Positions 1 through 45,298 of a stretch of DNA of 45,298 nucleotides are shown one piece after another. Source of the DNA: Sphingomonadales bacterium. Its GTDB lineage: Bacteria > Pseudomonadota > Alphaproteobacteria > Sphingomonadales > Sphingomonadaceae. A model generated the notes under the pieces. The model was not told where the DNA came from, did not search any database, and saw only the letters and a list, made by a program, of their open reading frames with translations. Each line of letters starts with the position of its first letter. Position 1 is the stretch's first letter. The DNA lies in NCBI GenBank assembly GCA_018971065.1, contig JAGWVC010000020.1:1-45298 (forward strand), in the 5' to 3' direction. The translations under genes were made by a program, and so were the position numbers.

Positions 1-2520
1 CTGTATATCTCCGACCACCCGCTCGATTGCCTGACGTGCAGCGCCAACAACGACTGCGAATTGCAGGACACCGCCGCGCAAGTCGGGCTGCGCGATGTGC
101 GGCACGGCTATGCCGGGGCCAATCACCTCGCAGCGGCGACGGACAGCTCGAACCCCTATTTCGATTTCGACCCGGCCAAGTGCATCGTTTGCTCGCGCTG
201 CGTGCGCGCCTGCGAGGAGCAACAGGGCACTTTCGCGCTGACCATCGCGGGCAAGGGGTTCGGTTCGCAAGTCTCGGCCGGGCTGGCATCGGACGATTTC
301 CTGTCGTCCGAATGCGTGTCGTGCGGGGCGTGCGTGGCGGCCTGCCCGACGGCGGCGCTGAACGAGAAGGCGGTGGCTGAGATCGGCAAGCCCGAGCGCG
401 CAGTGGTGACAACCTGCGCCTATTGCGGCGTCGGTTGCACCTTCCGGGCAGAGCTGCGCGGGCAGCAACTGGTGCGCATGGTGCCGTGGAAGGACGGCAA
501 GGCCAATCGCGGCCACTCCTGCGTCAAGGGTCGGTTTGCGTGGGGTTATGCCCACCACAAGGACCGCATAACCGCGCCGATGATCCGCGAACGCATCGAC
601 CAGCCCTGGCGCGAGGTGAGCTGGGACGAGGCGATCGCGTTCACCGCCGACCGCCTGCACGCCATCAAGGCGCAACACGGCGCGCGCGCGCTGGGCGGCA
701 TCACCTCCAGCCGCTGCACCAACGAGGAAGCGTTCCTGGTCCAGAAGCTGGTGCGCGGCGGCTTCGGCAGCAACAACGTCGATACCTGCGCGCGGGTTTG
801 CCATTCGCCCACCGGCTATGGCCTGTCGAAGGCGTTCGGAACCAGCGCCGGGACGCAGGACTTCGACAGCGTCGAGGACAGCGACGTCATCCTGATCATC
901 GGCGCGAACCCCACCGACGGGCACCCGGTGTTCGCCAGTCGCGTGAAGAAGCGGTTGAGGCAGGGGGCGAAGCTGATCGTCATCGATCCGCGCCGGATCG
1001 ACATGGTGCGATCGCCGCACGTCGCCGCCGATTTCCACCTGCCGCTGCAGCCCGGCACCAACGTCGCGATCATGACCGCGCTGGCGCATGTCATCGTCAC
1101 CGAAGGGCTGGCGAATGAAGCGTTCGTGCGCGAGCGCTGCGACTGGGACGAGTATCAGGACTGGGCGCGCTTCGTGGCCGATCCGCGCCATTCGCCCGAG
1201 ACGCTGGAAGCGGTGACGCGGGTTCCCGCCGATCAGGTGCGCGGGGCGGCGCGGCTGTTCGCCACCGGCGGTAACGCTGCCATCTACTATGGTCTTGGCG
1301 TCACCGAGCACAGCCAGGGTTCCAGCACGGTGCTGGCCATTGCCAACCTGGCGATGGCGACCGGCAACATCGGCCGGCGCGGCGTCGGCGTGAATCCGCT
1401 GCGCGGGCAGAACAACGTGCAAGGGTCCTGCGACATGGGCAGTTTTCCGCACGAACTGTCGGGCTATCGCCACATATCCAGCCCCGAAACCCGCGCGCTG
1501 TTCGAGGCCGAATGGGGCACCGCGCTGGACCCCGAGCCCGGCCTGCGCATCCCCAACATGCTGGATGCGGCGGTCGATGGCAGCTTCCGCGCGCTCTACA
1601 TCCAGGGCGAGGACATTCTCCAGTCCGACCCCAACACCCACCACGTGGCCGCCGGGCTGGCGGCGATGGACTGCGTGATCGTCCACGACCTGTTCCTGAA
1701 CGAGACCGCGAACTATGCGCACGTGTTCCTGCCGGGCAGCACGTTCCTGGAGAAGACCGGCACGTTCACCAACGCCGAGCGCCGTATCCAGATGGTGCGG
1801 AGGGTGATGGACCCGGCCAATGGATTCGAGGACTGGCAGGTGACGCAACTGCTGGCCAACGCGATGGGGCTGGACTGGACCTATCGCCACGCCAGCGAGA
1901 TCATGGACGAGATCGCCCGGCTGACGCCCACGTTCGCCGGGGTCAGCCACGCCCGGCTCGATGCCGAGGGTGGGCTGCAATGGCCGGTGAACGACGCCGC
2001 GCCCGACGGCAGCCCGATCATGCACGTCGATGGTTTCGTGCGCGGAAAAGGCAAGTTCATCGTCACCGAATACATCCCCACCGACGAGCGGACCGGCCCG
2101 CGTTTCCCGCTGCTGCTGACCACCGGCCGCATCCTCAGCCAGTACAACGTCGGCGCGCAGACCCGGCGCACCGCGAACATCGCGTGGCATGAGGAGGACG
2201 TGCTGGAAATCCACCCGCTCGATGCCGAGAACCGGGGCCTGCAATCGGGCGACTGGGTGCGCCTGGCCAGCCGCGCCGGCGAAACCACGCTGCGGGCGCT
2301 GATCACTGACCGCGTGGCGCCGGGGGTGGTCTACACCACCTTCCACCACCCCGACACGCAGGCCAACGTCGTCACCACCGAGAACAGCGACTGGGCCACC
2401 AACTGCCCCGAATACAAGGTGACCGCCGTCCAGGTCGCGCCATCGAACGGTCCGTCCGAATGGCAGCGCGCGTATGCGGCCCAGGCAATGTCCGCGCGGC
2501 GGGTGGAGGCGGCCGAATGA
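1..2520 (+). CDS. fdsA: NAD-dependent formate dehydrogenase, alpha (catalytic) subunit, 5' truncated
   Basis: The frame is open from the first base, so the start lies outside; 839 residues are visible. It oxidises formate to CO2 at a Mo-bis-MGD centre in the cytoplasm and passes electrons to the FdsB/FdsG diaphorase. Visible in order: a NuoG-like His-Cys3 cluster (H6, C10, C13, C19), two 4Fe-4S ferredoxin motifs (CIVCSRCVRAC and CVSCGACVAAC), the molybdopterin-domain 4Fe-4S motif starting CAYCGVGC, and the Mo ligand in TCARVCH. That ligand codon (799-801) is TGC, so it is Cys and not selenocysteine. The C-terminal part is the dinucleotide-binding domain. Only the N-terminal 2Fe-2S part is missing. 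fdsD follows with an ATGA overlap. fdsG and fdsB would be expected upstream, outside the window. Confidence 0.95.
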   Translation: MYISDHPLDCLTCSANNDCELQDTAAQVGLRDVRHGYAGANHLAAATDSSNPYFDFDPAKCIVCSRCVRACEEQQGTFALTIAGKGFGSQVSAGLASDDFLSSECVSCGACVAACPTAALNEKAVAEIGKPERAVVTTCAYCGVGCTFRAELRGQQLVRMVPWKDGKANRGHSCVKGRFAWGYAHHKDRITAPMIRERIDQPWREVSWDEAIAFTADRLHAIKAQHGARALGGITSSRCTNEEAFLVQKLVRGGFGSNNVDTCARVCHSPTGYGLSKAFGTSAGTQDFDSVEDSDVILIIGANPTDGHPVFASRVKKRLRQGAKLIVIDPRRIDMVRSPHVAADFHLPLQPGTNVAIMTALAHVIVTEGLANEAFVRERCDWDEYQDWARFVADPRHSPETLEAVTRVPADQVRGAARLFATGGNAAIYYGLGVTEHSQGSSTVLAIANLAMATGNIGRRGVGVNPLRGQNNVQGSCDMGSFPHELSGYRHISSPETRALFEAEWGTALDPEPGLRIPNMLDAAVDGSFRALYIQGEDILQSDPNTHHVAAGLAAMDCVIVHDLFLNETANYAHVFLPGSTFLEKTGTFTNAERRIQMVRRVMDPANGFEDWQVTQLLANAMGLDWTYRHASEIMDEIARLTPTFAGVSHARLDAEGGLQWPVNDAAPDGSPIMHVDGFVRGKGKFIVTEYIPTDERTGPRFPLLLTTGRILSQYNVGAQTRRTANIAWHEEDVLEIHPLDAENRGLQSGDWVRLASRAGETTLRALITDRVAPGVVYTTFHHPDTQANVVTTENSDWATNCPEYKVTAVQVAPSNGPSEWQRAYAAQAMSARRVEAAE

Positions 2521-2738
2521 GTGGGGAAACCACCGCTCATCTCGTGCGGATGGCGAACCAGATTGCCGCCAACCTTGCCGCCCGGGGCGAGGAAACCGCG
2601 ATTGCCGAAACCGCCGAGCACATCCGGCTTTATTGGGACCCGCGCATGAAAGCCGGCATTCGCGCCGCGCCCGAGGGCCTTTCCCCGATCGCCCGGGCCG
2701 CGCTCCAGCGGCTGGTCGAACAGCAGGAACCGCAATGA
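2517..2738 (+). CDS. fdsD: Formate dehydrogenase delta subunit
   Basis: 73 residues. The ATG at 2517 overlaps the fdsA stop (ATGA); an upstream in-frame start at 2460 would lie inside fdsA and is not needed. FdsD is the small subunit of soluble NAD-linked formate dehydrogenases, thought to help assembly or stability of the complex. The family pattern is visible: LVRMANQIAANL near the N-terminus, then AEHIRLYWDPRM and a Leu-rich C-terminal helix. Its position directly behind fdsA is usual for the family. The fdhD/fdsC sulfurtransferase that often sits nearby is not present downstream. Confidence 0.92.
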   Translation: MSGETTAHLVRMANQIAANLAARGEETAIAETAEHIRLYWDPRMKAGIRAAPEGLSPIARAALQRLVEQQEPQ

Positions 2739-3145
2739 ACCGCGATGCAACCACCCGCCTGCTCGAACGCTATTACGCGGCCTTCAACGCCGGCGATTGG
2801 GAGGCGATGCTCGATTGCCTTGCCGAGGATGTCGCGCACGACCTGAACCAGGGTGACCGGCAGGTGGGCAAGGCGGCGTTCCGCGAATTTCTTGGCCATA
2901 TGGAGCGCTGCTATCGCGAACGGCTTGAAGACATCGTGCTGATGGTGGCCGGGGACGGCAGCCGCGCCGCCGCCGAATTCGTGGTCCACGGCACCTATCT
3001 TGCCACCGACGAGGGGCTGCCGGATGCGGACGGGCAGACCTACGTGTTGCCGGCGGGGGCGTTTCTGGCCGTGGCGGAGGGGCGGATCACGCGCCTGACG
3101 ATGTACTACAATCTGGAGGACTGGACGCGACAGGTGGCGGGTTGA
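2735..3145 (+). CDS. Ketosteroid isomerase-related protein (SnoaL/NTF2-like fold)
   Basis: 136 residues; the ATG at 2735 overlaps the fdsD stop (ATGA). It is a single cone-shaped NTF2-like domain beginning LLERYYAAFNAGDWEAM, then a core with DVAHDLNQG, FLGHMERCYRERL, EFVVHGTYLATDEGLP and a terminal TMYYNLEDW. I recognise this as the conserved 'ketosteroid isomerase-related' family. A true steroid isomerase role is not shown; the family's substrate is unknown to me. It is translationally coupled to a GNAT acetyltransferase and a nitrilase-family enzyme, suggesting the three act on the same small molecule, perhaps in amide or amine metabolite repair. Confidence 0.85.
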   Translation: MNRDATTRLLERYYAAFNAGDWEAMLDCLAEDVAHDLNQGDRQVGKAAFREFLGHMERCYRERLEDIVLMVAGDGSRAAAEFVVHGTYLATDEGLPDADGQTYVLPAGAFLAVAEGRITRLTMYYNLEDWTRQVAG

Positions 3146-3732
3146 TGGCCGTCGAGGTTCGCCGCCTGACCGGAAGCGAGATTGCCGCCGCGCTGGATGC
3201 CATTGCCGGGCTGCGGATCGCGGTCTTTGCCGACTACCCCTACCTCTATGACGGTTCACGCGACTACGAGGCCCGTTACCTTGCCGAATATGTCGAGGCA
3301 CCCGATGCGGTGCTGATTGCCGCGTTCGCCGACGGTCGCATGGTGGGGGCAGCGACCGCCGCGCCGATGGCGCATCAGAAGCCGGAATTCCGCGCGCCGT
3401 TCGAGGCCCGTGGAGTGGACACGGGCCGGTTGTTCTATTTCGGTGAAAGCGTCTTGCTTCCCGAATATCGCGGCAAGGGCATCGGTCATGCCTTCTTCGA
3501 CCAGCGTGAGGCACACGCCCTTGAACGCGGCGCGAACGCGACATGCTTCGCCGCCGTGGTGCGCGAGGACGATCATCCGGCACGCCCGGCCGACTACATG
3601 CCGCTGGACCGGTTCTGGACCGGGCGCGGCTATGCGGTGATCCCCGGCCTGCTGACCGAACTCGACTGGAAGGAGCACGGCGAGGCAGGGGAAAGCGCCA
3701 AGCGCATGCAGTACTGGCTGCGGCGATGGTGA
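3145..3732 (+). CDS. GNAT family N-acetyltransferase
   Basis: 195 residues. An ATG at 3145 shares one base with the preceding stop (TGATG); a TTG three bases earlier is possible but less likely. The GNAT acetyl-CoA loop is seen as LLPEYRGKGIGHAFFDQRE (motif A, R/Q-x-x-G-x-G/A), about residues 108-126, followed by an alpha helix and the FAAVVREDDHP segment. Substrate unknown. The next gene is a nitrilase-family enzyme. GNAT and nitrilase domains are known as a single fused protein in other bacteria; here they are adjacent overlapping genes, which suggests a shared job on an amide/amine substrate. Confidence 0.85.
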   Translation: MAVEVRRLTGSEIAAALDAIAGLRIAVFADYPYLYDGSRDYEARYLAEYVEAPDAVLIAAFADGRMVGAATAAPMAHQKPEFRAPFEARGVDTGRLFYFGESVLLPEYRGKGIGHAFFDQREAHALERGANATCFAAVVREDDHPARPADYMPLDRFWTGRGYAVIPGLLTELDWKEHGEAGESAKRMQYWLRRW

Positions 3733-4625
3733 ACTGGCGGATCGCGGCGGCGCAGTACCCGATCGACCGGCTGGCTGACTGGGCGGATTATGAAGCGAAG
3801 ATCGCGCGCTGGGTGGGTGAGGCTGCCGCAGGGCGCGCCCGGCTGGCGATGTTTCCCGAATATGGGGCGATGGAGCTGGCCTCGCTCGATCCCGCGACCA
3901 GCGGCAGCCTGGCGGGATCGCTGGCAGCGGTGGCCGCGCTGCTGCCGCGCGTGGATCACCTGCACGCCAGGCTTGCCCGGCAGCACGGCATGTACATCCT
4001 GGCCGCGAGTTCGCCGCGCCGGTGTGCGGACGGTCGCTATCGCAACACGGCGCGTCTGTTCGCGCCCGATGGTCGATCCGGCTGGCAGGACAAGCTCATC
4101 ATGACGCGCTTCGAGCGCGAGGCATGGCACGTATCGGCGGGAGACCGTCTGACGGTGTTCGAGACGGACCTGGGCCGCATCGCGGTGTTGATCTGTTATG
4201 ACAGCGAATTCCCGCTGCTGGCGCGCGCGGCGTGCGAAGCCGGCGCGGAGGTCATCCTGGTGCCGAGCTGCACCGACACCGCGCACGGTTACTGGCGTGT
4301 CCGCCTTGGCTGCCAGGCGAGGGCGCTGGAAGCGCAGTGCCATGTCATCCAGTCGCCAACCGTGGGCCATGCCGCGTGGTCCCCGGCGGTCGATGTCAAC
4401 GTCGGCGCGGCCGGGGTCTACGGTCCGCCCGATCGGGGGCTGCCGGAAGACGGCGTGCTCGCTGTCGGGTCGATGAATGCGGCTGAATGGCTGTTCGCCG
4501 ATATTGACCTGGAACTGACCGCGCACCTGCGACGCGAGGGCAGTGTCCTCAACGCGCGCGACTGGAGCGAGCAGCCGGGCTCCGGGACCTTGCCCGGGGT
4601 CGATCTCGTCGATCTGCGATCCTGA
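3726..4625 (+). CDS. Carbon-nitrogen hydrolase (nitrilase superfamily)
   Basis: 299 residues; the ATG at 3726 overlaps the end of the GNAT gene by 7 bases, and a GTG at 3729 is an alternative. These enzymes hydrolyse non-peptide C-N bonds of amides through a Glu-Lys-Cys triad. All three appear: Glu in MFPEYGAMEL, Lys in DKLIMTRFERE, and Cys in VLICYDSEFP. The length matches single-domain amidase members. Substrate unknown. The family resembles the nitrilase half of GNAT-nitrilase fusions, in keeping with the upstream neighbour. The pabB gene begins 12 bases after its stop. Confidence 0.88.
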   Translation: MVNWRIAAAQYPIDRLADWADYEAKIARWVGEAAAGRARLAMFPEYGAMELASLDPATSGSLAGSLAAVAALLPRVDHLHARLARQHGMYILAASSPRRCADGRYRNTARLFAPDGRSGWQDKLIMTRFEREAWHVSAGDRLTVFETDLGRIAVLICYDSEFPLLARAACEAGAEVILVPSCTDTAHGYWRVRLGCQARALEAQCHVIQSPTVGHAAWSPAVDVNVGAAGVYGPPDRGLPEDGVLAVGSMNAAEWLFADIDLELTAHLRREGSVLNARDWSEQPGSGTLPGVDLVDLRS

Positions 4626-4637
4626 GCGGCGTGGACC

Positions 4638-5876
4638 GTGCCCGAATTGCCCCGAAATCACCAGCCATCGACAAGGAGCCCGCGAGGCTGGGCCGATTTC
4701 CTGGACGACGAATCGTTGCCGGACGCCGACGACATCGGCGCGAGTACGCCCTTCATCATCCTTGACGACGCGCGCGAGGCGGGCGGCGCGTTCGTCCTCG
4801 CGAACCCGTTTCGCGTGCTGGTGGCCCATGCGCCGCACGAGGTGGCGGGCGTTCTCGATGAGGCCAGGCAAGCGGTTCGCAATGGCGCCCTTGTCGCCGG
4901 GTATCTGGCTTATGAGGCTGGGATCGCATTCGAGCCCCGCCTTGACGGCAGGCTGCCGCTTTCGCCCGGGCAACCGTTGGTCTGGCTGGGTTGTTTCTCG
5001 AGCATCGCCCGGCTGAATCTGGACCGTCACGCCAGCGGGGTGCCCCGGGAGCCGGACGTGGCCGTCGGCAGGGCGTCGTCTGGCACGGGATACCAGCAGG
5101 CGATCCGGTCCGTGCTTCGCTACATCGACGACGGCGACATCTATCAGGCGAACCTCACGTTCCAGTCCGATGTCGAATTCGGTCCGGGCAGCCTGGTGGG
5201 GCATTACCTTCGCCTGCGCAGCCGCCAGCAGGCGGGCTGGGGCGGGCTGGTCTGGACCGGCGCGCAGTGGCTGCTTTCGTTTTCTCCGGAGCAGTTCTTC
5301 TCGATGCAGGGCGGGCGGGTGCAGTCGCGGCCGATGAAGGGCACCAGTGCCCGCGCATCGGACCCGGCAGCAGACCGGGCGGCGCGCGAAAGGCTGGTGG
5401 CGTGCGGCAAGGAACGCGCGGAAAACCTGATGATCGTCGATCTGATCCGGAATGACCTGAGCCGGATTGCCATTCCCGGCACGGTCAAGGTTCCAGAGCT
5501 GTTCGCCGTCGAAACCTATCCGACCGTTCACCAGATGACCTCGCTGGTGACGGCGGAACTGCTGGCCGACAAGGACGCGTTCGATGTCATTCGCGCCTGC
5601 TTTCCGTGCGGGTCGATTACCGGCGCGCCAAAGATACGCGCGATGGAGATCATCGCCGAGATCGAGCAAGCGCCGCGCGGGCCTTACACCGGTTCGATGG
5701 GATTGATCCGATCGGCCGATTCAGCCGCGTTCAACGTCCTGATCCGGACCCTTGTCAAAGCCGACAGCGGACCGGTCGGATCGATCGGCGTCGGCTCCGG
5801 CATAACCGCCGGTTCGAATCCGGCTTCAGAGTGGGCGGAATGTCGAACCAAGCTCAAGTTCGTCGATTGCGGGTAA
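4638..5876 (+). CDS. pabB: Aminodeoxychorismate synthase component I
   Basis: 412 residues from a GTG at 4638; no strong ribosome site is seen, and translation may be coupled to the gene 12 bases upstream. PabB converts chorismate and ammonia to 4-amino-4-deoxychorismate for folate synthesis. The C-terminal chorismate-binding domain shows PMKGTSAR (with the active-site Lys), ERAENLMIVDLIRNDL, VETYPTVHQM, FPCGSITGAPKIRAMEII and GVGSGIT. The N-terminal domain (about residues 30-140) is the shorter PabB type and not the TrpE regulatory type. No PabC aminotransferase domain is fused at the C-terminus. The PMKGT and GSITGAPK signatures favour PabB over TrpE or isochorismate synthase. Confidence 0.88.
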   Translation: MPELPRNHQPSTRSPRGWADFLDDESLPDADDIGASTPFIILDDAREAGGAFVLANPFRVLVAHAPHEVAGVLDEARQAVRNGALVAGYLAYEAGIAFEPRLDGRLPLSPGQPLVWLGCFSSIARLNLDRHASGVPREPDVAVGRASSGTGYQQAIRSVLRYIDDGDIYQANLTFQSDVEFGPGSLVGHYLRLRSRQQAGWGGLVWTGAQWLLSFSPEQFFSMQGGRVQSRPMKGTSARASDPAADRAARERLVACGKERAENLMIVDLIRNDLSRIAIPGTVKVPELFAVETYPTVHQMTSLVTAELLADKDAFDVIRACFPCGSITGAPKIRAMEIIAEIEQAPRGPYTGSMGLIRSADSAAFNVLIRTLVKADSGPVGSIGVGSGITAGSNPASEWAECRTKLKFVDCG

Positions 5877-6100
5877 GCCGGGCTTGCAGCGGGCGCCGCG
5901 ACATCCAGTCAATCGCGGGCCGATTCGCCTGACCGGGCTGCGGTGATCGCCTCACCCCATTGATACATGTAAATAAATCAGGCGGCTGCTCGATCATCTG
6001 GCGCATGAATAGGTGTTTATCGATTCAATCGGTAAGACGTTCACGGAACTCCCCGCTAGGTGCAGCATCAACTTGCCGCGCACCATAAAGGGGAGGAACC

Positions 6101-8533
6101 ATGCGCCAGACCTTCAAGCTTTCCGCCGCGTTCGGCGTGTCTGTGCTGGCGCTCGCGCTGGGCACCTCGGTTGCCCGTGCCGCCGACGATCCGTCCGCCG
6201 AAATCGTCGTGACCGCGCAGAAGCGCACCGAAAAGATGCAGGACATCCCGGTCGCGGTGTCAGTGCTGTCGAGCAAGGCGCTGCAGGACCAGCATGTCAC
6301 CGACATTTCCGACATCAACAAGGTGGTGCCGTCGGTCGAAATCAAGGGCACTTTCAACGGCCGCGTTCCCTACGGCATGCGCGGTATCTCCACCAACGCC
6401 AACGAAGGCGCGATCGGCCTGACTTCGGGCGTGAACGTCGAGATCGACGGGGTTCCGGTGCCGGCCGACAGCTTCGCGGCCAACACGCTGTCCGACGTGG
6501 CGCAGCTTGAGGTGCTGAAGGGCCCGCAGGCGACGCTGGGCGGCCGCACTGCCTCGGCGGGAACGATCAACTTCGTCACCAACGGTCCGACGAACATCCT
6601 CAAGGCCTCGGCGACCGGCATGGTCACCAACGACAAGGAATGGCGCATCGATGCCGCCGTTTCCGGGCCGATCGCGAATGGCCTGAGCTTCAGCCTGGCC
6701 GGCTATATCGGCAAGACCACTTACCCGATCTACAACTATGTCCAGAAATTCAATTCCTCGGCGGACAGCGGTTCGATCCGTGGCAAGCTGAAGTACGAGT
6801 CCGGCAATTTCGACATGCTGTTGACCGGCCACTACGCGTTGATGAAATCGCACGGTGACAACTTCGTCATGCAGTACATGACGCCGGGCGCGACGGTGTT
6901 CCCGTTCGTGTTTGCGCCCGCCGTGCAGCCGTCGGCCACCTATCCCTATCCGATCTATTATGGCAACACCACGGTCGGCTCGCCGGTCAACATGCGCTCA
7001 CGCTATCAGGATGCCGATGGCTCGGTGGTGCTGAACTATCACCTCGGTGGAACCACACTTAGCTCGACGACCACCTATTTCCGCGAGAACCAGTTCCAGA
7101 ACCAGGACATCTTCCTGTCGAACCTCTACTTCTGGAACGCCTCGTTCGCCGGCCTGCGCGGGTTCCTTACCTCGATTGGCGTGCCGGCGGCGGCGCAGCC
7201 GAACCCGCCGACGTTCGACAACCTCCAGTCCGCCAATGGCAAGGTCAAGCAGTGGAGGCAGGAGTTCAAGGTGGCGACCGATGCCAGCCAGCCGATCAGT
7301 GGGCTGGCGGGGCTGTATTATGCCGACACCCAGGTGCAGGTGCATGGCTACAACGGCTGGGTGGGCAACCAGCAGGGCAAGCTCAACATCAGCGACACCA
7401 AGAGCTATGCGATCTATGGCCGGGTCACCGCCAAGCTCGATGAGCAGTTCTCGGTGATTGCCGGCCTGCGCTACAACTGGGACAAGTTGAGCTGGAACAA
7501 CACCGAACTGCCGATCAACTTCGCGACGGGTGATGTCTATGGCACCGGTCCGGGCACGGCGCCCGGCGATGGCGGCTATCTGATCATGAGCCCGACCTGC
7601 AACCCGGGGACGGGGTGCCAGTGGATACTGCATGACAGCTCGGGCACGCTGGTGGGCGACGTTTCGCTGCAGTATCATCCCGGCAAGGATGCCATGCTCT
7701 ATGCGTCGTACACGCGCGGCTACAAGCCACGGGCGTACAACACCGCGCACGACTGGCAGTCTCCGCAGGCCAATCCCGCAGCCAGCGACGCGCTGTTCCT
7801 GACGCCGACCGAGAAGGAACGCATCAACAGCTTCGAGGTGGGCCTGAAGTCGAGCCTGCTCGACCATCGCCTGACGTTCAACGCGGCGGCGTTCTACACC
7901 AGGTACAGCGGCTATCAGGCGCAGATCTTCGATAACACCAAGCTTCAGGGCATCCTGCTGCTGAAGAACGCCGATGCGCGCACGGCTGGTGTCGAGATCG
8001 AGACCAACTATCGTGCCGGCAACACCAGCATCGGCGTTTCGGCCGCCTATATCGATGCCAGGTTCACGAACTTCCCCGGTGCGCAGTGCTATCCGACGCA
8101 GACGGTGGCGCAAGGGTGCGTTGGCGGGGCGCAAAGCCTGTCCGGCCATTCGCTGCCCGATAGCCCCAAGTTCAAGTTGAACGCCAACGTGCAGCAGGTG
8201 GTGCCGCTGGGGAACGTCAACCTGCTGCTGGGCGGCAACCTGTCGTATCGTGGTGACACCATGCTGCAGGCGAACGGCAATCCGCAGACGATGCAGCCCG
8301 GTTTCGCGCTGCTTGACCTCAGCGTGGGCGTGCAGACCAAGGACCAGCGGATCACCGCGACGTTCTTCGTCAACAACGTCACCGATCACTTCTATGTCAC
8401 CAACGCCGAGGACTTCTTCTCGGGCGCGTTCGGGCCGGCCAGTGGCGCGGCGGGGGCTGCGAATGTCGTGATCGGCCAGCCGGCACGCGATGCGCAGCGC
8501 TACTTCGGTGGCCGCATTTCGTTCAAGTACTGA
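6101..8533 (+). CDS. TonB-dependent outer-membrane receptor
   Basis: 810 residues with a strong ribosome site (GGGGAGG at 6090-6096). A Sec signal peptide ends near ARA-ADDP (about residue 28). It is followed at once by AEIVVTAQKRTEKMQDIPVAVSV, the sphingomonad-type plug start, a plug with GVNVEIDGVPVPADSF and LSDVAQLEVLKGPQ to about residue 165, then a 22-strand-type barrel ending in the aromatic FGGRISFKY. It imports a large substrate across the outer membrane using TonB energy. The ligand cannot be read from sequence. The next genes are a sugar-acid-type dehydrogenase and a LysR regulator, followed by an aromatic ring-cleavage region, so a plant aromatic or glycoside ligand is more likely than a siderophore. 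No FecI/FecR pair is present. Confidence 0.93.
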   Translation: MRQTFKLSAAFGVSVLALALGTSVARAADDPSAEIVVTAQKRTEKMQDIPVAVSVLSSKALQDQHVTDISDINKVVPSVEIKGTFNGRVPYGMRGISTNANEGAIGLTSGVNVEIDGVPVPADSFAANTLSDVAQLEVLKGPQATLGGRTASAGTINFVTNGPTNILKASATGMVTNDKEWRIDAAVSGPIANGLSFSLAGYIGKTTYPIYNYVQKFNSSADSGSIRGKLKYESGNFDMLLTGHYALMKSHGDNFVMQYMTPGATVFPFVFAPAVQPSATYPYPIYYGNTTVGSPVNMRSRYQDADGSVVLNYHLGGTTLSSTTTYFRENQFQNQDIFLSNLYFWNASFAGLRGFLTSIGVPAAAQPNPPTFDNLQSANGKVKQWRQEFKVATDASQPISGLAGLYYADTQVQVHGYNGWVGNQQGKLNISDTKSYAIYGRVTAKLDEQFSVIAGLRYNWDKLSWNNTELPINFATGDVYGTGPGTAPGDGGYLIMSPTCNPGTGCQWILHDSSGTLVGDVSLQYHPGKDAMLYASYTRGYKPRAYNTAHDWQSPQANPAASDALFLTPTEKERINSFEVGLKSSLLDHRLTFNAAAFYTRYSGYQAQIFDNTKLQGILLLKNADARTAGVEIETNYRAGNTSIGVSAAYIDARFTNFPGAQCYPTQTVAQGCVGGAQSLSGHSLPDSPKFKLNANVQQVVPLGNVNLLLGGNLSYRGDTMLQANGNPQTMQPGFALLDLSVGVQTKDQRITATFFVNNVTDHFYVTNAEDFFSGAFGPASGAAGAANVVIGQPARDAQRYFGGRISFKY

Positions 8534-8563
8534 CGGGGAATACAGATTGCGGCAGGAGCAGCC

Positions 8564-9484
8564 ATGAACATCGTGGTGACCGGGGCCGGGGGCTTTGTCG
8601 GCCGGCAGATCGTGGCGCGGCTGCTGGCGCGGGGCGATGCGGTGACGGCGATCGACACCGTCGCGGCGGGTATTCCCGACGGTGCGCGGGTGGTGGCCGG
8701 CGATCTGGGTGATGGCGCGGTGCGCGCGGCGGCGCTGGCCGGCGGGTGCGATGCGGTGATCCATCTGGCGACGGTGCCGGGCGGGGCGGCCGAGGCGGAC
8801 CCGGCGGCATCGCGCCGGATCAACATCGATGCGATGTACGACCTGTTGCTGGAAGCGGCGGCGGCGGGGAAGCGCCCGCGCTTCGTCTATGCCAGTTCGA
8901 TCGCGGTCTATGGCGATCCGCTGCCGGCGTTCGTCGATGACGCGACGCCGCTGGCGCCGAAGATGATCTATGGCGGCCACAAGGCGATGATGGAGCATGC
9001 GGTGGCGATGTTCAGCCATCGCAGCCTGATCGAAGGCGTGACGGTGCGGCTGCCCGGCATCCTGGCGCGGCCCAAGGGGCCTTCGGGCATGAAATCCGCG
9101 TTTATGAGCGACCTGTTCCATGCGTTGAAGGCCGGCGCGGAATTCACCTGTCCGGTCTCGCCCGGGGCGACGATCTGGGCGGAATCGGTGGCGCGCTGCG
9201 CCGACAATTTCATCGCCGCGCTGTCGCTGGACACCGCGCTGCTGCCGTCGGGCCGGGCGGTGACGCTGCCGGCGCTGCGGGTGACGATGGGCGATCTTGG
9301 GGCCGAGATTGCGCGGCAGTGCGGGGTTTCCGGTGCGCTGGTGCGCTATCAGCCGGATGCCGCGCTGGAAGCCGCGTTCGGTGCGCAGCCGCCGTTGGCG
9401 ACGCGGGCCGCAGAGCGCGCCGGGTTTGCCCATGACGGCGATCTTGCTACACTTGTCGCCAGCGCGCTTGCGACGCTCGGATAA
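8564..9484 (+). CDS. NAD-dependent epimerase/dehydratase (extended SDR, DenD-like)
   Basis: 306 residues, starting 30 bases after the TonB receptor gene. The extended-SDR Rossmann motif TGAGGFVG is at residues 6-13. The catalytic triad region shows YASSIAVYG with the Ser, and YGGHKAMMEH with the Tyr-x3-Lys. The central segment RLPGILARPKGPSGMKSAFMS and the following IWAESVARCADN resemble D-erythronate dehydrogenase (DenD)-type enzymes, but the exact substrate is not known. It may oxidise or epimerise a sugar or sugar acid released from the ligand of the upstream receptor. The LysR gene begins 15 bases downstream, so the three genes may be one unit. Confidence 0.82.
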   Translation: MNIVVTGAGGFVGRQIVARLLARGDAVTAIDTVAAGIPDGARVVAGDLGDGAVRAAALAGGCDAVIHLATVPGGAAEADPAASRRINIDAMYDLLLEAAAAGKRPRFVYASSIAVYGDPLPAFVDDATPLAPKMIYGGHKAMMEHAVAMFSHRSLIEGVTVRLPGILARPKGPSGMKSAFMSDLFHALKAGAEFTCPVSPGATIWAESVARCADNFIAALSLDTALLPSGRAVTLPALRVTMGDLGAEIARQCGVSGALVRYQPDAALEAAFGAQPPLATRAAERAGFAHDGDLATLVASALATLG

Positions 9485-9499
9485 CAAAGGGAGAGTGCC

Positions 9500-10501
9500 A
9501 TGCGGTTCCAGCGGCTCGATCTCAACCTGTTGGTGGCGCTCGACGCGCTGCTGACCGAAAAAAGCGTCAGCCTTGCCGCGGACCGGCTGTGCCTGTCGCA
9601 ATCGGCGACGTCGAGCGCGCTGGGGCGGCTGCGTGAGTATTTCGGCGACGAATTGCTGGTGGTGAAGGGGCGGGCGATGATCCTGACCGCCCGCGCCGAG
9701 GAACTGATCGAGCCGGTGCGCGCAGTGCTGGAGCAGATTCGCACCACCATTGCCATTGCGCCGCCGTTCGAACCGGCAACCTGCGACCGGCAGGTGCGGA
9801 TCATGGCCTCGGATTATGCCACGCAGGTGCTGCTGGCCGGCGCGATCGCCATGCTGGCGAAGGAAGCGCCGCAGATGCGCTTCGAAATCCAGCCAATGGA
9901 GAGCAACCCGGTCGAATCGATCGAGCGCGGGCTGATCGACCTGCTGGTGACGATCGACATCGCGATTTCCGCCGACCATCCCAGCCAGTTGCTGTTCGAG
10001 GACGATTACGTGGTGATCGGCGCGGCCGAGAACCCGGACATGCAGGGCGAGATCAGCCGTGAGACCTACTTCGCGCTGGGGCACGTGACGCACCGGTTCG
10101 CGCGCTCGCGGATGCCGGCGTTCGAGGAATGGTTCGTGCGGCGGCAGAAGCAGCAGCGGCGGATCGAGGTGGTGGCGCCGAGTTTCCTGTCGATCCCGGG
10201 GCTGGTGGTGGGCACCAACCGCATCGCCACGATGCATCGGCGGCTGGCGACGCAGGTGGTGCGCAACATGCCGTTGGTGATGCGCGAGGTTCCGCTGACG
10301 ATCCCGCCGATCCGGCAGGCCGCGCAATGGCACCTGACCAACAACAACGATCGTTCGCTGCGCTGGGTGGTGGAGCGATTGTCGGCCTATGCCCACGATT
10401 CCGGGGTGGGCGCCGACAATGTGGTGGCGTTGGCCGATGCGGTGGAAGCAAAGCGCGACGAGATCGCGGTGGAGTGGATCAACACCACCGGCAGCCGCTG
10501 A
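9500..10501 (+). CDS. LysR-family transcriptional regulator (NodD-like branch)
   Basis: 333 residues with a ribosome site AAAGGGAGAG just upstream. The N-terminal winged helix-turn-helix is clear: MRFQRLDLNLLVALDALLTEKSVSLAADRLCLSQSATSSALGRLR (residues 1-45), followed by the linker helix and a periplasmic-binding-type effector domain (about 90-300). The RLDLNLL and SLAADRL...SATSSALGRLR signatures fit the NodD/NahR side of the family, whose effectors are often aromatic compounds. It is co-directional with the genes before it and not divergent from a target operon. T-N11-A dyads suitable for a LysR protein are seen at 14694 in front of the dioxygenase module. Confidence 0.9.
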   Translation: MRFQRLDLNLLVALDALLTEKSVSLAADRLCLSQSATSSALGRLREYFGDELLVVKGRAMILTARAEELIEPVRAVLEQIRTTIAIAPPFEPATCDRQVRIMASDYATQVLLAGAIAMLAKEAPQMRFEIQPMESNPVESIERGLIDLLVTIDIAISADHPSQLLFEDDYVVIGAAENPDMQGEISRETYFALGHVTHRFARSRMPAFEEWFVRRQKQQRRIEVVAPSFLSIPGLVVGTNRIATMHRRLATQVVRNMPLVMREVPLTIPPIRQAAQWHLTNNNDRSLRWVVERLSAYAHDSGVGADNVVALADAVEAKRDEIAVEWINTTGSR

Positions 10502-10942
10502 TCAGTCCTCTGCCGCGTCGAACGCGATGCGGGCGGCGGCGATTTCGTTGGCGTGGGCGTTGATCCAGTCGATCTGGCGGCGGGCTTCCTGTACCAGCCC
10601 GCGACCCAGCGGGGTCAGGCGATAGGAGACGCGCGGCGGCACGTCGGCGGTGGCATGGCGGCTGGCGAAGCCGTCGCGTTCCAGCGCGCGCAGTTTCAGC
10701 GTCAGCACCCGCTGCGAGATCGCCTGCTCGGCGGACAGGCGGGCGAGGGCGCGGCGCAGTTCGGCATGGCGCCATTCGCCAGTGGCGAGCACCAGCAGGA
10801 TCAGCGTGGTCCAGCGATCACCCAGCAGTGCCATGACCTCACGCACCGGCGATTCGCGGCCGGTGCCGTGGCGCGCCATCTCGGCGGCGAGGCGCGCTAT
10901 GCCGGGGCGCAGGTCTTCGGGGAATTCGGACAGATCGAGCAT
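10502..10942 (-). CDS. HxlR-family winged-helix regulator
   Basis: 146 residues. The ATG at 10942 is chosen because GGGAGG lies 6 bases upstream; an in-frame upstream extension to 11056 would run into the divergent gene's leader and shows no conserved residues. The HxlR core is visible: VREVMALLGDRWTTLILLVLATGEWRHAELRRAL, ISQRVLTLKLRALERDGFASRH, then PPRVSYRLTPLGRGL. It probably controls itself and the divergent SDR/flavoprotein operon; two inverted repeats lie in the intergenic DNA. HxlR proteins respond to electrophiles or phenolic compounds in known cases. It ends one base after the LysR stop (convergent genes). Confidence 0.88.
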   Translation of the reverse strand: MLDLSEFPEDLRPGIARLAAEMARHGTGRESPVREVMALLGDRWTTLILLVLATGEWRHAELRRALARLSAEQAISQRVLTLKLRALERDGFASRHATADVPPRVSYRLTPLGRGLVQEARRQIDWINAHANEIAAARIAFDAAED

Positions 10943-10960
10943 CGAACCTCCCTGTTGGAG

Positions 10961-10976
10961 GGCACAAAAAAGTGCC
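10961..10976. promoter_or_regulatory. Inverted repeat GGCAC-N6-GTGCC, candidate HxlR operator
   Basis: Perfect 5-bp arms around an A6 spacer, 19 bases upstream of the HxlR start and 68 bases upstream of the divergent SDR start. The size and position suit a winged-helix dimer controlling both directions. The binding protein is inferred. Confidence 0.4.
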
Positions 10977-10988
10977 GTCTTCCGCGCT

Positions 10989-11015
10989 GCCAGCGTCGCG
11001 TTATGCCACGCTGGC
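10989..11015. promoter_or_regulatory. Inverted repeat GCCAGCGT-N11-ACGCTGGC in the HxlR/SDR divergent region
   Basis: Perfect 8-bp arms with an 11-base loop, ending 28 bases before the SDR start. It could be a second operator or a hairpin in the SDR leader RNA. No T-run follows, so it does not look like an intrinsic terminator. Confidence 0.35.
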
Positions 11016-11043
11016 GAACAACGACAAGCGGGAGAGCGGGGCG

Positions 11044-11853
11044 ATGGCGGACGCATACAGGCTGGATGGCAAGGTGGCGATCGTCACCGGCGGGGCAGGC
11101 GGCATCGGCGCGGCGACGGCGCGGTTGTTGACGATGCGCGGCGCGCGGGTGGCGATTGCCGACATCGCGTTCGATCGGGCGCAGGCGCTGGCGGCGGAAC
11201 TGCCCGGCGCGCTGGCGGTTCGGCTGGACCTGGCCGACGAGGCGAGCACCGCGGCAATGGTGGCCGACACCGTCGCGCATTATGGCCGGCTGGATGTGCT
11301 GCACAACAATGCGGCGCTGCTGGGGCCGGAGATCGCGCAGGCCGACGGCGATGTCGAGCACATGGGCACCGACTTGTGGGACCGGACTTATACGGTGAAC
11401 GTGCGCGGCACGATGATCGCTTGCCGGGCGGCGCTGCCACACTTGCGTGCGACGCGCGGCAATATCGTCAACACCGTCAGCAATCTGGCGCTGCAGGGCC
11501 ACCTGATCCAGGCGGCCTATTCGAGCAGCAAGGCAGCGGTGATCCAGATGACCCGCGCCATTGCCGCCAGCCACGGCCGTCACGGCGTGCGCTGCAACGC
11601 GGTGGCGCCGGGGATGACGATGACGCCCGCGCTGCGCGAGGCGTTTCCGCCGCCGCTGCGGCTGGCGGTGGAGGCGGAAACTCTGCGCGACCGGCTGGGC
11701 GAGCCGGAGGACATTGCCGAGGCGGTGGCGTTTCTGGCCAGCGATGCCGCGCGCAACGTGACCGGGCAGGTGCTGGTGGCCGATGGCGGCTGTGCCAGCC
11801 ACGTGCCGGGGATCGCCGCGTTCCGGGCCTTCTTTTCGGGAGAACACGCATGA
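11044..11853 (+). CDS. Short-chain dehydrogenase/reductase
   Basis: 269 residues. The ATG at 11044 has a GGGAGAG ribosome site; a longer frame from 10972 overlaps the regulatory repeats and is rejected. Classical SDR motifs: TGGAGGIG for NAD(P) binding, NNAA, Ser in VNTVSNLAL, and YSSSK at the catalytic Tyr-Lys; it ends with VTGQVLVADGGC. An Asp in IADIAFD after beta-2 suggests NAD preference. It is coupled by a 4-base overlap (ATGA) to the flavoprotein, so both probably act in succession on the same alcohol/ketone intermediate. Confidence 0.88.
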   Translation: MADAYRLDGKVAIVTGGAGGIGAATARLLTMRGARVAIADIAFDRAQALAAELPGALAVRLDLADEASTAAMVADTVAHYGRLDVLHNNAALLGPEIAQADGDVEHMGTDLWDRTYTVNVRGTMIACRAALPHLRATRGNIVNTVSNLALQGHLIQAAYSSSKAAVIQMTRAIAASHGRHGVRCNAVAPGMTMTPALREAFPPPLRLAVEAETLRDRLGEPEDIAEAVAFLASDAARNVTGQVLVADGGCASHVPGIAAFRAFFSGEHA

Positions 11854-13436
11854 GCGCATATGACATCGTGGTGATGGGCGGCGGGCACAACAGCCTGACC
11901 GCCGCCGCCTACATGGCCAAGGCCGGCAAGAAGGTGATCGTGCTGGAAGCCAAGGACCATTACGGCGGCGGCGTTTCCACGCGCGAGCTGATCCGGCCCG
12001 GCTTCTGGCATGACGAGCATTCGAACGTGCACATCATGATCCAGGGCAACCCGATGCTGCGCGAGGACGAGCTGGGGCTGCTGTCGAAGTTCGGGCTGGA
12101 ATACATCTACCCCGATCTGGTCCATGTCAGCATCTGGGAGGATGGCACCGTCATCCGCAGCTACAAGGACCTCGATCGCACCTGTCAGGAGCTGGCGCAG
12201 GTGACCTCGCCGCGCGATGCCGAGGCCTATCGCAAGTTTGTCCAGATGAGCCAGCAGGCGCTGCCGATGCTGATGAGCGGGCTTTACGCGCCGCCGTTCC
12301 CGCTGGGCGCGTTCGTGGCGATGATGGACCAGTCCGACGAAGGCCGCTTCCTGCTCGACCTGATGCAGCGTTCGGCGCTGGACGTGGTGGACCAGTATTT
12401 CGAAAGCGACCTCTTGAAGGTCCACATCGTCCGGATGGTCACCGAGAACCTGCAGATGCCCGATGAACTGGGCACCGGCATGGGCGCGTTCGTGATGCCG
12501 GGGATCATCCATACGTTCGGCTGTTCGATGCCGAAGGGTGGTTCCGGGCAATTGAGCCATGCGCTGGTCCGCGCGATCGAGCACTGGGGCGGCGAAGTGC
12601 GCTGCAATGCGCAAGTGCGGCGCGTGCTGGTGGAGAGCGGGCGCGCGGCGGGGCTGGAGCTGACCACCGGCGAAACCTTCCGCGCCGCCGATGGCGTGAT
12701 CGGCGCGATCCATCCGCACAAGCTGCGGCAGTTCGTGAGCGAGACGCCCGAACCGGTGCTGGCGCGGGCCGAGCGGGTGACGCAATCGACGTTCTCGATC
12801 AACCTGACGCATCTGGCGCTGAAGGAGCAGGCAAAGCTGAAGGTCGGCAACGACTGCAACGCGATGATGACCGAGCTGATGGACTTCTACACGGTGCGCG
12901 ACATGCTGCTGGAGTATGACAGGCTGCGGCGCGGCGAGGTGAGCACGCGGCTGATCGCCGGCGGTGACAACACGGTGTTCGACTCCAGCCGCGCGCCGGC
13001 GGGATCGGGCGTGTTCTATGGCGTGAACTTCGCGCCTTACAACCTGCACCCGGGCGGGGCGGCAGCGTGGGACGACGAGCGCGAGGCCCATGCCGATCGC
13101 GCGCTGGCGCAATATCGCAAGTTCTTCACCAACCTTGACGACGGCAACATCCTTGGGCGGCTCGTCCGTTCGCCGGTCGATCACGAGCGCGGCAGCCCGA
13201 ATTCGATGGTGGCCGGCGATGCGCATGGCTGCGCGCCGTTCTTCTATCAGTCGATGGGGCATCGGCCGACGCCGGACCTGGGATCGTTCCGGGTGCCCGA
13301 GGTGGAGGGGCTCTATCTGGTCGGGCCGTTCATGCACCCGGGTGGCGGTGTGTTCGGCGCCGGGCGCGCGACGGCGATCCAGATGATGGACGACATGGGG
13401 CTGGAATACGACAAGGTTTGCGGGAGAGCGGTGTGA
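11850..13436 (+). CDS. FAD-dependent oxidoreductase, PYROXD2/phytoene-desaturase-like
   Basis: 528 residues; the ATG at 11850 overlaps the SDR stop (ATGA). The N-terminus has the FAD dinucleotide fold VVMGGGHNSLTAAAYMAKAGKKVIVLEA, then HYGGGVSTRELI. The C-terminus has the second FAD signature, GLYLVGPFMHPGGGVFGAGR. This is the NAD(P)/FAD oxidoreductase branch related to phytoene desaturases and PYROXD2, which dehydrogenates hydrophobic substrates. No carotenoid genes are nearby, so a catabolic desaturation of an alicyclic or aromatic-derived ring is more plausible. The 76-residue protein behind it shares one base of its stop. Confidence 0.85.
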   Translation: MSAYDIVVMGGGHNSLTAAAYMAKAGKKVIVLEAKDHYGGGVSTRELIRPGFWHDEHSNVHIMIQGNPMLREDELGLLSKFGLEYIYPDLVHVSIWEDGTVIRSYKDLDRTCQELAQVTSPRDAEAYRKFVQMSQQALPMLMSGLYAPPFPLGAFVAMMDQSDEGRFLLDLMQRSALDVVDQYFESDLLKVHIVRMVTENLQMPDELGTGMGAFVMPGIIHTFGCSMPKGGSGQLSHALVRAIEHWGGEVRCNAQVRRVLVESGRAAGLELTTGETFRAADGVIGAIHPHKLRQFVSETPEPVLARAERVTQSTFSINLTHLALKEQAKLKVGNDCNAMMTELMDFYTVRDMLLEYDRLRRGEVSTRLIAGGDNTVFDSSRAPAGSGVFYGVNFAPYNLHPGGAAAWDDEREAHADRALAQYRKFFTNLDDGNILGRLVRSPVDHERGSPNSMVAGDAHGCAPFFYQSMGHRPTPDLGSFRVPEVEGLYLVGPFMHPGGGVFGAGRATAIQMMDDMGLEYDKVCGRAV

Positions 13437-13666
13437 TGGCGGGCAAGACAAAAATTCCGCAGGCGATGATCCTCGATGCGCAGGATCGCGAGCTGATGAC
13501 GGTACGGCAGATCGGGCGGGATGGTGACAACCTGCTGATTCGCGGCAAAATCTTCGGGGCGATGCCGATGGTGGCGAAGCTGACCCCGGCGGAGGCGCGG
13601 GCGGCGCTGAAGCTGATCGACCTGAAGACCTTCCTGTTCCTGCTGACGCTGCTGTTTCGGCGATAG
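13436..13666 (+). CDS. Small conserved-looking protein coupled to the flavoprotein
   Basis: 76 residues; the ATG at 13436 shares a base with the flavoprotein stop (TGATG) and has GGGAGAG upstream. I do not recognise the family. Visible: a polar N-terminus with ILDAQDRELMTVRQIGRDG, a GKIFGAMPMVAKLTPAEARAAL middle, and a hydrophobic C-terminal stretch FLFLLTLLFRR that could anchor it in the membrane. Tight coupling suggests an accessory role for the flavoprotein, such as membrane docking or substrate delivery, but this is inference only. Confidence 0.7.
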   Translation: MAGKTKIPQAMILDAQDRELMTVRQIGRDGDNLLIRGKIFGAMPMVAKLTPAEARAALKLIDLKTFLFLLTLLFRR

Positions 13667-13674
13667 AAAAACAA

Positions 13675-13690
13675 TCAAGATATATCTTGA
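13675..13690. promoter_or_regulatory. 16-bp perfect palindrome TCAAGA-TATA-TCTTGA, likely PadR/YqjI-type operator
   Basis: A perfect dyad 58 bases before the PadR start. It overlaps a TTGACA -35 element (13687-13692), so a bound dimer would block the promoter. The position suits autoregulation of the padR-DUF2218 pair. YqjI of E. coli also binds AT-rich dyads at its own promoter; equivalence is inferred. Confidence 0.65.
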
Positions 13691-13714
13691 CATAACGTGA
13701 TAGGTTGCTATCTC
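13687..13714 (+). promoter_or_regulatory. Promoter of padR-DUF2218
   Basis: TTGACA at 13687-13692, a 16-base spacer and a weak TATCTC at 13709-13714, preceded by TGC as in an extended -10. The ribosome site AAGGAG (13733-13738) follows at a good distance from the ATG at 13749. The -10 is poor, so the exact start is uncertain. Confidence 0.45.
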
Positions 13715-13748
13715 CCTCACATCTGCATTGTGAAGGAGAAAAAGACAC

Positions 13749-14366
13749 ATGCACGGAATGAAACATTCCAAGCGCGGCCACCGCATGGGGCGGCACGGTC
13801 GCAGCCGGTTCGGCGATGACGGGTATGACGAGATGCGCGGTGGACGGGGTGGACATCCCGGTCGTGGCGGGCATGGCGGACCGCACAGGGGTGGGGGGCG
13901 CCACGGCAAGCGCTTCACCCGCGAGGAACTGCGGCTGATGGTGTTGGGGCTGCTGGCCGAGGCGCCGCAGCACGGTTACCAGATCATCCGCGCTTTCGCC
14001 GAAAAGAGCGGCGAGGCCTATAGCCCCAGCCCGGGCGTGCTCTATCCGCTGCTGACGATGCTGGCCGAGCTGGGCCTGGTCGAGGAAGTGGCTGCCGAGG
14101 GTCCGAGCCGCCGGCGCTATGCGCTGAGTGAGGCGGGCCGCGAGGCGGTCGAGGCCGGTCGGGCGGAACTCGACGCGGCGCTGGCGAAGCTGGCGGCGAT
14201 GGCCGAACAGGCCGCGCGCAGCGATGGCGGGCCGCTGAAGCGGGCGATGATGAACCTGCGCATGGCCACCAGTCAGCGGCTCGAAGCTGGCCGCGACGAC
14301 GCCGAACTGGTCCACCGCATTGCCGCGTTGCTCGACGAGACCGCGCGCCAGATCGAAAGGTTGTGA
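13749..14366 (+). CDS. PadR-family regulator with His/Gly/Arg-rich N-terminal tail (YqjI-like)
   Basis: 205 residues. The first ~58 residues are low-complexity and rich in His, Gly and Arg (MHGMKHSKRGHRMGRHGR, then repeated GGRGGHPGRGGHGG units), a likely metal-binding tail. The PadR winged helix follows: RLMVLGLLAEAPQHGYQIIRAF, then SPGVLYPLLTMLAELGLVEE and RRRYALSEAGREAV. The C-terminus is a dimerisation helix. The layout matches E. coli YqjI, a nickel-linked repressor of the ferric reductase YqjH. The downstream DUF2218 gene supports a metal or siderophore context. A 16-bp palindrome lies in its promoter, pointing to autorepression. Confidence 0.88.
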   Translation: MHGMKHSKRGHRMGRHGRSRFGDDGYDEMRGGRGGHPGRGGHGGPHRGGGRHGKRFTREELRLMVLGLLAEAPQHGYQIIRAFAEKSGEAYSPSPGVLYPLLTMLAELGLVEEVAAEGPSRRRYALSEAGREAVEAGRAELDAALAKLAAMAEQAARSDGGPLKRAMMNLRMATSQRLEAGRDDAELVHRIAALLDETARQIERL

Positions 14367-14368
14367 CG

Positions 14369-14656
14369 ATGATCGTATCGCGCGCGGTGGCCCCCACCGC
14401 TCATGCCAGCCGCTATCTGCAACAGCTCTGCAAGCACTGGAGCCACAAGTTCGAGGTGTCGTTCGATCCGGAGCAGGGCCGGGTGGCGCTGCCGTCGGGC
14501 GTGGTCGAGCTTGCGGCGGCCGCCGACAGCCTGACCGTGACCTGCACGGTGGAGCGCCAGGAGCAACAGGCGCGCATCCAGGACGTGGTGGCCGACCACG
14601 TCAACCGCTTCGCCTTTCGCGAAGGGGCGCTGGTGTTCGACTGGAAATCAGCCTGA
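14369..14656 (+). CDS. DUF2218 domain protein
   Basis: 95 residues from the ATG at 14369; a GTG at 14363 is possible, but the AAAGG upstream is spaced better for the ATG. The family pattern is visible: ASRYLQQLCKHWSHKFEV, then a GRVALPSG segment, a TCTVERQE strand, and DVVADHVNRFAFRE. DUF2218 is found next to or fused with siderophore-interacting proteins and near YqjI-type PadR genes. Its molecular role is not known to me. It starts two bases after the padR stop, so the two form one unit. No ferric reductase gene is in the window. Confidence 0.82.
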   Translation: MIVSRAVAPTAHASRYLQQLCKHWSHKFEVSFDPEQGRVALPSGVVELAAAADSLTVTCTVERQEQQARIQDVVADHVNRFAFREGALVFDWKSA

Positions 14657-14693
14657 ATTCAGTTGCTTCGTCGCAACGTCCGGTTTCATCGAT

Positions 14694-14714
14694 GGATTGG
14701 CTCCCGATCAATCC
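14694..14714. promoter_or_regulatory. Dyad GGATTG-N9-CAATCC with T-N11-A spacing, candidate LysR box
   Basis: Perfect 6-bp arms about 80 bases upstream of the first VOC dioxygenase start. ATT-N11-AAT fits the T-N11-A rule for LysR-type sites. The LysR gene at 9500 is the nearest candidate. Binding is inferred. Confidence 0.4.
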
Positions 14715-14795
14715 AAGTGACTTGTTGCGGTGGATCAAGAAAATCCCGGCATCGAGATCGCATTCCGCCTGCGGTTACCGGTACGGGAGCAGGCA

Positions 14796-15800
14796 ATGGC
14801 AATACTCGGAATTCGCAGGCTGGTATTCATGGTCGAGGAGGTGGCGAAGCCGCTTCAGACCCTGACCGACATGGGCCTGCGCCCGCTGGAATCGGATGCC
14901 GTTTCGGCCCGGCTTGCGGCGATGAACGGTTCGGAAGTGCGCCTGTTGCAGCGCGGCCACGCCGATCTGCCGCAAGGCTCCGCGCAGACCGGGATCGGCG
15001 TGTTCGAATGTGTGTGGGCGGTGGACAGCGCGGCGTCGCTGAACCGGCTCTGCGCGGAGCTGAAGCCCGACCATGAGCTGGTGATTGATGCCGAGGGCGT
15101 TGTCCACTTCGTCACCCCGTTCGGGCAGGCGATCGGGCTGCAGGTGTGGCAGCCGCTGCCGGTGCACGGCGCGCCCAGCCCCAGCAATACGCCGGGGTTC
15201 ATCGGCCGGCTCAACCAGCCGCGCAAGTGGCTGGCCCGCGCCGTGCCGAAGCGCATCCACCACTGCGTCTGGACGTTGCCCGACGTGCAGCAGGGGGTGG
15301 AGTATTACCGCGATCGGCTGGGGTTCCGGATTACCGACACGCAGAAGGGCTTCGGCGTCTATATGCGTGCCGACGGCTGCTTCGAGCATCACAACGTGTT
15401 CCTGGCCGACGCCCATGCCGGGATGCCCGGGTTCGATGGCACGCTGAAGTTCCACCACGCGAACTTCGAGCTGGAAGACATCGACGAGATCATGGTCGGC
15501 AAGAATTGGCTCGACCGGCGCGGCTACAGGCATTCGGGCTGGGGCATGGGCCGCCACCGGCTGACGTCCGCGGCGTTCCTCTACATCGACGCGCCCGAAC
15601 TGGGCGGCGACATGGAATATGGCGCCGATTGCGACATGGTGGACGACGGCTGGAAGCCGCGCGTCTGGGATGGCGCGTTCGGCACCGCGATTTTCATGCA
15701 CGAACTGCCGCAATGGATGATGGGCGAGCCCAACTGGGACGTGTCCTACGCGCGCGAGGATCAGCTCCGCTTTCTGCCGGCCGATCCGCGCCCGGCGTAA
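14796..15800 (+). CDS. Two-domain extradiol-type (VOC) ring-cleavage dioxygenase, paralog 1
   Basis: 334 residues from the ATG at 14796, preceded by GGGAGCAGG; a longer frame from 14730 lacks a ribosome site. Type I extradiol enzymes open catechols next to the hydroxyls with Fe(II). The N-terminal VOC domain (about 4-118) lacks ligands. The catalytic domain (about 150-300) has H156 (in RIHHCVW), H221 (in LKFHHANF) and E274 (in GGDMEYG), spaced 65 and 53 residues apart, close to the H-H-E spacing of BphC. The flavin hydroxylase follows 34 bases later, giving a hydroxylate-then-cleave order. The FdeC protein of flavonoid A-ring cleavage is a plausible relative, but I cannot confirm the substrate. 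Confidence 0.85.
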   Translation: MAILGIRRLVFMVEEVAKPLQTLTDMGLRPLESDAVSARLAAMNGSEVRLLQRGHADLPQGSAQTGIGVFECVWAVDSAASLNRLCAELKPDHELVIDAEGVVHFVTPFGQAIGLQVWQPLPVHGAPSPSNTPGFIGRLNQPRKWLARAVPKRIHHCVWTLPDVQQGVEYYRDRLGFRITDTQKGFGVYMRADGCFEHHNVFLADAHAGMPGFDGTLKFHHANFELEDIDEIMVGKNWLDRRGYRHSGWGMGRHRLTSAAFLYIDAPELGGDMEYGADCDMVDDGWKPRVWDGAFGTAIFMHELPQWMMGEPNWDVSYAREDQLRFLPADPRPA

Positions 15801-15834
15801 TCCGCTTCAGCAATTCAGAGAGGGAACAGCAACA

Positions 15835-16953
15835 ATGGCAAAGGCAGGCAAGGTTCTGGTGGTCGGCGGCGGCGTCGGCGGGTTGGCTGTGGCGATCGGG
15901 CTGCACCAGCAGGGCATCGCGGTCGAGGTGGTCGAGCGCGATGCGGACTGGAAGGTCTATCACGTCGGCATCATCGTTCAGGCCAATTTCGTGCGCGCGC
16001 TGGGCCAGCTCGGGCTGGGCAAGGCGGCGGTGGATGCGGGCTTTGCCTACAACGGGGTGCGGTTCCTTACCACTGGCGGGCAGGTGATGGCCGAACTGCC
16101 GGGGGATTCGGCGGCGGACGGCCTGCCCGGCGATCTGGGGCTGACGCGGCCGGCGCTGCACAAGGTGCTGACCGAGAACGTGCTGGAACTGGGCATTCCG
16201 GTGCGGCTGGGCGTCACCTTCGAGAGCTTCACCGATACGGGTGACGGCGTGGACGTGACGTTTACCGACGGCACCACCGGCCGCTATGACCTGCTGATCG
16301 GCGCAGACGGCAATTACTCGGCGGTGCGCAAGGTGCTGTGGCCCGAGGCGACGCCGAAGTACACCGGGCAGGGGGTGTGGCGCTACAACGTGCCGCGCCC
16401 GGCCGACCTGATGTGGAGCGATCTGTACATCGGCAAGGAGAAGGGCAAGGCCGGTTATTGCCCGCTGACGCCGGAAGAGATGTACATTTTCGCGGTGTTC
16501 GAGGAACCGGGCAATCCCCGGTTCGCGCCCGAGACGCTGGCGGCGGAAATGCGGAAGCGCCTCGAAGGGTTCGGCGGGCTGCTGGGGGAGGTGGCGAAGC
16601 AGGTCACCGATCCGGCGCTGGTGGTCTATCGCCCGCTGGAAGCCTGCATCATGCCCGATCCGTGGTACAAGGGGCGGGTGGTGCTGATCGGCGATTCCGC
16701 GCACTCGGCCACGCCGCATCTGGGCCAGGGCGCGGCGATGGCGGTGGAAGACGCGGTGGTGCTGGCCGAGGAACTGGCGGCGAAGGACGTGGATGCGGCG
16801 TTGCGCGCGTTCATGGACCGTCGGTTCGAGCGGGCCAGGCTGGTGGGCACCAGCTCGATCCAGCTTGGCGAGTGGGAGATGCACCCTGAAACCGCCGGTG
16901 ATCCGGTGGAACTGACCGACCGCATCCGTCGCACGCTGGCCGAGCCCATTTGA
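15835..16953 (+). CDS. FAD-dependent aromatic hydroxylase (PHBH fold, class A monooxygenase)
   Basis: 372 residues; AGAGAGGGAA lies upstream of the ATG. All three flavoprotein hydroxylase fingerprints are present: GGGVGG at residues 11-16, the DG motif LLIGADGNYSAVR, and the GD motif VVLIGDSAHSATPHLGQGAAMAVEDA. It would add a hydroxyl ortho to an existing phenol using NAD(P)H and O2, giving the catechol or pyrogallol cut by the flanking dioxygenases. The length is typical. FdeE of naringenin degradation belongs to this class and works with an FdeC-type dioxygenase; the similarity in gene pairing is the basis for suggesting a flavonoid-like substrate, which remains inference. Confidence 0.9.
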   Translation: MAKAGKVLVVGGGVGGLAVAIGLHQQGIAVEVVERDADWKVYHVGIIVQANFVRALGQLGLGKAAVDAGFAYNGVRFLTTGGQVMAELPGDSAADGLPGDLGLTRPALHKVLTENVLELGIPVRLGVTFESFTDTGDGVDVTFTDGTTGRYDLLIGADGNYSAVRKVLWPEATPKYTGQGVWRYNVPRPADLMWSDLYIGKEKGKAGYCPLTPEEMYIFAVFEEPGNPRFAPETLAAEMRKRLEGFGGLLGEVAKQVTDPALVVYRPLEACIMPDPWYKGRVVLIGDSAHSATPHLGQGAAMAVEDAVVLAEELAAKDVDAALRAFMDRRFERARLVGTSSIQLGEWEMHPETAGDPVELTDRIRRTLAEPI

Positions 16954-16959
16954 CGATCC

Positions 16960-16983
16960 ATCGACGGGGCAACATTCGTCGAT
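16960..16983. promoter_or_regulatory. Inverted repeat ATCGACG-N10-CGTCGAT before the second dioxygenase
   Basis: Perfect 7-bp arms, 7 bases after the hydroxylase stop and 70 bases before the next start. It could be an operator for a separate promoter of the downstream gene or a hairpin; the only T-run (GTTTTT) begins about 10 bases later, so a terminator is unlikely. Confidence 0.35.
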
Positions 16984-17052
16984 CCCAAGCTATGCGTTTT
17001 TCGTGAGCCGGTTGCGTCGCCATAAGGTGGCCAACAGGCTCACGGAGAAGAT

Positions 17053-18123
17053 ATGAGCGTTCTTGGGGTAGAAAGCGTCGTTTTCGGGGTGTCGGACCTG
17101 GCCGGGCACACCCGGTTCTGGAGCGACTTCGGGTTGCCGCTGGAAAGGGCGAGCGACACCGAAGCTGTGTTCCGGCTGGCTTCGGGCAGCCGGGTGATCG
17201 TGTTGGCGCACGGCGATCCGCGCCTGCCTTCGCCCGATCCTTACGCCGGGGACGGCGTGAAGGAGACCGTCTGGGGCGTCGATACGGCTGAGGCGCTGGA
17301 GCGGATCGCGGCTAGCCTGGCCGGTGACGTCGCGGTGACGCGCGATGCGGATGGCACCGTGCGTTGCATGTGCCCGGACGGCCAGCCGATTGCGCTGCGG
17401 GTGTGGGACAAGCGCCCGGTGGTCAGCGAGGCCAGCCCGGTCAACACCCCGGCGAACTGGCCGCGTTTCAACCAGCATCGTGCCTGGCGTGCCCGCGCCA
17501 TTCCCAAGACGATCAACCACGTGGTGTTCTTCAGCCCCGACTATGTCGGCAGCTTCGAATTCTACGAACGCCATCTGGGCTTCCGCTACACCGATCATTC
17601 GAAGGGCACCGGCATCTTCGGCCGCGCCGACGGCACGTTCGAGCATCACTCGATCTTCTGGGTGAACTGCGACCTGCCGATCGCGCCCGATCACTTCAGG
17701 TTCATGCACATTGCCTTTGGTTGCGACGACATCGACGAGGTGATGCTGGGTGCCAACCAGATGGAGGCGAAAGGCTGGAAGAACGAGAGCATGAACAGCT
17801 CTGGCGGGATCAGCCGGCACCGCATTTCCAGCGCGATCTATTACTACTGCGACATTCCCGGGAAGGCGGGCGAGGCCGAGTATCATGCCGATACCGACTA
17901 CCTCGACGATGGCTGGATTCCGCGTGCGTGGGATTTCCGCTTCGGCTCGTTGCTGTGGAGCAACAATGCGCCGCCGATCTTCCGGGGCGACAACATCCCG
18001 ATGGACATGACCTTCGATGCCGATCGCAAGAGCTTCGAGCCGTTCCGCAAGACAGTGCCGGGCAAGCGGACGGTGGAAGGCAAGTTGGCAGAGATCACCG
18101 AAGCGGACGAACACGCACTATGA
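17053..18123 (+). CDS. Two-domain extradiol-type (VOC) ring-cleavage dioxygenase, paralog 2
   Basis: 356 residues, ribosome site ACGGAGAAG. It has the same layout as the dioxygenase at 14796: an N-terminal VOC domain without ligands and a C-terminal catalytic domain with H156 (INHVVFF), H219 (FMHIAFG) and E276 (EAEYHAD). The shared DYLDDGW/DMVDDGW and WD-F-x-FG segments show common descent, but many positions differ, so the two likely prefer different catechols or act at different steps. It has its own 99-base upstream gap with an inverted repeat, which allows separate regulation. It converges on the ABM gene with only 22 bases between the stops. Confidence 0.85.
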   Translation: MSVLGVESVVFGVSDLAGHTRFWSDFGLPLERASDTEAVFRLASGSRVIVLAHGDPRLPSPDPYAGDGVKETVWGVDTAEALERIAASLAGDVAVTRDADGTVRCMCPDGQPIALRVWDKRPVVSEASPVNTPANWPRFNQHRAWRARAIPKTINHVVFFSPDYVGSFEFYERHLGFRYTDHSKGTGIFGRADGTFEHHSIFWVNCDLPIAPDHFRFMHIAFGCDDIDEVMLGANQMEAKGWKNESMNSSGGISRHRISSAIYYYCDIPGKAGEAEYHADTDYLDDGWIPRAWDFRFGSLLWSNNAPPIFRGDNIPMDMTFDADRKSFEPFRKTVPGKRTVEGKLAEITEADEHAL

Positions 18124-18145
18124 CGGTCGGAGCGCGTGGCGATGG

Positions 18146-18436
18146 TCAGATCACCGTCGCCACGTGCTCCACCTGCGGCGTGCCGACGAAGAACGGCGCA
18201 GCCAGCGCGCGCCAGGCCTGGAAGCCGGCCGACGCGCGGAAATCGACCATGTGGGCTTCGACCGATTCCCAGCCGATCACCAGCCGGTAGCATTCGGGAT
18301 GCTCGACCGAGCGTTGCAGCCCGAACGAGACGAAGCCTTTCGCCGCTTCGAAATGCGGGCGGGCGGCGGCCACCGCCGCTTCGAAATCGGCGGCGCGGGC
18401 CGGGTCGATGGTGATGGCGGCGATTTCGTGGATCAT
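18146..18436 (-). CDS. ABM-type (quinol monooxygenase-like) small protein
   Basis: 96 residues from the ATG at 18436; the longer in-frame region up to 18547 lies inside the O-methyltransferase gene and is rejected. The antibiotic-biosynthesis-monooxygenase fold is visible: IAAITIDPARAADFEAAVAAARPHF, GFVSFGLQRSVEHPECYRLVIGWESVEAH, then a short C-terminal strand. Members are cofactor-free monooxygenases or ring-modifying enzymes acting on phenols and quinols. It is the last gene of the seven-gene minus-strand operon, 7 bases after the O-methyltransferase stop. Confidence 0.85.
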   Translation of the reverse strand: MIHEIAAITIDPARAADFEAAVAAARPHFEAAKGFVSFGLQRSVEHPECYRLVIGWESVEAHMVDFRASAGFQAWRALAAPFFVGTPQVEHVATVI

Positions 18437-18443
18437 GAGTGCC

Positions 18444-19088
18444 TCACAGTTTCGCGTTATCGGCGCTCCAGCGCACGCTGATCTCGATGCCGCTGCCGAT
18501 GGGGAGCAATGCCGTTTGCAGGTCCGCCTTTGCCTGCACCGCTTCACGGTAGAGGCGCACTTCGGGCCGGGCCATTGCCGGCTCGATCATGTTGTCCGCC
18601 GCAATCACGGCTTCTTCCGCCAGCTTCGGATAGAACGCCGCGAAACACGGCAGGTAGAGTTCCTTCCAGATGTCGAGCAGCACGAAATCCCAGGGGCCGG
18701 GATCGGCGGCGAGCAGGGCGAGCGCATCGCCGCAGCGGAAATCGACATGCGGTGTCAGGCCCGCGGCGGCAATTTCGCCGCGGGCGTGGGCCTGCTTGTA
18801 ATCCGCCAGTTCCATCGTGACGAGCGTGGCGCCCACGGCCCGCGCGGCATCGGCCAGGAACAGCGTGGAATAGCCATAGGACGTGCCGAGTTCCAGGATG
18901 CGGCGCGGCTTGCGCGCCAGCACCAGCGCATGGAGGAAGCGCCCGACGTCGGCGCCCACCGGCAGCAGGAATTCGTCTCGAATGGCGAACCCGGCAGGCC
19001 CCAGTTCGGCCATGCGGGCCCGGTCGGCCTCGGCCCGGACTTCATAGCGCTGGTAGACCGCATCGACGGCGGGATCGCTGAACTTCAC
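18444..19088 (-). CDS. Class I SAM-dependent O-methyltransferase (YrrM/catechol OMT-like)
   Basis: 214 residues from a GTG at 19088 that overlaps the upstream stop (GTGA). The SAM-binding motif is ILELGTSYGYSTLFLADAA; the acidic strand end VTMELAD and the metal-type Asp in WDFVLLDIWKELY follow, then AVIAADNMI. The family methylates catechol-like oxygens with a divalent metal. A methyltransferase within a degradation operon could protect a phenolic intermediate or transfer a methyl group. It could also act on a non-aromatic enol. Substrate unknown. Confidence 0.83.
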   Translation of the reverse strand: MKFSDPAVDAVYQRYEVRAEADRARMAELGPAGFAIRDEFLLPVGADVGRFLHALVLARKPRRILELGTSYGYSTLFLADAARAVGATLVTMELADYKQAHARGEIAAAGLTPHVDFRCGDALALLAADPGPWDFVLLDIWKELYLPCFAAFYPKLAEEAVIAADNMIEPAMARPEVRLYREAVQAKADLQTALLPIGSGIEISVRWSADNAKL

Positions 19089-19492
19089 GGGGATGGCTCC
19101 TCGACGAACTCGATCAGGTTGCCCGCACAGTCGCGGATGAAGCAGCCCTTGCCGAAGGCTTCGCGCACGACGAACGGCACGTCCACCCCCTTCTGGCCCA
19201 TCTCGGCGATGAACGCGTCGAGATCGGCGATGCAAAACGCCACGTGCTTGTTGCCGTGCGTGCGGATGTCGCTGGGCGGATGGCTGCGGCCTTCGGGCAG
19301 GGGGGCGCCGTCCTCCGGCTCGAACAGCTCGAACCGCAGCGGCCCCTTGCGGATCATCGCCGCCTTCGCACGGGCGGGGGGGATGACGAATTCGCGTTCC
19401 AGCACGAAGCCCAGCACGCGACCGTACCAGTCGATCGCTTGCGCAAGGCTGGGGACCGAGACGCCGCCGTGATGGAACGCGAATTCGGCCAT
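19085..19492 (-). CDS. Single-domain VOC (glyoxalase-fold) protein
   Basis: 135 residues; the ATG at 19492 shares one base with the upstream stop. It has the betaalphabetabetabeta halves of a VOC domain: HHGGVSVPSLAQAIDWYGRVLGF, a middle RFELFEPEDG strand, then KHVAFCIADLDAFIAEM and FIRDCAGNLIEFVEE. A His in GVSV-preceding HHGG, His in KHVAF and Glu in IEFVEE could bind a metal. Candidates are an isomerase, lyase or dioxygenase of the lower pathway; one short domain argues against a type I extradiol enzyme. Coupled on both sides in the operon. Confidence 0.82.
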   Translation of the reverse strand: MAEFAFHHGGVSVPSLAQAIDWYGRVLGFVLEREFVIPPARAKAAMIRKGPLRFELFEPEDGAPLPEGRSHPPSDIRTHGNKHVAFCIADLDAFIAEMGQKGVDVPFVVREAFGKGCFIRDCAGNLIEFVEEPSP

Positions 19493-20649
19493 CAGGCGGT
19501 GTGCCCGCCCAGCGTTTCGGCAAACCAGTCGGCGATGTAGTCGATGGCAAAGGCGTGGTTGTCGGCGCCGACATGCTCCACACCGCCCTCGCGCGGGGTG
19601 AACCACTTCAGCTCGCGGCGCGGCGAGTTGACGAGCTGGTCGTAGCACTGCTGGGCATAATCAGGCGAAATCTGCCGGTCGTTGACGCCGTGGGTGACAA
19701 GGAACGGCACCTTCACGCGGTCCATGTGGCCGTTGAGGTTCATGTCCTTCGACTTTTCCAGGAAGTCATCCATGTCCTTTGCGCCGAACACCCAGAACAC
19801 GTGGTTCCAGTAATGCGGCACCGGGTTCTCGCCCTCGCGCTTCATGCGCTTGAACTGGACTTCGTGCCAGTTGTGGTTGGCGCCCCATGCCGCACCCGAC
19901 CTGAAGCGCGGTTCATAGGCGACCGCGCGCGGGGCGAAGTGGCCGCCCAGGCTGATGCCGGTCATGCCGATCGCAGCGGCGTCCACGCAGGCTTGCGTTT
20001 CCAGCCAGTCCACCCACTTCGAGGCCCAGCGTTCGCTGTAGGGCGTGGCGGGCAGGTCGTGCAGGCGCAGCGCCTCGCCGGTGCCGGGTTGATCGACGCA
20101 GAGGGTGTGGATGTCGCGCTTGGCCAGCGCATAGGGGATGCCGCCCATCCACAGCATTTCCTTCATGCTGTCGAGCCCGTTGCAATAGACCACGCACGGC
20201 TTCGGGCCATCGCCGGGCGCGCGATGGAACAGGCCGGAGAGCACCTTGCCCTCATAGGGAATCTCGACGCGGGTGACCGGATCGCCGGCCAGTTGCGTGC
20301 CACGCAGGAAGTTGGTGATTGCCTTGTCGTAGGTTGCGGCGCGGCCGGGGTGGCCGTGTGCCTGCATACGCTCGCCGGTCTGGTAGTAGATGGCGGAACG
20401 CTTGAACTTGTTGCCGGCCGAGAAGGCGCGGCCGGCGGCCAGGTCTTCCTCGCCCAGCGCGACCAGCTTGTCGGCCATCTTCACCCACTCGACCATGAAA
20501 TCGGCGGTGTTGGCATCCTCGCCGGCCTGGGCCTTCGCCTTCAGCGGCTCGATGATATCAACGATCTCGCCGATGCGGCCGCCGTTTTCCAGCGCGATCG
20601 AGACGGAGAGGTTCCAGACGTAGTTGGGAAACGGTTCGAACAGGGCCAT
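19492..20649 (-). CDS. Alpha/beta hydrolase (2,6-dihydroxypseudooxynicotine hydrolase-like)
   Basis: 385 residues. A long N-terminal helical cap (about 1-120) precedes the alpha/beta core, as in C-C hydrolases of the 2,6-dihydroxypseudooxynicotine hydrolase and FrsA type. Catalytic candidates: nucleophile S233 in GISLGGH, D324 in HGVNDRQIS, and His in EHVGADNH (H359 or H365). These enzymes cleave carbon-carbon bonds next to a ketone, fitting a step after ring opening or on an aryl ketone. A dispersed hairpin repeat lies in the 67-base gap before it. The adjacent cyclase and VOC genes are in the same operon. Confidence 0.86.
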   Translation of the reverse strand: MALFEPFPNYVWNLSVSIALENGGRIGEIVDIIEPLKAKAQAGEDANTADFMVEWVKMADKLVALGEEDLAAGRAFSAGNKFKRSAIYYQTGERMQAHGHPGRAATYDKAITNFLRGTQLAGDPVTRVEIPYEGKVLSGLFHRAPGDGPKPCVVYCNGLDSMKEMLWMGGIPYALAKRDIHTLCVDQPGTGEALRLHDLPATPYSERWASKWVDWLETQACVDAAAIGMTGISLGGHFAPRAVAYEPRFRSGAAWGANHNWHEVQFKRMKREGENPVPHYWNHVFWVFGAKDMDDFLEKSKDMNLNGHMDRVKVPFLVTHGVNDRQISPDYAQQCYDQLVNSPRRELKWFTPREGGVEHVGADNHAFAIDYIADWFAETLGGHTA

Positions 20650-20667
20650 GAAAAATTCCTAGTGGTC

Positions 20668-20713
20668 GCATTGCGAAAAGCCAAAAACCGGTACCCACTT
20701 TTTGGCGCGATGC
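20668..20713. repeat. Dispersed hairpin repeat, copy 1 (CAAAAACCGGTACCCACTTTTT core)
   Basis: Nested inverted repeat: inner arms GCCAAAAA (20680-20687) and TTTTTGGC (20699-20706), outer arms GCATTGCG and CGCGATGC with one mismatch. It sits between the cyclase and hydrolase genes of the minus-strand operon. A second copy with the same core is at 32631-32677. It may form an RNA hairpin that sets the level of the downstream genes. Confidence 0.7.
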
Positions 20714-20716
20714 TTG

Positions 20717-21517
20717 TTAATCCTCGAAAATGGCGACGGCGCGGGTCCAGCCGGCGGAGGCGCGTTCGATCTTGGCGGGGAAGCACGAGATCAGGAAGCC
20801 GGTCGAAGGCACGGCTTCGAGGTTGTGCATCTTCTCGATGTGGCAATAGCCGATGTCGGTACCGGCGCGGTGGCCTTCCCAGATCAGTTTCGCGTCGCCG
20901 GTTTCGGCCACCTTGTCCTTGGTGTGGACGAACGGCGCGTCCCAGCTCCAGGCATCGGTGCCGGTCACGCGCACGCCGCGCTCCAGCAGGTACATCGTGC
21001 CGGCATAGCCCACGCCGCAGCCCTTGCTGACATAGGCCGGGTCGCGCCGGGCCAGCGCCTCGCCGGCGGCGGTGTTGACGACGACGATGTCGAGGGGCTG
21101 GAGATCATGCCCGATCCGCTTCAGCTCCACCTCGATGTCGTCGGGGCCGACGACGTAGCCGTCGGGCAGATGGCGGAAGTCCAGCTTTACCCCGGGGTTG
21201 AGGAACCATTCCAGCGGCATCTGGTCGATGGTCAGCGAGGGGCGCTTGCCGCCCGGTGCCTTGGCGTCCTGCGTGGCGTGATAGTGCCACGGCGCATCGA
21301 CATGGGTGCCGCTGTGCGTGGTCAGCTTCACCCATTCCGAGGCACAGAACGGATCGCCGCCGATGATCTCGTCGATCGCCGCGCCGGGGAAGAACTTTTC
21401 GAGTTCATGCCGGGTGTCGGCGTGGGTCTCGTAGTCGATATGGGGTTTCAGGAACGGCGGGTCGCTGACCACGTCGTTGGATAGCGTCATCGACAGGTCG
21501 ATCATGCGGCGGGGCAT
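20717..21517 (-). CDS. Cyclase-family metal hydrolase (kynurenine formamidase-like)
   Basis: 266 residues; GGGAGA precedes the ATG at 21517. The family motif H-x-G-T-H-x-D-x-P-x-H is present as H68-S-G-T-H72-V-D74-A-P-W-H78, which binds Zn or Mn. It is about 50 residues longer than typical bacterial KynB. Members hydrolyse formamides, lactones or cyclic ketones. Without tryptophan-degradation genes here, a lactone or ring-cleavage product is the more likely substrate. It is preceded by an SDR gene 29 bases away in the same operon. Confidence 0.86.
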   Translation of the reverse strand: MPRRMIDLSMTLSNDVVSDPPFLKPHIDYETHADTRHELEKFFPGAAIDEIIGGDPFCASEWVKLTTHSGTHVDAPWHYHATQDAKAPGGKRPSLTIDQMPLEWFLNPGVKLDFRHLPDGYVVGPDDIEVELKRIGHDLQPLDIVVVNTAAGEALARRDPAYVSKGCGVGYAGTMYLLERGVRVTGTDAWSWDAPFVHTKDKVAETGDAKLIWEGHRAGTDIGYCHIEKMHNLEAVPSTGFLISCFPAKIERASAGWTRAVAIFED

Positions 21518-21546
21518 CGTGATTCTCCCAAAAGCGAATTTACGTT

Positions 21547-22299
21547 CTAGTCGGCAGTCCAGCCGCCGTCCACCACCAGACTGGTGCCGGTCATCAGCGC
21601 GGATGCGTCGGAGGCGAGGAACACCACCGCGCCCATCAGGTCCTCGACGGTGCCGAGGCGGCCGAGCTTGATCCTGGCGAGCACGCCGGCCTTGAACGCT
21701 TCGTCAGTGAACATCGGGCGGGTCATCGGGGTTTCGATGAAGGTGGGGGCGATGGTGTTCGAGCGGATGCCGTGCGCGGCAAGATCGAGCGCGAAGGCCT
21801 TGTTCATGCCCTCCAGCGCCCACTTGCTGCTGCAATAAAGGCTGCGGTTCGGCCCGCCGACGTGGCCCATCTGGCTGCCCATGTGGATCAGGCTGCCGCG
21901 CGTGCCGGCGGCGATCATCGCCTTTGCGCAGCCTTGCGCGACGAAGAACGCCGACTTGACGTTGAGGTTCATCACCATGTCGTAGTCGGCTTCGCTGACC
22001 TGCCACATCGGCATCGGGCGGTTGGTGCCGGCGTTGTTGACCAGCACGTCGAAGGCAGGGCGTGCGGCGAAGAAATCCGCCACGGCCGCCAGATCGGAAA
22101 CGTCCAGCACGGCAGCTTCGGCACTTTGGCCGATGGCGGCGGCGCCAGCCTCGATCTCCGCCGCCGTGCGCGCCGCCAACGTCACGGCCGCGCCCGCCTG
22201 TGCCAGCGCCGCCGCACAGGCCAGGCCGATGCCGCGCCCGGCGCCGGTGACGAGGGCGCGCTTGCCGTCGAGCCGGAAGCTGGGCGTTTTCGGCATCAT
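21547..22299 (-). CDS. Short-chain dehydrogenase/reductase
   Basis: 250 residues; the ATG at 22299 overlaps the HisD-like stop (ATGA). Motifs: TGAGRGIG for the cofactor, NNAG, Ser in [14 protein letters not shown] for catalysis, and [12 protein letters not shown] at the end. An Arg in AARTAAE after beta-2 hints at NADP preference. It probably interconverts an alcohol and a ketone of the same substrate handled by the HisD-like alcohol dehydrogenase encoded directly upstream. Confidence 0.88.
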
Positions 22300-23627
22300 G
22301 CCTTCGTCAGTTCGCTGGGGTCGGCCTGCCCGGCGTAAGGCACGTTGCGCCCGCCATAGCGGCGCACGCGAATGTTGGCCTGCTCGCCATGCCCGGCAAA
22401 CCCTTCGAGCGCGCAGAGGCGGCTGCAGTATTCGCCGACCAGCGCCGAGGCGTCGTCGGTCAGCACCTTCTGGTAGGTGCAGGTCTTCAGGAACTTGCCC
22501 ACCCAGAGGCCGCCGGTATAGCGCGCGGCCTTCTTCGTCGGCAGCGTGTGGTTGGTGCCGATCACCTTGTCGCCATAGCTGACGTTGGTGCGTGGGCCCA
22601 GAAACAGCGCGCCATAGTTGGTCATGGCGTTCAGGAAGTAGTCGGGATCGGCGGTCATCACCTGCACATGCTCGCTGGCGATGTCGTCGGCGATCCGCAC
22701 CATTTCCGCGTAGCTCTCGGCCACGATCACCTCGCCGAACGCTTCCCACGCCTTGCGGGCATGATCGGCGGTGGGCAGGATCGTCAGCAGGCGCTCGATC
22801 TCCTTCATGGTCTCGCGTGCCAGCTTCTCGCTGTTGGTCAGCAGCACGCCGGGGCTGTCCGGCCCGTGCTCGACCTGGCCGAGGATGTCGGTGGCGGCCA
22901 GTTCGGGGTCGCAGCCGATCTCGTCGGCGATGATCAGCGTCTCGGTGGGGCCCGCGAACAGGTCGATACCCACGCGGCCGTAAAGCTGGCGCTTGGCCTC
23001 GGCCACGAACGCGTTGCCCGGGCCGACGAGGATATCGATGGCATCGATGCTTTCGGTGCCGATCGCCATCGCGCCGATCGCCTGGATGCCGCCGAGCGCA
23101 TAGATCGCGTCGGCGCCGGCCAGCGCCTGCGCGGCGACGATGGCGCGGGCGGGCTTGCCCTGGAACGGCGGCGCGCAGGTGATGACGCGGGAGACGCCCG
23201 CCACCTTGGCGGTGATCACCGACATGTGCGCGGAGGCGAGCAGCGGGTACTTGCCCCCGGGAACATAGCAGCCGGCGGCGTTGATCGGCACGTGCCTGTG
23301 GCCGAGGACCACGCCGGGCAAGGTCTCGACCTCGACATTCTTCATGCCGTCACGCTGGATCTGCGCGAAATTCCGCACCTGCGTCTGCGCGAACTCGATG
23401 TCCTTGCGTTCCTGCGGGGAAAGGCTGTCCACCGCGGCATCGATCTCGGCCTGGCTCAGGCGATAGTCGGGCCGGTCCCAGCCGTCGAACTTGATGCTCA
23501 TGTCGCGCACGGCGGCATCGCCGCGTGCCTCGATGTCGGCCAGCGCCGCCTCGACGATGTCGCGCACCTTGCGATCGGCGTCCGCCTTCGCGGCTGCCGT
23601 TGCGCCGCGCTTCAACCAGATGGCCAT
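22296..23627 (-). CDS. Histidinol-dehydrogenase-family alcohol dehydrogenase (catabolic, not HisD proper)
   Basis: 443 residues from the ATG at 23627, with GGGGAG 6 bases upstream; a longer frame to 23681 extends into the control region. The HisD fold is clear: [40 protein letters not shown], and the Zn/active-site elements GQVEHGPDS (Gln and His), ASEHVQVM (Glu-His) and a C-terminal His in [10 protein letters not shown]. The location among catabolic genes, away from other his genes, suggests a secondary family such as the sulfopropanediol or other polyol dehydrogenases. It would take an alcohol to the acid in two NAD-dependent steps. First gene of the minus-strand operon. Confidence 0.85.
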
Positions 23628-23692
23628 GTCACTCCCCAGGCTTCTTGCGAATGGTGCGCCCTTTGCCCCGGCCTCGGGCACGCTACCATCGC

Positions 23693-23716
23693 ATAGTATC
23701 GATGCCGTGGTATCGA
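23693..23716 (-). promoter_or_regulatory. Candidate operator/promoter element TCGAT-N8-ATCGA next to ACTAT (site 1)
   Basis: On the plus strand it reads ATAGT-A-TCGAT-N8-ATCGA; on the minus strand the dyad runs straight into TACTAT, a usable -10, 66 bases before the HisD-like start. The same arrangement recurs at 28662 before the MFS gene. It also lies in the leader of the divergent FAH operon, 72 bases from its start, so one protein could control both. Confidence 0.5.
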
Positions 23717-23787
23717 TCGAATGCCGTTGTTACACGGCCGGGCGCGGCTTAGCGGTTTCGACCACACGATCTTGGGAGAATTGGGCC

Positions 23788-24732
23788 ATGCGGCTGGCAA
23801 CGTTGAACGACGGCACGAAGGATGGGCGGCTGGTGGTGGTCTCGCCCGACGGCAGCGCCTGCGCGCCGGCGCCGGTGAAGACCCTTCAGGAAGCGCTGGA
23901 AAACTGGGAGGCGGTCGCCCCGCAACTGGCCGCTGCCAGCAACTATGCCGATCCGCTCGACGCTGCGCAGATCCGCGCCCCGCTGCCGCGCGCGTGGCAG
24001 TGGCTCGACGGTTCGGCGTTCGCCTGCCACGGCGAGCTGATGGACAAGGCGCTGGGCATCGAGCCGCTGAAGACCGACAAGCCGCTGATGTACCAGGGCA
24101 CTTCCGACAAGTTCTATGCCCCCACCGAGGACGTGCGCTTCCCCACCGAGGAGCTGGGCATCGACTTCGAGGGCGAATTCGGCGTGATCGTCGATGCCGT
24201 GCCGATGGGGACGCCGGCGGCGGACTGTATGAAGCACATCCGGCTGATCGTGCAGATCAACGACTGGTCGCTGCGCAAGCTGGCCGGGCCGGAAATGAAG
24301 ACCGGCTTCGGCTGGGTGCAGGCCAAGCCGCCGTGCAGCATGGCGCCGTTCGCGGTGACGCCCGACGAACTCGGCGACCAGTGGCGCAATGGCCGCGTCT
24401 GCATGGACCTGCTGGTGGACTGGAACGGCCAGCGCTTCGGTGCCGCCAACGGCGAACCGATGGGCCACGGCTTCCACGAACTGGTCGCCCACGCCTGCGC
24501 CACGCGCGACCTTGTCGCCGGAACGGTGATCGGCTCGGGCACCGTCTCGAACCAGAACTACCGCGAGATCGGTTCCTCGTGCATTGCCGAGCGGCGCGGG
24601 ATCGAGCTGGTCGATTTCGGCGAGCCGCGCACCGAATTCATGCGCTATGGCGACACCGTGCGGATGCAGGGCACGCTGGCCGATGGCCGGGCGCCGTTCG
24701 GCGTGATCGCGCAAAAGGTGGTGCCGGCGTGA
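23788..24732 (+). CDS. Fumarylacetoacetate hydrolase (FAH) family protein
   Basis: 314 residues from the ATG at 23788 with GGGAGAA upstream; the long frame to 23491 overlaps the divergent gene and is rejected. The FAH core shows KPLMYQGTSDKFYAP, DVRFPTEELGIDFEGEFGVIVD with the acidic metal ligands, QINDWSLRKLAGPEM, and GTVIGSGTVSNQN. The N-terminal domain (1-80) follows the longer FAH type. It would hydrolyse the C-C bond of a 1,3-diketo acid or hydrate a 2-oxo-pentenoate, a typical step after extradiol cleavage. It heads a four-gene plus-strand operon and is coupled by GTGA to the cupin gene. Confidence 0.88.
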   Translation: MRLATLNDGTKDGRLVVVSPDGSACAPAPVKTLQEALENWEAVAPQLAAASNYADPLDAAQIRAPLPRAWQWLDGSAFACHGELMDKALGIEPLKTDKPLMYQGTSDKFYAPTEDVRFPTEELGIDFEGEFGVIVDAVPMGTPAADCMKHIRLIVQINDWSLRKLAGPEMKTGFGWVQAKPPCSMAPFAVTPDELGDQWRNGRVCMDLLVDWNGQRFGAANGEPMGHGFHELVAHACATRDLVAGTVIGSGTVSNQNYREIGSSCIAERRGIELVDFGEPRTEFMRYGDTVRMQGTLADGRAPFGVIAQKVVPA

Positions 24733-25244
24733 GCGAGGTTTCGGATTCGGGGCTGCCGCCGATCCAGCGCGTCGTCACCGGGCATGACGCGCAGGGCCGC
24801 GCGGTGTTCAAGTCGGAGGACGTTTCGCCCACCCGGATGATTCCTTCCGGGGACGCCGCGTTCCTGCTGGTCTGGACCACGGCCACCGTGCCCGCCGACA
24901 ACAACGACGAGACCGACGGCCGCGAACGCGAAGCCGGGCTGACGCTGAACCAGGGTTCGGTGATCCGGGTGGTGGACATGCTGCCGCACCAGCAGAGCCC
25001 GATGCACCGCACCAACTCGATCGACTACGGCATCGTGCTGGAGGGTGAGATCGAACTGGAGCTGGACGACGGCGCGACGAAAACGGTGCGGCAGGGCGGG
25101 ATCATCGTCCAGCGCGGCACCAATCACCTGTGGCGCAACACCACCGACAGGGTCTGCCGCATCGCCTTCATCCTGATCGAGGCGCCGGCCTATCGGCACG
25201 ATGGCCAGCCGCTTCCCGAGGACAAGCCCGAGGGCAAGCATTGA
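24729..25244 (+). CDS. Cupin-domain protein
   Basis: 171 residues from a GTG at 24729 that overlaps the FAH stop (GTGA). A single small beta-barrel is seen in the C-terminal half: HQQSPMHRTNSIDYGIVLEGEIELELDDG, then GGIIVQRGTNHLWRN. The HRT...DY and QRGTNHxWRN pattern is that of cupins often found next to FAH-family hydrolases in aromatic degradation. It could bind a metal through the two His regions and act as an isomerase, decarboxylase or dioxygenase. Activity unknown. Confidence 0.83.
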   Translation: MSEVSDSGLPPIQRVVTGHDAQGRAVFKSEDVSPTRMIPSGDAAFLLVWTTATVPADNNDETDGREREAGLTLNQGSVIRVVDMLPHQQSPMHRTNSIDYGIVLEGEIELELDDGATKTVRQGGIIVQRGTNHLWRNTTDRVCRIAFILIEAPAYRHDGQPLPEDKPEGKH

Positions 25245-25867
25245 TGCGTCGGCTGGCAGTCCTCGCGTTGCTGGTCGCCGGTCCGCTCGGCGCAGCCCCT
25301 GGATCACCCTTCCGCGATGCCCCTGCCGGCCCCCGCTCACTGCCCGGCGACAACCTGCCGCCGTTCGCCATGCTGGCCGAGGATGGACAGGTCGCGCTCG
25401 ATCCGCCGCCGTTGCCGCCCGGCGCCGCGCTGCCCAGGCCGTTCGGCCCGCCCGAATCGACCGCCCCCGGCCCGCGCCTTGGCCCGGCAACCCGCATGGC
25501 GTTGGCCGCCTTGCGGGCCTGCGAACGGAGCGGCCACCGTGTCGGCGTGGTGGTGATCGACAGCGCCGGCGAGGCGCGGGCGATGCTGACCGCCGATGGC
25601 GCCGACGGCAGCCACGTGTTCGTCGCCATGCGCAAGGCCGAAGTGGCATTGCGCTTCGCCATGCCCAGCGCGGCGGTCGGTGCGCTGTTGCGCCGCGATC
25701 CCGCCGCCGCCGCGCGGCTGACCCCGGCCATGTTCGCCGAAGGCGGGGCGCTGCCGCTGCGCCGACATGGCCGAGTCATCGGCGCCATCGGCGTATCGGG
25801 CGCGGGTGGGCTGCCGATCGGCCGGGCCGACGCGGCGTGCGCCGCCGCCGGATTGCGCGTGGGGTGA
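25244..25867 (+). CDS. Exported GlcG/HbpS-family (DUF336) protein
   Basis: 207 residues; the ATG at 25244 shares one base with the cupin stop. A signal peptide is visible (MRRLAVLALLVAGPLGAAPG), then a Pro-rich linker of about 60 residues, and the GlcG/HbpS domain from about residue 80: ALRACERSGHRVGVVVIDSAGEARAML, AMRKAEVALRF, and the terminal GRVIGAIGVSGAGG. Family members bind haem or small ligands, and some are found in glycolate and aromatic operons. Periplasmic location is inferred. Its role in the pathway is unclear. Confidence 0.78.
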   Translation: MRRLAVLALLVAGPLGAAPGSPFRDAPAGPRSLPGDNLPPFAMLAEDGQVALDPPPLPPGAALPRPFGPPESTAPGPRLGPATRMALAALRACERSGHRVGVVVIDSAGEARAMLTADGADGSHVFVAMRKAEVALRFAMPSAAVGALLRRDPAAAARLTPAMFAEGGALPLRRHGRVIGAIGVSGAGGLPIGRADAACAAAGLRVG

Positions 25868-26622
25868 GCAGCCCGTTCCGTCTCGACGGCAAGGCGGCGC
25901 TGGTCACCGGCTCCACCCGGGGCATCGGCCGCGCCATCGCCGAAGCGCTGATCGGCGCGGGTGCCCGCGTCGTCATCTCCAGCGAGGACGGGGCCGACAC
26001 GGCCCGCGTTGCCGCCGAACTTGGCCAGCCGGGCATTGCCTGCGACGTTTCCGACCCCGCCGCGCTGGCCCGGCTCGTCGCGGGCGCCTGCGCCGAGCTG
26101 GGCGGCATCGATGTGCTGGTGTGCAACGCCGGCATCACCGGTCGCGCCGGTCCGTTTGCCGAGGTGGACATGGCCGATTATGCCCGCGTGTTCGACATCA
26201 ACCTGCACAGCCAGGTGGCACTGTGCAACCGGGTGCTGCCGGTCATGGCGGAAAGCGGCGGCGGTTCGGTGGTGCTGCTGTCGAGCATTTCGGGCCTGCG
26301 CGGCAACGGGCGCATCAACGCCTATGCGCTGGCCAAGGCTGGCGTGGCCCAGCTTGCGCGCAACCTTGCGGTCGAATGGGGGCCGCGCGCGATTCGCGTC
26401 AACGCCATCTCGCCGGGCTTCATCGCCACCGAACTGTCCGGGCCGCTTCTGGCCGACGCGGCATTCATGGCCCGGCGCATGGCGATGACGCCGCTGCGCC
26501 GCCCGGGCACCGCCGGGGAGGTGGCCAGCGCCGCGCTGTTCCTCGCCTCGCCCGCCGGCGCGTTCGTCACCGGCCATAATCTGGTGGTGGACGGCGGCAC
26601 GGTGATCAGCGACGGCAGTTGA
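25864..26622 (+). CDS. Short-chain dehydrogenase/reductase
   Basis: 252 residues from a GTG at 25864 overlapping the upstream stop (GTGA). Motifs: TGSTRGIG, CNAG, Ser in LLSSISG, YALAK at the catalytic Tyr-Lys, and VTGHNLVVDGGTVISDGS at the end. A Ser-Glu after beta-2 leaves cofactor choice open. It is the last gene of the four-gene operon. The final codons lie inside a 17-bp tandem repeat, so the C-terminal GTVISDGS may have been changed by slippage. Confidence 0.88.
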   Translation: MSSPFRLDGKAALVTGSTRGIGRAIAEALIGAGARVVISSEDGADTARVAAELGQPGIACDVSDPAALARLVAGACAELGGIDVLVCNAGITGRAGPFAEVDMADYARVFDINLHSQVALCNRVLPVMAESGGGSVVLLSSISGLRGNGRINAYALAKAGVAQLARNLAVEWGPRAIRVNAISPGFIATELSGPLLADAAFMARRMAMTPLRRPGTAGEVASAALFLASPAGAFVTGHNLVVDGGTVISDGS

Positions 26623-26651
26623 TCAGCGACGGCAGTCGGTCAGCGACGGGG
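26604..26651. repeat. 17-bp tandem repeat, about 2.7 copies, across the SDR stop codon
   Basis: Unit GATCAGCGACGGCAGTT at 26604-26620, GATCAGCGACGGCAGTC at 26621-26637, and a partial GGTCAGCGACGG from 26638. It lies between convergent genes. It looks like a recent duplication from replication slippage. Confidence 0.8.
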
Positions 26652-26677
26652 CGGGCCGGCCGGGAACCGGCGGCGCT

Positions 26678-27379
26678 TCACCATGCCGTGGCCCCGGCAT
26701 CGACGGGAATGTCGGCCCCGGTGACGTAGCGCGCCTCGTCGCTGGCCAGCCAGACGGCGGCCCAGGCGATGTCGATGGGTTCGCCCAGCCGCTTCAGCAT
26801 GTTCCTGGCAAGGACCCGCGCCTCGAACGCCGGGTCGGCGGCCAGGTGGGCTGCGGTGGCGGCGGTGCGGATGAAGCCCGGCGCGATGCTGTTCGCGCGG
26901 ATGCCGTGCGGCGCGCCTTCCATTGCCAGTTGCCGGGTCATCGCCAGAACGCCGCCCTTGCCGGCGCAGTGGGCCAGCGCCGGCGAGCCTTCGAGCGCGT
27001 GGCGCGCATTGGCCGACGCGAAGTTGATGATCGAGGCGGCGCCGCTGGCCTTGAGCCAGGGCCAGGCCGCCCGCGTCGGCAGGAACACGATGTCGAGTTC
27101 GCCGGTAAGCGTGCGTTTCCAGTCGGCATGACTGAGCGTGTCGATCCAGCCGAACACGGCAAACGCCGCCGCGTTCACCAGCACGTCGATGCGCCCGTGC
27201 GCCGCGCCGATCCGGGTGAAGGCGGCATCGACCGCGGCTTCGTCAGTCAGGTCGCATTCGGCGTAGTCCAGCCCCACCACGGTAGCCCCTTCGGCGCGGA
27301 ACAGGTCGGCGCAGCCGGCGCCGATGCCACTGGCCGCGCCGGTGACGACCGCGACCTTGCCCGCCAGACGCTCAGCCAT
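26678..27379 (-). CDS. SDR-family protein with His in place of the catalytic Tyr
   Basis: 233 residues; the ATG at 27379 overlaps the MFS 3' end by 8 bases. SDR features: TGAASGIG for the cofactor, a DYAECDLTDE segment, NAAA in place of NNAG, Ser in INFASANARH, and VTGADIPVDAGA at the end. In the usual YCASK block this protein has HCAGK, with CAC coding for His, so the catalytic Tyr is missing. It may use His, act on an unusual substrate, or be non-catalytic. Translational coupling to an MFS transporter suggests a linked uptake and conversion role. Confidence 0.83.
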   Translation of the reverse strand: MAERLAGKVAVVTGAASGIGAGCADLFRAEGATVVGLDYAECDLTDEAAVDAAFTRIGAAHGRIDVLVNAAAFAVFGWIDTLSHADWKRTLTGELDIVFLPTRAAWPWLKASGAASIINFASANARHALEGSPALAHCAGKGGVLAMTRQLAMEGAPHGIRANSIAPGFIRTAATAAHLAADPAFEARVLARNMLKRLGEPIDIAWAAVWLASDEARYVTGADIPVDAGATAW

Positions 27380-28571
27380 GTGCCGGCACCGGCACACGGC
27401 GCAGCGCGGCGGCCAGCGCCACCAGCGCGCCCAGCAGCGCCGCCGCCGAAAGCACGCCGAACGCCCCGAACAGCCCGCCCGCCTGCTTGCCCGCGACGGT
27501 GACGACCACCGGGCACAGGAACTGCCCCACCGAAAAGGCGCCGGTCCACAGCCCCGCGCCCCGACTGCGAACCTCGAAGGCAAGACCGTTCATCGCCCAG
27601 ACCAGCAGCGTCGGCAGCAGCAGCCCCGCGCCAAGCTGGTTCACGAAGCAGCCGATCAGGAACGGTGTCGCCGATGCCGCCTGTGCCATAAGGGCGAATC
27701 CGGCGGTCAGCATCGTGAATTCGACCAGCAGCAGCCAGGCCACCGGGGTGCGGCCGACGCGGGAATAGACATAAGTGCCGATCGGGACGCCGATGCTGGC
27801 CAGCGAGGTGAGGAACCCGATCCGGGCGGGATCGCCAACCCCCAGCGCGCTCAGCCCCATCGAGGCCTGAACCTGCACGGTGTAGAACAGCACCGAGCCA
27901 TAGACGGTGATGGCGATGATCATCGCCATCCGCGCCCACGGAAACCCGGCCCAGCTTGCATGACGTGGCGCCGCTTCGGTTTCCGCGCCGGTGTCGTGTT
28001 CGGCCGGTTCCCAGGTGAAGCGCAGCACCAGCGCCAGCATCACGAACGCCGAGGCATAGACCGCGAACGGCGCCCGCCAGCCCAGCGCACCAAGCTGCCC
28101 GCCGACATTGAAGAACACCAGCGCCGACATCGAGGCGAACGCCGTCTGCGCCGCCAGCCAGCGATCACGCGCCGCGCCGTCGTAATAGTCGCCGATCATC
28201 GTCGTCGAAAGCACCATGATCAGCGCCTCGGCCAGCCCCACGCCCACGCGCGAGGCCAGGATCGGCCCCAGCCCGTGCAGCCACAGCGGCGCCGTGCCCA
28301 GCAGGCCATAGGCCACGAACGACCACAGCAGCAGGCGCCGCCGCCCGAACCAGTCGCCCAGCATTCCGGCCAGCGGCGAGAACAGCGCCACGCACAGTGC
28401 CGGCACCGTCAGGATCATCGGCACGCGGTATTCGGCATGAGGCGCGGCGGCGAATTCGGCCAGCAGCCTTGGCAGGATCGGCGCGAGCAGCACGATCGCC
28501 ATCGTCGATAGCGTGATCGGCAGCAGCAGCGAAATGCCGGTCATCAACCCCGGACGGTGGTGTGCGTTCAT
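27372..28571 (-). CDS. MFS transporter
   Basis: 399 residues from the ATG at 28571, with GGGAG upstream; the frame continues to 28691 but that part has no membrane character. Twelve hydrophobic segments are plausible. The MFS loop signature lies between helices 2 and 3 as GMLGDWFGRRRLLLWSF, and a matching G-x-Y-V-Y-S-R-V-G-R-T element occurs in the second half. A short charged loop (EPAEHDTGAETEAAPRH) separates the halves. Substrate probably a small aromatic acid or sugar product of the island. A TCGAT-N8-ATCGA site lies 91-114 bases upstream, linking it to the HisD-like operon. Confidence 0.88.
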   Translation of the reverse strand: MNAHHRPGLMTGISLLLPITLSTMAIVLLAPILPRLLAEFAAAPHAEYRVPMILTVPALCVALFSPLAGMLGDWFGRRRLLLWSFVAYGLLGTAPLWLHGLGPILASRVGVGLAEALIMVLSTTMIGDYYDGAARDRWLAAQTAFASMSALVFFNVGGQLGALGWRAPFAVYASAFVMLALVLRFTWEPAEHDTGAETEAAPRHASWAGFPWARMAMIIAITVYGSVLFYTVQVQASMGLSALGVGDPARIGFLTSLASIGVPIGTYVYSRVGRTPVAWLLLVEFTMLTAGFALMAQAASATPFLIGCFVNQLGAGLLLPTLLVWAMNGLAFEVRSRGAGLWTGAFSVGQFLCPVVVTVAGKQAGGLFGAFGVLSAAALLGALVALAAALRRVPVPAHG

Positions 28572-28661
28572 CCTGGCTCCCGCTGCACGGCGCGGGCGTG
28601 GCTGCCCGTCGTTCCTGGTGCAGCTTGCCGATAGCCGGGCCGATCCGGCAACGACAATGCG

Positions 28662-28685
28662 ATAGTGTCGATGGCCGGGCATCGA
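28662..28685 (-). promoter_or_regulatory. Candidate operator/promoter element TCGAT-N8-ATCGA next to ACTAT (site 2)
   Basis: Plus strand: ATAGT-G-TCGAT-N8-ATCGA; here the arms extend to GTCGATG and CATCGAC. On the minus strand the dyad leads into CACTAT, a possible -10, 91 bases before the MFS start. It matches the element at 23693 in order, spacing and orientation. Confidence 0.5.
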
Positions 28686-28700
28686 CGCCACGGGAATGGC

Positions 28701-29390
28701 TCAGCGCACCTGCAAGCCCAGTTCGGACAGCAGTTGCCCGGCCTGTTCGCGCGAGATCGTCGCGCCGCGAAACAGCGCCGCATCCACCAGCCGCAATCCG
28801 CCCAGATCCGCCCCGCGCAAGTCCGCCGCCTCGAACCGCGATCCCGCCAGCATCGCATCGCGCAGGCTGCACTGCTCGAAACTGGTGCCGCGAAAATCGC
28901 ACTTGCGCAGGTCAGCGCCGGAAAAGTCCACGCGGTGCAGGGTTTCCTTGCGAAACGAGAATCCGGCCAGCGTCGCGCTGACCAACAGCACTTCCTCGAA
29001 CCGCACATGCATTGCCCGCGCCTCGCTGAAGTCTGCGCCGGTCAGCTTGCAGCCGGTGAACCGGGCCGAAGTCAGCGTTGCCCGGCGCAGCGAGGCGTTG
29101 TTGTAGTCACCCCCGGCAAACACCGCTTCGCCCAGGTTCGCACCGGAAAAGTCGACGAAGGCCGCGCGGCACCCGGTCCACGCGCTGCCTTCCAGCTTTG
29201 CCCCACGGCAATCGGCGCGCCGCAAGTCGCAACGTTCGAACCGCCAGCCGGAGAGGTCCAGCCCGGAAAGATCGGCTTCATCCAGCTCGCACTCGCGCAC
29301 CGTTTGCGGTGGCCCGCCGGCCAGCGCCGCCAGGTCGTCGCGCGCCAGCGTCCGCCCGGCCAGGCCGCGAGGGGAAAACAGGTCGTCCAT
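28701..29390 (-). CDS. Pentapeptide-repeat protein (Qnr/McbG-like fold)
   Basis: 229 residues. Nearly the whole chain is built of A(D/N)Lxx units, such as DEADLSGLDLSGWRFERCDLRRADCRGAKL, and ends with ATISREQAGQLLSELGLQVR. It will form a right-handed quadrilateral beta-helix. Size and C-terminal helix resemble Qnr and related DNA-gyrase-protecting proteins, but most such chromosomal proteins have no proven role. It lies 32 bases after the GMC gene on the same strand and could be co-transcribed by chance. DNA mimicry is possible, not shown. Confidence 0.85.
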   Translation of the reverse strand: MDDLFSPRGLAGRTLARDDLAALAGGPPQTVRECELDEADLSGLDLSGWRFERCDLRRADCRGAKLEGSAWTGCRAAFVDFSGANLGEAVFAGGDYNNASLRRATLTSARFTGCKLTGADFSEARAMHVRFEEVLLVSATLAGFSFRKETLHRVDFSGADLRKCDFRGTSFEQCSLRDAMLAGSRFEAADLRGADLGGLRLVDAALFRGATISREQAGQLLSELGLQVR

Positions 29391-29422
29391 GTCGCCGCGT
29401 TAGCGCAAATGCCCCGCCCCGG

Positions 29423-31027
29423 TCACCGGTCTTCGAGAATCAGTTCGGCCGCGCGTTGCGCCACCGCCATTGCCGGTCCGTTGGTATTGCCGGAAACCGG
29501 CGCCGGGATGATCGAGCAATCGACGACGCGCAATTGCTCCACCCCATGCACCCGCGCCCGGGCATCCACCACCGACGCGGCGGGGTCGGTGCCCATCGTG
29601 CAGGTGCCGGTGCCATGCAGCCCGGCTTCGACCATCCGGGCCAGTTCGGGCAGGATCGCATCGTCGCCCTGCACGCCGTTGCCCGGCATCCGCTCGGCAC
29701 CGATGTAGGGCGCCAGGACGGGGGCGGCGGCAATCCGGCGAAACAGTTGGAACAGCTCCAGCGCCTTCTGCCGATCGTAGGGATCGGTCCAGATGCCGGC
29801 ATCCACCAGCGGCGCCACGCGGTAATCGGGCGATGTCACCGTCACCGTCCCCCGGCTGCGCGGCCGCAGGTGGTATCCCGAAAAGGTCAGCCCCGGCTTG
29901 TCGGTGATCGGGCTGCCCGGGCGCTCGGCCATCTCGTTGATCGTGCGCATCGCGAACGGCGCGGCGGCCACCTGGAAATCGGGCCAGTCCGGCCGGCCTT
30001 CGCTGGAAATCAGCCCGGTCAGCGGCAGCCCCACGCGCGCCAGCGGCCCGGTCCGGGTCAGGAAATAGCGCAAGGCATTGCGATAAAGCCGCCAGCCGAC
30101 GAATTCGCGGTTGGTGCCGGGGTGGTTGTGCAGGTCGAACGAGACGCCGAACTTCTGGTGATCGGCCAGGTTCCGCCCCACCGCGGGCAATTCGCGCACC
30201 ACGGCAATGCCCAGCCGTGCCAGCGCCTCGCCCGGGCCGATGCCCGACAGTTGCAGCATCTGCGGCGAACCGTAGACCCCGGTGGCCAGGATCACCTCGC
30301 TGGCGGCGGTCGCGGTTTCCTCGACGCCGTCGTGTTCCATAACCACGCCGGTCGCCCGGCCCTCGCGGATCAGCACGCGTTTCACCGCGGCGTGAGTCAG
30401 GATGCGCAGGTTCGCCCGGCCCCGGATCGGCTTCACGAACGCCTCGTAGCTCGATTCGCGCTGGCCCGCGCGGTTGACCGTATACTGTGTTCGCCCCGCC
30501 CCGGTGATCCCCGGCGCGGTGATGTCGCTGACCCACGGCATCCCGTTGGCGCCGAACGCCTGCACCAGCGCATCGAACACCGGCGACGTGTGCGTGGACG
30601 CGGTAATCTCCAGTTCGCCGCGCGTGCCCCGGCCCGGATGCGCGCCGGCGTCGCGGTAGTTCTCGAAGGTGGCAAGGCACCGCGCGATCTCGTACCAGCC
30701 CCAGCCGGGCAGGTTCCATCCGTCGTAGTCGGCCGGCATCCCGGTCAGATACCAGGTGCCGTTGATCGCCGAAGACCCGCCCAGGCCCCGGCCATAGGCG
30801 TGCATTTCCTTGCGCATTCCGGGCTGTTGCACCGAAGGATAGGCCCGGAAATACGCCGGGTTCCCCATGATCTTCACGAAGCCGCCGGCCATCCTGATGA
30901 ACGGGTGCTGGTTGTCGCCGCCATCCTCGACCAGCAGCACACGATGGCGCGGATCGGCGCTCAACCGGTTGGCCAGCACGCACCCGGCCGAACCGGCGCC
31001 GACGATGATGGTGTCGTATTCGTGCAT
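29423..31027 (-). CDS. GMC-family FAD oxidoreductase, candidate glycoside 3-oxidase
   Basis: 534 residues from the ATG at 31027; a GTG at 31036 is an alternative and neither has a strong ribosome site. FAD fold VGAGSAGCVLANRLS near the N-terminus, the GMC signature YGRGLGGSSAINGTWYLTG, and a second signature around EVILATGVYGSPQMLQLSGIG. The active-site region is LHGTGTCTMGTDP with the catalytic His, then SGNTNGPAMAVAQ. It oxidises an alcohol and passes electrons to O2 or a carrier. It is divergent from a C-glycoside deglycosidase pair, and CarA, the C-glycoside 3-oxidase of the carminate pathway, is a GMC enzyme; 3-oxidation of a glycoside is therefore the favoured role. A choline-dehydrogenase-like alcohol oxidase is the alternative. 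Confidence 0.85.
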   Translation of the reverse strand: MHEYDTIIVGAGSAGCVLANRLSADPRHRVLLVEDGGDNQHPFIRMAGGFVKIMGNPAYFRAYPSVQQPGMRKEMHAYGRGLGGSSAINGTWYLTGMPADYDGWNLPGWGWYEIARCLATFENYRDAGAHPGRGTRGELEITASTHTSPVFDALVQAFGANGMPWVSDITAPGITGAGRTQYTVNRAGQRESSYEAFVKPIRGRANLRILTHAAVKRVLIREGRATGVVMEHDGVEETATAASEVILATGVYGSPQMLQLSGIGPGEALARLGIAVVRELPAVGRNLADHQKFGVSFDLHNHPGTNREFVGWRLYRNALRYFLTRTGPLARVGLPLTGLISSEGRPDWPDFQVAAAPFAMRTINEMAERPGSPITDKPGLTFSGYHLRPRSRGTVTVTSPDYRVAPLVDAGIWTDPYDRQKALELFQLFRRIAAAPVLAPYIGAERMPGNGVQGDDAILPELARMVEAGLHGTGTCTMGTDPAASVVDARARVHGVEQLRVVDCSIIPAPVSGNTNGPAMAVAQRAAELILEDR

Positions 31028-31045
31028 GGCTTTCACCGTCAGGAC

Positions 31046-31061
31046 TGGAATAAATGTTCTG
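31046..31061. promoter_or_regulatory. GAA-N6-TTC operator candidate, site A (TGGAA-N6-TTCTG)
   Basis: Lies 19-34 bases upstream of the GMC start, where it could block transcription or translation start. It matches sites at 31103, 34749 and 40230. TetR (32686) is the nearest candidate regulator. Confidence 0.45.
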
Positions 31062-31077
31062 GTTTCTTGAGCACGGG

Positions 31078-31096
31078 GCTTGACCGCTTGTCAAGC
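31078..31096. promoter_or_regulatory. Palindromic divergent -35 block GCTTGAC-N5-GTCAAGC
   Basis: Perfect 7-bp arms give TTGACC reading right (31080-31085) and TTGACA reading left (31094-31089). The rightward one pairs with TAGAAC (31103-31108) at a 17-base spacer, a good sigma-70 promoter for the DUF6379 operon; no good -10 is seen leftward. A related block is at 40261-40288. Confidence 0.5.
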
Positions 31097-31102
31097 GACA
31101 AT

Positions 31103-31118
31103 TAGAACCATATTTCTA
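31103..31118. promoter_or_regulatory. GAA-N6-TTC operator candidate, site B (TAGAA-N6-TTCTA)
   Basis: The dyad extends to ATTAGAA-N6-TTCTAAT (31101-31120). It covers the -10 and likely start point of the DUF6379 promoter, a classic repressor position. Confidence 0.55.
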
Positions 31119-31138
31119 ATTAACAGCGGGAGAGCGAA

Positions 31139-31519
31139 ATGCTGCCGGTCGAACGGATCATCGGGGAAGAAGGGCTCAGCGCCGTGGATGGCGGGTTGAA
31201 ACTGGCGATGCGGCTGCCGTGGTATCGCTCGCTGCCGTTTCCCACGGTCGAAGTCGGCGGGCTCGAACTCGATGGCGCGCCGGTTGACCTGTCCGCCGCC
31301 CGCATCGAATACGACGGCGCCTCGTGGCCGCTTTCCGAAAACGGCGAGCAGGTCGATGCGTTCTGGTTCGTGCGTGACAGCGCCTTCCTGGTCGTGCCCG
31401 GCGTGGGTATCGCCGCTGGCGAAAGCCATCGGGCGGCGCTGACCCTGTTCGTCAGCCCGCCCTACATCCCCGGCATGAAGCGGATGAACCAGCAGACCGA
31501 AGCCCTGATCGCGGCCTGA
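31139..31519 (+). CDS. C-glycoside deglycosidase beta subunit (DUF6379), copy 1
   Basis: 126 residues; GGGAGAG upstream of the ATG. Recognised as the DUF6379 fold by comparison with copy 2 and the family pattern: LAMRLPWYRSLPFPTVEVGGLELDGAPVD, DAFWFVRDSAFLVVPG, AGESHRAALTLFVSPPYIPG (compare GRLPYYRGLGLSMVEDIAVTVDG and PGEHRIEFAVRNRVSYLPF in copy 2). In DgpBC, CarBC and related enzymes this small beta-sandwich subunit pairs with a TIM-barrel subunit to cleave the C-C bond between sugar and aglycone of 3-oxo-C-glycosides. The TIM-barrel gene follows 12 bases later. Copy 1 is more divergent at the middle, lacking the W-x-F-G-E block. Confidence 0.83.
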   Translation: MLPVERIIGEEGLSAVDGGLKLAMRLPWYRSLPFPTVEVGGLELDGAPVDLSAARIEYDGASWPLSENGEQVDAFWFVRDSAFLVVPGVGIAAGESHRAALTLFVSPPYIPGMKRMNQQTEALIAA

Positions 31520-31531
31520 GAGGAACCAGAC

Positions 31532-32539
31532 ATGACCAGCACCATGACCACGACCAGTGGCCCGCAGATCGGCGTCACCCTCTATTCGTTCACCAACGAA
31601 TGGCTGACCCGTCAGTTCGACCTTGGCGGCCTGATGCGCGAAGTGGCGAAGCGCGAACTGGGTCCCAACATCGAGATCATCGGCTTCCAGAACTTCAAGG
31701 AATTCCCCGACGTTTCCGATCGCTTCGCCGATGAATTCAAGGCCCTGATCGCCGAAACCGGGCTCAACCCGGTCTCCTGCGCGATCAACTCGGACCGCTT
31801 CCTCAAGCCCGGCCAGCAACCGATCGACGATGCCGCGCTGGTCGAATACCATCGGCGCCAGCTTCGTTCGGCGAAGAAGTGCGGGTTCGAGCTGGTCCGT
31901 TTCCAGTTCGCGCTGCCCGCTCACCTGCTTCCCGAAATCGCGCCTTACGCCGAGGAGATCGGCGTGCGCATGGGCGTGGAAGTCCACGCGCCGATGTATG
32001 CGGACCACCCGGCGGTGCGGGAATATGCCGAGATGTACGACCGGATCGGCTCGCCGTATCTTGGCTGGATTCCCGATTTCAGCGGCACCGCCTCGCGGAT
32101 ACCGCCCAGCATGCTCGACGCCGCCCGTGCCGCCGGCGCCCGGGAAAGCCTGATCACGATGCTTCAGGAGGTGTGGCTCGAGGACGGCCCCGGCTACGTC
32201 AAGGCCGGCAAGCTGCGCGAAGCCGCGCTCAAGGACGGTCACGCCCCGGCGCACATCCAGGCGGCCAGCCTGGCGTTCTTCATCCTTGCCAACAACGATC
32301 CGAAAAGCTGGGCAAAGCTGGTCGATCGCACCATCCACATCCACGGCAAGTTCTATGGCGTCGGCGAGGATCTGGTCGAGGAGGCGATCGACTATGACAC
32401 CATCCTGCCGCTGTTTCGCGACGGTGGCTTCACCGGCACGCTGGTCAGCGAATGGGAAGGCCATGCCTACGACACGCGCGACGCGTTCGAACAGGTGCGC
32501 CGCCACCAGGCGATGTGCCGGCGGATACTGGCAAGCTAG
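31532..32539 (+). CDS. C-glycoside deglycosidase alpha subunit (sugar isomerase-like TIM barrel), copy 1
   Basis: 335 residues, AGAGGAACC upstream. A xylose-isomerase-like TIM barrel with the metal set at strand ends: E150 and H152 (GVEVHAP), D182 (WIPDFSG), H271 (IHIHGKFYG) and E307 (LVSEWEGHAY). In the C-glycoside deglycosidases CarC and DgpC, a Mn-binding barrel of this type forms the catalytic subunit with a DUF6379 partner. Pairing with DUF6379 here is the main reason for this call over a plain sugar phosphate isomerase. Its divergent neighbour is a GMC oxidase. It is only distantly similar to copy 2, so the two pairs probably differ in aglycone or sugar. Confidence 0.83.
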   Translation: MTSTMTTTSGPQIGVTLYSFTNEWLTRQFDLGGLMREVAKRELGPNIEIIGFQNFKEFPDVSDRFADEFKALIAETGLNPVSCAINSDRFLKPGQQPIDDAALVEYHRRQLRSAKKCGFELVRFQFALPAHLLPEIAPYAEEIGVRMGVEVHAPMYADHPAVREYAEMYDRIGSPYLGWIPDFSGTASRIPPSMLDAARAAGARESLITMLQEVWLEDGPGYVKAGKLREAALKDGHAPAHIQAASLAFFILANNDPKSWAKLVDRTIHIHGKFYGVGEDLVEEAIDYDTILPLFRDGGFTGTLVSEWEGHAYDTRDAFEQVRRHQAMCRRILAS

Positions 32540-32576
32540 GCCGGATTCAGGGCCGGGGCAGGGACAGGCCCGCTCC

Positions 32577-32617
32577 AGAGCATGATGATATCGGATTGAC
32601 CAATGTCATCATGCTCT
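32577..32617. terminator. Perfect 12-bp hairpin AGAGCATGATGA / TCATCATGCTCT between convergent genes
   Basis: Arms at 32577-32588 and 32606-32617, 17-base loop. It begins 37 bases after the deglycosidase alpha stop and precedes the convergent TetR stop. It could end transcription from both sides. No U-run follows directly, so it may equally be a dispersed repeat of the alphaproteobacterial AGAGCATGAT type. Confidence 0.5.
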
Positions 32618-32630
32618 AATCGTTGTTGTC

Positions 32631-32677
32631 GTGCGACTTTCTGGCAAAAACCGGTTCCCGCTTTTTTGTCATCGCAC
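32631..32677. repeat. Dispersed hairpin repeat, copy 2 (CAAAAACCGGTTCCCGCTTTTT core)
   Basis: Outer arms GTGCGA/TCGCAC, inner arms CAAAAA (32645-32650) and TTTTTG within 32662-32668. The core matches copy 1 at 20682-20703 at 20 of 22 bases. It sits directly after the 12-bp hairpin, between convergent genes. Confidence 0.7.
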
Positions 32678-32685
32678 TCCAGCCG

Positions 32686-33342
32686 CTATTTCGCCTTCAG
32701 ATAGGCCAGGCACATCCGGCCCAGCTCGCGCTTCAGGCCCTGCCAGTCGTAGTTGGTCACCGATTCCGCCGACGAGCCGAGGCTCAGTTCGCGGGCCAGC
32801 GTGGCGAACACGATGTAGTAGGCCGAGCTGGCCCGGTTCTCGAAATCGGCGCCGCCGAATTCGCGGGCATAGCGCAGCATCGCCGCCGTCGCCTGTTCCA
32901 CCGCGTGCAGCGCGGCGCGCTTGCCGGGCTCGGAAACCAGCGGGTCGGATTCTGCGCGCATCATCGCCAGCCGCAGCAGCGGCGCGTGGATGGTCAGCAC
33001 GTCGGCATAAGCCTGCACATAGCGCGGCACGAACTCGTCGAGCGTGGCGCATTCCGCCGAAAGCGCATCGAGCATTGCATTCTCTGATTCGGCCAGCGCG
33101 CGCATCGCGTCGGCCAGCACCGCGCGCACCAGGTTGTCCTTGCTTTCGAAGCGCAGGTAGATCGATCCGATTGAGACGTTGCCGCGCTTGCTGACTTCCT
33201 GCAACGTGAAATCCTCGCTGCTGCGCTCCAGCATCAGTTCGCGCGCGGCGGCAAGCATCCGTTCCAGCGAGGCCTTGGACCGGCCCTGCTGCGGCGTGCG
33301 GCTGACGGCTTCCACGGTGAAGTCTGCGGGTTCGTCTGCCAT
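32686..33342 (-). CDS. TetR-family transcriptional regulator
   Basis: 218 residues from the ATG at 33342; a longer frame to 33444 is not supported. N-terminal HTH: RSKASLERMLAAARELMLERSSEDFTLQEVSKRGNVSIGSIYLRFESKDNLVRAVL (about residues 20-75), the typical G-S-I-Y-x-R-F end. The C-terminal ligand domain is all-helical. It lies between the two deglycosidase loci and is the only DNA-binding protein in the glycoside region, so it is the best candidate for the GAA-N6-TTC sites at the GMC/DUF6379, MFS/Rieske and second deglycosidase promoters. A glycoside, aglycone or acyl-CoA effector is possible. Confidence 0.88.
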   Translation of the reverse strand: MADEPADFTVEAVSRTPQQGRSKASLERMLAAARELMLERSSEDFTLQEVSKRGNVSIGSIYLRFESKDNLVRAVLADAMRALAESENAMLDALSAECATLDEFVPRYVQAYADVLTIHAPLLRLAMMRAESDPLVSEPGKRAALHAVEQATAAMLRYAREFGGADFENRASSAYYIVFATLARELSLGSSAESVTNYDWQGLKRELGRMCLAYLKAK

Positions 33343-33436
33343 GTATCGCCCTTGGATCGGAATTGAAGAACTAGAATCCGGCCCGCCCCATAGCGGGTTC
33401 GCGCCCTGCCTCCAATGCGATTGTCGGCAATATCGC

Positions 33437-34639
33437 TCAGGCAATCGCCGGGGCTTGCGCGCGGCGCAGGGTTCCCAGCGCGAACACCGCCGCCCCGGCC
33501 AGCGCCGTCAGCCCCGCCGCCAGGAACGCGCCCTGCATCGTTCCCGCCCGGCCGGCCACGCCGCCGACGATGATCGGCGAGATCGCCTGTCCCAGGAAGA
33601 ACATGCTGGTCCACACGCCCATGCCGCGCCCGCGGTGCCGGAACGAGAACTTCGATTGCGCCCAGGCGATCAGCGCCGGCACCGTCATGCCCGCGCCGGT
33701 CTGCTGCACGATCAGCGCCGCCTGCATACCGGGCAGGGTGCGCGCCAGCCCGATCCCCGCCAGGCCGATGCCCAGCAGGCCCAGCAGCACCGCGATCTGC
33801 ACGCCGTTCGCGTAGCGCGAAACCAGCCGGAACACCACCGAGCCCGCCATGATGAACAGCGCCGGGATCGCGGTGGCCTTGCTGACCGCCATCGGATCGC
33901 TCACGCCGATCTCGCGCCAGGCGATGCTGCCGTTGACGATGAACACATAGTAGAGGACCGAGGCGAACAGCGTCAGCGCGCCCACCGCGCAGGCCGCGCC
34001 CCACGGAAACGGCGTGCCGTCATCGTCGGCCATCGCCGTCGCCGGCTCGGGCCGCTTCGGCTCGAACAGGTTGAAATACATCGAAACGAACACCGGAAAG
34101 GCGATCAGGTAGACAAGGAACCCGCCGTTCCAGCGCAGGGCCGCTACCCCGGCCACCAGGAAGAACACCAGCGGCTGGAAGAACGGCCCGACCAACCCCT
34201 GTAGCATCAGCCAGTTGCGCCGGCCGGTGTCGTCCCAGTAGTCGGCGATCAGCGTGTTGACGATGGTCAGGATGCCCGCCTCGCAAACCCCCAGCAGGAT
34301 GCGGCTGGCGAAGATGGTGTCGAGGTTTTCCAGGAAGAACGGCGCCGCGCCGACGATGCCATAGAAGAACGTGCAGACCAGCAACAGCCGTCGCCGCCCG
34401 AACCGATCGACCAGGAACCCCGCGAACGGCGCCAGCACGGCGATCGCATAGCCCGGCGCGGTCACCATCGCCGGTACGCGGATCGCGGCGTCGGGCACGT
34501 CGTGGAAATGGCCGATGATCGACGCCACCACCGGAAACATGGCGATGATGGCGAACACCGGCAGGAACGCGGCGACGATCATCGTGAAGCCTTGCGGCTT
34601 GAGCGTGAGCGACGACAGGAAATTGCGCAGGAACGACAT
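33437..34639 (-). CDS. MFS transporter
   Basis: 400 residues; GGAGGGGAG lies upstream of the ATG at 34639, and the longer frame to 34702 enters the AT-rich control region. Twelve membrane segments are plausible. Loop signature LVDRFGRRRLLLVCTFFYG after helix 2. A charged central loop (NLFEPKRPEPATAMADDDG) divides the halves. It resembles the transporter at 27372 in length and layout (IADYWDDTGRRNW versus IGDYYDGAARDRW), so they are paralogs. Likely exports or imports a glycoside or its aglycone product. The TetR gene follows on the same strand. Confidence 0.88.
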   Translation of the reverse strand: MSFLRNFLSSLTLKPQGFTMIVAAFLPVFAIIAMFPVVASIIGHFHDVPDAAIRVPAMVTAPGYAIAVLAPFAGFLVDRFGRRRLLLVCTFFYGIVGAAPFFLENLDTIFASRILLGVCEAGILTIVNTLIADYWDDTGRRNWLMLQGLVGPFFQPLVFFLVAGVAALRWNGGFLVYLIAFPVFVSMYFNLFEPKRPEPATAMADDDGTPFPWGAACAVGALTLFASVLYYVFIVNGSIAWREIGVSDPMAVSKATAIPALFIMAGSVVFRLVSRYANGVQIAVLLGLLGIGLAGIGLARTLPGMQAALIVQQTGAGMTVPALIAWAQSKFSFRHRGRGMGVWTSMFFLGQAISPIIVGGVAGRAGTMQGAFLAAGLTALAGAAVFALGTLRRAQAPAIA

Positions 34640-34943
34640 GCAGGCTCCCCTCCGGTGGGCCGGTACGCGGCTTGTGCCGCTCTTGTGATGCATCCGTAAC
34701 AAAATAGAATATCAATTACAAACAAAACCTGCGTGTGGCGCGGTTGACAGGAACCTGCATTCGCATTTATTCCATTCGCACAGCCTGGTGGCCGGAGCGA
34801 TCCGGCCTGGGGCGACGCGGCGGGCGTTCCCGTGCGTCGGCTGCAGGCCCCACAGCGTTTCGCAAGGCGTCGTCCTTGCGGAGGGTGCGGGGAATGCAGC
34901 GATAGTCGGTCATTCCTTGCGCCTGCGAGACAGGAGATGGCCG
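34640..34943. other. 304-base divergent control region between MFS and Rieske genes
   Basis: No gene is seen. The left third is AT-rich with TAGAAT (34705-34710). TTGACA (34744-34749) with TATTCC (34768-34773) at an 18-base spacer is a possible promoter for the Rieske gene, and a GAA-N6-TTC site overlaps its -35. The right part is GC-rich leader DNA that is open in the Rieske frame back to 34788 but shows no protein-like features. Confidence 0.6.
34749..34764. promoter_or_regulatory. GAA-N6-TTC operator candidate, site D (AGGAA-N6-TTCGC)
   Basis: Overlaps the last base of a TTGACA -35 element in the MFS/Rieske divergent region. It is closest to site C in its GGAAC...TTCG form. Confidence 0.4.
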
Positions 34944-35981
34944 ATGTCGTTAGCAATCCGCCCCGAATTCATCCGGAACGCCTGGTATCTGGCCGCCTGG
35001 GCCGAGGAACTGCCCGAAGGCGGCTTCCTGGCCCGGCGACTGCTTGACCAGCCGTGGCTGCTGTGGCGGGAGGGCGATGGCGGTGTGGCGATGATTGCCG
35101 ATCGCTGCCCGCACCGTTTCGTGCCGCTGAGTCGGGGCCGGTTTGCCGCCGATGAATCAGGACGGGGCCGGATCGCCTGCGGCTATCACGGCCTGACCTT
35201 CGACGGGCGCGGCGCCTGCGTGCACAACCCGTTCGGCGCGGTGCCCGAAGCCGCGCGGGTGGATGCGCCGCCGGTGGTGGAGGCGCACGGCGGGGTGTGG
35301 TTCTGGCCGGGCGATGCCGCGCTGGCCGATCCGCGCCAGGTGCCCGATTTCGCGTTCATCGACGTCGGTGAGCCGACCGAGCGCGCGGTTTACGTAATGG
35401 ACGCACCGCACGAGCTGATCGTCGATAACCTGATGGACCTAAGCCACGCCGAATTCCTGCACGTGGAAAGCTTCGGCACCAACGGCTCGCTGATGAGCCA
35501 CGGCAAACAGGCGGTAAAAGCGGACGAAAGTGGCGCCATATGGAACAACTGGAATGTGACTGACGCCCCGCCGCCGGGCTGGGCCGCGCCATTGCTGGGC
35601 GAAGGGCAGACCGTGGACCAGTGGCTGCACATCCGCTGGGACGCGCCCGCCAGCATGGCGCTGTTCATCGGTATGAGGCGCAGCGGTACAGGCGAAGCGG
35701 TGGTGCCGCCAATGGCCAACCCGCATATCCTGACACCCGAAACCGCCACCAGCACGCATTACTTCTTCACCCACAAGCCCGGTGCCGAGGAAGCGGCGCA
35801 GGCGCGGCGCGTGTTCCTGGAAGAAGACGAGCCGATGATCCGCGCGCAGCAGGAGGCGATGAACGGTGAGGATTTCTGGGACTTGCGCCCGCTGATCCTG
35901 CCCAGCGATGCCGGCGCCATTCGCGTGCGACGGCGGCGTATGCAGTTGCTGCGGGCGGAAACCTCAACCGCGCAGGCGTAG
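34944..35981 (+). CDS. Rieske non-haem iron oxygenase, VanA-like O-demethylase type
   Basis: 345 residues from the ATG at 34944 with AGGAG nearby. The N-terminal Rieske domain binds 2Fe-2S through C55, H57 (CPHRF), C79 and H82 (CGYHG). The catalytic domain has the mononuclear iron site N162-x2-D165-x2-H168-x4-H173 in NLMDLSHAEFLH. Length and spacing match the vanillate O-demethylase (VanA) group and not the larger dioxygenase alpha subunits. It may demethylate a methoxy-aromatic aglycone, releasing formaldehyde. No VanB-type reductase gene is in the window. Its 3' end overlaps the convergent nucleoside hydrolase by 18 bases. Confidence 0.88.
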   Translation: MSLAIRPEFIRNAWYLAAWAEELPEGGFLARRLLDQPWLLWREGDGGVAMIADRCPHRFVPLSRGRFAADESGRGRIACGYHGLTFDGRGACVHNPFGAVPEAARVDAPPVVEAHGGVWFWPGDAALADPRQVPDFAFIDVGEPTERAVYVMDAPHELIVDNLMDLSHAEFLHVESFGTNGSLMSHGKQAVKADESGAIWNNWNVTDAPPPGWAAPLLGEGQTVDQWLHIRWDAPASMALFIGMRRSGTGEAVVPPMANPHILTPETATSTHYFFTHKPGAEEAAQARRVFLEEDEPMIRAQQEAMNGEDFWDLRPLILPSDAGAIRVRRRRMQLLRAETSTAQA

Positions 35982-36908
35982 CTTGGCGAGGAAGTCGGCC
36001 CAGGCCAATCGCGCGTCGAGCTGCTCGAAGACGCGCACGTTGCGGCCCGGGATTTCCGCGCCGTAGCGGCCTTCGGCAAGGATGCGGCGCGCGGGGCGAT
36101 CGACGGCGCGGCTGCTTTCGGCCGAGACAGCGGTCAGCAGCGCCAGCGGACTGTCACCCAGCGGCCAGGCCCCGCCCACGTCAATGAACGCGGGCGGGTG
36201 GGTGAAGTGGTCATATAGCCAGCGACCGAGCGGGGATATGGCACGCATCTCGGTGGCCATTTCGGCGACCGAGAACTGCATCTGGCGATAGGCGGGTTGC
36301 GGCACCTGCCAGATCGGGACCGTGCTCTGTTCGATCACGGCGCGCGCGGCGGTCTCGTCGGTGGCGAGGTTGTATTCCCAGCCGCCATCGGGATAGCCAC
36401 CACCGCCGATCCACACCACCGTCATTCGCGCGGCGATGGCGGGCTGGAGGCGCAGCGCGGCGGCGACGTTGGTGAGCGGGCCGCCGCAGGTGAGGATCAG
36501 CGGCAGAGGATCGTCGCGCATTGCTTCAGCGACGATGCCGCGCGCGGCGGGGGAGGGGGCGAGGCTGAAATCTTCCGTGCCGGCGGCGACGGGGATGGGC
36601 GTGCCGCGAACGGTGCGGCGCAGGCATTCGCGGGCGATGTCGGCGGCGATCGCGGCGCTGTGCCCGGCCAGCGCGGGCTCGACGAACCTGGCGTTAAGCG
36701 CCGAGGTGGTGATGAGCGTGGTGCGGGTTTTGGGCGACAGCAACTGATGCACCAGCGCCACCAGCCCGTCGGGATCGCCGGAAAAGTCATTGTCGATGAT
36801 GACGCGGGCCGAAGCGCGCTGGGGGATCATCGGCGCGGCGCGGGCGATCGGGGCGAGCAGCGCACCAGCGGCGAGCGAACCGGCGAACTGGCGGCGGGAG
36901 AGAGGCAT
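35964..36908 (-). CDS. Exported nucleoside hydrolase-like protein
   Basis: 314 residues. A twin-arginine-type leader (SRRQFAGSLAAGALLAPIARA) suggests export. The inosine-uridine hydrolase core follows: VIIDNDFSGDPDGLVALVHQL with the calcium-binding Asp cluster, although the second Asp of the usual DD pair is Pro here; then LTCGGPLTNVAAAL and WEYNLATDETAARAV. The family cleaves N-ribosides. In this context a different glycosidic bond may be the target. It is the last gene of the deglycosidase copy-2 operon, 14 bases after DUF1080. Confidence 0.85.
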   Translation of the reverse strand: MPLSRRQFAGSLAAGALLAPIARAAPMIPQRASARVIIDNDFSGDPDGLVALVHQLLSPKTRTTLITTSALNARFVEPALAGHSAAIAADIARECLRRTVRGTPIPVAAGTEDFSLAPSPAARGIVAEAMRDDPLPLILTCGGPLTNVAAALRLQPAIAARMTVVWIGGGGYPDGGWEYNLATDETAARAVIEQSTVPIWQVPQPAYRQMQFSVAEMATEMRAISPLGRWLYDHFTHPPAFIDVGGAWPLGDSPLALLTAVSAESSRAVDRPARRILAEGRYGAEIPGRNVRVFEQLDARLAWADFLAKLRLRG

Positions 36909-36922
36909 CGGCAGCTCCGGGT

Positions 36923-37741
36923 TCAGCCTCCGGCGCGGATGCGGGCGATTTCCCCGGCATCGAGCGGGCGGATCATCACGTTGCGAAAGGACACTTCCGC
37001 GGCTTCAAATTCCAGCGCGATGCGGCCCTTGCGCAAGGGCGCGCCGGCGCGGTCCTGCAAGCCGAACAGCGTGTTGACGATGCGGCCGTTGACGAGGTGC
37101 GCGGCCTGGTCGTCGAACGCGAAGAGATCGAGCGTGTTCCAGCCGTCGAGTCGCTCGAACTGGCCGGCGTGGCGCAGCCATTGCCGGGCGATGCCGCCGG
37201 CAGTGATGGCGGGCGGATAATCGCGCGGCAGGGCGGGGACCCAGTTTGGCCACAGCGGCGTGCCGCCGAGCAGCGGTCCTTGCAGCGCCCGCGTGTTGAT
37301 GGTGATGGCATCGCCCACGTCGGTTTCCTCGACCTGGAATTCGATGCCGTCAGGGAACAGCCGATCGCGATCGGGGGCCAGGTGATAGAGCACGCCCGAA
37401 TTGCGGCGTTGCATGTCACGCGGGGCGAAGCGGCGCGATCCCCAGCGGCATTCGAGCCGTAGGTGGTAATCGGCGTGTTCGCTGGCGGTGGCGAGATGGC
37501 CGAAGGTGGCGCTGTCCGGTCCGGTGTAGCGGGGCCCGAGCAAGTGCAGCGCGCCGTGTTCGATCGCCACGACGTGGTGCGGATCGCCCGCCGGGGCGCC
37601 TTGCTGGAACATCGTCCAGCCGGCGAGGCTGCGGCCATCGAACAGGCGGCGCCATGCCGGTGCCGCGCGTGGGCGCCGGGCTTGTCCGAATGTTGTCGCA
37701 GAAGCGGCGAGCATGGCGAGGACGGGGCGGCGCGCGATCAT
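36923..37741 (-). CDS. DUF1080 (3-keto-disaccharide hydrolase family) protein
   Basis: 272 residues; the ATG at 37741 overlaps the MBL gene stop (ATGA). The leader MIARRPVLAMLAASATTFGQA suggests export. The concanavalin-like DUF1080 domain is clear: WRRLFDGRSLAGWTMF, DYHLRLECRWGS, NSGVLYHL, IEFQVEETDVGD, and WNTLDLFAF, ending with VSFRNVMIRPL. This family has been linked to hydrolysis of 3-keto-glycosides. Its place directly in a deglycosidase operon fits a step on 3-oxo-O-glycosides parallel to C-C cleavage. A carbohydrate-binding role without hydrolysis cannot be excluded. Confidence 0.87.
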   Translation of the reverse strand: MIARRPVLAMLAASATTFGQARRPRAAPAWRRLFDGRSLAGWTMFQQGAPAGDPHHVVAIEHGALHLLGPRYTGPDSATFGHLATASEHADYHLRLECRWGSRRFAPRDMQRRNSGVLYHLAPDRDRLFPDGIEFQVEETDVGDAITINTRALQGPLLGGTPLWPNWVPALPRDYPPAITAGGIARQWLRHAGQFERLDGWNTLDLFAFDDQAAHLVNGRIVNTLFGLQDRAGAPLRKGRIALEFEAAEVSFRNVMIRPLDAGEIARIRAGG

Positions 37742-38718
37742 CGAAACGAATCCAGGTCGCGTGCCATGTGGACGGGGCCGTGGTAGAAGCGGCGTACGCC
37801 GGCGATCAGCACGGCCGGGTGCCTGAGCTGTTCGGGCACCGGCACGAAATGGGTGAGCACGACGGACTTGACGCCGGCGGCCTGGGCGATGCGGCCGAGG
37901 TTTTCGGCGGTGAGGTGGTTGACTTTCATGCCGTCGGCGACGCTTTTGCGGGCGGCGGCGGGAACATCGGAAATGGTGCGTGCGAGCCGTTCGGCGATGC
38001 CGTCGATATCCACGATCTCGCTGACCAGCACGTCGGCGCCTTGCGCCAGCTTTTGCAGGCCGGGCGAGGGGCCGGTGTCGCCCGAATAGACGAAGCTGCG
38101 GCCGCCGGCTTCGATGCGGAACGCCACCGCGCGGGGGCGTTCGGGCAGCGGCACCGATGGCGCGGTCTGGTAGTGATCGACGGCGATGGCGGTGACGGTG
38201 ATGTGTTCGTCGCGGAACACCGGAACCGGCTCGGCAGCGTCGGCGGGGAGGTCGTGCGCGGTGACGGTGTCGGCAATCGCAGGCCTGGCAGGACCGGCGG
38301 TGGGATACGAGGCGAGCGCGGTGGGCGCATTGGCGGCGCACAGCCCGGCGACAAGCGTGGCGGTGCCGGGCGGCCCATAGACCGGCAGGTGGCCGGCACC
38401 GAACAGCCAGTGCGTCATCAACACCGGGCCGAGATCGGCGTTATGGTCGAGGTGGTGGTGCGACAGAAAAACCACGCGGATCGCGCGTTCGGGAATGCCG
38501 GCGCGGGCAAGCTGGCGTTGCACGTCGTTGCCGCAGTCGAACAGGTAGACCGCGTCGGCCACTATCAGGGCATTGGCGATCTGGGCGCGTTCGCGCTGGA
38601 CCTGGGGGCCGCCGCTGGTGCCGAGCGTGATCCAGCGGGGGCCGGCAGGAGCCGCACTCCCCAGCCGGCTGGCGAGCGCCAGGGCGGGGAGCGCGGCGAG
38701 GAGGCTGCGTCGCTTCAC
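37738..38718 (-). CDS. Exported MBL-fold metallohydrolase
   Basis: 326 residues from a GTG at 38718 overlapping the DUF6379 stop (GTGA). The N-terminus (MKRRSLLAALPALALASRLGSAA) is a likely signal peptide. Metal motif H87-x-H89-x-D91-H92 in SHHHLDHN, a further His in VDHYQT, the Asp in VYSGDTGP, and His in VVLTHFVP complete a binuclear site. It resembles the RNase Z/arylsulfatase-type branch (GTSGGPQ near the start). It may hydrolyse an ester, lactone or sulfate on the glycoside. Overlaps on both sides show it is part of the operon. Confidence 0.86.
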   Translation of the reverse strand: MKRRSLLAALPALALASRLGSAAPAGPRWITLGTSGGPQVQRERAQIANALIVADAVYLFDCGNDVQRQLARAGIPERAIRVVFLSHHHLDHNADLGPVLMTHWLFGAGHLPVYGPPGTATLVAGLCAANAPTALASYPTAGPARPAIADTVTAHDLPADAAEPVPVFRDEHITVTAIAVDHYQTAPSVPLPERPRAVAFRIEAGGRSFVYSGDTGPSPGLQKLAQGADVLVSEIVDIDGIAERLARTISDVPAAARKSVADGMKVNHLTAENLGRIAQAAGVKSVVLTHFVPVPEQLRHPAVLIAGVRRFYHGPVHMARDLDSFR

Positions 38719-39089
38719 GCGGCGAGCGCGAGTTGCTTGGCATCCTTGGTGGTGGGCACGAACGGCAGGTAGGAAACGCGGTTGCGCACCGCGAATTCGA
38801 TCCGGTGCTCGCCCGGTGCAAGGCCGCCGTTAAGTGCGGTTATCAGCGCCTTTTCGCCGAAGTTCCAGCGGTCGTCATAGACGGTTTCCATTTCGTCGAG
38901 CGTGTAGGTCTTGCCGCGCACCGAGAAGCGGATGTCCGCGCGCGGGATCGCCACGCCATCGACGGTGACGGCGATGTCCTCCACCATCGAGAGGCCAAGG
39001 CCGCGATAGTAGGGCAGGCGGCCGAGGAAGGCGAACCCGCCCTCCACCGACTGGAGGCTGCCTTCGACGATCATCTTGTTGTCCATCAT
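38715..39089 (-). CDS. C-glycoside deglycosidase beta subunit (DUF6379), copy 2
   Basis: 124 residues, ATG at 39089 preceded by GGAG. It shows the full family pattern: GGFAFLGRLPYYRGLGLSMVEDIAVTVDG, RADIRFSVRGKTYTLDEMET, DDRWNFGEKALITALNGGLAPGEHRIEFAVRNRVSYLPF. This is closer to the family consensus than copy 1. The TIM-barrel partner is encoded 12 bases upstream in the same operon. Role: supports cleavage of the sugar-aglycone C-C bond after 3-oxidation. The 3-oxidase could be the GMC protein at 29423 or one encoded outside the window. Confidence 0.87.
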   Translation of the reverse strand: MMDNKMIVEGSLQSVEGGFAFLGRLPYYRGLGLSMVEDIAVTVDGVAIPRADIRFSVRGKTYTLDEMETVYDDRWNFGEKALITALNGGLAPGEHRIEFAVRNRVSYLPFVPTTKDAKQLALAA

Positions 39090-39101
39090 GGCAGGTGCTC
39101 C

Positions 39102-40124
39102 TTAGGCCGCGACAGGGGTCTTGAGGGTGGGGACTTCGGTTTCGCCGAGGTAGCCGGCCAGCATCACCTGCTGGCGGCGGACCTGTTCGACCGAATCCGG
39201 CTCCTCGGCGTCCTCGATCCAGCGGTTGCCTTCGTATTCCGAGCAGATGTAGCCCTCGTAGCCGCCCTGCTGGAGCACGCGCACGATCTCGTCATAGGGG
39301 ATCGACGGTTCCACGCAGTCCTCGGTCATCTCGTAGAACTTGCCGTGGATGTTGCGGATCATCGGCATGTAGTCGAGCATCCGCTTCGGCTCGAACGCGG
39401 CGTTGTGACGCATCGCCTCGGCCATGCCGATGGCGGGGCCGGTGCCGCCCATCTGCTGGACTTCGAGGATCACGTATTCCGACAGCACGCGTTCGTCGTA
39501 GGCCTTCTCGATGTAGTCGGCGATCTTGTCCGAAACGCCCAGGCGGCGGAACTTGGCCGACCACACGCGCGGGTAATGATGCAGGAACATGCCCATGTCG
39601 GGCAGAAAGCCCAGCGCCGGCGAGCCAGACTTCGTGAACGCCTCGGCCAGGCGGATGATCCACGGATGGTCGAAGTGCAGCGGCGCATGAACTTCGGTGA
39701 GCAGCATGATGCCCTTTTCCTCGGCATAAGGCGCGGCGGCCACCAGCACTTCGGGGGCGATCGACACCAGCGAGCGGATGTAGGGCATGCCCAGCCGCGC
39801 GCCGAAGTCGATGTCGTTCCTGACGCTGGCAACCTGCTCCTCGAACGGCATCGGCCGGTCCTTGTAGCGCTTGTAGTCGAGCATGTAGTCATGGCTGACC
39901 GGCACGCAGTCGTACTTCTTGATCAGGCGGTGCCAGTTGGCGATGTCGGCATCGGCCACGCCCACTTCGGGCCAGCCCCAGAAGGTCTGCTCGCCGATGA
40001 TCTCGATGCCGCGCGCGCCCAGTTCGGCGGAGACGCGGATGCAGTCTTCCAGGTCCATTTTGCCCTGGAAAGTCTCGTTCTGGTAGGAATAGAGGCTGAC
40101 GCCACGTTTGATCTTACTGGTCAT
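39102..40124 (-). CDS. C-glycoside deglycosidase alpha subunit (sugar isomerase-like TIM barrel), copy 2
   Basis: 340 residues; GGGAG lies upstream of the ATG at 40124. TIM barrel beginning GVSLYSYQNETFQGKMDLED, with metal candidates E144 and H146 (LLTEVHAP), D176 (FLPDMGM), H260 (RNIHGKFYE) and E296 (CSEYEGNRW). The GVSLYSYQ...IEIIGEQ and HGKFYEM blocks match deglycosidase alpha subunits (CarC/DgpC type). It heads a five-gene operon with its beta subunit, MBL hydrolase, DUF1080 and nucleoside hydrolase. A plain sugar-phosphate isomerase role is less likely because of the DUF6379 partner. Confidence 0.86.
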   Translation of the reverse strand: MTSKIKRGVSLYSYQNETFQGKMDLEDCIRVSAELGARGIEIIGEQTFWGWPEVGVADADIANWHRLIKKYDCVPVSHDYMLDYKRYKDRPMPFEEQVASVRNDIDFGARLGMPYIRSLVSIAPEVLVAAAPYAEEKGIMLLTEVHAPLHFDHPWIIRLAEAFTKSGSPALGFLPDMGMFLHHYPRVWSAKFRRLGVSDKIADYIEKAYDERVLSEYVILEVQQMGGTGPAIGMAEAMRHNAAFEPKRMLDYMPMIRNIHGKFYEMTEDCVEPSIPYDEIVRVLQQGGYEGYICSEYEGNRWIEDAEEPDSVEQVRRQQVMLAGYLGETEVPTLKTPVAA

Positions 40125-40229
40125 GCTGCGCTCCCTTGGGTTCGCGTGGAGCGGGTAGCGAGCGGCAGCGCGCCAGCGCGCGAACCGGTCTCTCTCCCCT
40201 GGGGCCGGAGGTGCGGAACCTTGCCCTAT

Positions 40230-40245
40230 TGGAACGAATATTCGT
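40230..40245. promoter_or_regulatory. GAA-N6-TTC operator candidate, site C (TGGAA-N6-TTCGT)
   Basis: Includes the perfect 12-bp palindrome ACGAATATTCGT (40234-40245). It covers the -10 region (AATATT on the minus strand, 18 bases from TTGACG) of the copy-2 operon, 106 bases before its start. Confidence 0.5.
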
Positions 40246-40260
40246 ATAATTGCCGGTGCC

Positions 40261-40288
40261 CGTCAAGCCATCAAATCGCGGCTTGACG
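40261..40288. promoter_or_regulatory. Inverted repeat CGTCAAGCC-N10-GGCTTGACG, divergent -35 block
   Basis: Perfect 9-bp arms. On the minus strand the left arm gives TTGACG (40266-40261) for the deglycosidase copy-2 operon; on the plus strand the right arm gives TTGACG (40283-40288) toward the DoxX-like gene. It parallels the palindrome at 31078. ATTTTT follows the right arm, so a rightward hairpin is possible, but no gene upstream needs a terminator there. Confidence 0.45.
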
Positions 40289-40355
40289 ATTTTTAGAATC
40301 AATATACCACTTCTGTAAATCCGGCTCGCCAGAGGCCGATTGCGGGAGTTGCGGG

Positions 40356-40772
40356 ATGATCGGAAGGCGATTGCTTGTCGCGCTGGCGGGTCTGCCGGTG
40401 GCGGCGTTCTTCGGTTTTGTCGGGTGGTACAAGGCATTTGCGCCACTGGCGGAACTGCAGGCGCATCACGCCTGGACCGCGCATGTGCCCGGGTGGATCG
40501 GACGGCCGATCGGCTGGAGCGAGCTGGCCGGCGCGGCGGGTCTGGTGGCCGGGCTGTTTCCCGCGGCCTGGCGCTGGACCCGGATTGCGGCGCTGTGGCT
40601 GGCGGCCACGCAGGTTCCCTCATCGGTGATCCACTGGCTGCACGGGGAAACCGGTGAACTGCCCAAGAACCTCACCCTGATCGCGGTGCTGTGCCTGGTC
40701 GCCTGCCTTGCCCGCCGGCCGAAACCTGTTCCCCCCGCCCCATTTTCCCTCGCAAAGGAGACCCCGGCATGA
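40356..40772 (+). CDS. DoxX-like four-helix membrane protein
   Basis: 138 residues; GCGGGA lies a little upstream of the ATG. Four hydrophobic segments are seen, at about residues 5-25 (LLVALAGLPVAAFFGFVGWYK), 53-70, 73-92 and 103-118. The family pattern GFVGWYKAFAP, then GWSELAGAAGLVAGLF, supports DoxX-like. Function unknown; related proteins associate with oxidoreductases or respiratory electron transfer. Coupled by ATGA to the exported SnoaL-like gene. Confidence 0.8.
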   Translation: MIGRRLLVALAGLPVAAFFGFVGWYKAFAPLAELQAHHAWTAHVPGWIGRPIGWSELAGAAGLVAGLFPAAWRWTRIAALWLAATQVPSSVIHWLHGETGELPKNLTLIAVLCLVACLARRPKPVPPAPFSLAKETPA

Positions 40773-41596
40773 TTGTTCGCCTTCCCTGCCTGGCCGCGCT
40801 GGTCGCGGTGTTGACGCCGCTTCCCGCGCTGGCCGCCCCCGCTGACGAGATTTCCGCGCTGAAGGCCGAAGTCGCCGGCTTGCGCCACCTGGCCGAAGCC
40901 GGCCGCGATCGCGGCGAGGTGGAGAACCTGTTCTCGCGCTACATGTACCTGCACAACGCCTTCCACGATCCCGAGATCATCCCGCTGTGGGCGAAGCGGG
41001 GGACGCCGGGCATCCGGGCGCAGTATTCGAACAATGGCGTCTATACATCGTGGGACAGCATCATGGCCTACCACGCGCAGCGCCCCAATCCGAAGGGCAA
41101 GCTGACCTTCCACTATGTGACCACGCCGCTGATCGAGGTGGCGGGCGACGGCCAGACCGCCAAGGGCCTGTGGGTGATGTCGGGCGTCGAATCGGGCCTG
41201 ACCGCCCCCGAAGCCGCCGCCCATGCCCCCGATTTCATGTACGAGAAGGGCGTGCTGGTCGACGGCAAGCGGGTGTGGATGCACACCGTTCTGGTGAAAT
41301 ACGGGGTCGATTTCATCCGGCAGGACGGCCAGTGGAAGATCTGGCATTTCCACTGCTTCGAGATTGCCCGTTCACCGTTCGGCCTGGGCTGGATTCCCTT
41401 CGCCGCGCAATCGCAGAACAACCCGTTCAGCGACGACCTGATGTACTTCGGCGAGGACGGCAAGCCGGTGCTGATGCCGAAACCCGACGGCCCGGTGACG
41501 ATGCGCAACAATCCCTATCGCACCGACACCGGGCAGGTGCTGGATGCGCCGCCGCCGGTTCCCTATCGAACCATCGGCGAGACGTTCGAGTATTGA
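40769..41596 (+). CDS. Exported SnoaL/NTF2-like protein
   Basis: 275 residues from the ATG at 40769 with AAAGGAG upstream. Signal peptide MIVRLPCLAALVAVLTPLPALA (cleavage near residue 22), a short coiled segment DEISALKAEVAGLRHLAEAGRDRGEVENLFSRYMYLHNAF, and a SnoaL-like cone with a His-rich WKIWHFHCFEIARSPFG end. The C-terminal 60 residues are an extension rich in Pro and Asn. Family members act as cyclases, isomerases or dehydratases on polycyclic aromatics; here it would work in the periplasm. Substrate unknown. The carboxylesterase gene follows in the same unit. Confidence 0.82.
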   Translation: MIVRLPCLAALVAVLTPLPALAAPADEISALKAEVAGLRHLAEAGRDRGEVENLFSRYMYLHNAFHDPEIIPLWAKRGTPGIRAQYSNNGVYTSWDSIMAYHAQRPNPKGKLTFHYVTTPLIEVAGDGQTAKGLWVMSGVESGLTAPEAAAHAPDFMYEKGVLVDGKRVWMHTVLVKYGVDFIRQDGQWKIWHFHCFEIARSPFGLGWIPFAAQSQNNPFSDDLMYFGEDGKPVLMPKPDGPVTMRNNPYRTDTGQVLDAPPPVPYRTIGETFEY

Positions 41597-41606
41597 GGAG
41601 GCGACG

Positions 41607-43160
41607 ATGCGGCATGTGCTGGCCGGCCTGTTTGGTCTGGCGCTTTCCTCCACCGCGCTCGCCGCACCGGTGGTCACGACCACCGGCGGTGGCCTGCGCG
41701 GCACCGTGCGGGCTGGGGTCGAGGCGTTTCGCGGCGTGCCGTATGCCGCCGCGCCGGTGGGAGAGCGCCGCTGGCGCGCGCCGCAGCCGCTGGCCCGCTG
41801 GCAGGGTCTGCGCGATGCGTCGCGGTTCGGCCCGGCCTGCGCGCAGGGGATTGCCGGGGCGTGGGGGCCATATTCGGCGGAGTTCATCGCCCAGCCGCCG
41901 ATCAGCGAGGATTGCCTGACGCTCAACCTGTGGAAGCCCGCCGGCAAGCGGCGCGGCCTGCCGGTGCTGGTCTTCGTCCACGGCGGCGCGTTCCAGGGCG
42001 GGGCGGGCAGCCTGCCGGTCTATGACGGCGCCGCGTTGGCACGACGCGGCGCGGTGGTCGTCACCATCAATTACCGTGTCGGCGTGTTCGGCTTTTTCGC
42101 GCATCCCGCGCTGCGCGGCGAGGATCAAGGCGGGGGCCGGGATGGTGGCGAGGGCAATTACGGCCTGCTTGACCAGCTTGCCGCGCTGCGCTGGGTGCGG
42201 GCCAACGCCGCCCGCTTCGGCGGCGATGGCGCGAATGTGACGCTGGCGGGCGAATCCGCCGGCGCGGCTTCGGTCAACGACCTGATGGTCTCGCCGCTGG
42301 CCAAGGGGCTGTTCGCCCGCGCGGTCTCGTTCAGCGGGCCAAGCATGGCGGTGGACGTGGGCACGATGGCCGATGGCGAGCGCGACGGTGTGGCGCTGGC
42401 AGCCAGGCTGGGCGCGGCCGATCCGGCGGCGTTGCGCGCGGTGCCAATGGACGCGCTGATCGCGGCGAGCCGGATGGCGCCGGTCGAAGGTGGCGGCCCG
42501 CCGCCGCTGGTGTGGCGCCCGCACCTGGATGGCGCGGTGCTGCCGTATGACCCGGTGAGGCCCGACGGTCCGCTGGCGGTCAACGTGCCGCTGCTGGGCG
42601 GCTACAACGCGGCGGAAATGATCGACCTCTCGGTGAACACGCCGGTCGCGTTCGAACAGGCGGTCCGCCGTCGCTATGGCACCTTCGCCGAACGCCTGCT
42701 AGCGCTGTACCCGCACGCCAGCGACGCCGAGGCCGTGGCAGCCAATGGGCTGATTGCCCGCGATCGCTATCTTGCCGGCCTACTGCTGTGGTCCCGCGCC
42801 CGCGTGCGGGCTTCGGGCCAACCGGTCCATGCCTACCTGCACGATCACACCTATCCGCCGGTGCGCGGGCAGGCGGCCTATGGCGCGTTCCATTCGTCGG
42901 AACTGGCCTATGTGTTCGGCAACCTCGTCGGCGACCGCACTTTCACGGCAGCGGATCGCGCGGTGGTGCGGCAATGGCAGGACCGGCTGCTGGCGTTCAT
43001 GCGCAGCGGCAATCCCGGCTGGCCGCGCGTGGGCAAAGACACCACGCGGGTCATGGCGCTGGGCGACCGGCCGGGCCTGCGCGCAGCGGTTTCCACCCCC
43101 GCACGCCTTGCCGCATTCCGTGACTACGCCGCCGGCGGCGGCAATCTCGGGCTGATGTAG
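41607..43160 (+). CDS. Exported type B carboxylesterase
   Basis: 517 residues; GAGGAGGC is upstream of the ATG at 41607. Signal peptide about residues 1-20 (LALSSTALAA). Alpha/beta hydrolase with oxyanion HGGAF at 125-129, nucleophile S217 in LAGESAGAAS, and the His in AFHSSELAYVFG. The EDCLTLNLWKP block is the type B signature. It would remove ester groups, such as acyl or aroyl decorations of plant glycosides, in the periplasm before uptake. It is the last gene of a three-gene unit and converges on the ThuA gene. Confidence 0.9.
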   Translation: MRHVLAGLFGLALSSTALAAPVVTTTGGGLRGTVRAGVEAFRGVPYAAAPVGERRWRAPQPLARWQGLRDASRFGPACAQGIAGAWGPYSAEFIAQPPISEDCLTLNLWKPAGKRRGLPVLVFVHGGAFQGGAGSLPVYDGAALARRGAVVVTINYRVGVFGFFAHPALRGEDQGGGRDGGEGNYGLLDQLAALRWVRANAARFGGDGANVTLAGESAGAASVNDLMVSPLAKGLFARAVSFSGPSMAVDVGTMADGERDGVALAARLGAADPAALRAVPMDALIAASRMAPVEGGGPPPLVWRPHLDGAVLPYDPVRPDGPLAVNVPLLGGYNAAEMIDLSVNTPVAFEQAVRRRYGTFAERLLALYPHASDAEAVAANGLIARDRYLAGLLLWSRARVRASGQPVHAYLHDHTYPPVRGQAAYGAFHSSELAYVFGNLVGDRTFTAADRAVVRQWQDRLLAFMRSGNPGWPRVGKDTTRVMALGDRPGLRAAVSTPARLAAFRDYAAGGGNLGLM

Positions 43161-43167
43161 CGACCGG

Positions 43168-44112
43168 CTATTTGGTCGGGTAATCCTTCGCTTCTTCCAG
43201 CACCGGCAGGGTCACCGCGCCGGTGGCCGCCCATTCGCTGCCGCGCAGCAGCAGCGTCTGCAGTGGCTGGAAGTGCAGCGACACCTCGTCGTGCCCCAGC
43301 GTGATCGCGAACACGCGGCCCTTGCCGTAATCGGCGGTCCACACCTGCGGATGGTCGCCGTCCATGCCCGGCATCGCCTTCAGCTTGTCAGGTGTGTAGG
43401 CGGCCACCGGATATTTCGGGCCGGTCAGTTTCGGATCGTAGGCGGCGGCGGGATCGTGCGCGGTGGCCAGCACGTGGATCTTCGCCTCCGGGTCGCGGGC
43501 CATCGCGGTGTACATGTCGTCGTTGTAAGTCCACACGAACTCGCGCATTCCGGCGGTGATCGGGTGCGTGCGGTCGATGATGTGGACCGGAAACGCGCCC
43601 GGCGGCGCGCGGCGGCTGGTTCCCGGCTCCATCACCGCGCCCACCAGCCGCTTGTATTCGGGAATGTCGCGTCCCCAGGTGAACGACGAGTGGTAGGCGA
43701 CGAGGCCGCCGCCCTCGCGCACGTACTGGTACAGCGCCGCGAACGCCGTGGGTTGCCAGAGGTGCTGCACCGGATCGGCGTAATTCCAGCGGCTGGAATA
43801 GTTGAGCAACACCACGTCGTAGCCCTTGAGGGTCGCCAGATCGCCGTGGTCGAAATCCTCGGTCACCCGCACGTCGAAGCGCCTGCTGTCGGTCAGCAGC
43901 GTGCGCAGCGCGTTGTTCACCCCGGTCCAGTCGTGTTCGTAGGAGTTCTGCCCCGAGATGATCAGCACCTTCAGCCGGGCTTCCTTCGGATTGACCGGGA
44001 TGGTCACGCGCTGGACGGTTTCGGGCGGGCGATAGTCGATGGTGACGATCACCTGCGCGGCGGCGGGCGCGGCAAGGCCGGCCAGCAGGACGGCAACCAG
44101 GGTCTTGTTCAT
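43168..44112 (-). CDS. Exported ThuA-domain protein
   Basis: 314 residues from the ATG at 44112, which overlaps the upstream symporter stop (ATGA). Signal peptide MNKTLVAVLLAGLAAPAAAQ. The ThuA glutamine-amidotransferase-like fold is visible: LKVLIISGQNSYEHDWTGVNNALRTLL, YDVVLLNYSSRWNY, EGGGLVAYHSSF, DRTHPITAGM and the late GKGRVFAITLGHDEVS. ThuA proteins belong to trehalose and 3-keto-sugar utilisation in rhizobia; their reaction is still poorly defined. It fits the 3-keto-glycoside theme of the region. Confidence 0.87.
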   Translation of the reverse strand: MNKTLVAVLLAGLAAPAAAQVIVTIDYRPPETVQRVTIPVNPKEARLKVLIISGQNSYEHDWTGVNNALRTLLTDSRRFDVRVTEDFDHGDLATLKGYDVVLLNYSSRWNYADPVQHLWQPTAFAALYQYVREGGGLVAYHSSFTWGRDIPEYKRLVGAVMEPGTSRRAPPGAFPVHIIDRTHPITAGMREFVWTYNDDMYTAMARDPEAKIHVLATAHDPAAAYDPKLTGPKYPVAAYTPDKLKAMPGMDGDHPQVWTADYGKGRVFAITLGHDEVSLHFQPLQTLLLRGSEWAATGAVTLPVLEEAKDYPTK

Positions 44113-45298
44113 GCCAGTTCTCCAGCAGGGGAAACGCGCCGATCGGGCCATGCCAGCGCCACCAGGGTCTGCGCCGCCAGCAACACCACCGCGCTGCCGT
44201 ACCAGGCCCAGCGGATCGCCCCGCGCGCGGTTTCGGTCACCGCGCCCGGCGCATAGTGGACATGCCCCAGCAGATAGGCGAACCCGGCGGTGCCCAGCGC
44301 CATGCCCACCTTGGTGGCCAGGCTGATGCCGGACGAGAGCAACCCCTCGCGGCGGCTGCCGAAGCGGGCCTCGTGGAAGTCCACCGTCTCGGCGATCATC
44401 GTGAACGCGGCCACGATCGTCACCGAGGTGGTCAGGCAGGCCAGGAAATACAGCGCCAGGAACGCCGCCGGGTTGCCTTCCGCCAGCGGCAGCAGCGCGA
44501 ACAGCAGCGCGGCGGTGGCCAGCACCAGCGCGCTGCCCCGGCGCAGCCCCATCCGTGCAAACCACGGCGGCGCGACGAACGAGGACAGCAGCAGCATCCC
44601 CGAAACCGCCGGCAGCATCACCGAGATCATCCACGGCCGGTGCAGCACCTCGATGGCGAAATAGGCGGTGGCGGCCATCATCACCCCGAAGCGGATGAAA
44701 TAGAGCAGGCAATAGCCGAAGCACACCAGCCACGCCCGGTTGCACAGCATCTCGCGCACGGCGGGCAGGATCGGGAAGCGCGGCGGTGCCGCATCCTCGC
44801 AGCGCTCATGGCAGTTGCGGTAAAGCGCGAGGGTGGCGATCAGGCCGATCGCGGCGAACAGCATGGCCACGGCGCGGAATCCCCGCCCCTCGTCCCCCCC
44901 GCCCAGCAGGCCCACCAGCGGCATCGTTGCCGCCGTGCCCAGCACCACCGAGACCGAGGTGCCCACCGAGCGCATTCCCGAAAGCTTCAGCCGGTCGCCG
45001 GTATCGCGCGTCATCATCGGCATCAGCGCGGTGTAGGGGATGGCCTGGAGCGACATCAGGATGCCCAGCGCCTTGAAGGTGACGAACGCGTAGACGATCT
45101 GTGCGGTCTGCGACGCGGCGGGTACGCGGAATAGCAGCACGGTCACGGCCGCATAAGGCAGCGCGTTGAACAGGAAATAGGGCCGCGTGCGCCCGCGCCG
45201 GCTGCGGGTGCGATCGACGGCGATGCCCACCGCGATGTCGATCACCGCATCCAGCAGCCGCGCCACCAGGAACACTGTCCCCACCGCCGCCGCCGGCA
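44109..45298 (-). CDS. GPH-family sugar:cation symporter, 5' truncated by the window
   Basis: 396 codons are visible and the frame stays open at the window edge, so the true start is outside; the GTG at 45284 is probably internal, since the family starts some 30-40 residues earlier. Signature RLLDAVIDIAVGIAVDRTRSRRGRTRPYFLFNALP matches the GPH (melibiose/glucuronide) symporters, along with LSLQAIPYTALMPMMTRDTGDRLKLSGMR. About 11 membrane segments are visible. It imports sugars or glycosides with protons or sodium. It is coupled to the ThuA gene. Confidence 0.9.
   Translation of the reverse strand, partial: PAAAVGTVFLVARLLDAVIDIAVGIAVDRTRSRRGRTRPYFLFNALPYAAVTVLLFRVPAASQTAQIVYAFVTFKALGILMSLQAIPYTALMPMMTRDTGDRLKLSGMRSVGTSVSVVLGTAATMPLVGLLGGGDEGRGFRAVAMLFAAIGLIATLALYRNCHERCEDAAPPRFPILPAVREMLCNRAWLVCFGYCLLYFIRFGVMMAATAYFAIEVLHRPWMISVMLPAVSGMLLLSSFVAPPWFARMGLRRGSALVLATAALLFALLPLAEGNPAAFLALYFLACLTTSVTIVAAFTMIAETVDFHEARFGSRREGLLSSGISLATKVGMALGTAGFAYLLGHVHYAPGAVTETARGAIRWAWYGSAVVLLAAQTLVALAWPDRRVSPAGELA

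Follow-up and report, generated by a model that had tools for sequence, protein, structure and literature searches.

Why a bacterium should keep two enzymes of the C-glycoside deglycosidase (CGD) type is the question raised by the stretch of DNA analysed here (hereafter the window: 45,298 nt of contig JAGWVC010000020.1, assembly GCA_018971065.1, Sphingomonadales bacterium), which stems from a Novosphingobium-like genome. Enzymes of this type cut the C-C bond, a very stable one, that joins the sugar of a C-glycoside to a plant aromatic compound. C-glycosides withstand ordinary glycosidases, and soil pathways for their breakdown are known from few bacteria. Two predicted CGD gene pairs were found in the window:

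31139..31519, forward strand: CGD beta1 (DUF6379/CGDB, pair 1); PF19906, 36.9 bits, E 3.5e-9
31532..32539, forward strand: CGD alpha1 (TIM barrel, pair 1); best PDB match 7dnm_A (AgCGD2), E 1.9e-44
38715..39089, reverse strand: CGD beta2 (pair 2); PF19906, 118.8 bits, E 1.3e-34; best PDB match 8qvc_B, E 9.7e-25
39102..40124, reverse strand: CGD alpha2 (pair 2); best PDB match 8qvc_A, E 2.4e-99

We reason that the window probably represents a single aryl-C-glycoside catabolic island, in which two predicted CGD heterodimers of different ancient clades are placed under TetR control. The computed support covers family, residues, fold, co-conservation, operator and TetR profile; every reaction, the contact between TetR and operator, and the split in substrates are what we infer.

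The initial annotation had recognised two small DUF6379-type proteins, each 12 bases from a barrel sharing one metal set. Both beta subunits exceed the cut-off of the Pfam CGDB profile (PF19906, 27.6 bits) and thus fall inside DUF6379, and the spacing and ORF coordinates of both pairs hold. The two barrels pass the Pfam threshold for PF01261, and the NCBIfam search of the four proteins returned zero models at E <= 0.01. The shared metal set proved larger than first described (E, H, D, H, K, E, E), as E147, H149, D179, H269, K271, E305 and E307 (AgCGD2 numbering) are all present in alpha1 and alpha2 (7/7 each); in the portions of PMC8563793 available, E147, D179, H269, K271 and E305 are given as metal ligands of AgCGD2, and H149 and E307 as catalytic. 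Tyr39 of the PuCGE beta-subunit, which matters for C- rather than O-glycosides according to the available part of PMC10628242, has its equivalent in beta1, beta2 and all aligned betas (117/117, window betas counted). In a barrel tree with 6 PDB CGD rows and 2 isomerase-like outgroup barrels, alpha1 and alpha2 were nested among the CGDs and split from both outgroups (support 100/100), which speaks against their being ordinary isomerases. Single-chain AF2 models were made for alpha1 (pLDDT 92.9; TM 0.92 to 7dnm_A) and beta1 (pLDDT 87.6). Their Foldseek searches returned exclusively CGD chains at ranks 1-16 for alpha1 (other barrels start at rank 17) and at ranks 1-17 for beta1 (next match, E 9.8e-3). 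The profile, residue, tree and fold tests agree, and membership of the CarBC/DgpBC-type (CGD) family, as originally proposed, is thus upheld.

The nearest solved relatives of both pairs are CGDs. Pair 1 belongs to a clade of proteobacterial enzymes of which no member has been solved. AgCGD2 (AgCarB2C2, Arthrobacter globiformis, PDB 7DNM/7DNN), which ranks first for alpha1 in both the sequence and the fold search, has the identical metal and catalytic set and the WYRS motif in beta, yet it falls outside the alpha1 clade and carries N248/M249 in the aglycone pocket, where alpha1 has Phe/Ile and alpha2 Arg/His. PuCGD/DgpBC (gut strain PUE, PDB 7BVR) shares with pair 1 the folds of alpha1 and beta1, the catalytic His and beta Tyr39, but occupies a separate deep branch of the tree; moreover, DgpABC relies on the NAD-dependent DgpA, whereas in the window a GMC-family oxidoreductase adjoins pair 1. 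Pair 2 is nearest to DaCGD (Deinococcus aerius, as named by PDB title; 8QVC/8QVD/8UMC), which has R/H at positions 248/249, as in alpha2. The Deinococcus aetherius CGD (alpha 97.6% identical to the aligned 8QVC chain) has the alpha-beta order of pair 2 and related aglycone genes nearby, but only one such barrel on its plasmid record and a GMC protein without a match to that of the window at E 1e-5.

The two pairs fall into old, separate CGD clades in the tree. A recent tandem duplication was ruled out because of the low identity (32% between the alphas, 29% between the betas), the opposite gene order (beta-alpha in pair 1, alpha-beta in pair 2) and the different clades. On the tree, gene order is clustered without being constant (6 changes counted per order). 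A pair-2-clade barrel was present in 35 of the 36 genomes with close pair-1 barrels and in 16 of 21 further genomes; both Rhizobiaceae with pair-1-type barrels were without the pair-2 clade. Pair 1 was accompanied by pair 2 in 6 of 6 cases within a 298-genome family sample and in 3 of 3 within a 299-genome family sample around Ideonella, whereas the pair-2 type stood without pair 1 in 10 of the 16 CGD-bearing genomes of the former. Within a Microbacteriaceae sample, a CGD-type match was recorded in 19/299 genomes, just 2 of which reach 41% to alpha2. Both clades co-occur in Pseudomonadota, Actinomycetota and Chloroflexota, and tight four-gene operons holding both pairs were found in Burkholderiales and Actinomycetota. 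This co-conservation, together with an operator common to both pairs, speaks for the pairs being parts of a common pathway and against their independence. Genomes with several CGDs have been reported, as far as the available parts of the sources show: A. globiformis (AgCGD1/2) and Catenibacillus decagia (six dgpBC clusters, with different enzyme sets suggested for different substrates) likewise hold several per organism, and those parts describe no shared operator or two-clade module. No description of a two-clade CGD regulon was found in the searched literature.

The regulatory features and the oxidoreductase beside pair 1 are as follows:

29423..31036, reverse strand: GMC-family FAD oxidoreductase, candidate glycoside C3 oxidase/dehydrogenase (PF00732/PF05199)
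31100..31121, no strand: predicted palindromic operator AATTAGAA-N6-TTCTAATT, between GMC and beta1 (motif scan)
32686..33342, reverse strand: TetR-family regulator between the pairs, proposed CGD-regulon repressor (PF00440)
40228..40247, no strand: weaker operator copy upstream of alpha2 (3/14 mismatches, second-best window site)

The site at 31100..31121 is the sole one in the window at <=3 mismatches (shuffles, 0/100). The GMC gene adjoins beta1 divergently in 41 of the 44 loci whose beta1 has at least 45% identity, and the palindrome recurs in 41/41 GMC-beta1 intergenic regions, with 14-16 of its 16 bases kept. Ahead of pair 2, the window carries a weak match to the operator, and 20 shuffles yielded none at <=3 mismatches; a site at this threshold lies upstream of alpha2 in 24/29 regions overall (24/25 in sphingomonads). 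In pair-2-only genomes it precedes the barrel in 5/11 regions. The TetR gene was present in 15 of the 16 CGD-bearing genomes of the 298-genome family sample vs 0 of the 282 CGD-less ones (Fisher p 2e-24; 4e-23 without the centre genome), and it tracks CGDs in other sets (32/33; 9/10 vs 0/20). Operator-like sites precede TetR in 11/16 and 8/9 chosen regions; autoregulation does not seem general, since 0/22 upstream regions in the fetched loci had a site at <=3 mismatches. The co-occurring clades, the operator before both pairs and the TetR distribution together make it probable that TetR controls a single pathway comprising both pairs, the GMC oxidoreductase and the sugar and aromatic-ring genes.

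The best NCBIfam and PDB matches of the GMC protein are of choline dehydrogenase/alcohol oxidase types, and it scores 32 bits against the pyranose oxidase model TIGR02462 (cut-off 545). In these comparisons and in that with the D. aetherius GMC, it showed no kinship to the POx/CGOx branch (CarA/PurA/D. aerius GMC type). Its choline-dehydrogenase-like character, the weak pyranose-oxidase match and the missing match to the D. aetherius GMC speak against oxidation of the glycoside at C3 by this protein, a role that we put forward as a proposal.

Around the two pairs, the window encodes sugar, transport and aromatic functions:

15835..16953, forward strand: FAD monooxygenase, part of an adjoining aromatic cluster (PF01494)
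19492..20649, reverse strand: alpha/beta hydrolase (FrsA/POP-like; similarity to genes beside CGDs)
20717..21517, reverse strand: putative cyclase (PF04199), 68% to a Sphingobium CGD locus and 38% to D. aetherius
23788..24729, forward strand: FAH/2-keto-4-pentenoate hydratase-like stretch (by similarity) of ORF 23491-24732
33437..34702, reverse strand: MFS transporter (PF07690), adjoining TetR in many relatives
34944..35981, forward strand: Rieske/VanA-type oxygenase, possible O-demethylase (PF00355, PF19112)
35964..36908, reverse strand: nucleoside-hydrolase-family protein (PF01156), 14 bases from the DUF1080 stop
36923..37741, reverse strand: 3-keto-disaccharide hydrolase (DUF1080; PF06439, 102.1 bits)
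37738..38718, reverse strand: metallo-beta-lactamase-fold hydrolase (PF12706), 4-base overlap with beta2
40356..40772, forward strand: DoxX-like membrane protein (PF13564), at an equal position in several relatives
41544..43160, forward strand: carboxylesterase (PF00135), 66% to the pNL2 gene of a matching neighbourhood
43168..44043, reverse strand: ThuA-domain protein (PF06283 in ORF 43168-44745; start estimated from homologues)
44109..45284, reverse strand: GPH-family sugar:cation symporter near the window end (PF13347)

The DUF1080 gene (Met start 37741 from the ORF translation; the profile search ran from 37690, inside the gene) overlaps the metallo-beta-lactamase-fold gene by 4 bases and is a probable member of the pair-2 operon, which the nucleoside-hydrolase-family gene probably closes. 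The start of the Rieske gene was set to the first Met ahead of that domain (profile search from 34926), and the GPH start may lie outside the window, as the PF13347 match begins at profile position 35. Among the putative aglycone genes, the FAD monooxygenase is 44% identical to one encoded next to a CGD pair in Novosphingobium P6W, the FrsA/POP-like hydrolase 67-68% to CGD-adjoining genes of Sphingobium and Croceicoccus (57% to that of D. aetherius) and the hydratase-like stretch 57% to Sphingobium and Croceicoccus CGD-locus genes. The ThuA ORF is 87% identical to pNL2 from ORF residue 235 onward. An operator was found upstream of GPH in 1/14 regions and upstream of the esterase in 0/3. In a Pfam scan of 10 further ORFs, 5 were without any match.

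Within the proposed pathway, the first step would be C3 oxidation of the sugar, for which the flavoenzyme of the GMC gene divergent to pair 1 is the likeliest catalyst, and the 3-keto-C-glycoside would then be taken up at the alpha/beta interface. There, the metal (E, D, H, K and E ligands) would polarise the ketone, the catalytic His would take the C2 proton and the beta-subunit Tyr would activate the phenolic aglycone, so that beta-elimination breaks the C-C bond and yields the aglycone and a 2-hydroxy-3-keto-glycal (CGD mechanism and residue roles as described in the available parts of PMC8563793 and PMC10628242). Hydration and further processing of the sugar may fall to the DUF1080 protein together with additional sugar genes, and degradation of the aglycone to the nearby genes of the FAD monooxygenase, dioxygenase-like, hydratase and hydrolase types. 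A TetR repressor bound to the palindrome would control the divergent GMC/pair-1 promoters as well as pair 2, and in this proposal both pairs would therefore act in one pathway.

If this holds true, Novosphingobium and its kin, including N. aromaticivorans DSM 12444, possess a pathway under regulation in which two cleaving enzymes complement each other. In the genetically workable strain DSM 12444, pair 1 corresponds to SARO_RS18755/18760 and pair 2 to SARO_RS18730/18735. The reason why bacteria keep two CGDs would become directly testable. The operator could then serve in an inducible biosensor, and deglycosylation or, reversed, C-glycoside synthesis could draw on a CGD subfamily and an oxidase branch that are both new; the reverse reaction has been reported for PuCGE (PMC13273386).

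It is plausible that pair 1 and pair 2 differ in substrate, as the initial annotation had suggested, because their pocket residues at 248/249 differ, and they probably act on C-glycosides that differ in position or shape. Full use of mixtures or of 6,8-di-C-glycosides would become possible if C6-type glycosides were cleaved by one pair and C8-type (or non-flavonoid) ones by the second, a division to which we give nearly even chances. Published CGDs mostly favour C6- or C8-glycosides, PurBC accepts C8 only, a pair with split specificity is known from one genome (AgCGD1, AgCGD2), and the F/I vs R/H contrast between the window barrels is consistent with it; however, specificity is not sorted in a simple way by clade, the C8-selective AgCGD2 and PuCGD standing apart in a tree built without AgCGD1, MiCGD, MtCGD and PurBC. 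An assignment of C8 cleavage to pair 1 and of C6 cleavage to pair 2 was dropped for this reason, and because in several genomes barrels 59% identical to AgCGD2 lie close to AgCGD2-like ones. Splitting the work by position or aglycone in this way would still fall under the main explanation and does not compete with it. We hold more tentatively that the two clades make up a conserved two-enzyme CGD module, under TetR control in sphingomonads. In this module pair 1, a proteobacterial CGD type not yet characterised, would receive its substrate from a GMC oxidase branch so far not linked to C-glycosides and would do work beyond the reach of the DaCGD type, for example on the second sugar of di-C-glycosides.

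It is unlikely that 3-keto-O-glycosides are the main substrates of one or both pairs: PuCGE cuts both O- and C-glycosides, and beta-glucosidase and other GH genes adjoin related pairs, but the kept beta Tyr is specifically important for C-glycosides (both PuCGE statements from the available part of PMC10628242) and the operon already has the DUF1080 protein, whose Pfam name is 3-keto-disaccharide hydrolase. Rather more doubtful is a sequential division of labour, with one pair as the eliminase and the other hydrating the 2-hydroxy-3-keto-glycal or handling another intermediate. The constant company of pair 2 beside pair 1 in the family sample would suit it, yet the Tyr needed for C-glycoside cleavage is kept in both pairs, hydration could fall to DUF1080 and isomerase-like barrels, and the pair-2 type often stands alone in that same sample. 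Finally, ordinary sugar-phosphate isomerase/epimerase barrels beside unrelated small proteins, a reading to which the general barrel family PF01261 returned by Pfam would lend itself, can practically be dismissed, since active-site residues and tree put both barrels with the CGDs, as the Foldseek search does for alpha1.

The four open reading frames of the two putative C-glycoside deglycosidase (CGD) pairs lie where the initial annotation had placed them, with a 12-base gap inside each pair, and the features considered here are:

29423..31036 (-): GMC, FAD oxidoreductase gene
31100..31121: operator-like palindrome
31139..31519 (+): beta1, small DUF6379 (CGDB) protein of pair 1
31532..32539 (+): alpha1, TIM barrel of pair 1
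32686..33342: TetR gene, candidate regulator
38715..39089 (-): beta2, small DUF6379 (CGDB) protein of pair 2
39102..40124 (-): alpha2, TIM barrel of pair 2
40228..40247: weaker copy of the palindrome

The small proteins, read earlier as DUF6379-type, both exceed the 27.6-bit cut-off of the Pfam family CGDB (‘C-glycoside deglycosidase beta subunit’; beta1 36.9 bits, beta2 118.8 bits), and both barrels match PF01261. The barrels are indeed only distantly alike (32% identity; beta1 and beta2, 29%), and since the gene order is beta-alpha in pair 1 (plus strand) and alpha-beta in pair 2 (minus strand), a simple tandem copy was ruled out. All parts of the window have their closest relatives in Novosphingobium and other Sphingomonadales. 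By sequence search of the PDB, the closest solved chains were those of AgCGD2 from Arthrobacter globiformis for pair 1 (7dnm_A for alpha1, E 1.9e-44; 7dnm_B for beta1, E 2.6e-8) and, for pair 2, those of the entry titled as Deinococcus aerius CGD (8qvc_A for alpha2, E 2.4e-99; 8qvc_B for beta2, E 9.7e-25).

In AgCGD2, the metal ligands are E147, D179, H269, K271 and E305, and the catalytic residues H149 and E307 (PMC8563793); all seven align with identical residues in alpha1 and alpha2, which bears out and enlarges the metal set first read from the sequence. Tyr39 of the PuCGE beta subunit, described as specifically important in C-glycoside cleavage (PMC10628242), has a Tyr counterpart in 117/117 aligned betas (beta1 and beta2 among them), within a motif that is typically WYRS in the pair-1 type and YYRG in the pair-2 type. 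With the AlphaFold2 model of alpha1 (pLDDT 92.9), Foldseek placed CGD chains at ranks 1-16 (led by 7dnm_A, TM 0.92), with other barrels from rank 17 on at query TM <=0.65 among the 50 rows listed; that of beta1 (pLDDT 87.6) retrieved CGD chains at ranks 1-17, the following match having E 9.8e-3.

A genome-contig scan with alpha1 gave 62 loci (L numbers; genomes carry G numbers), of which L012-L047, from 36 genomes, are close matches (62-82% identity to alpha1). The alpha tree comprised 63 rows (47 of 125 alpha ORFs after redundancy filtering, 8 from later loci, 6 from the PDB and 2 outgroup barrels), without AgCGD1, MiCGD, MtCGD and PurBC. In it, the clade that holds alpha1 (support 100/97) consists of 11 rows, all proteobacterial and none from the PDB; that of alpha2 (98/94) has 8 rows, 8QVC among them. 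The barrel encoded on a D. aetherius plasmid shares 97.6% identity with the aligned part of 8QVC. As AgCGD2 positions 248/249 are F/I in alpha1 and R/H in both alpha2 and 8QVC, the aglycone pockets probably differ. Gln replaces the metal ligand His269 in 10 of 50 pair-2-type barrels (L010, L011, L032, L041, L044, L051, L060, L070, L071 and L073; L070 and L071 are one genome), the remaining six residues being kept, which may reflect a different metal or function. In five CGD-like barrels (L060:17432-18460, L068:1280-2308, L070:5275-6333, L071:5272-6330, L073:5323-6351) the metal ligands are kept, but Gln stands at the position of catalytic His149 and Gly at that of Glu307. Four of these barrels lack an adjoining beta gene; the five may represent lyases of another kind or copies without activity.

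The two clades tend to occur together. A pair-2-clade barrel was present in 35 of the 36 genomes of close alpha1 matches (76-88% identical to alpha2 in 27 genomes; in the other 8, a subtype at 42-46% was the sole form), and was lacking solely in G028 (metagenome-assembled, L039). Among 22 further genomes (omitting L063, L070, L071 and L073, second loci of genomes already included) it reached at least 41% in 17, or 16 of 21 once G352, whose own match was of pair-2 type, was set aside; G332, G336, G339, G345 and G350 had none at this threshold. In the 298-genome family sample of G001 (threshold E 1e-20), alpha1 occurred in 6 genomes, all with a pair-2-clade barrel (Fisher p 1.6e-7, centre genome left out), 10 were of pair-2 type only and 282 had no match; 13 further barrels, classed separately (11 from the 10 genomes with pair-2 type alone, 2 from G130 and G162), are all far closer matches to alpha2 or the subtype than to alpha1. 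The Ideonella family sample (299 genomes) held alpha1 in 3, each with a pair-2-clade barrel ~1 kb off. Both types lay within the fetched stretch in 20/36 close and 15/22 other loci (L048-L069), some stretches ending at contig ends. Tight alpha2-beta2-beta1-alpha1 runs were seen in Burkholderiales (L050, L051, L052, L054) and Actinomycetota (L059, L061, L063, L065, L066, L069; L061 and L063 belong to the same genome). In Chloroflexota, both types occur together in loci L055 and L057. Co-occurrence is not a universal rule, because only 2 (G347, G351) of the 19 Microbacteriaceae genomes with a CGD-type match (299 searched) reach 41% to alpha2.

In 41 of the 44 loci whose beta1 reaches >=45% identity, the GMC gene lies divergently next to it (missing in L018, which is cut, L044 and L054). 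Each of the 41 regions between the two genes, that of the window among them, contains AATTAGAA-N6-TTCTAATT at 14-16 of 16 bases. With <=3 mismatches, the 16-base pattern has a sole site in the window (0 in 100 shuffles); the second-best site of the 14-base core, with 3 mismatches, is the copy upstream of alpha2 (0 at <=3 in 20 shuffles). At <=3/14 mismatches, sites precede alpha2 in 24/29 regions (sphingomonads 24/25, the remaining one, L040, having 4 mismatches; Burkholderiales 0/4), TIMy (which several relatives carry beside GPH and ThuA) in 12/15, MFS in 3/13 and Rieske genes in 2/6, and in the fetched loci TetR in 0/22, GPH in 1/14, esterase in 0/3 and ThuA in 0/1, counts for which per-region shuffles are a rough correction only, the AT-richness of upstream regions favouring the motif. 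A whole-genome search of 23 of the 36 genomes returned 40 sites at <=1 mismatch, and 0 for a reversed control pattern. Of the 40, 23 belong to pair 1, 9 fall in other parts of the CGD locus and 8 lie elsewhere, two of these last (G002, G012) directly preceding the TetR gene. Since the window's GMC is choline-dehydrogenase-like, the case for its role comes from synteny and from the operator located between it and beta1.

Beside the operator, an inverted repeat (GCTTGAC-N5-GTCAAGC, 31078-31096) is conserved across the 41 aligned intergenic regions and perhaps represents overlapping -35 elements of two divergent promoters. Weak operator-like sites at 21532-21551 (upstream of a cyclase gene) and 34703-34722 (before MFS), at 4/14 mismatches (1.3 expected per shuffle), could tie aglycone genes to the proposed CGD regulon.

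The TetR gene between the pairs is the likely regulator of this proposed regulon. It was detected (E 1e-40) in 32 of 33 alpha1 genomes (33 of 36 searched), in 15/16 CGD-bearing vs 0/282 CGD-less genomes of the 298-genome sample (Fisher p 2e-24) and, in a smaller test, in 9/10 pair-2-only vs 0/20 CGD-less genomes, in all nine on the same contig as a pair-2-type barrel, ~1-15 kb apart. Operator-like sites precede TetR in 11 of 16 upstream regions chosen from alpha1 genomes (11/14 with TetR >3 kb from pair 1; 0/2 near it) and in 8/9 pair-2-only genomes, where the barrel itself is preceded by one in 5/11 cases (close alpha2 relatives 5/7, subtype 0/4).

Alpha2 and beta2 probably share an operon with three further genes: one for an MBL-fold hydrolase that overlaps beta2 by 4 bases, one for a DUF1080 3-keto-disaccharide hydrolase whose Met start reaches 4 bases into the MBL gene, and one of the nucleoside-hydrolase family. 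Past it, the window carries genes for an esterase, a ThuA-domain protein and a GPH symporter. On N. aromaticivorans pNL2, a single stretch combines both pairs with genes for GMC, DUF1080, esterase, ThuA and GPH; a ParD/ParE-type pair sits there between the esterase and ThuA genes (L001:27758-28333), as in ES2-1. Aromatic genes at 15.8-24.7 kb of the window match CGD-adjoining genes elsewhere: a hydrolase (67-68% to Sphingobium and Croceicoccus, 57% to D. aetherius), a cyclase (68% to a gene beside a Sphingobium CGD), a hydratase (57%) and an FAD monooxygenase (44%, strain P6W). Their recurrence in CGD neighbourhoods supports an aromatic aglycone; within the fetched 10 kb they were seen only in some close loci (L016, L021, L026, L040, L042, L044). 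The cluster also contains a histidinol-dehydrogenase-family protein (PF00815; 22296-23681, minus strand).

The window proteins most likely follow the chemistry of published CGDs (PMC8563793, PMC10628242, PMC13273386): C3 oxidation of the sugar would come first, then beta-elimination driven by metal and His with the beta-subunit Tyr assisting, and finally sugar recovery and aglycone degradation. That one genome can hold several CGDs is already published: A. globiformis has two (PMC8563793) and Catenibacillus decagia six dgpBC clusters, for which the authors suggest separate sets per substrate (PMC11170127); PurABC homologues are mentioned for Pseudomonadota (PMC12724307). Among the papers listed in the literature searched, a set without the D. 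aerius paper, we found none that describes a CGD locus of sphingomonads or the TetR and operator that go with it.

Farther off, the window encodes a formate dehydrogenase alpha subunit (61-2520; NCBIfam Fdh-alpha, 923 bits vs a cut-off of 666), and a chorismate-binding enzyme (4638-5876) followed by a TonB-dependent receptor (6101-8533), possibly a siderophore locus.
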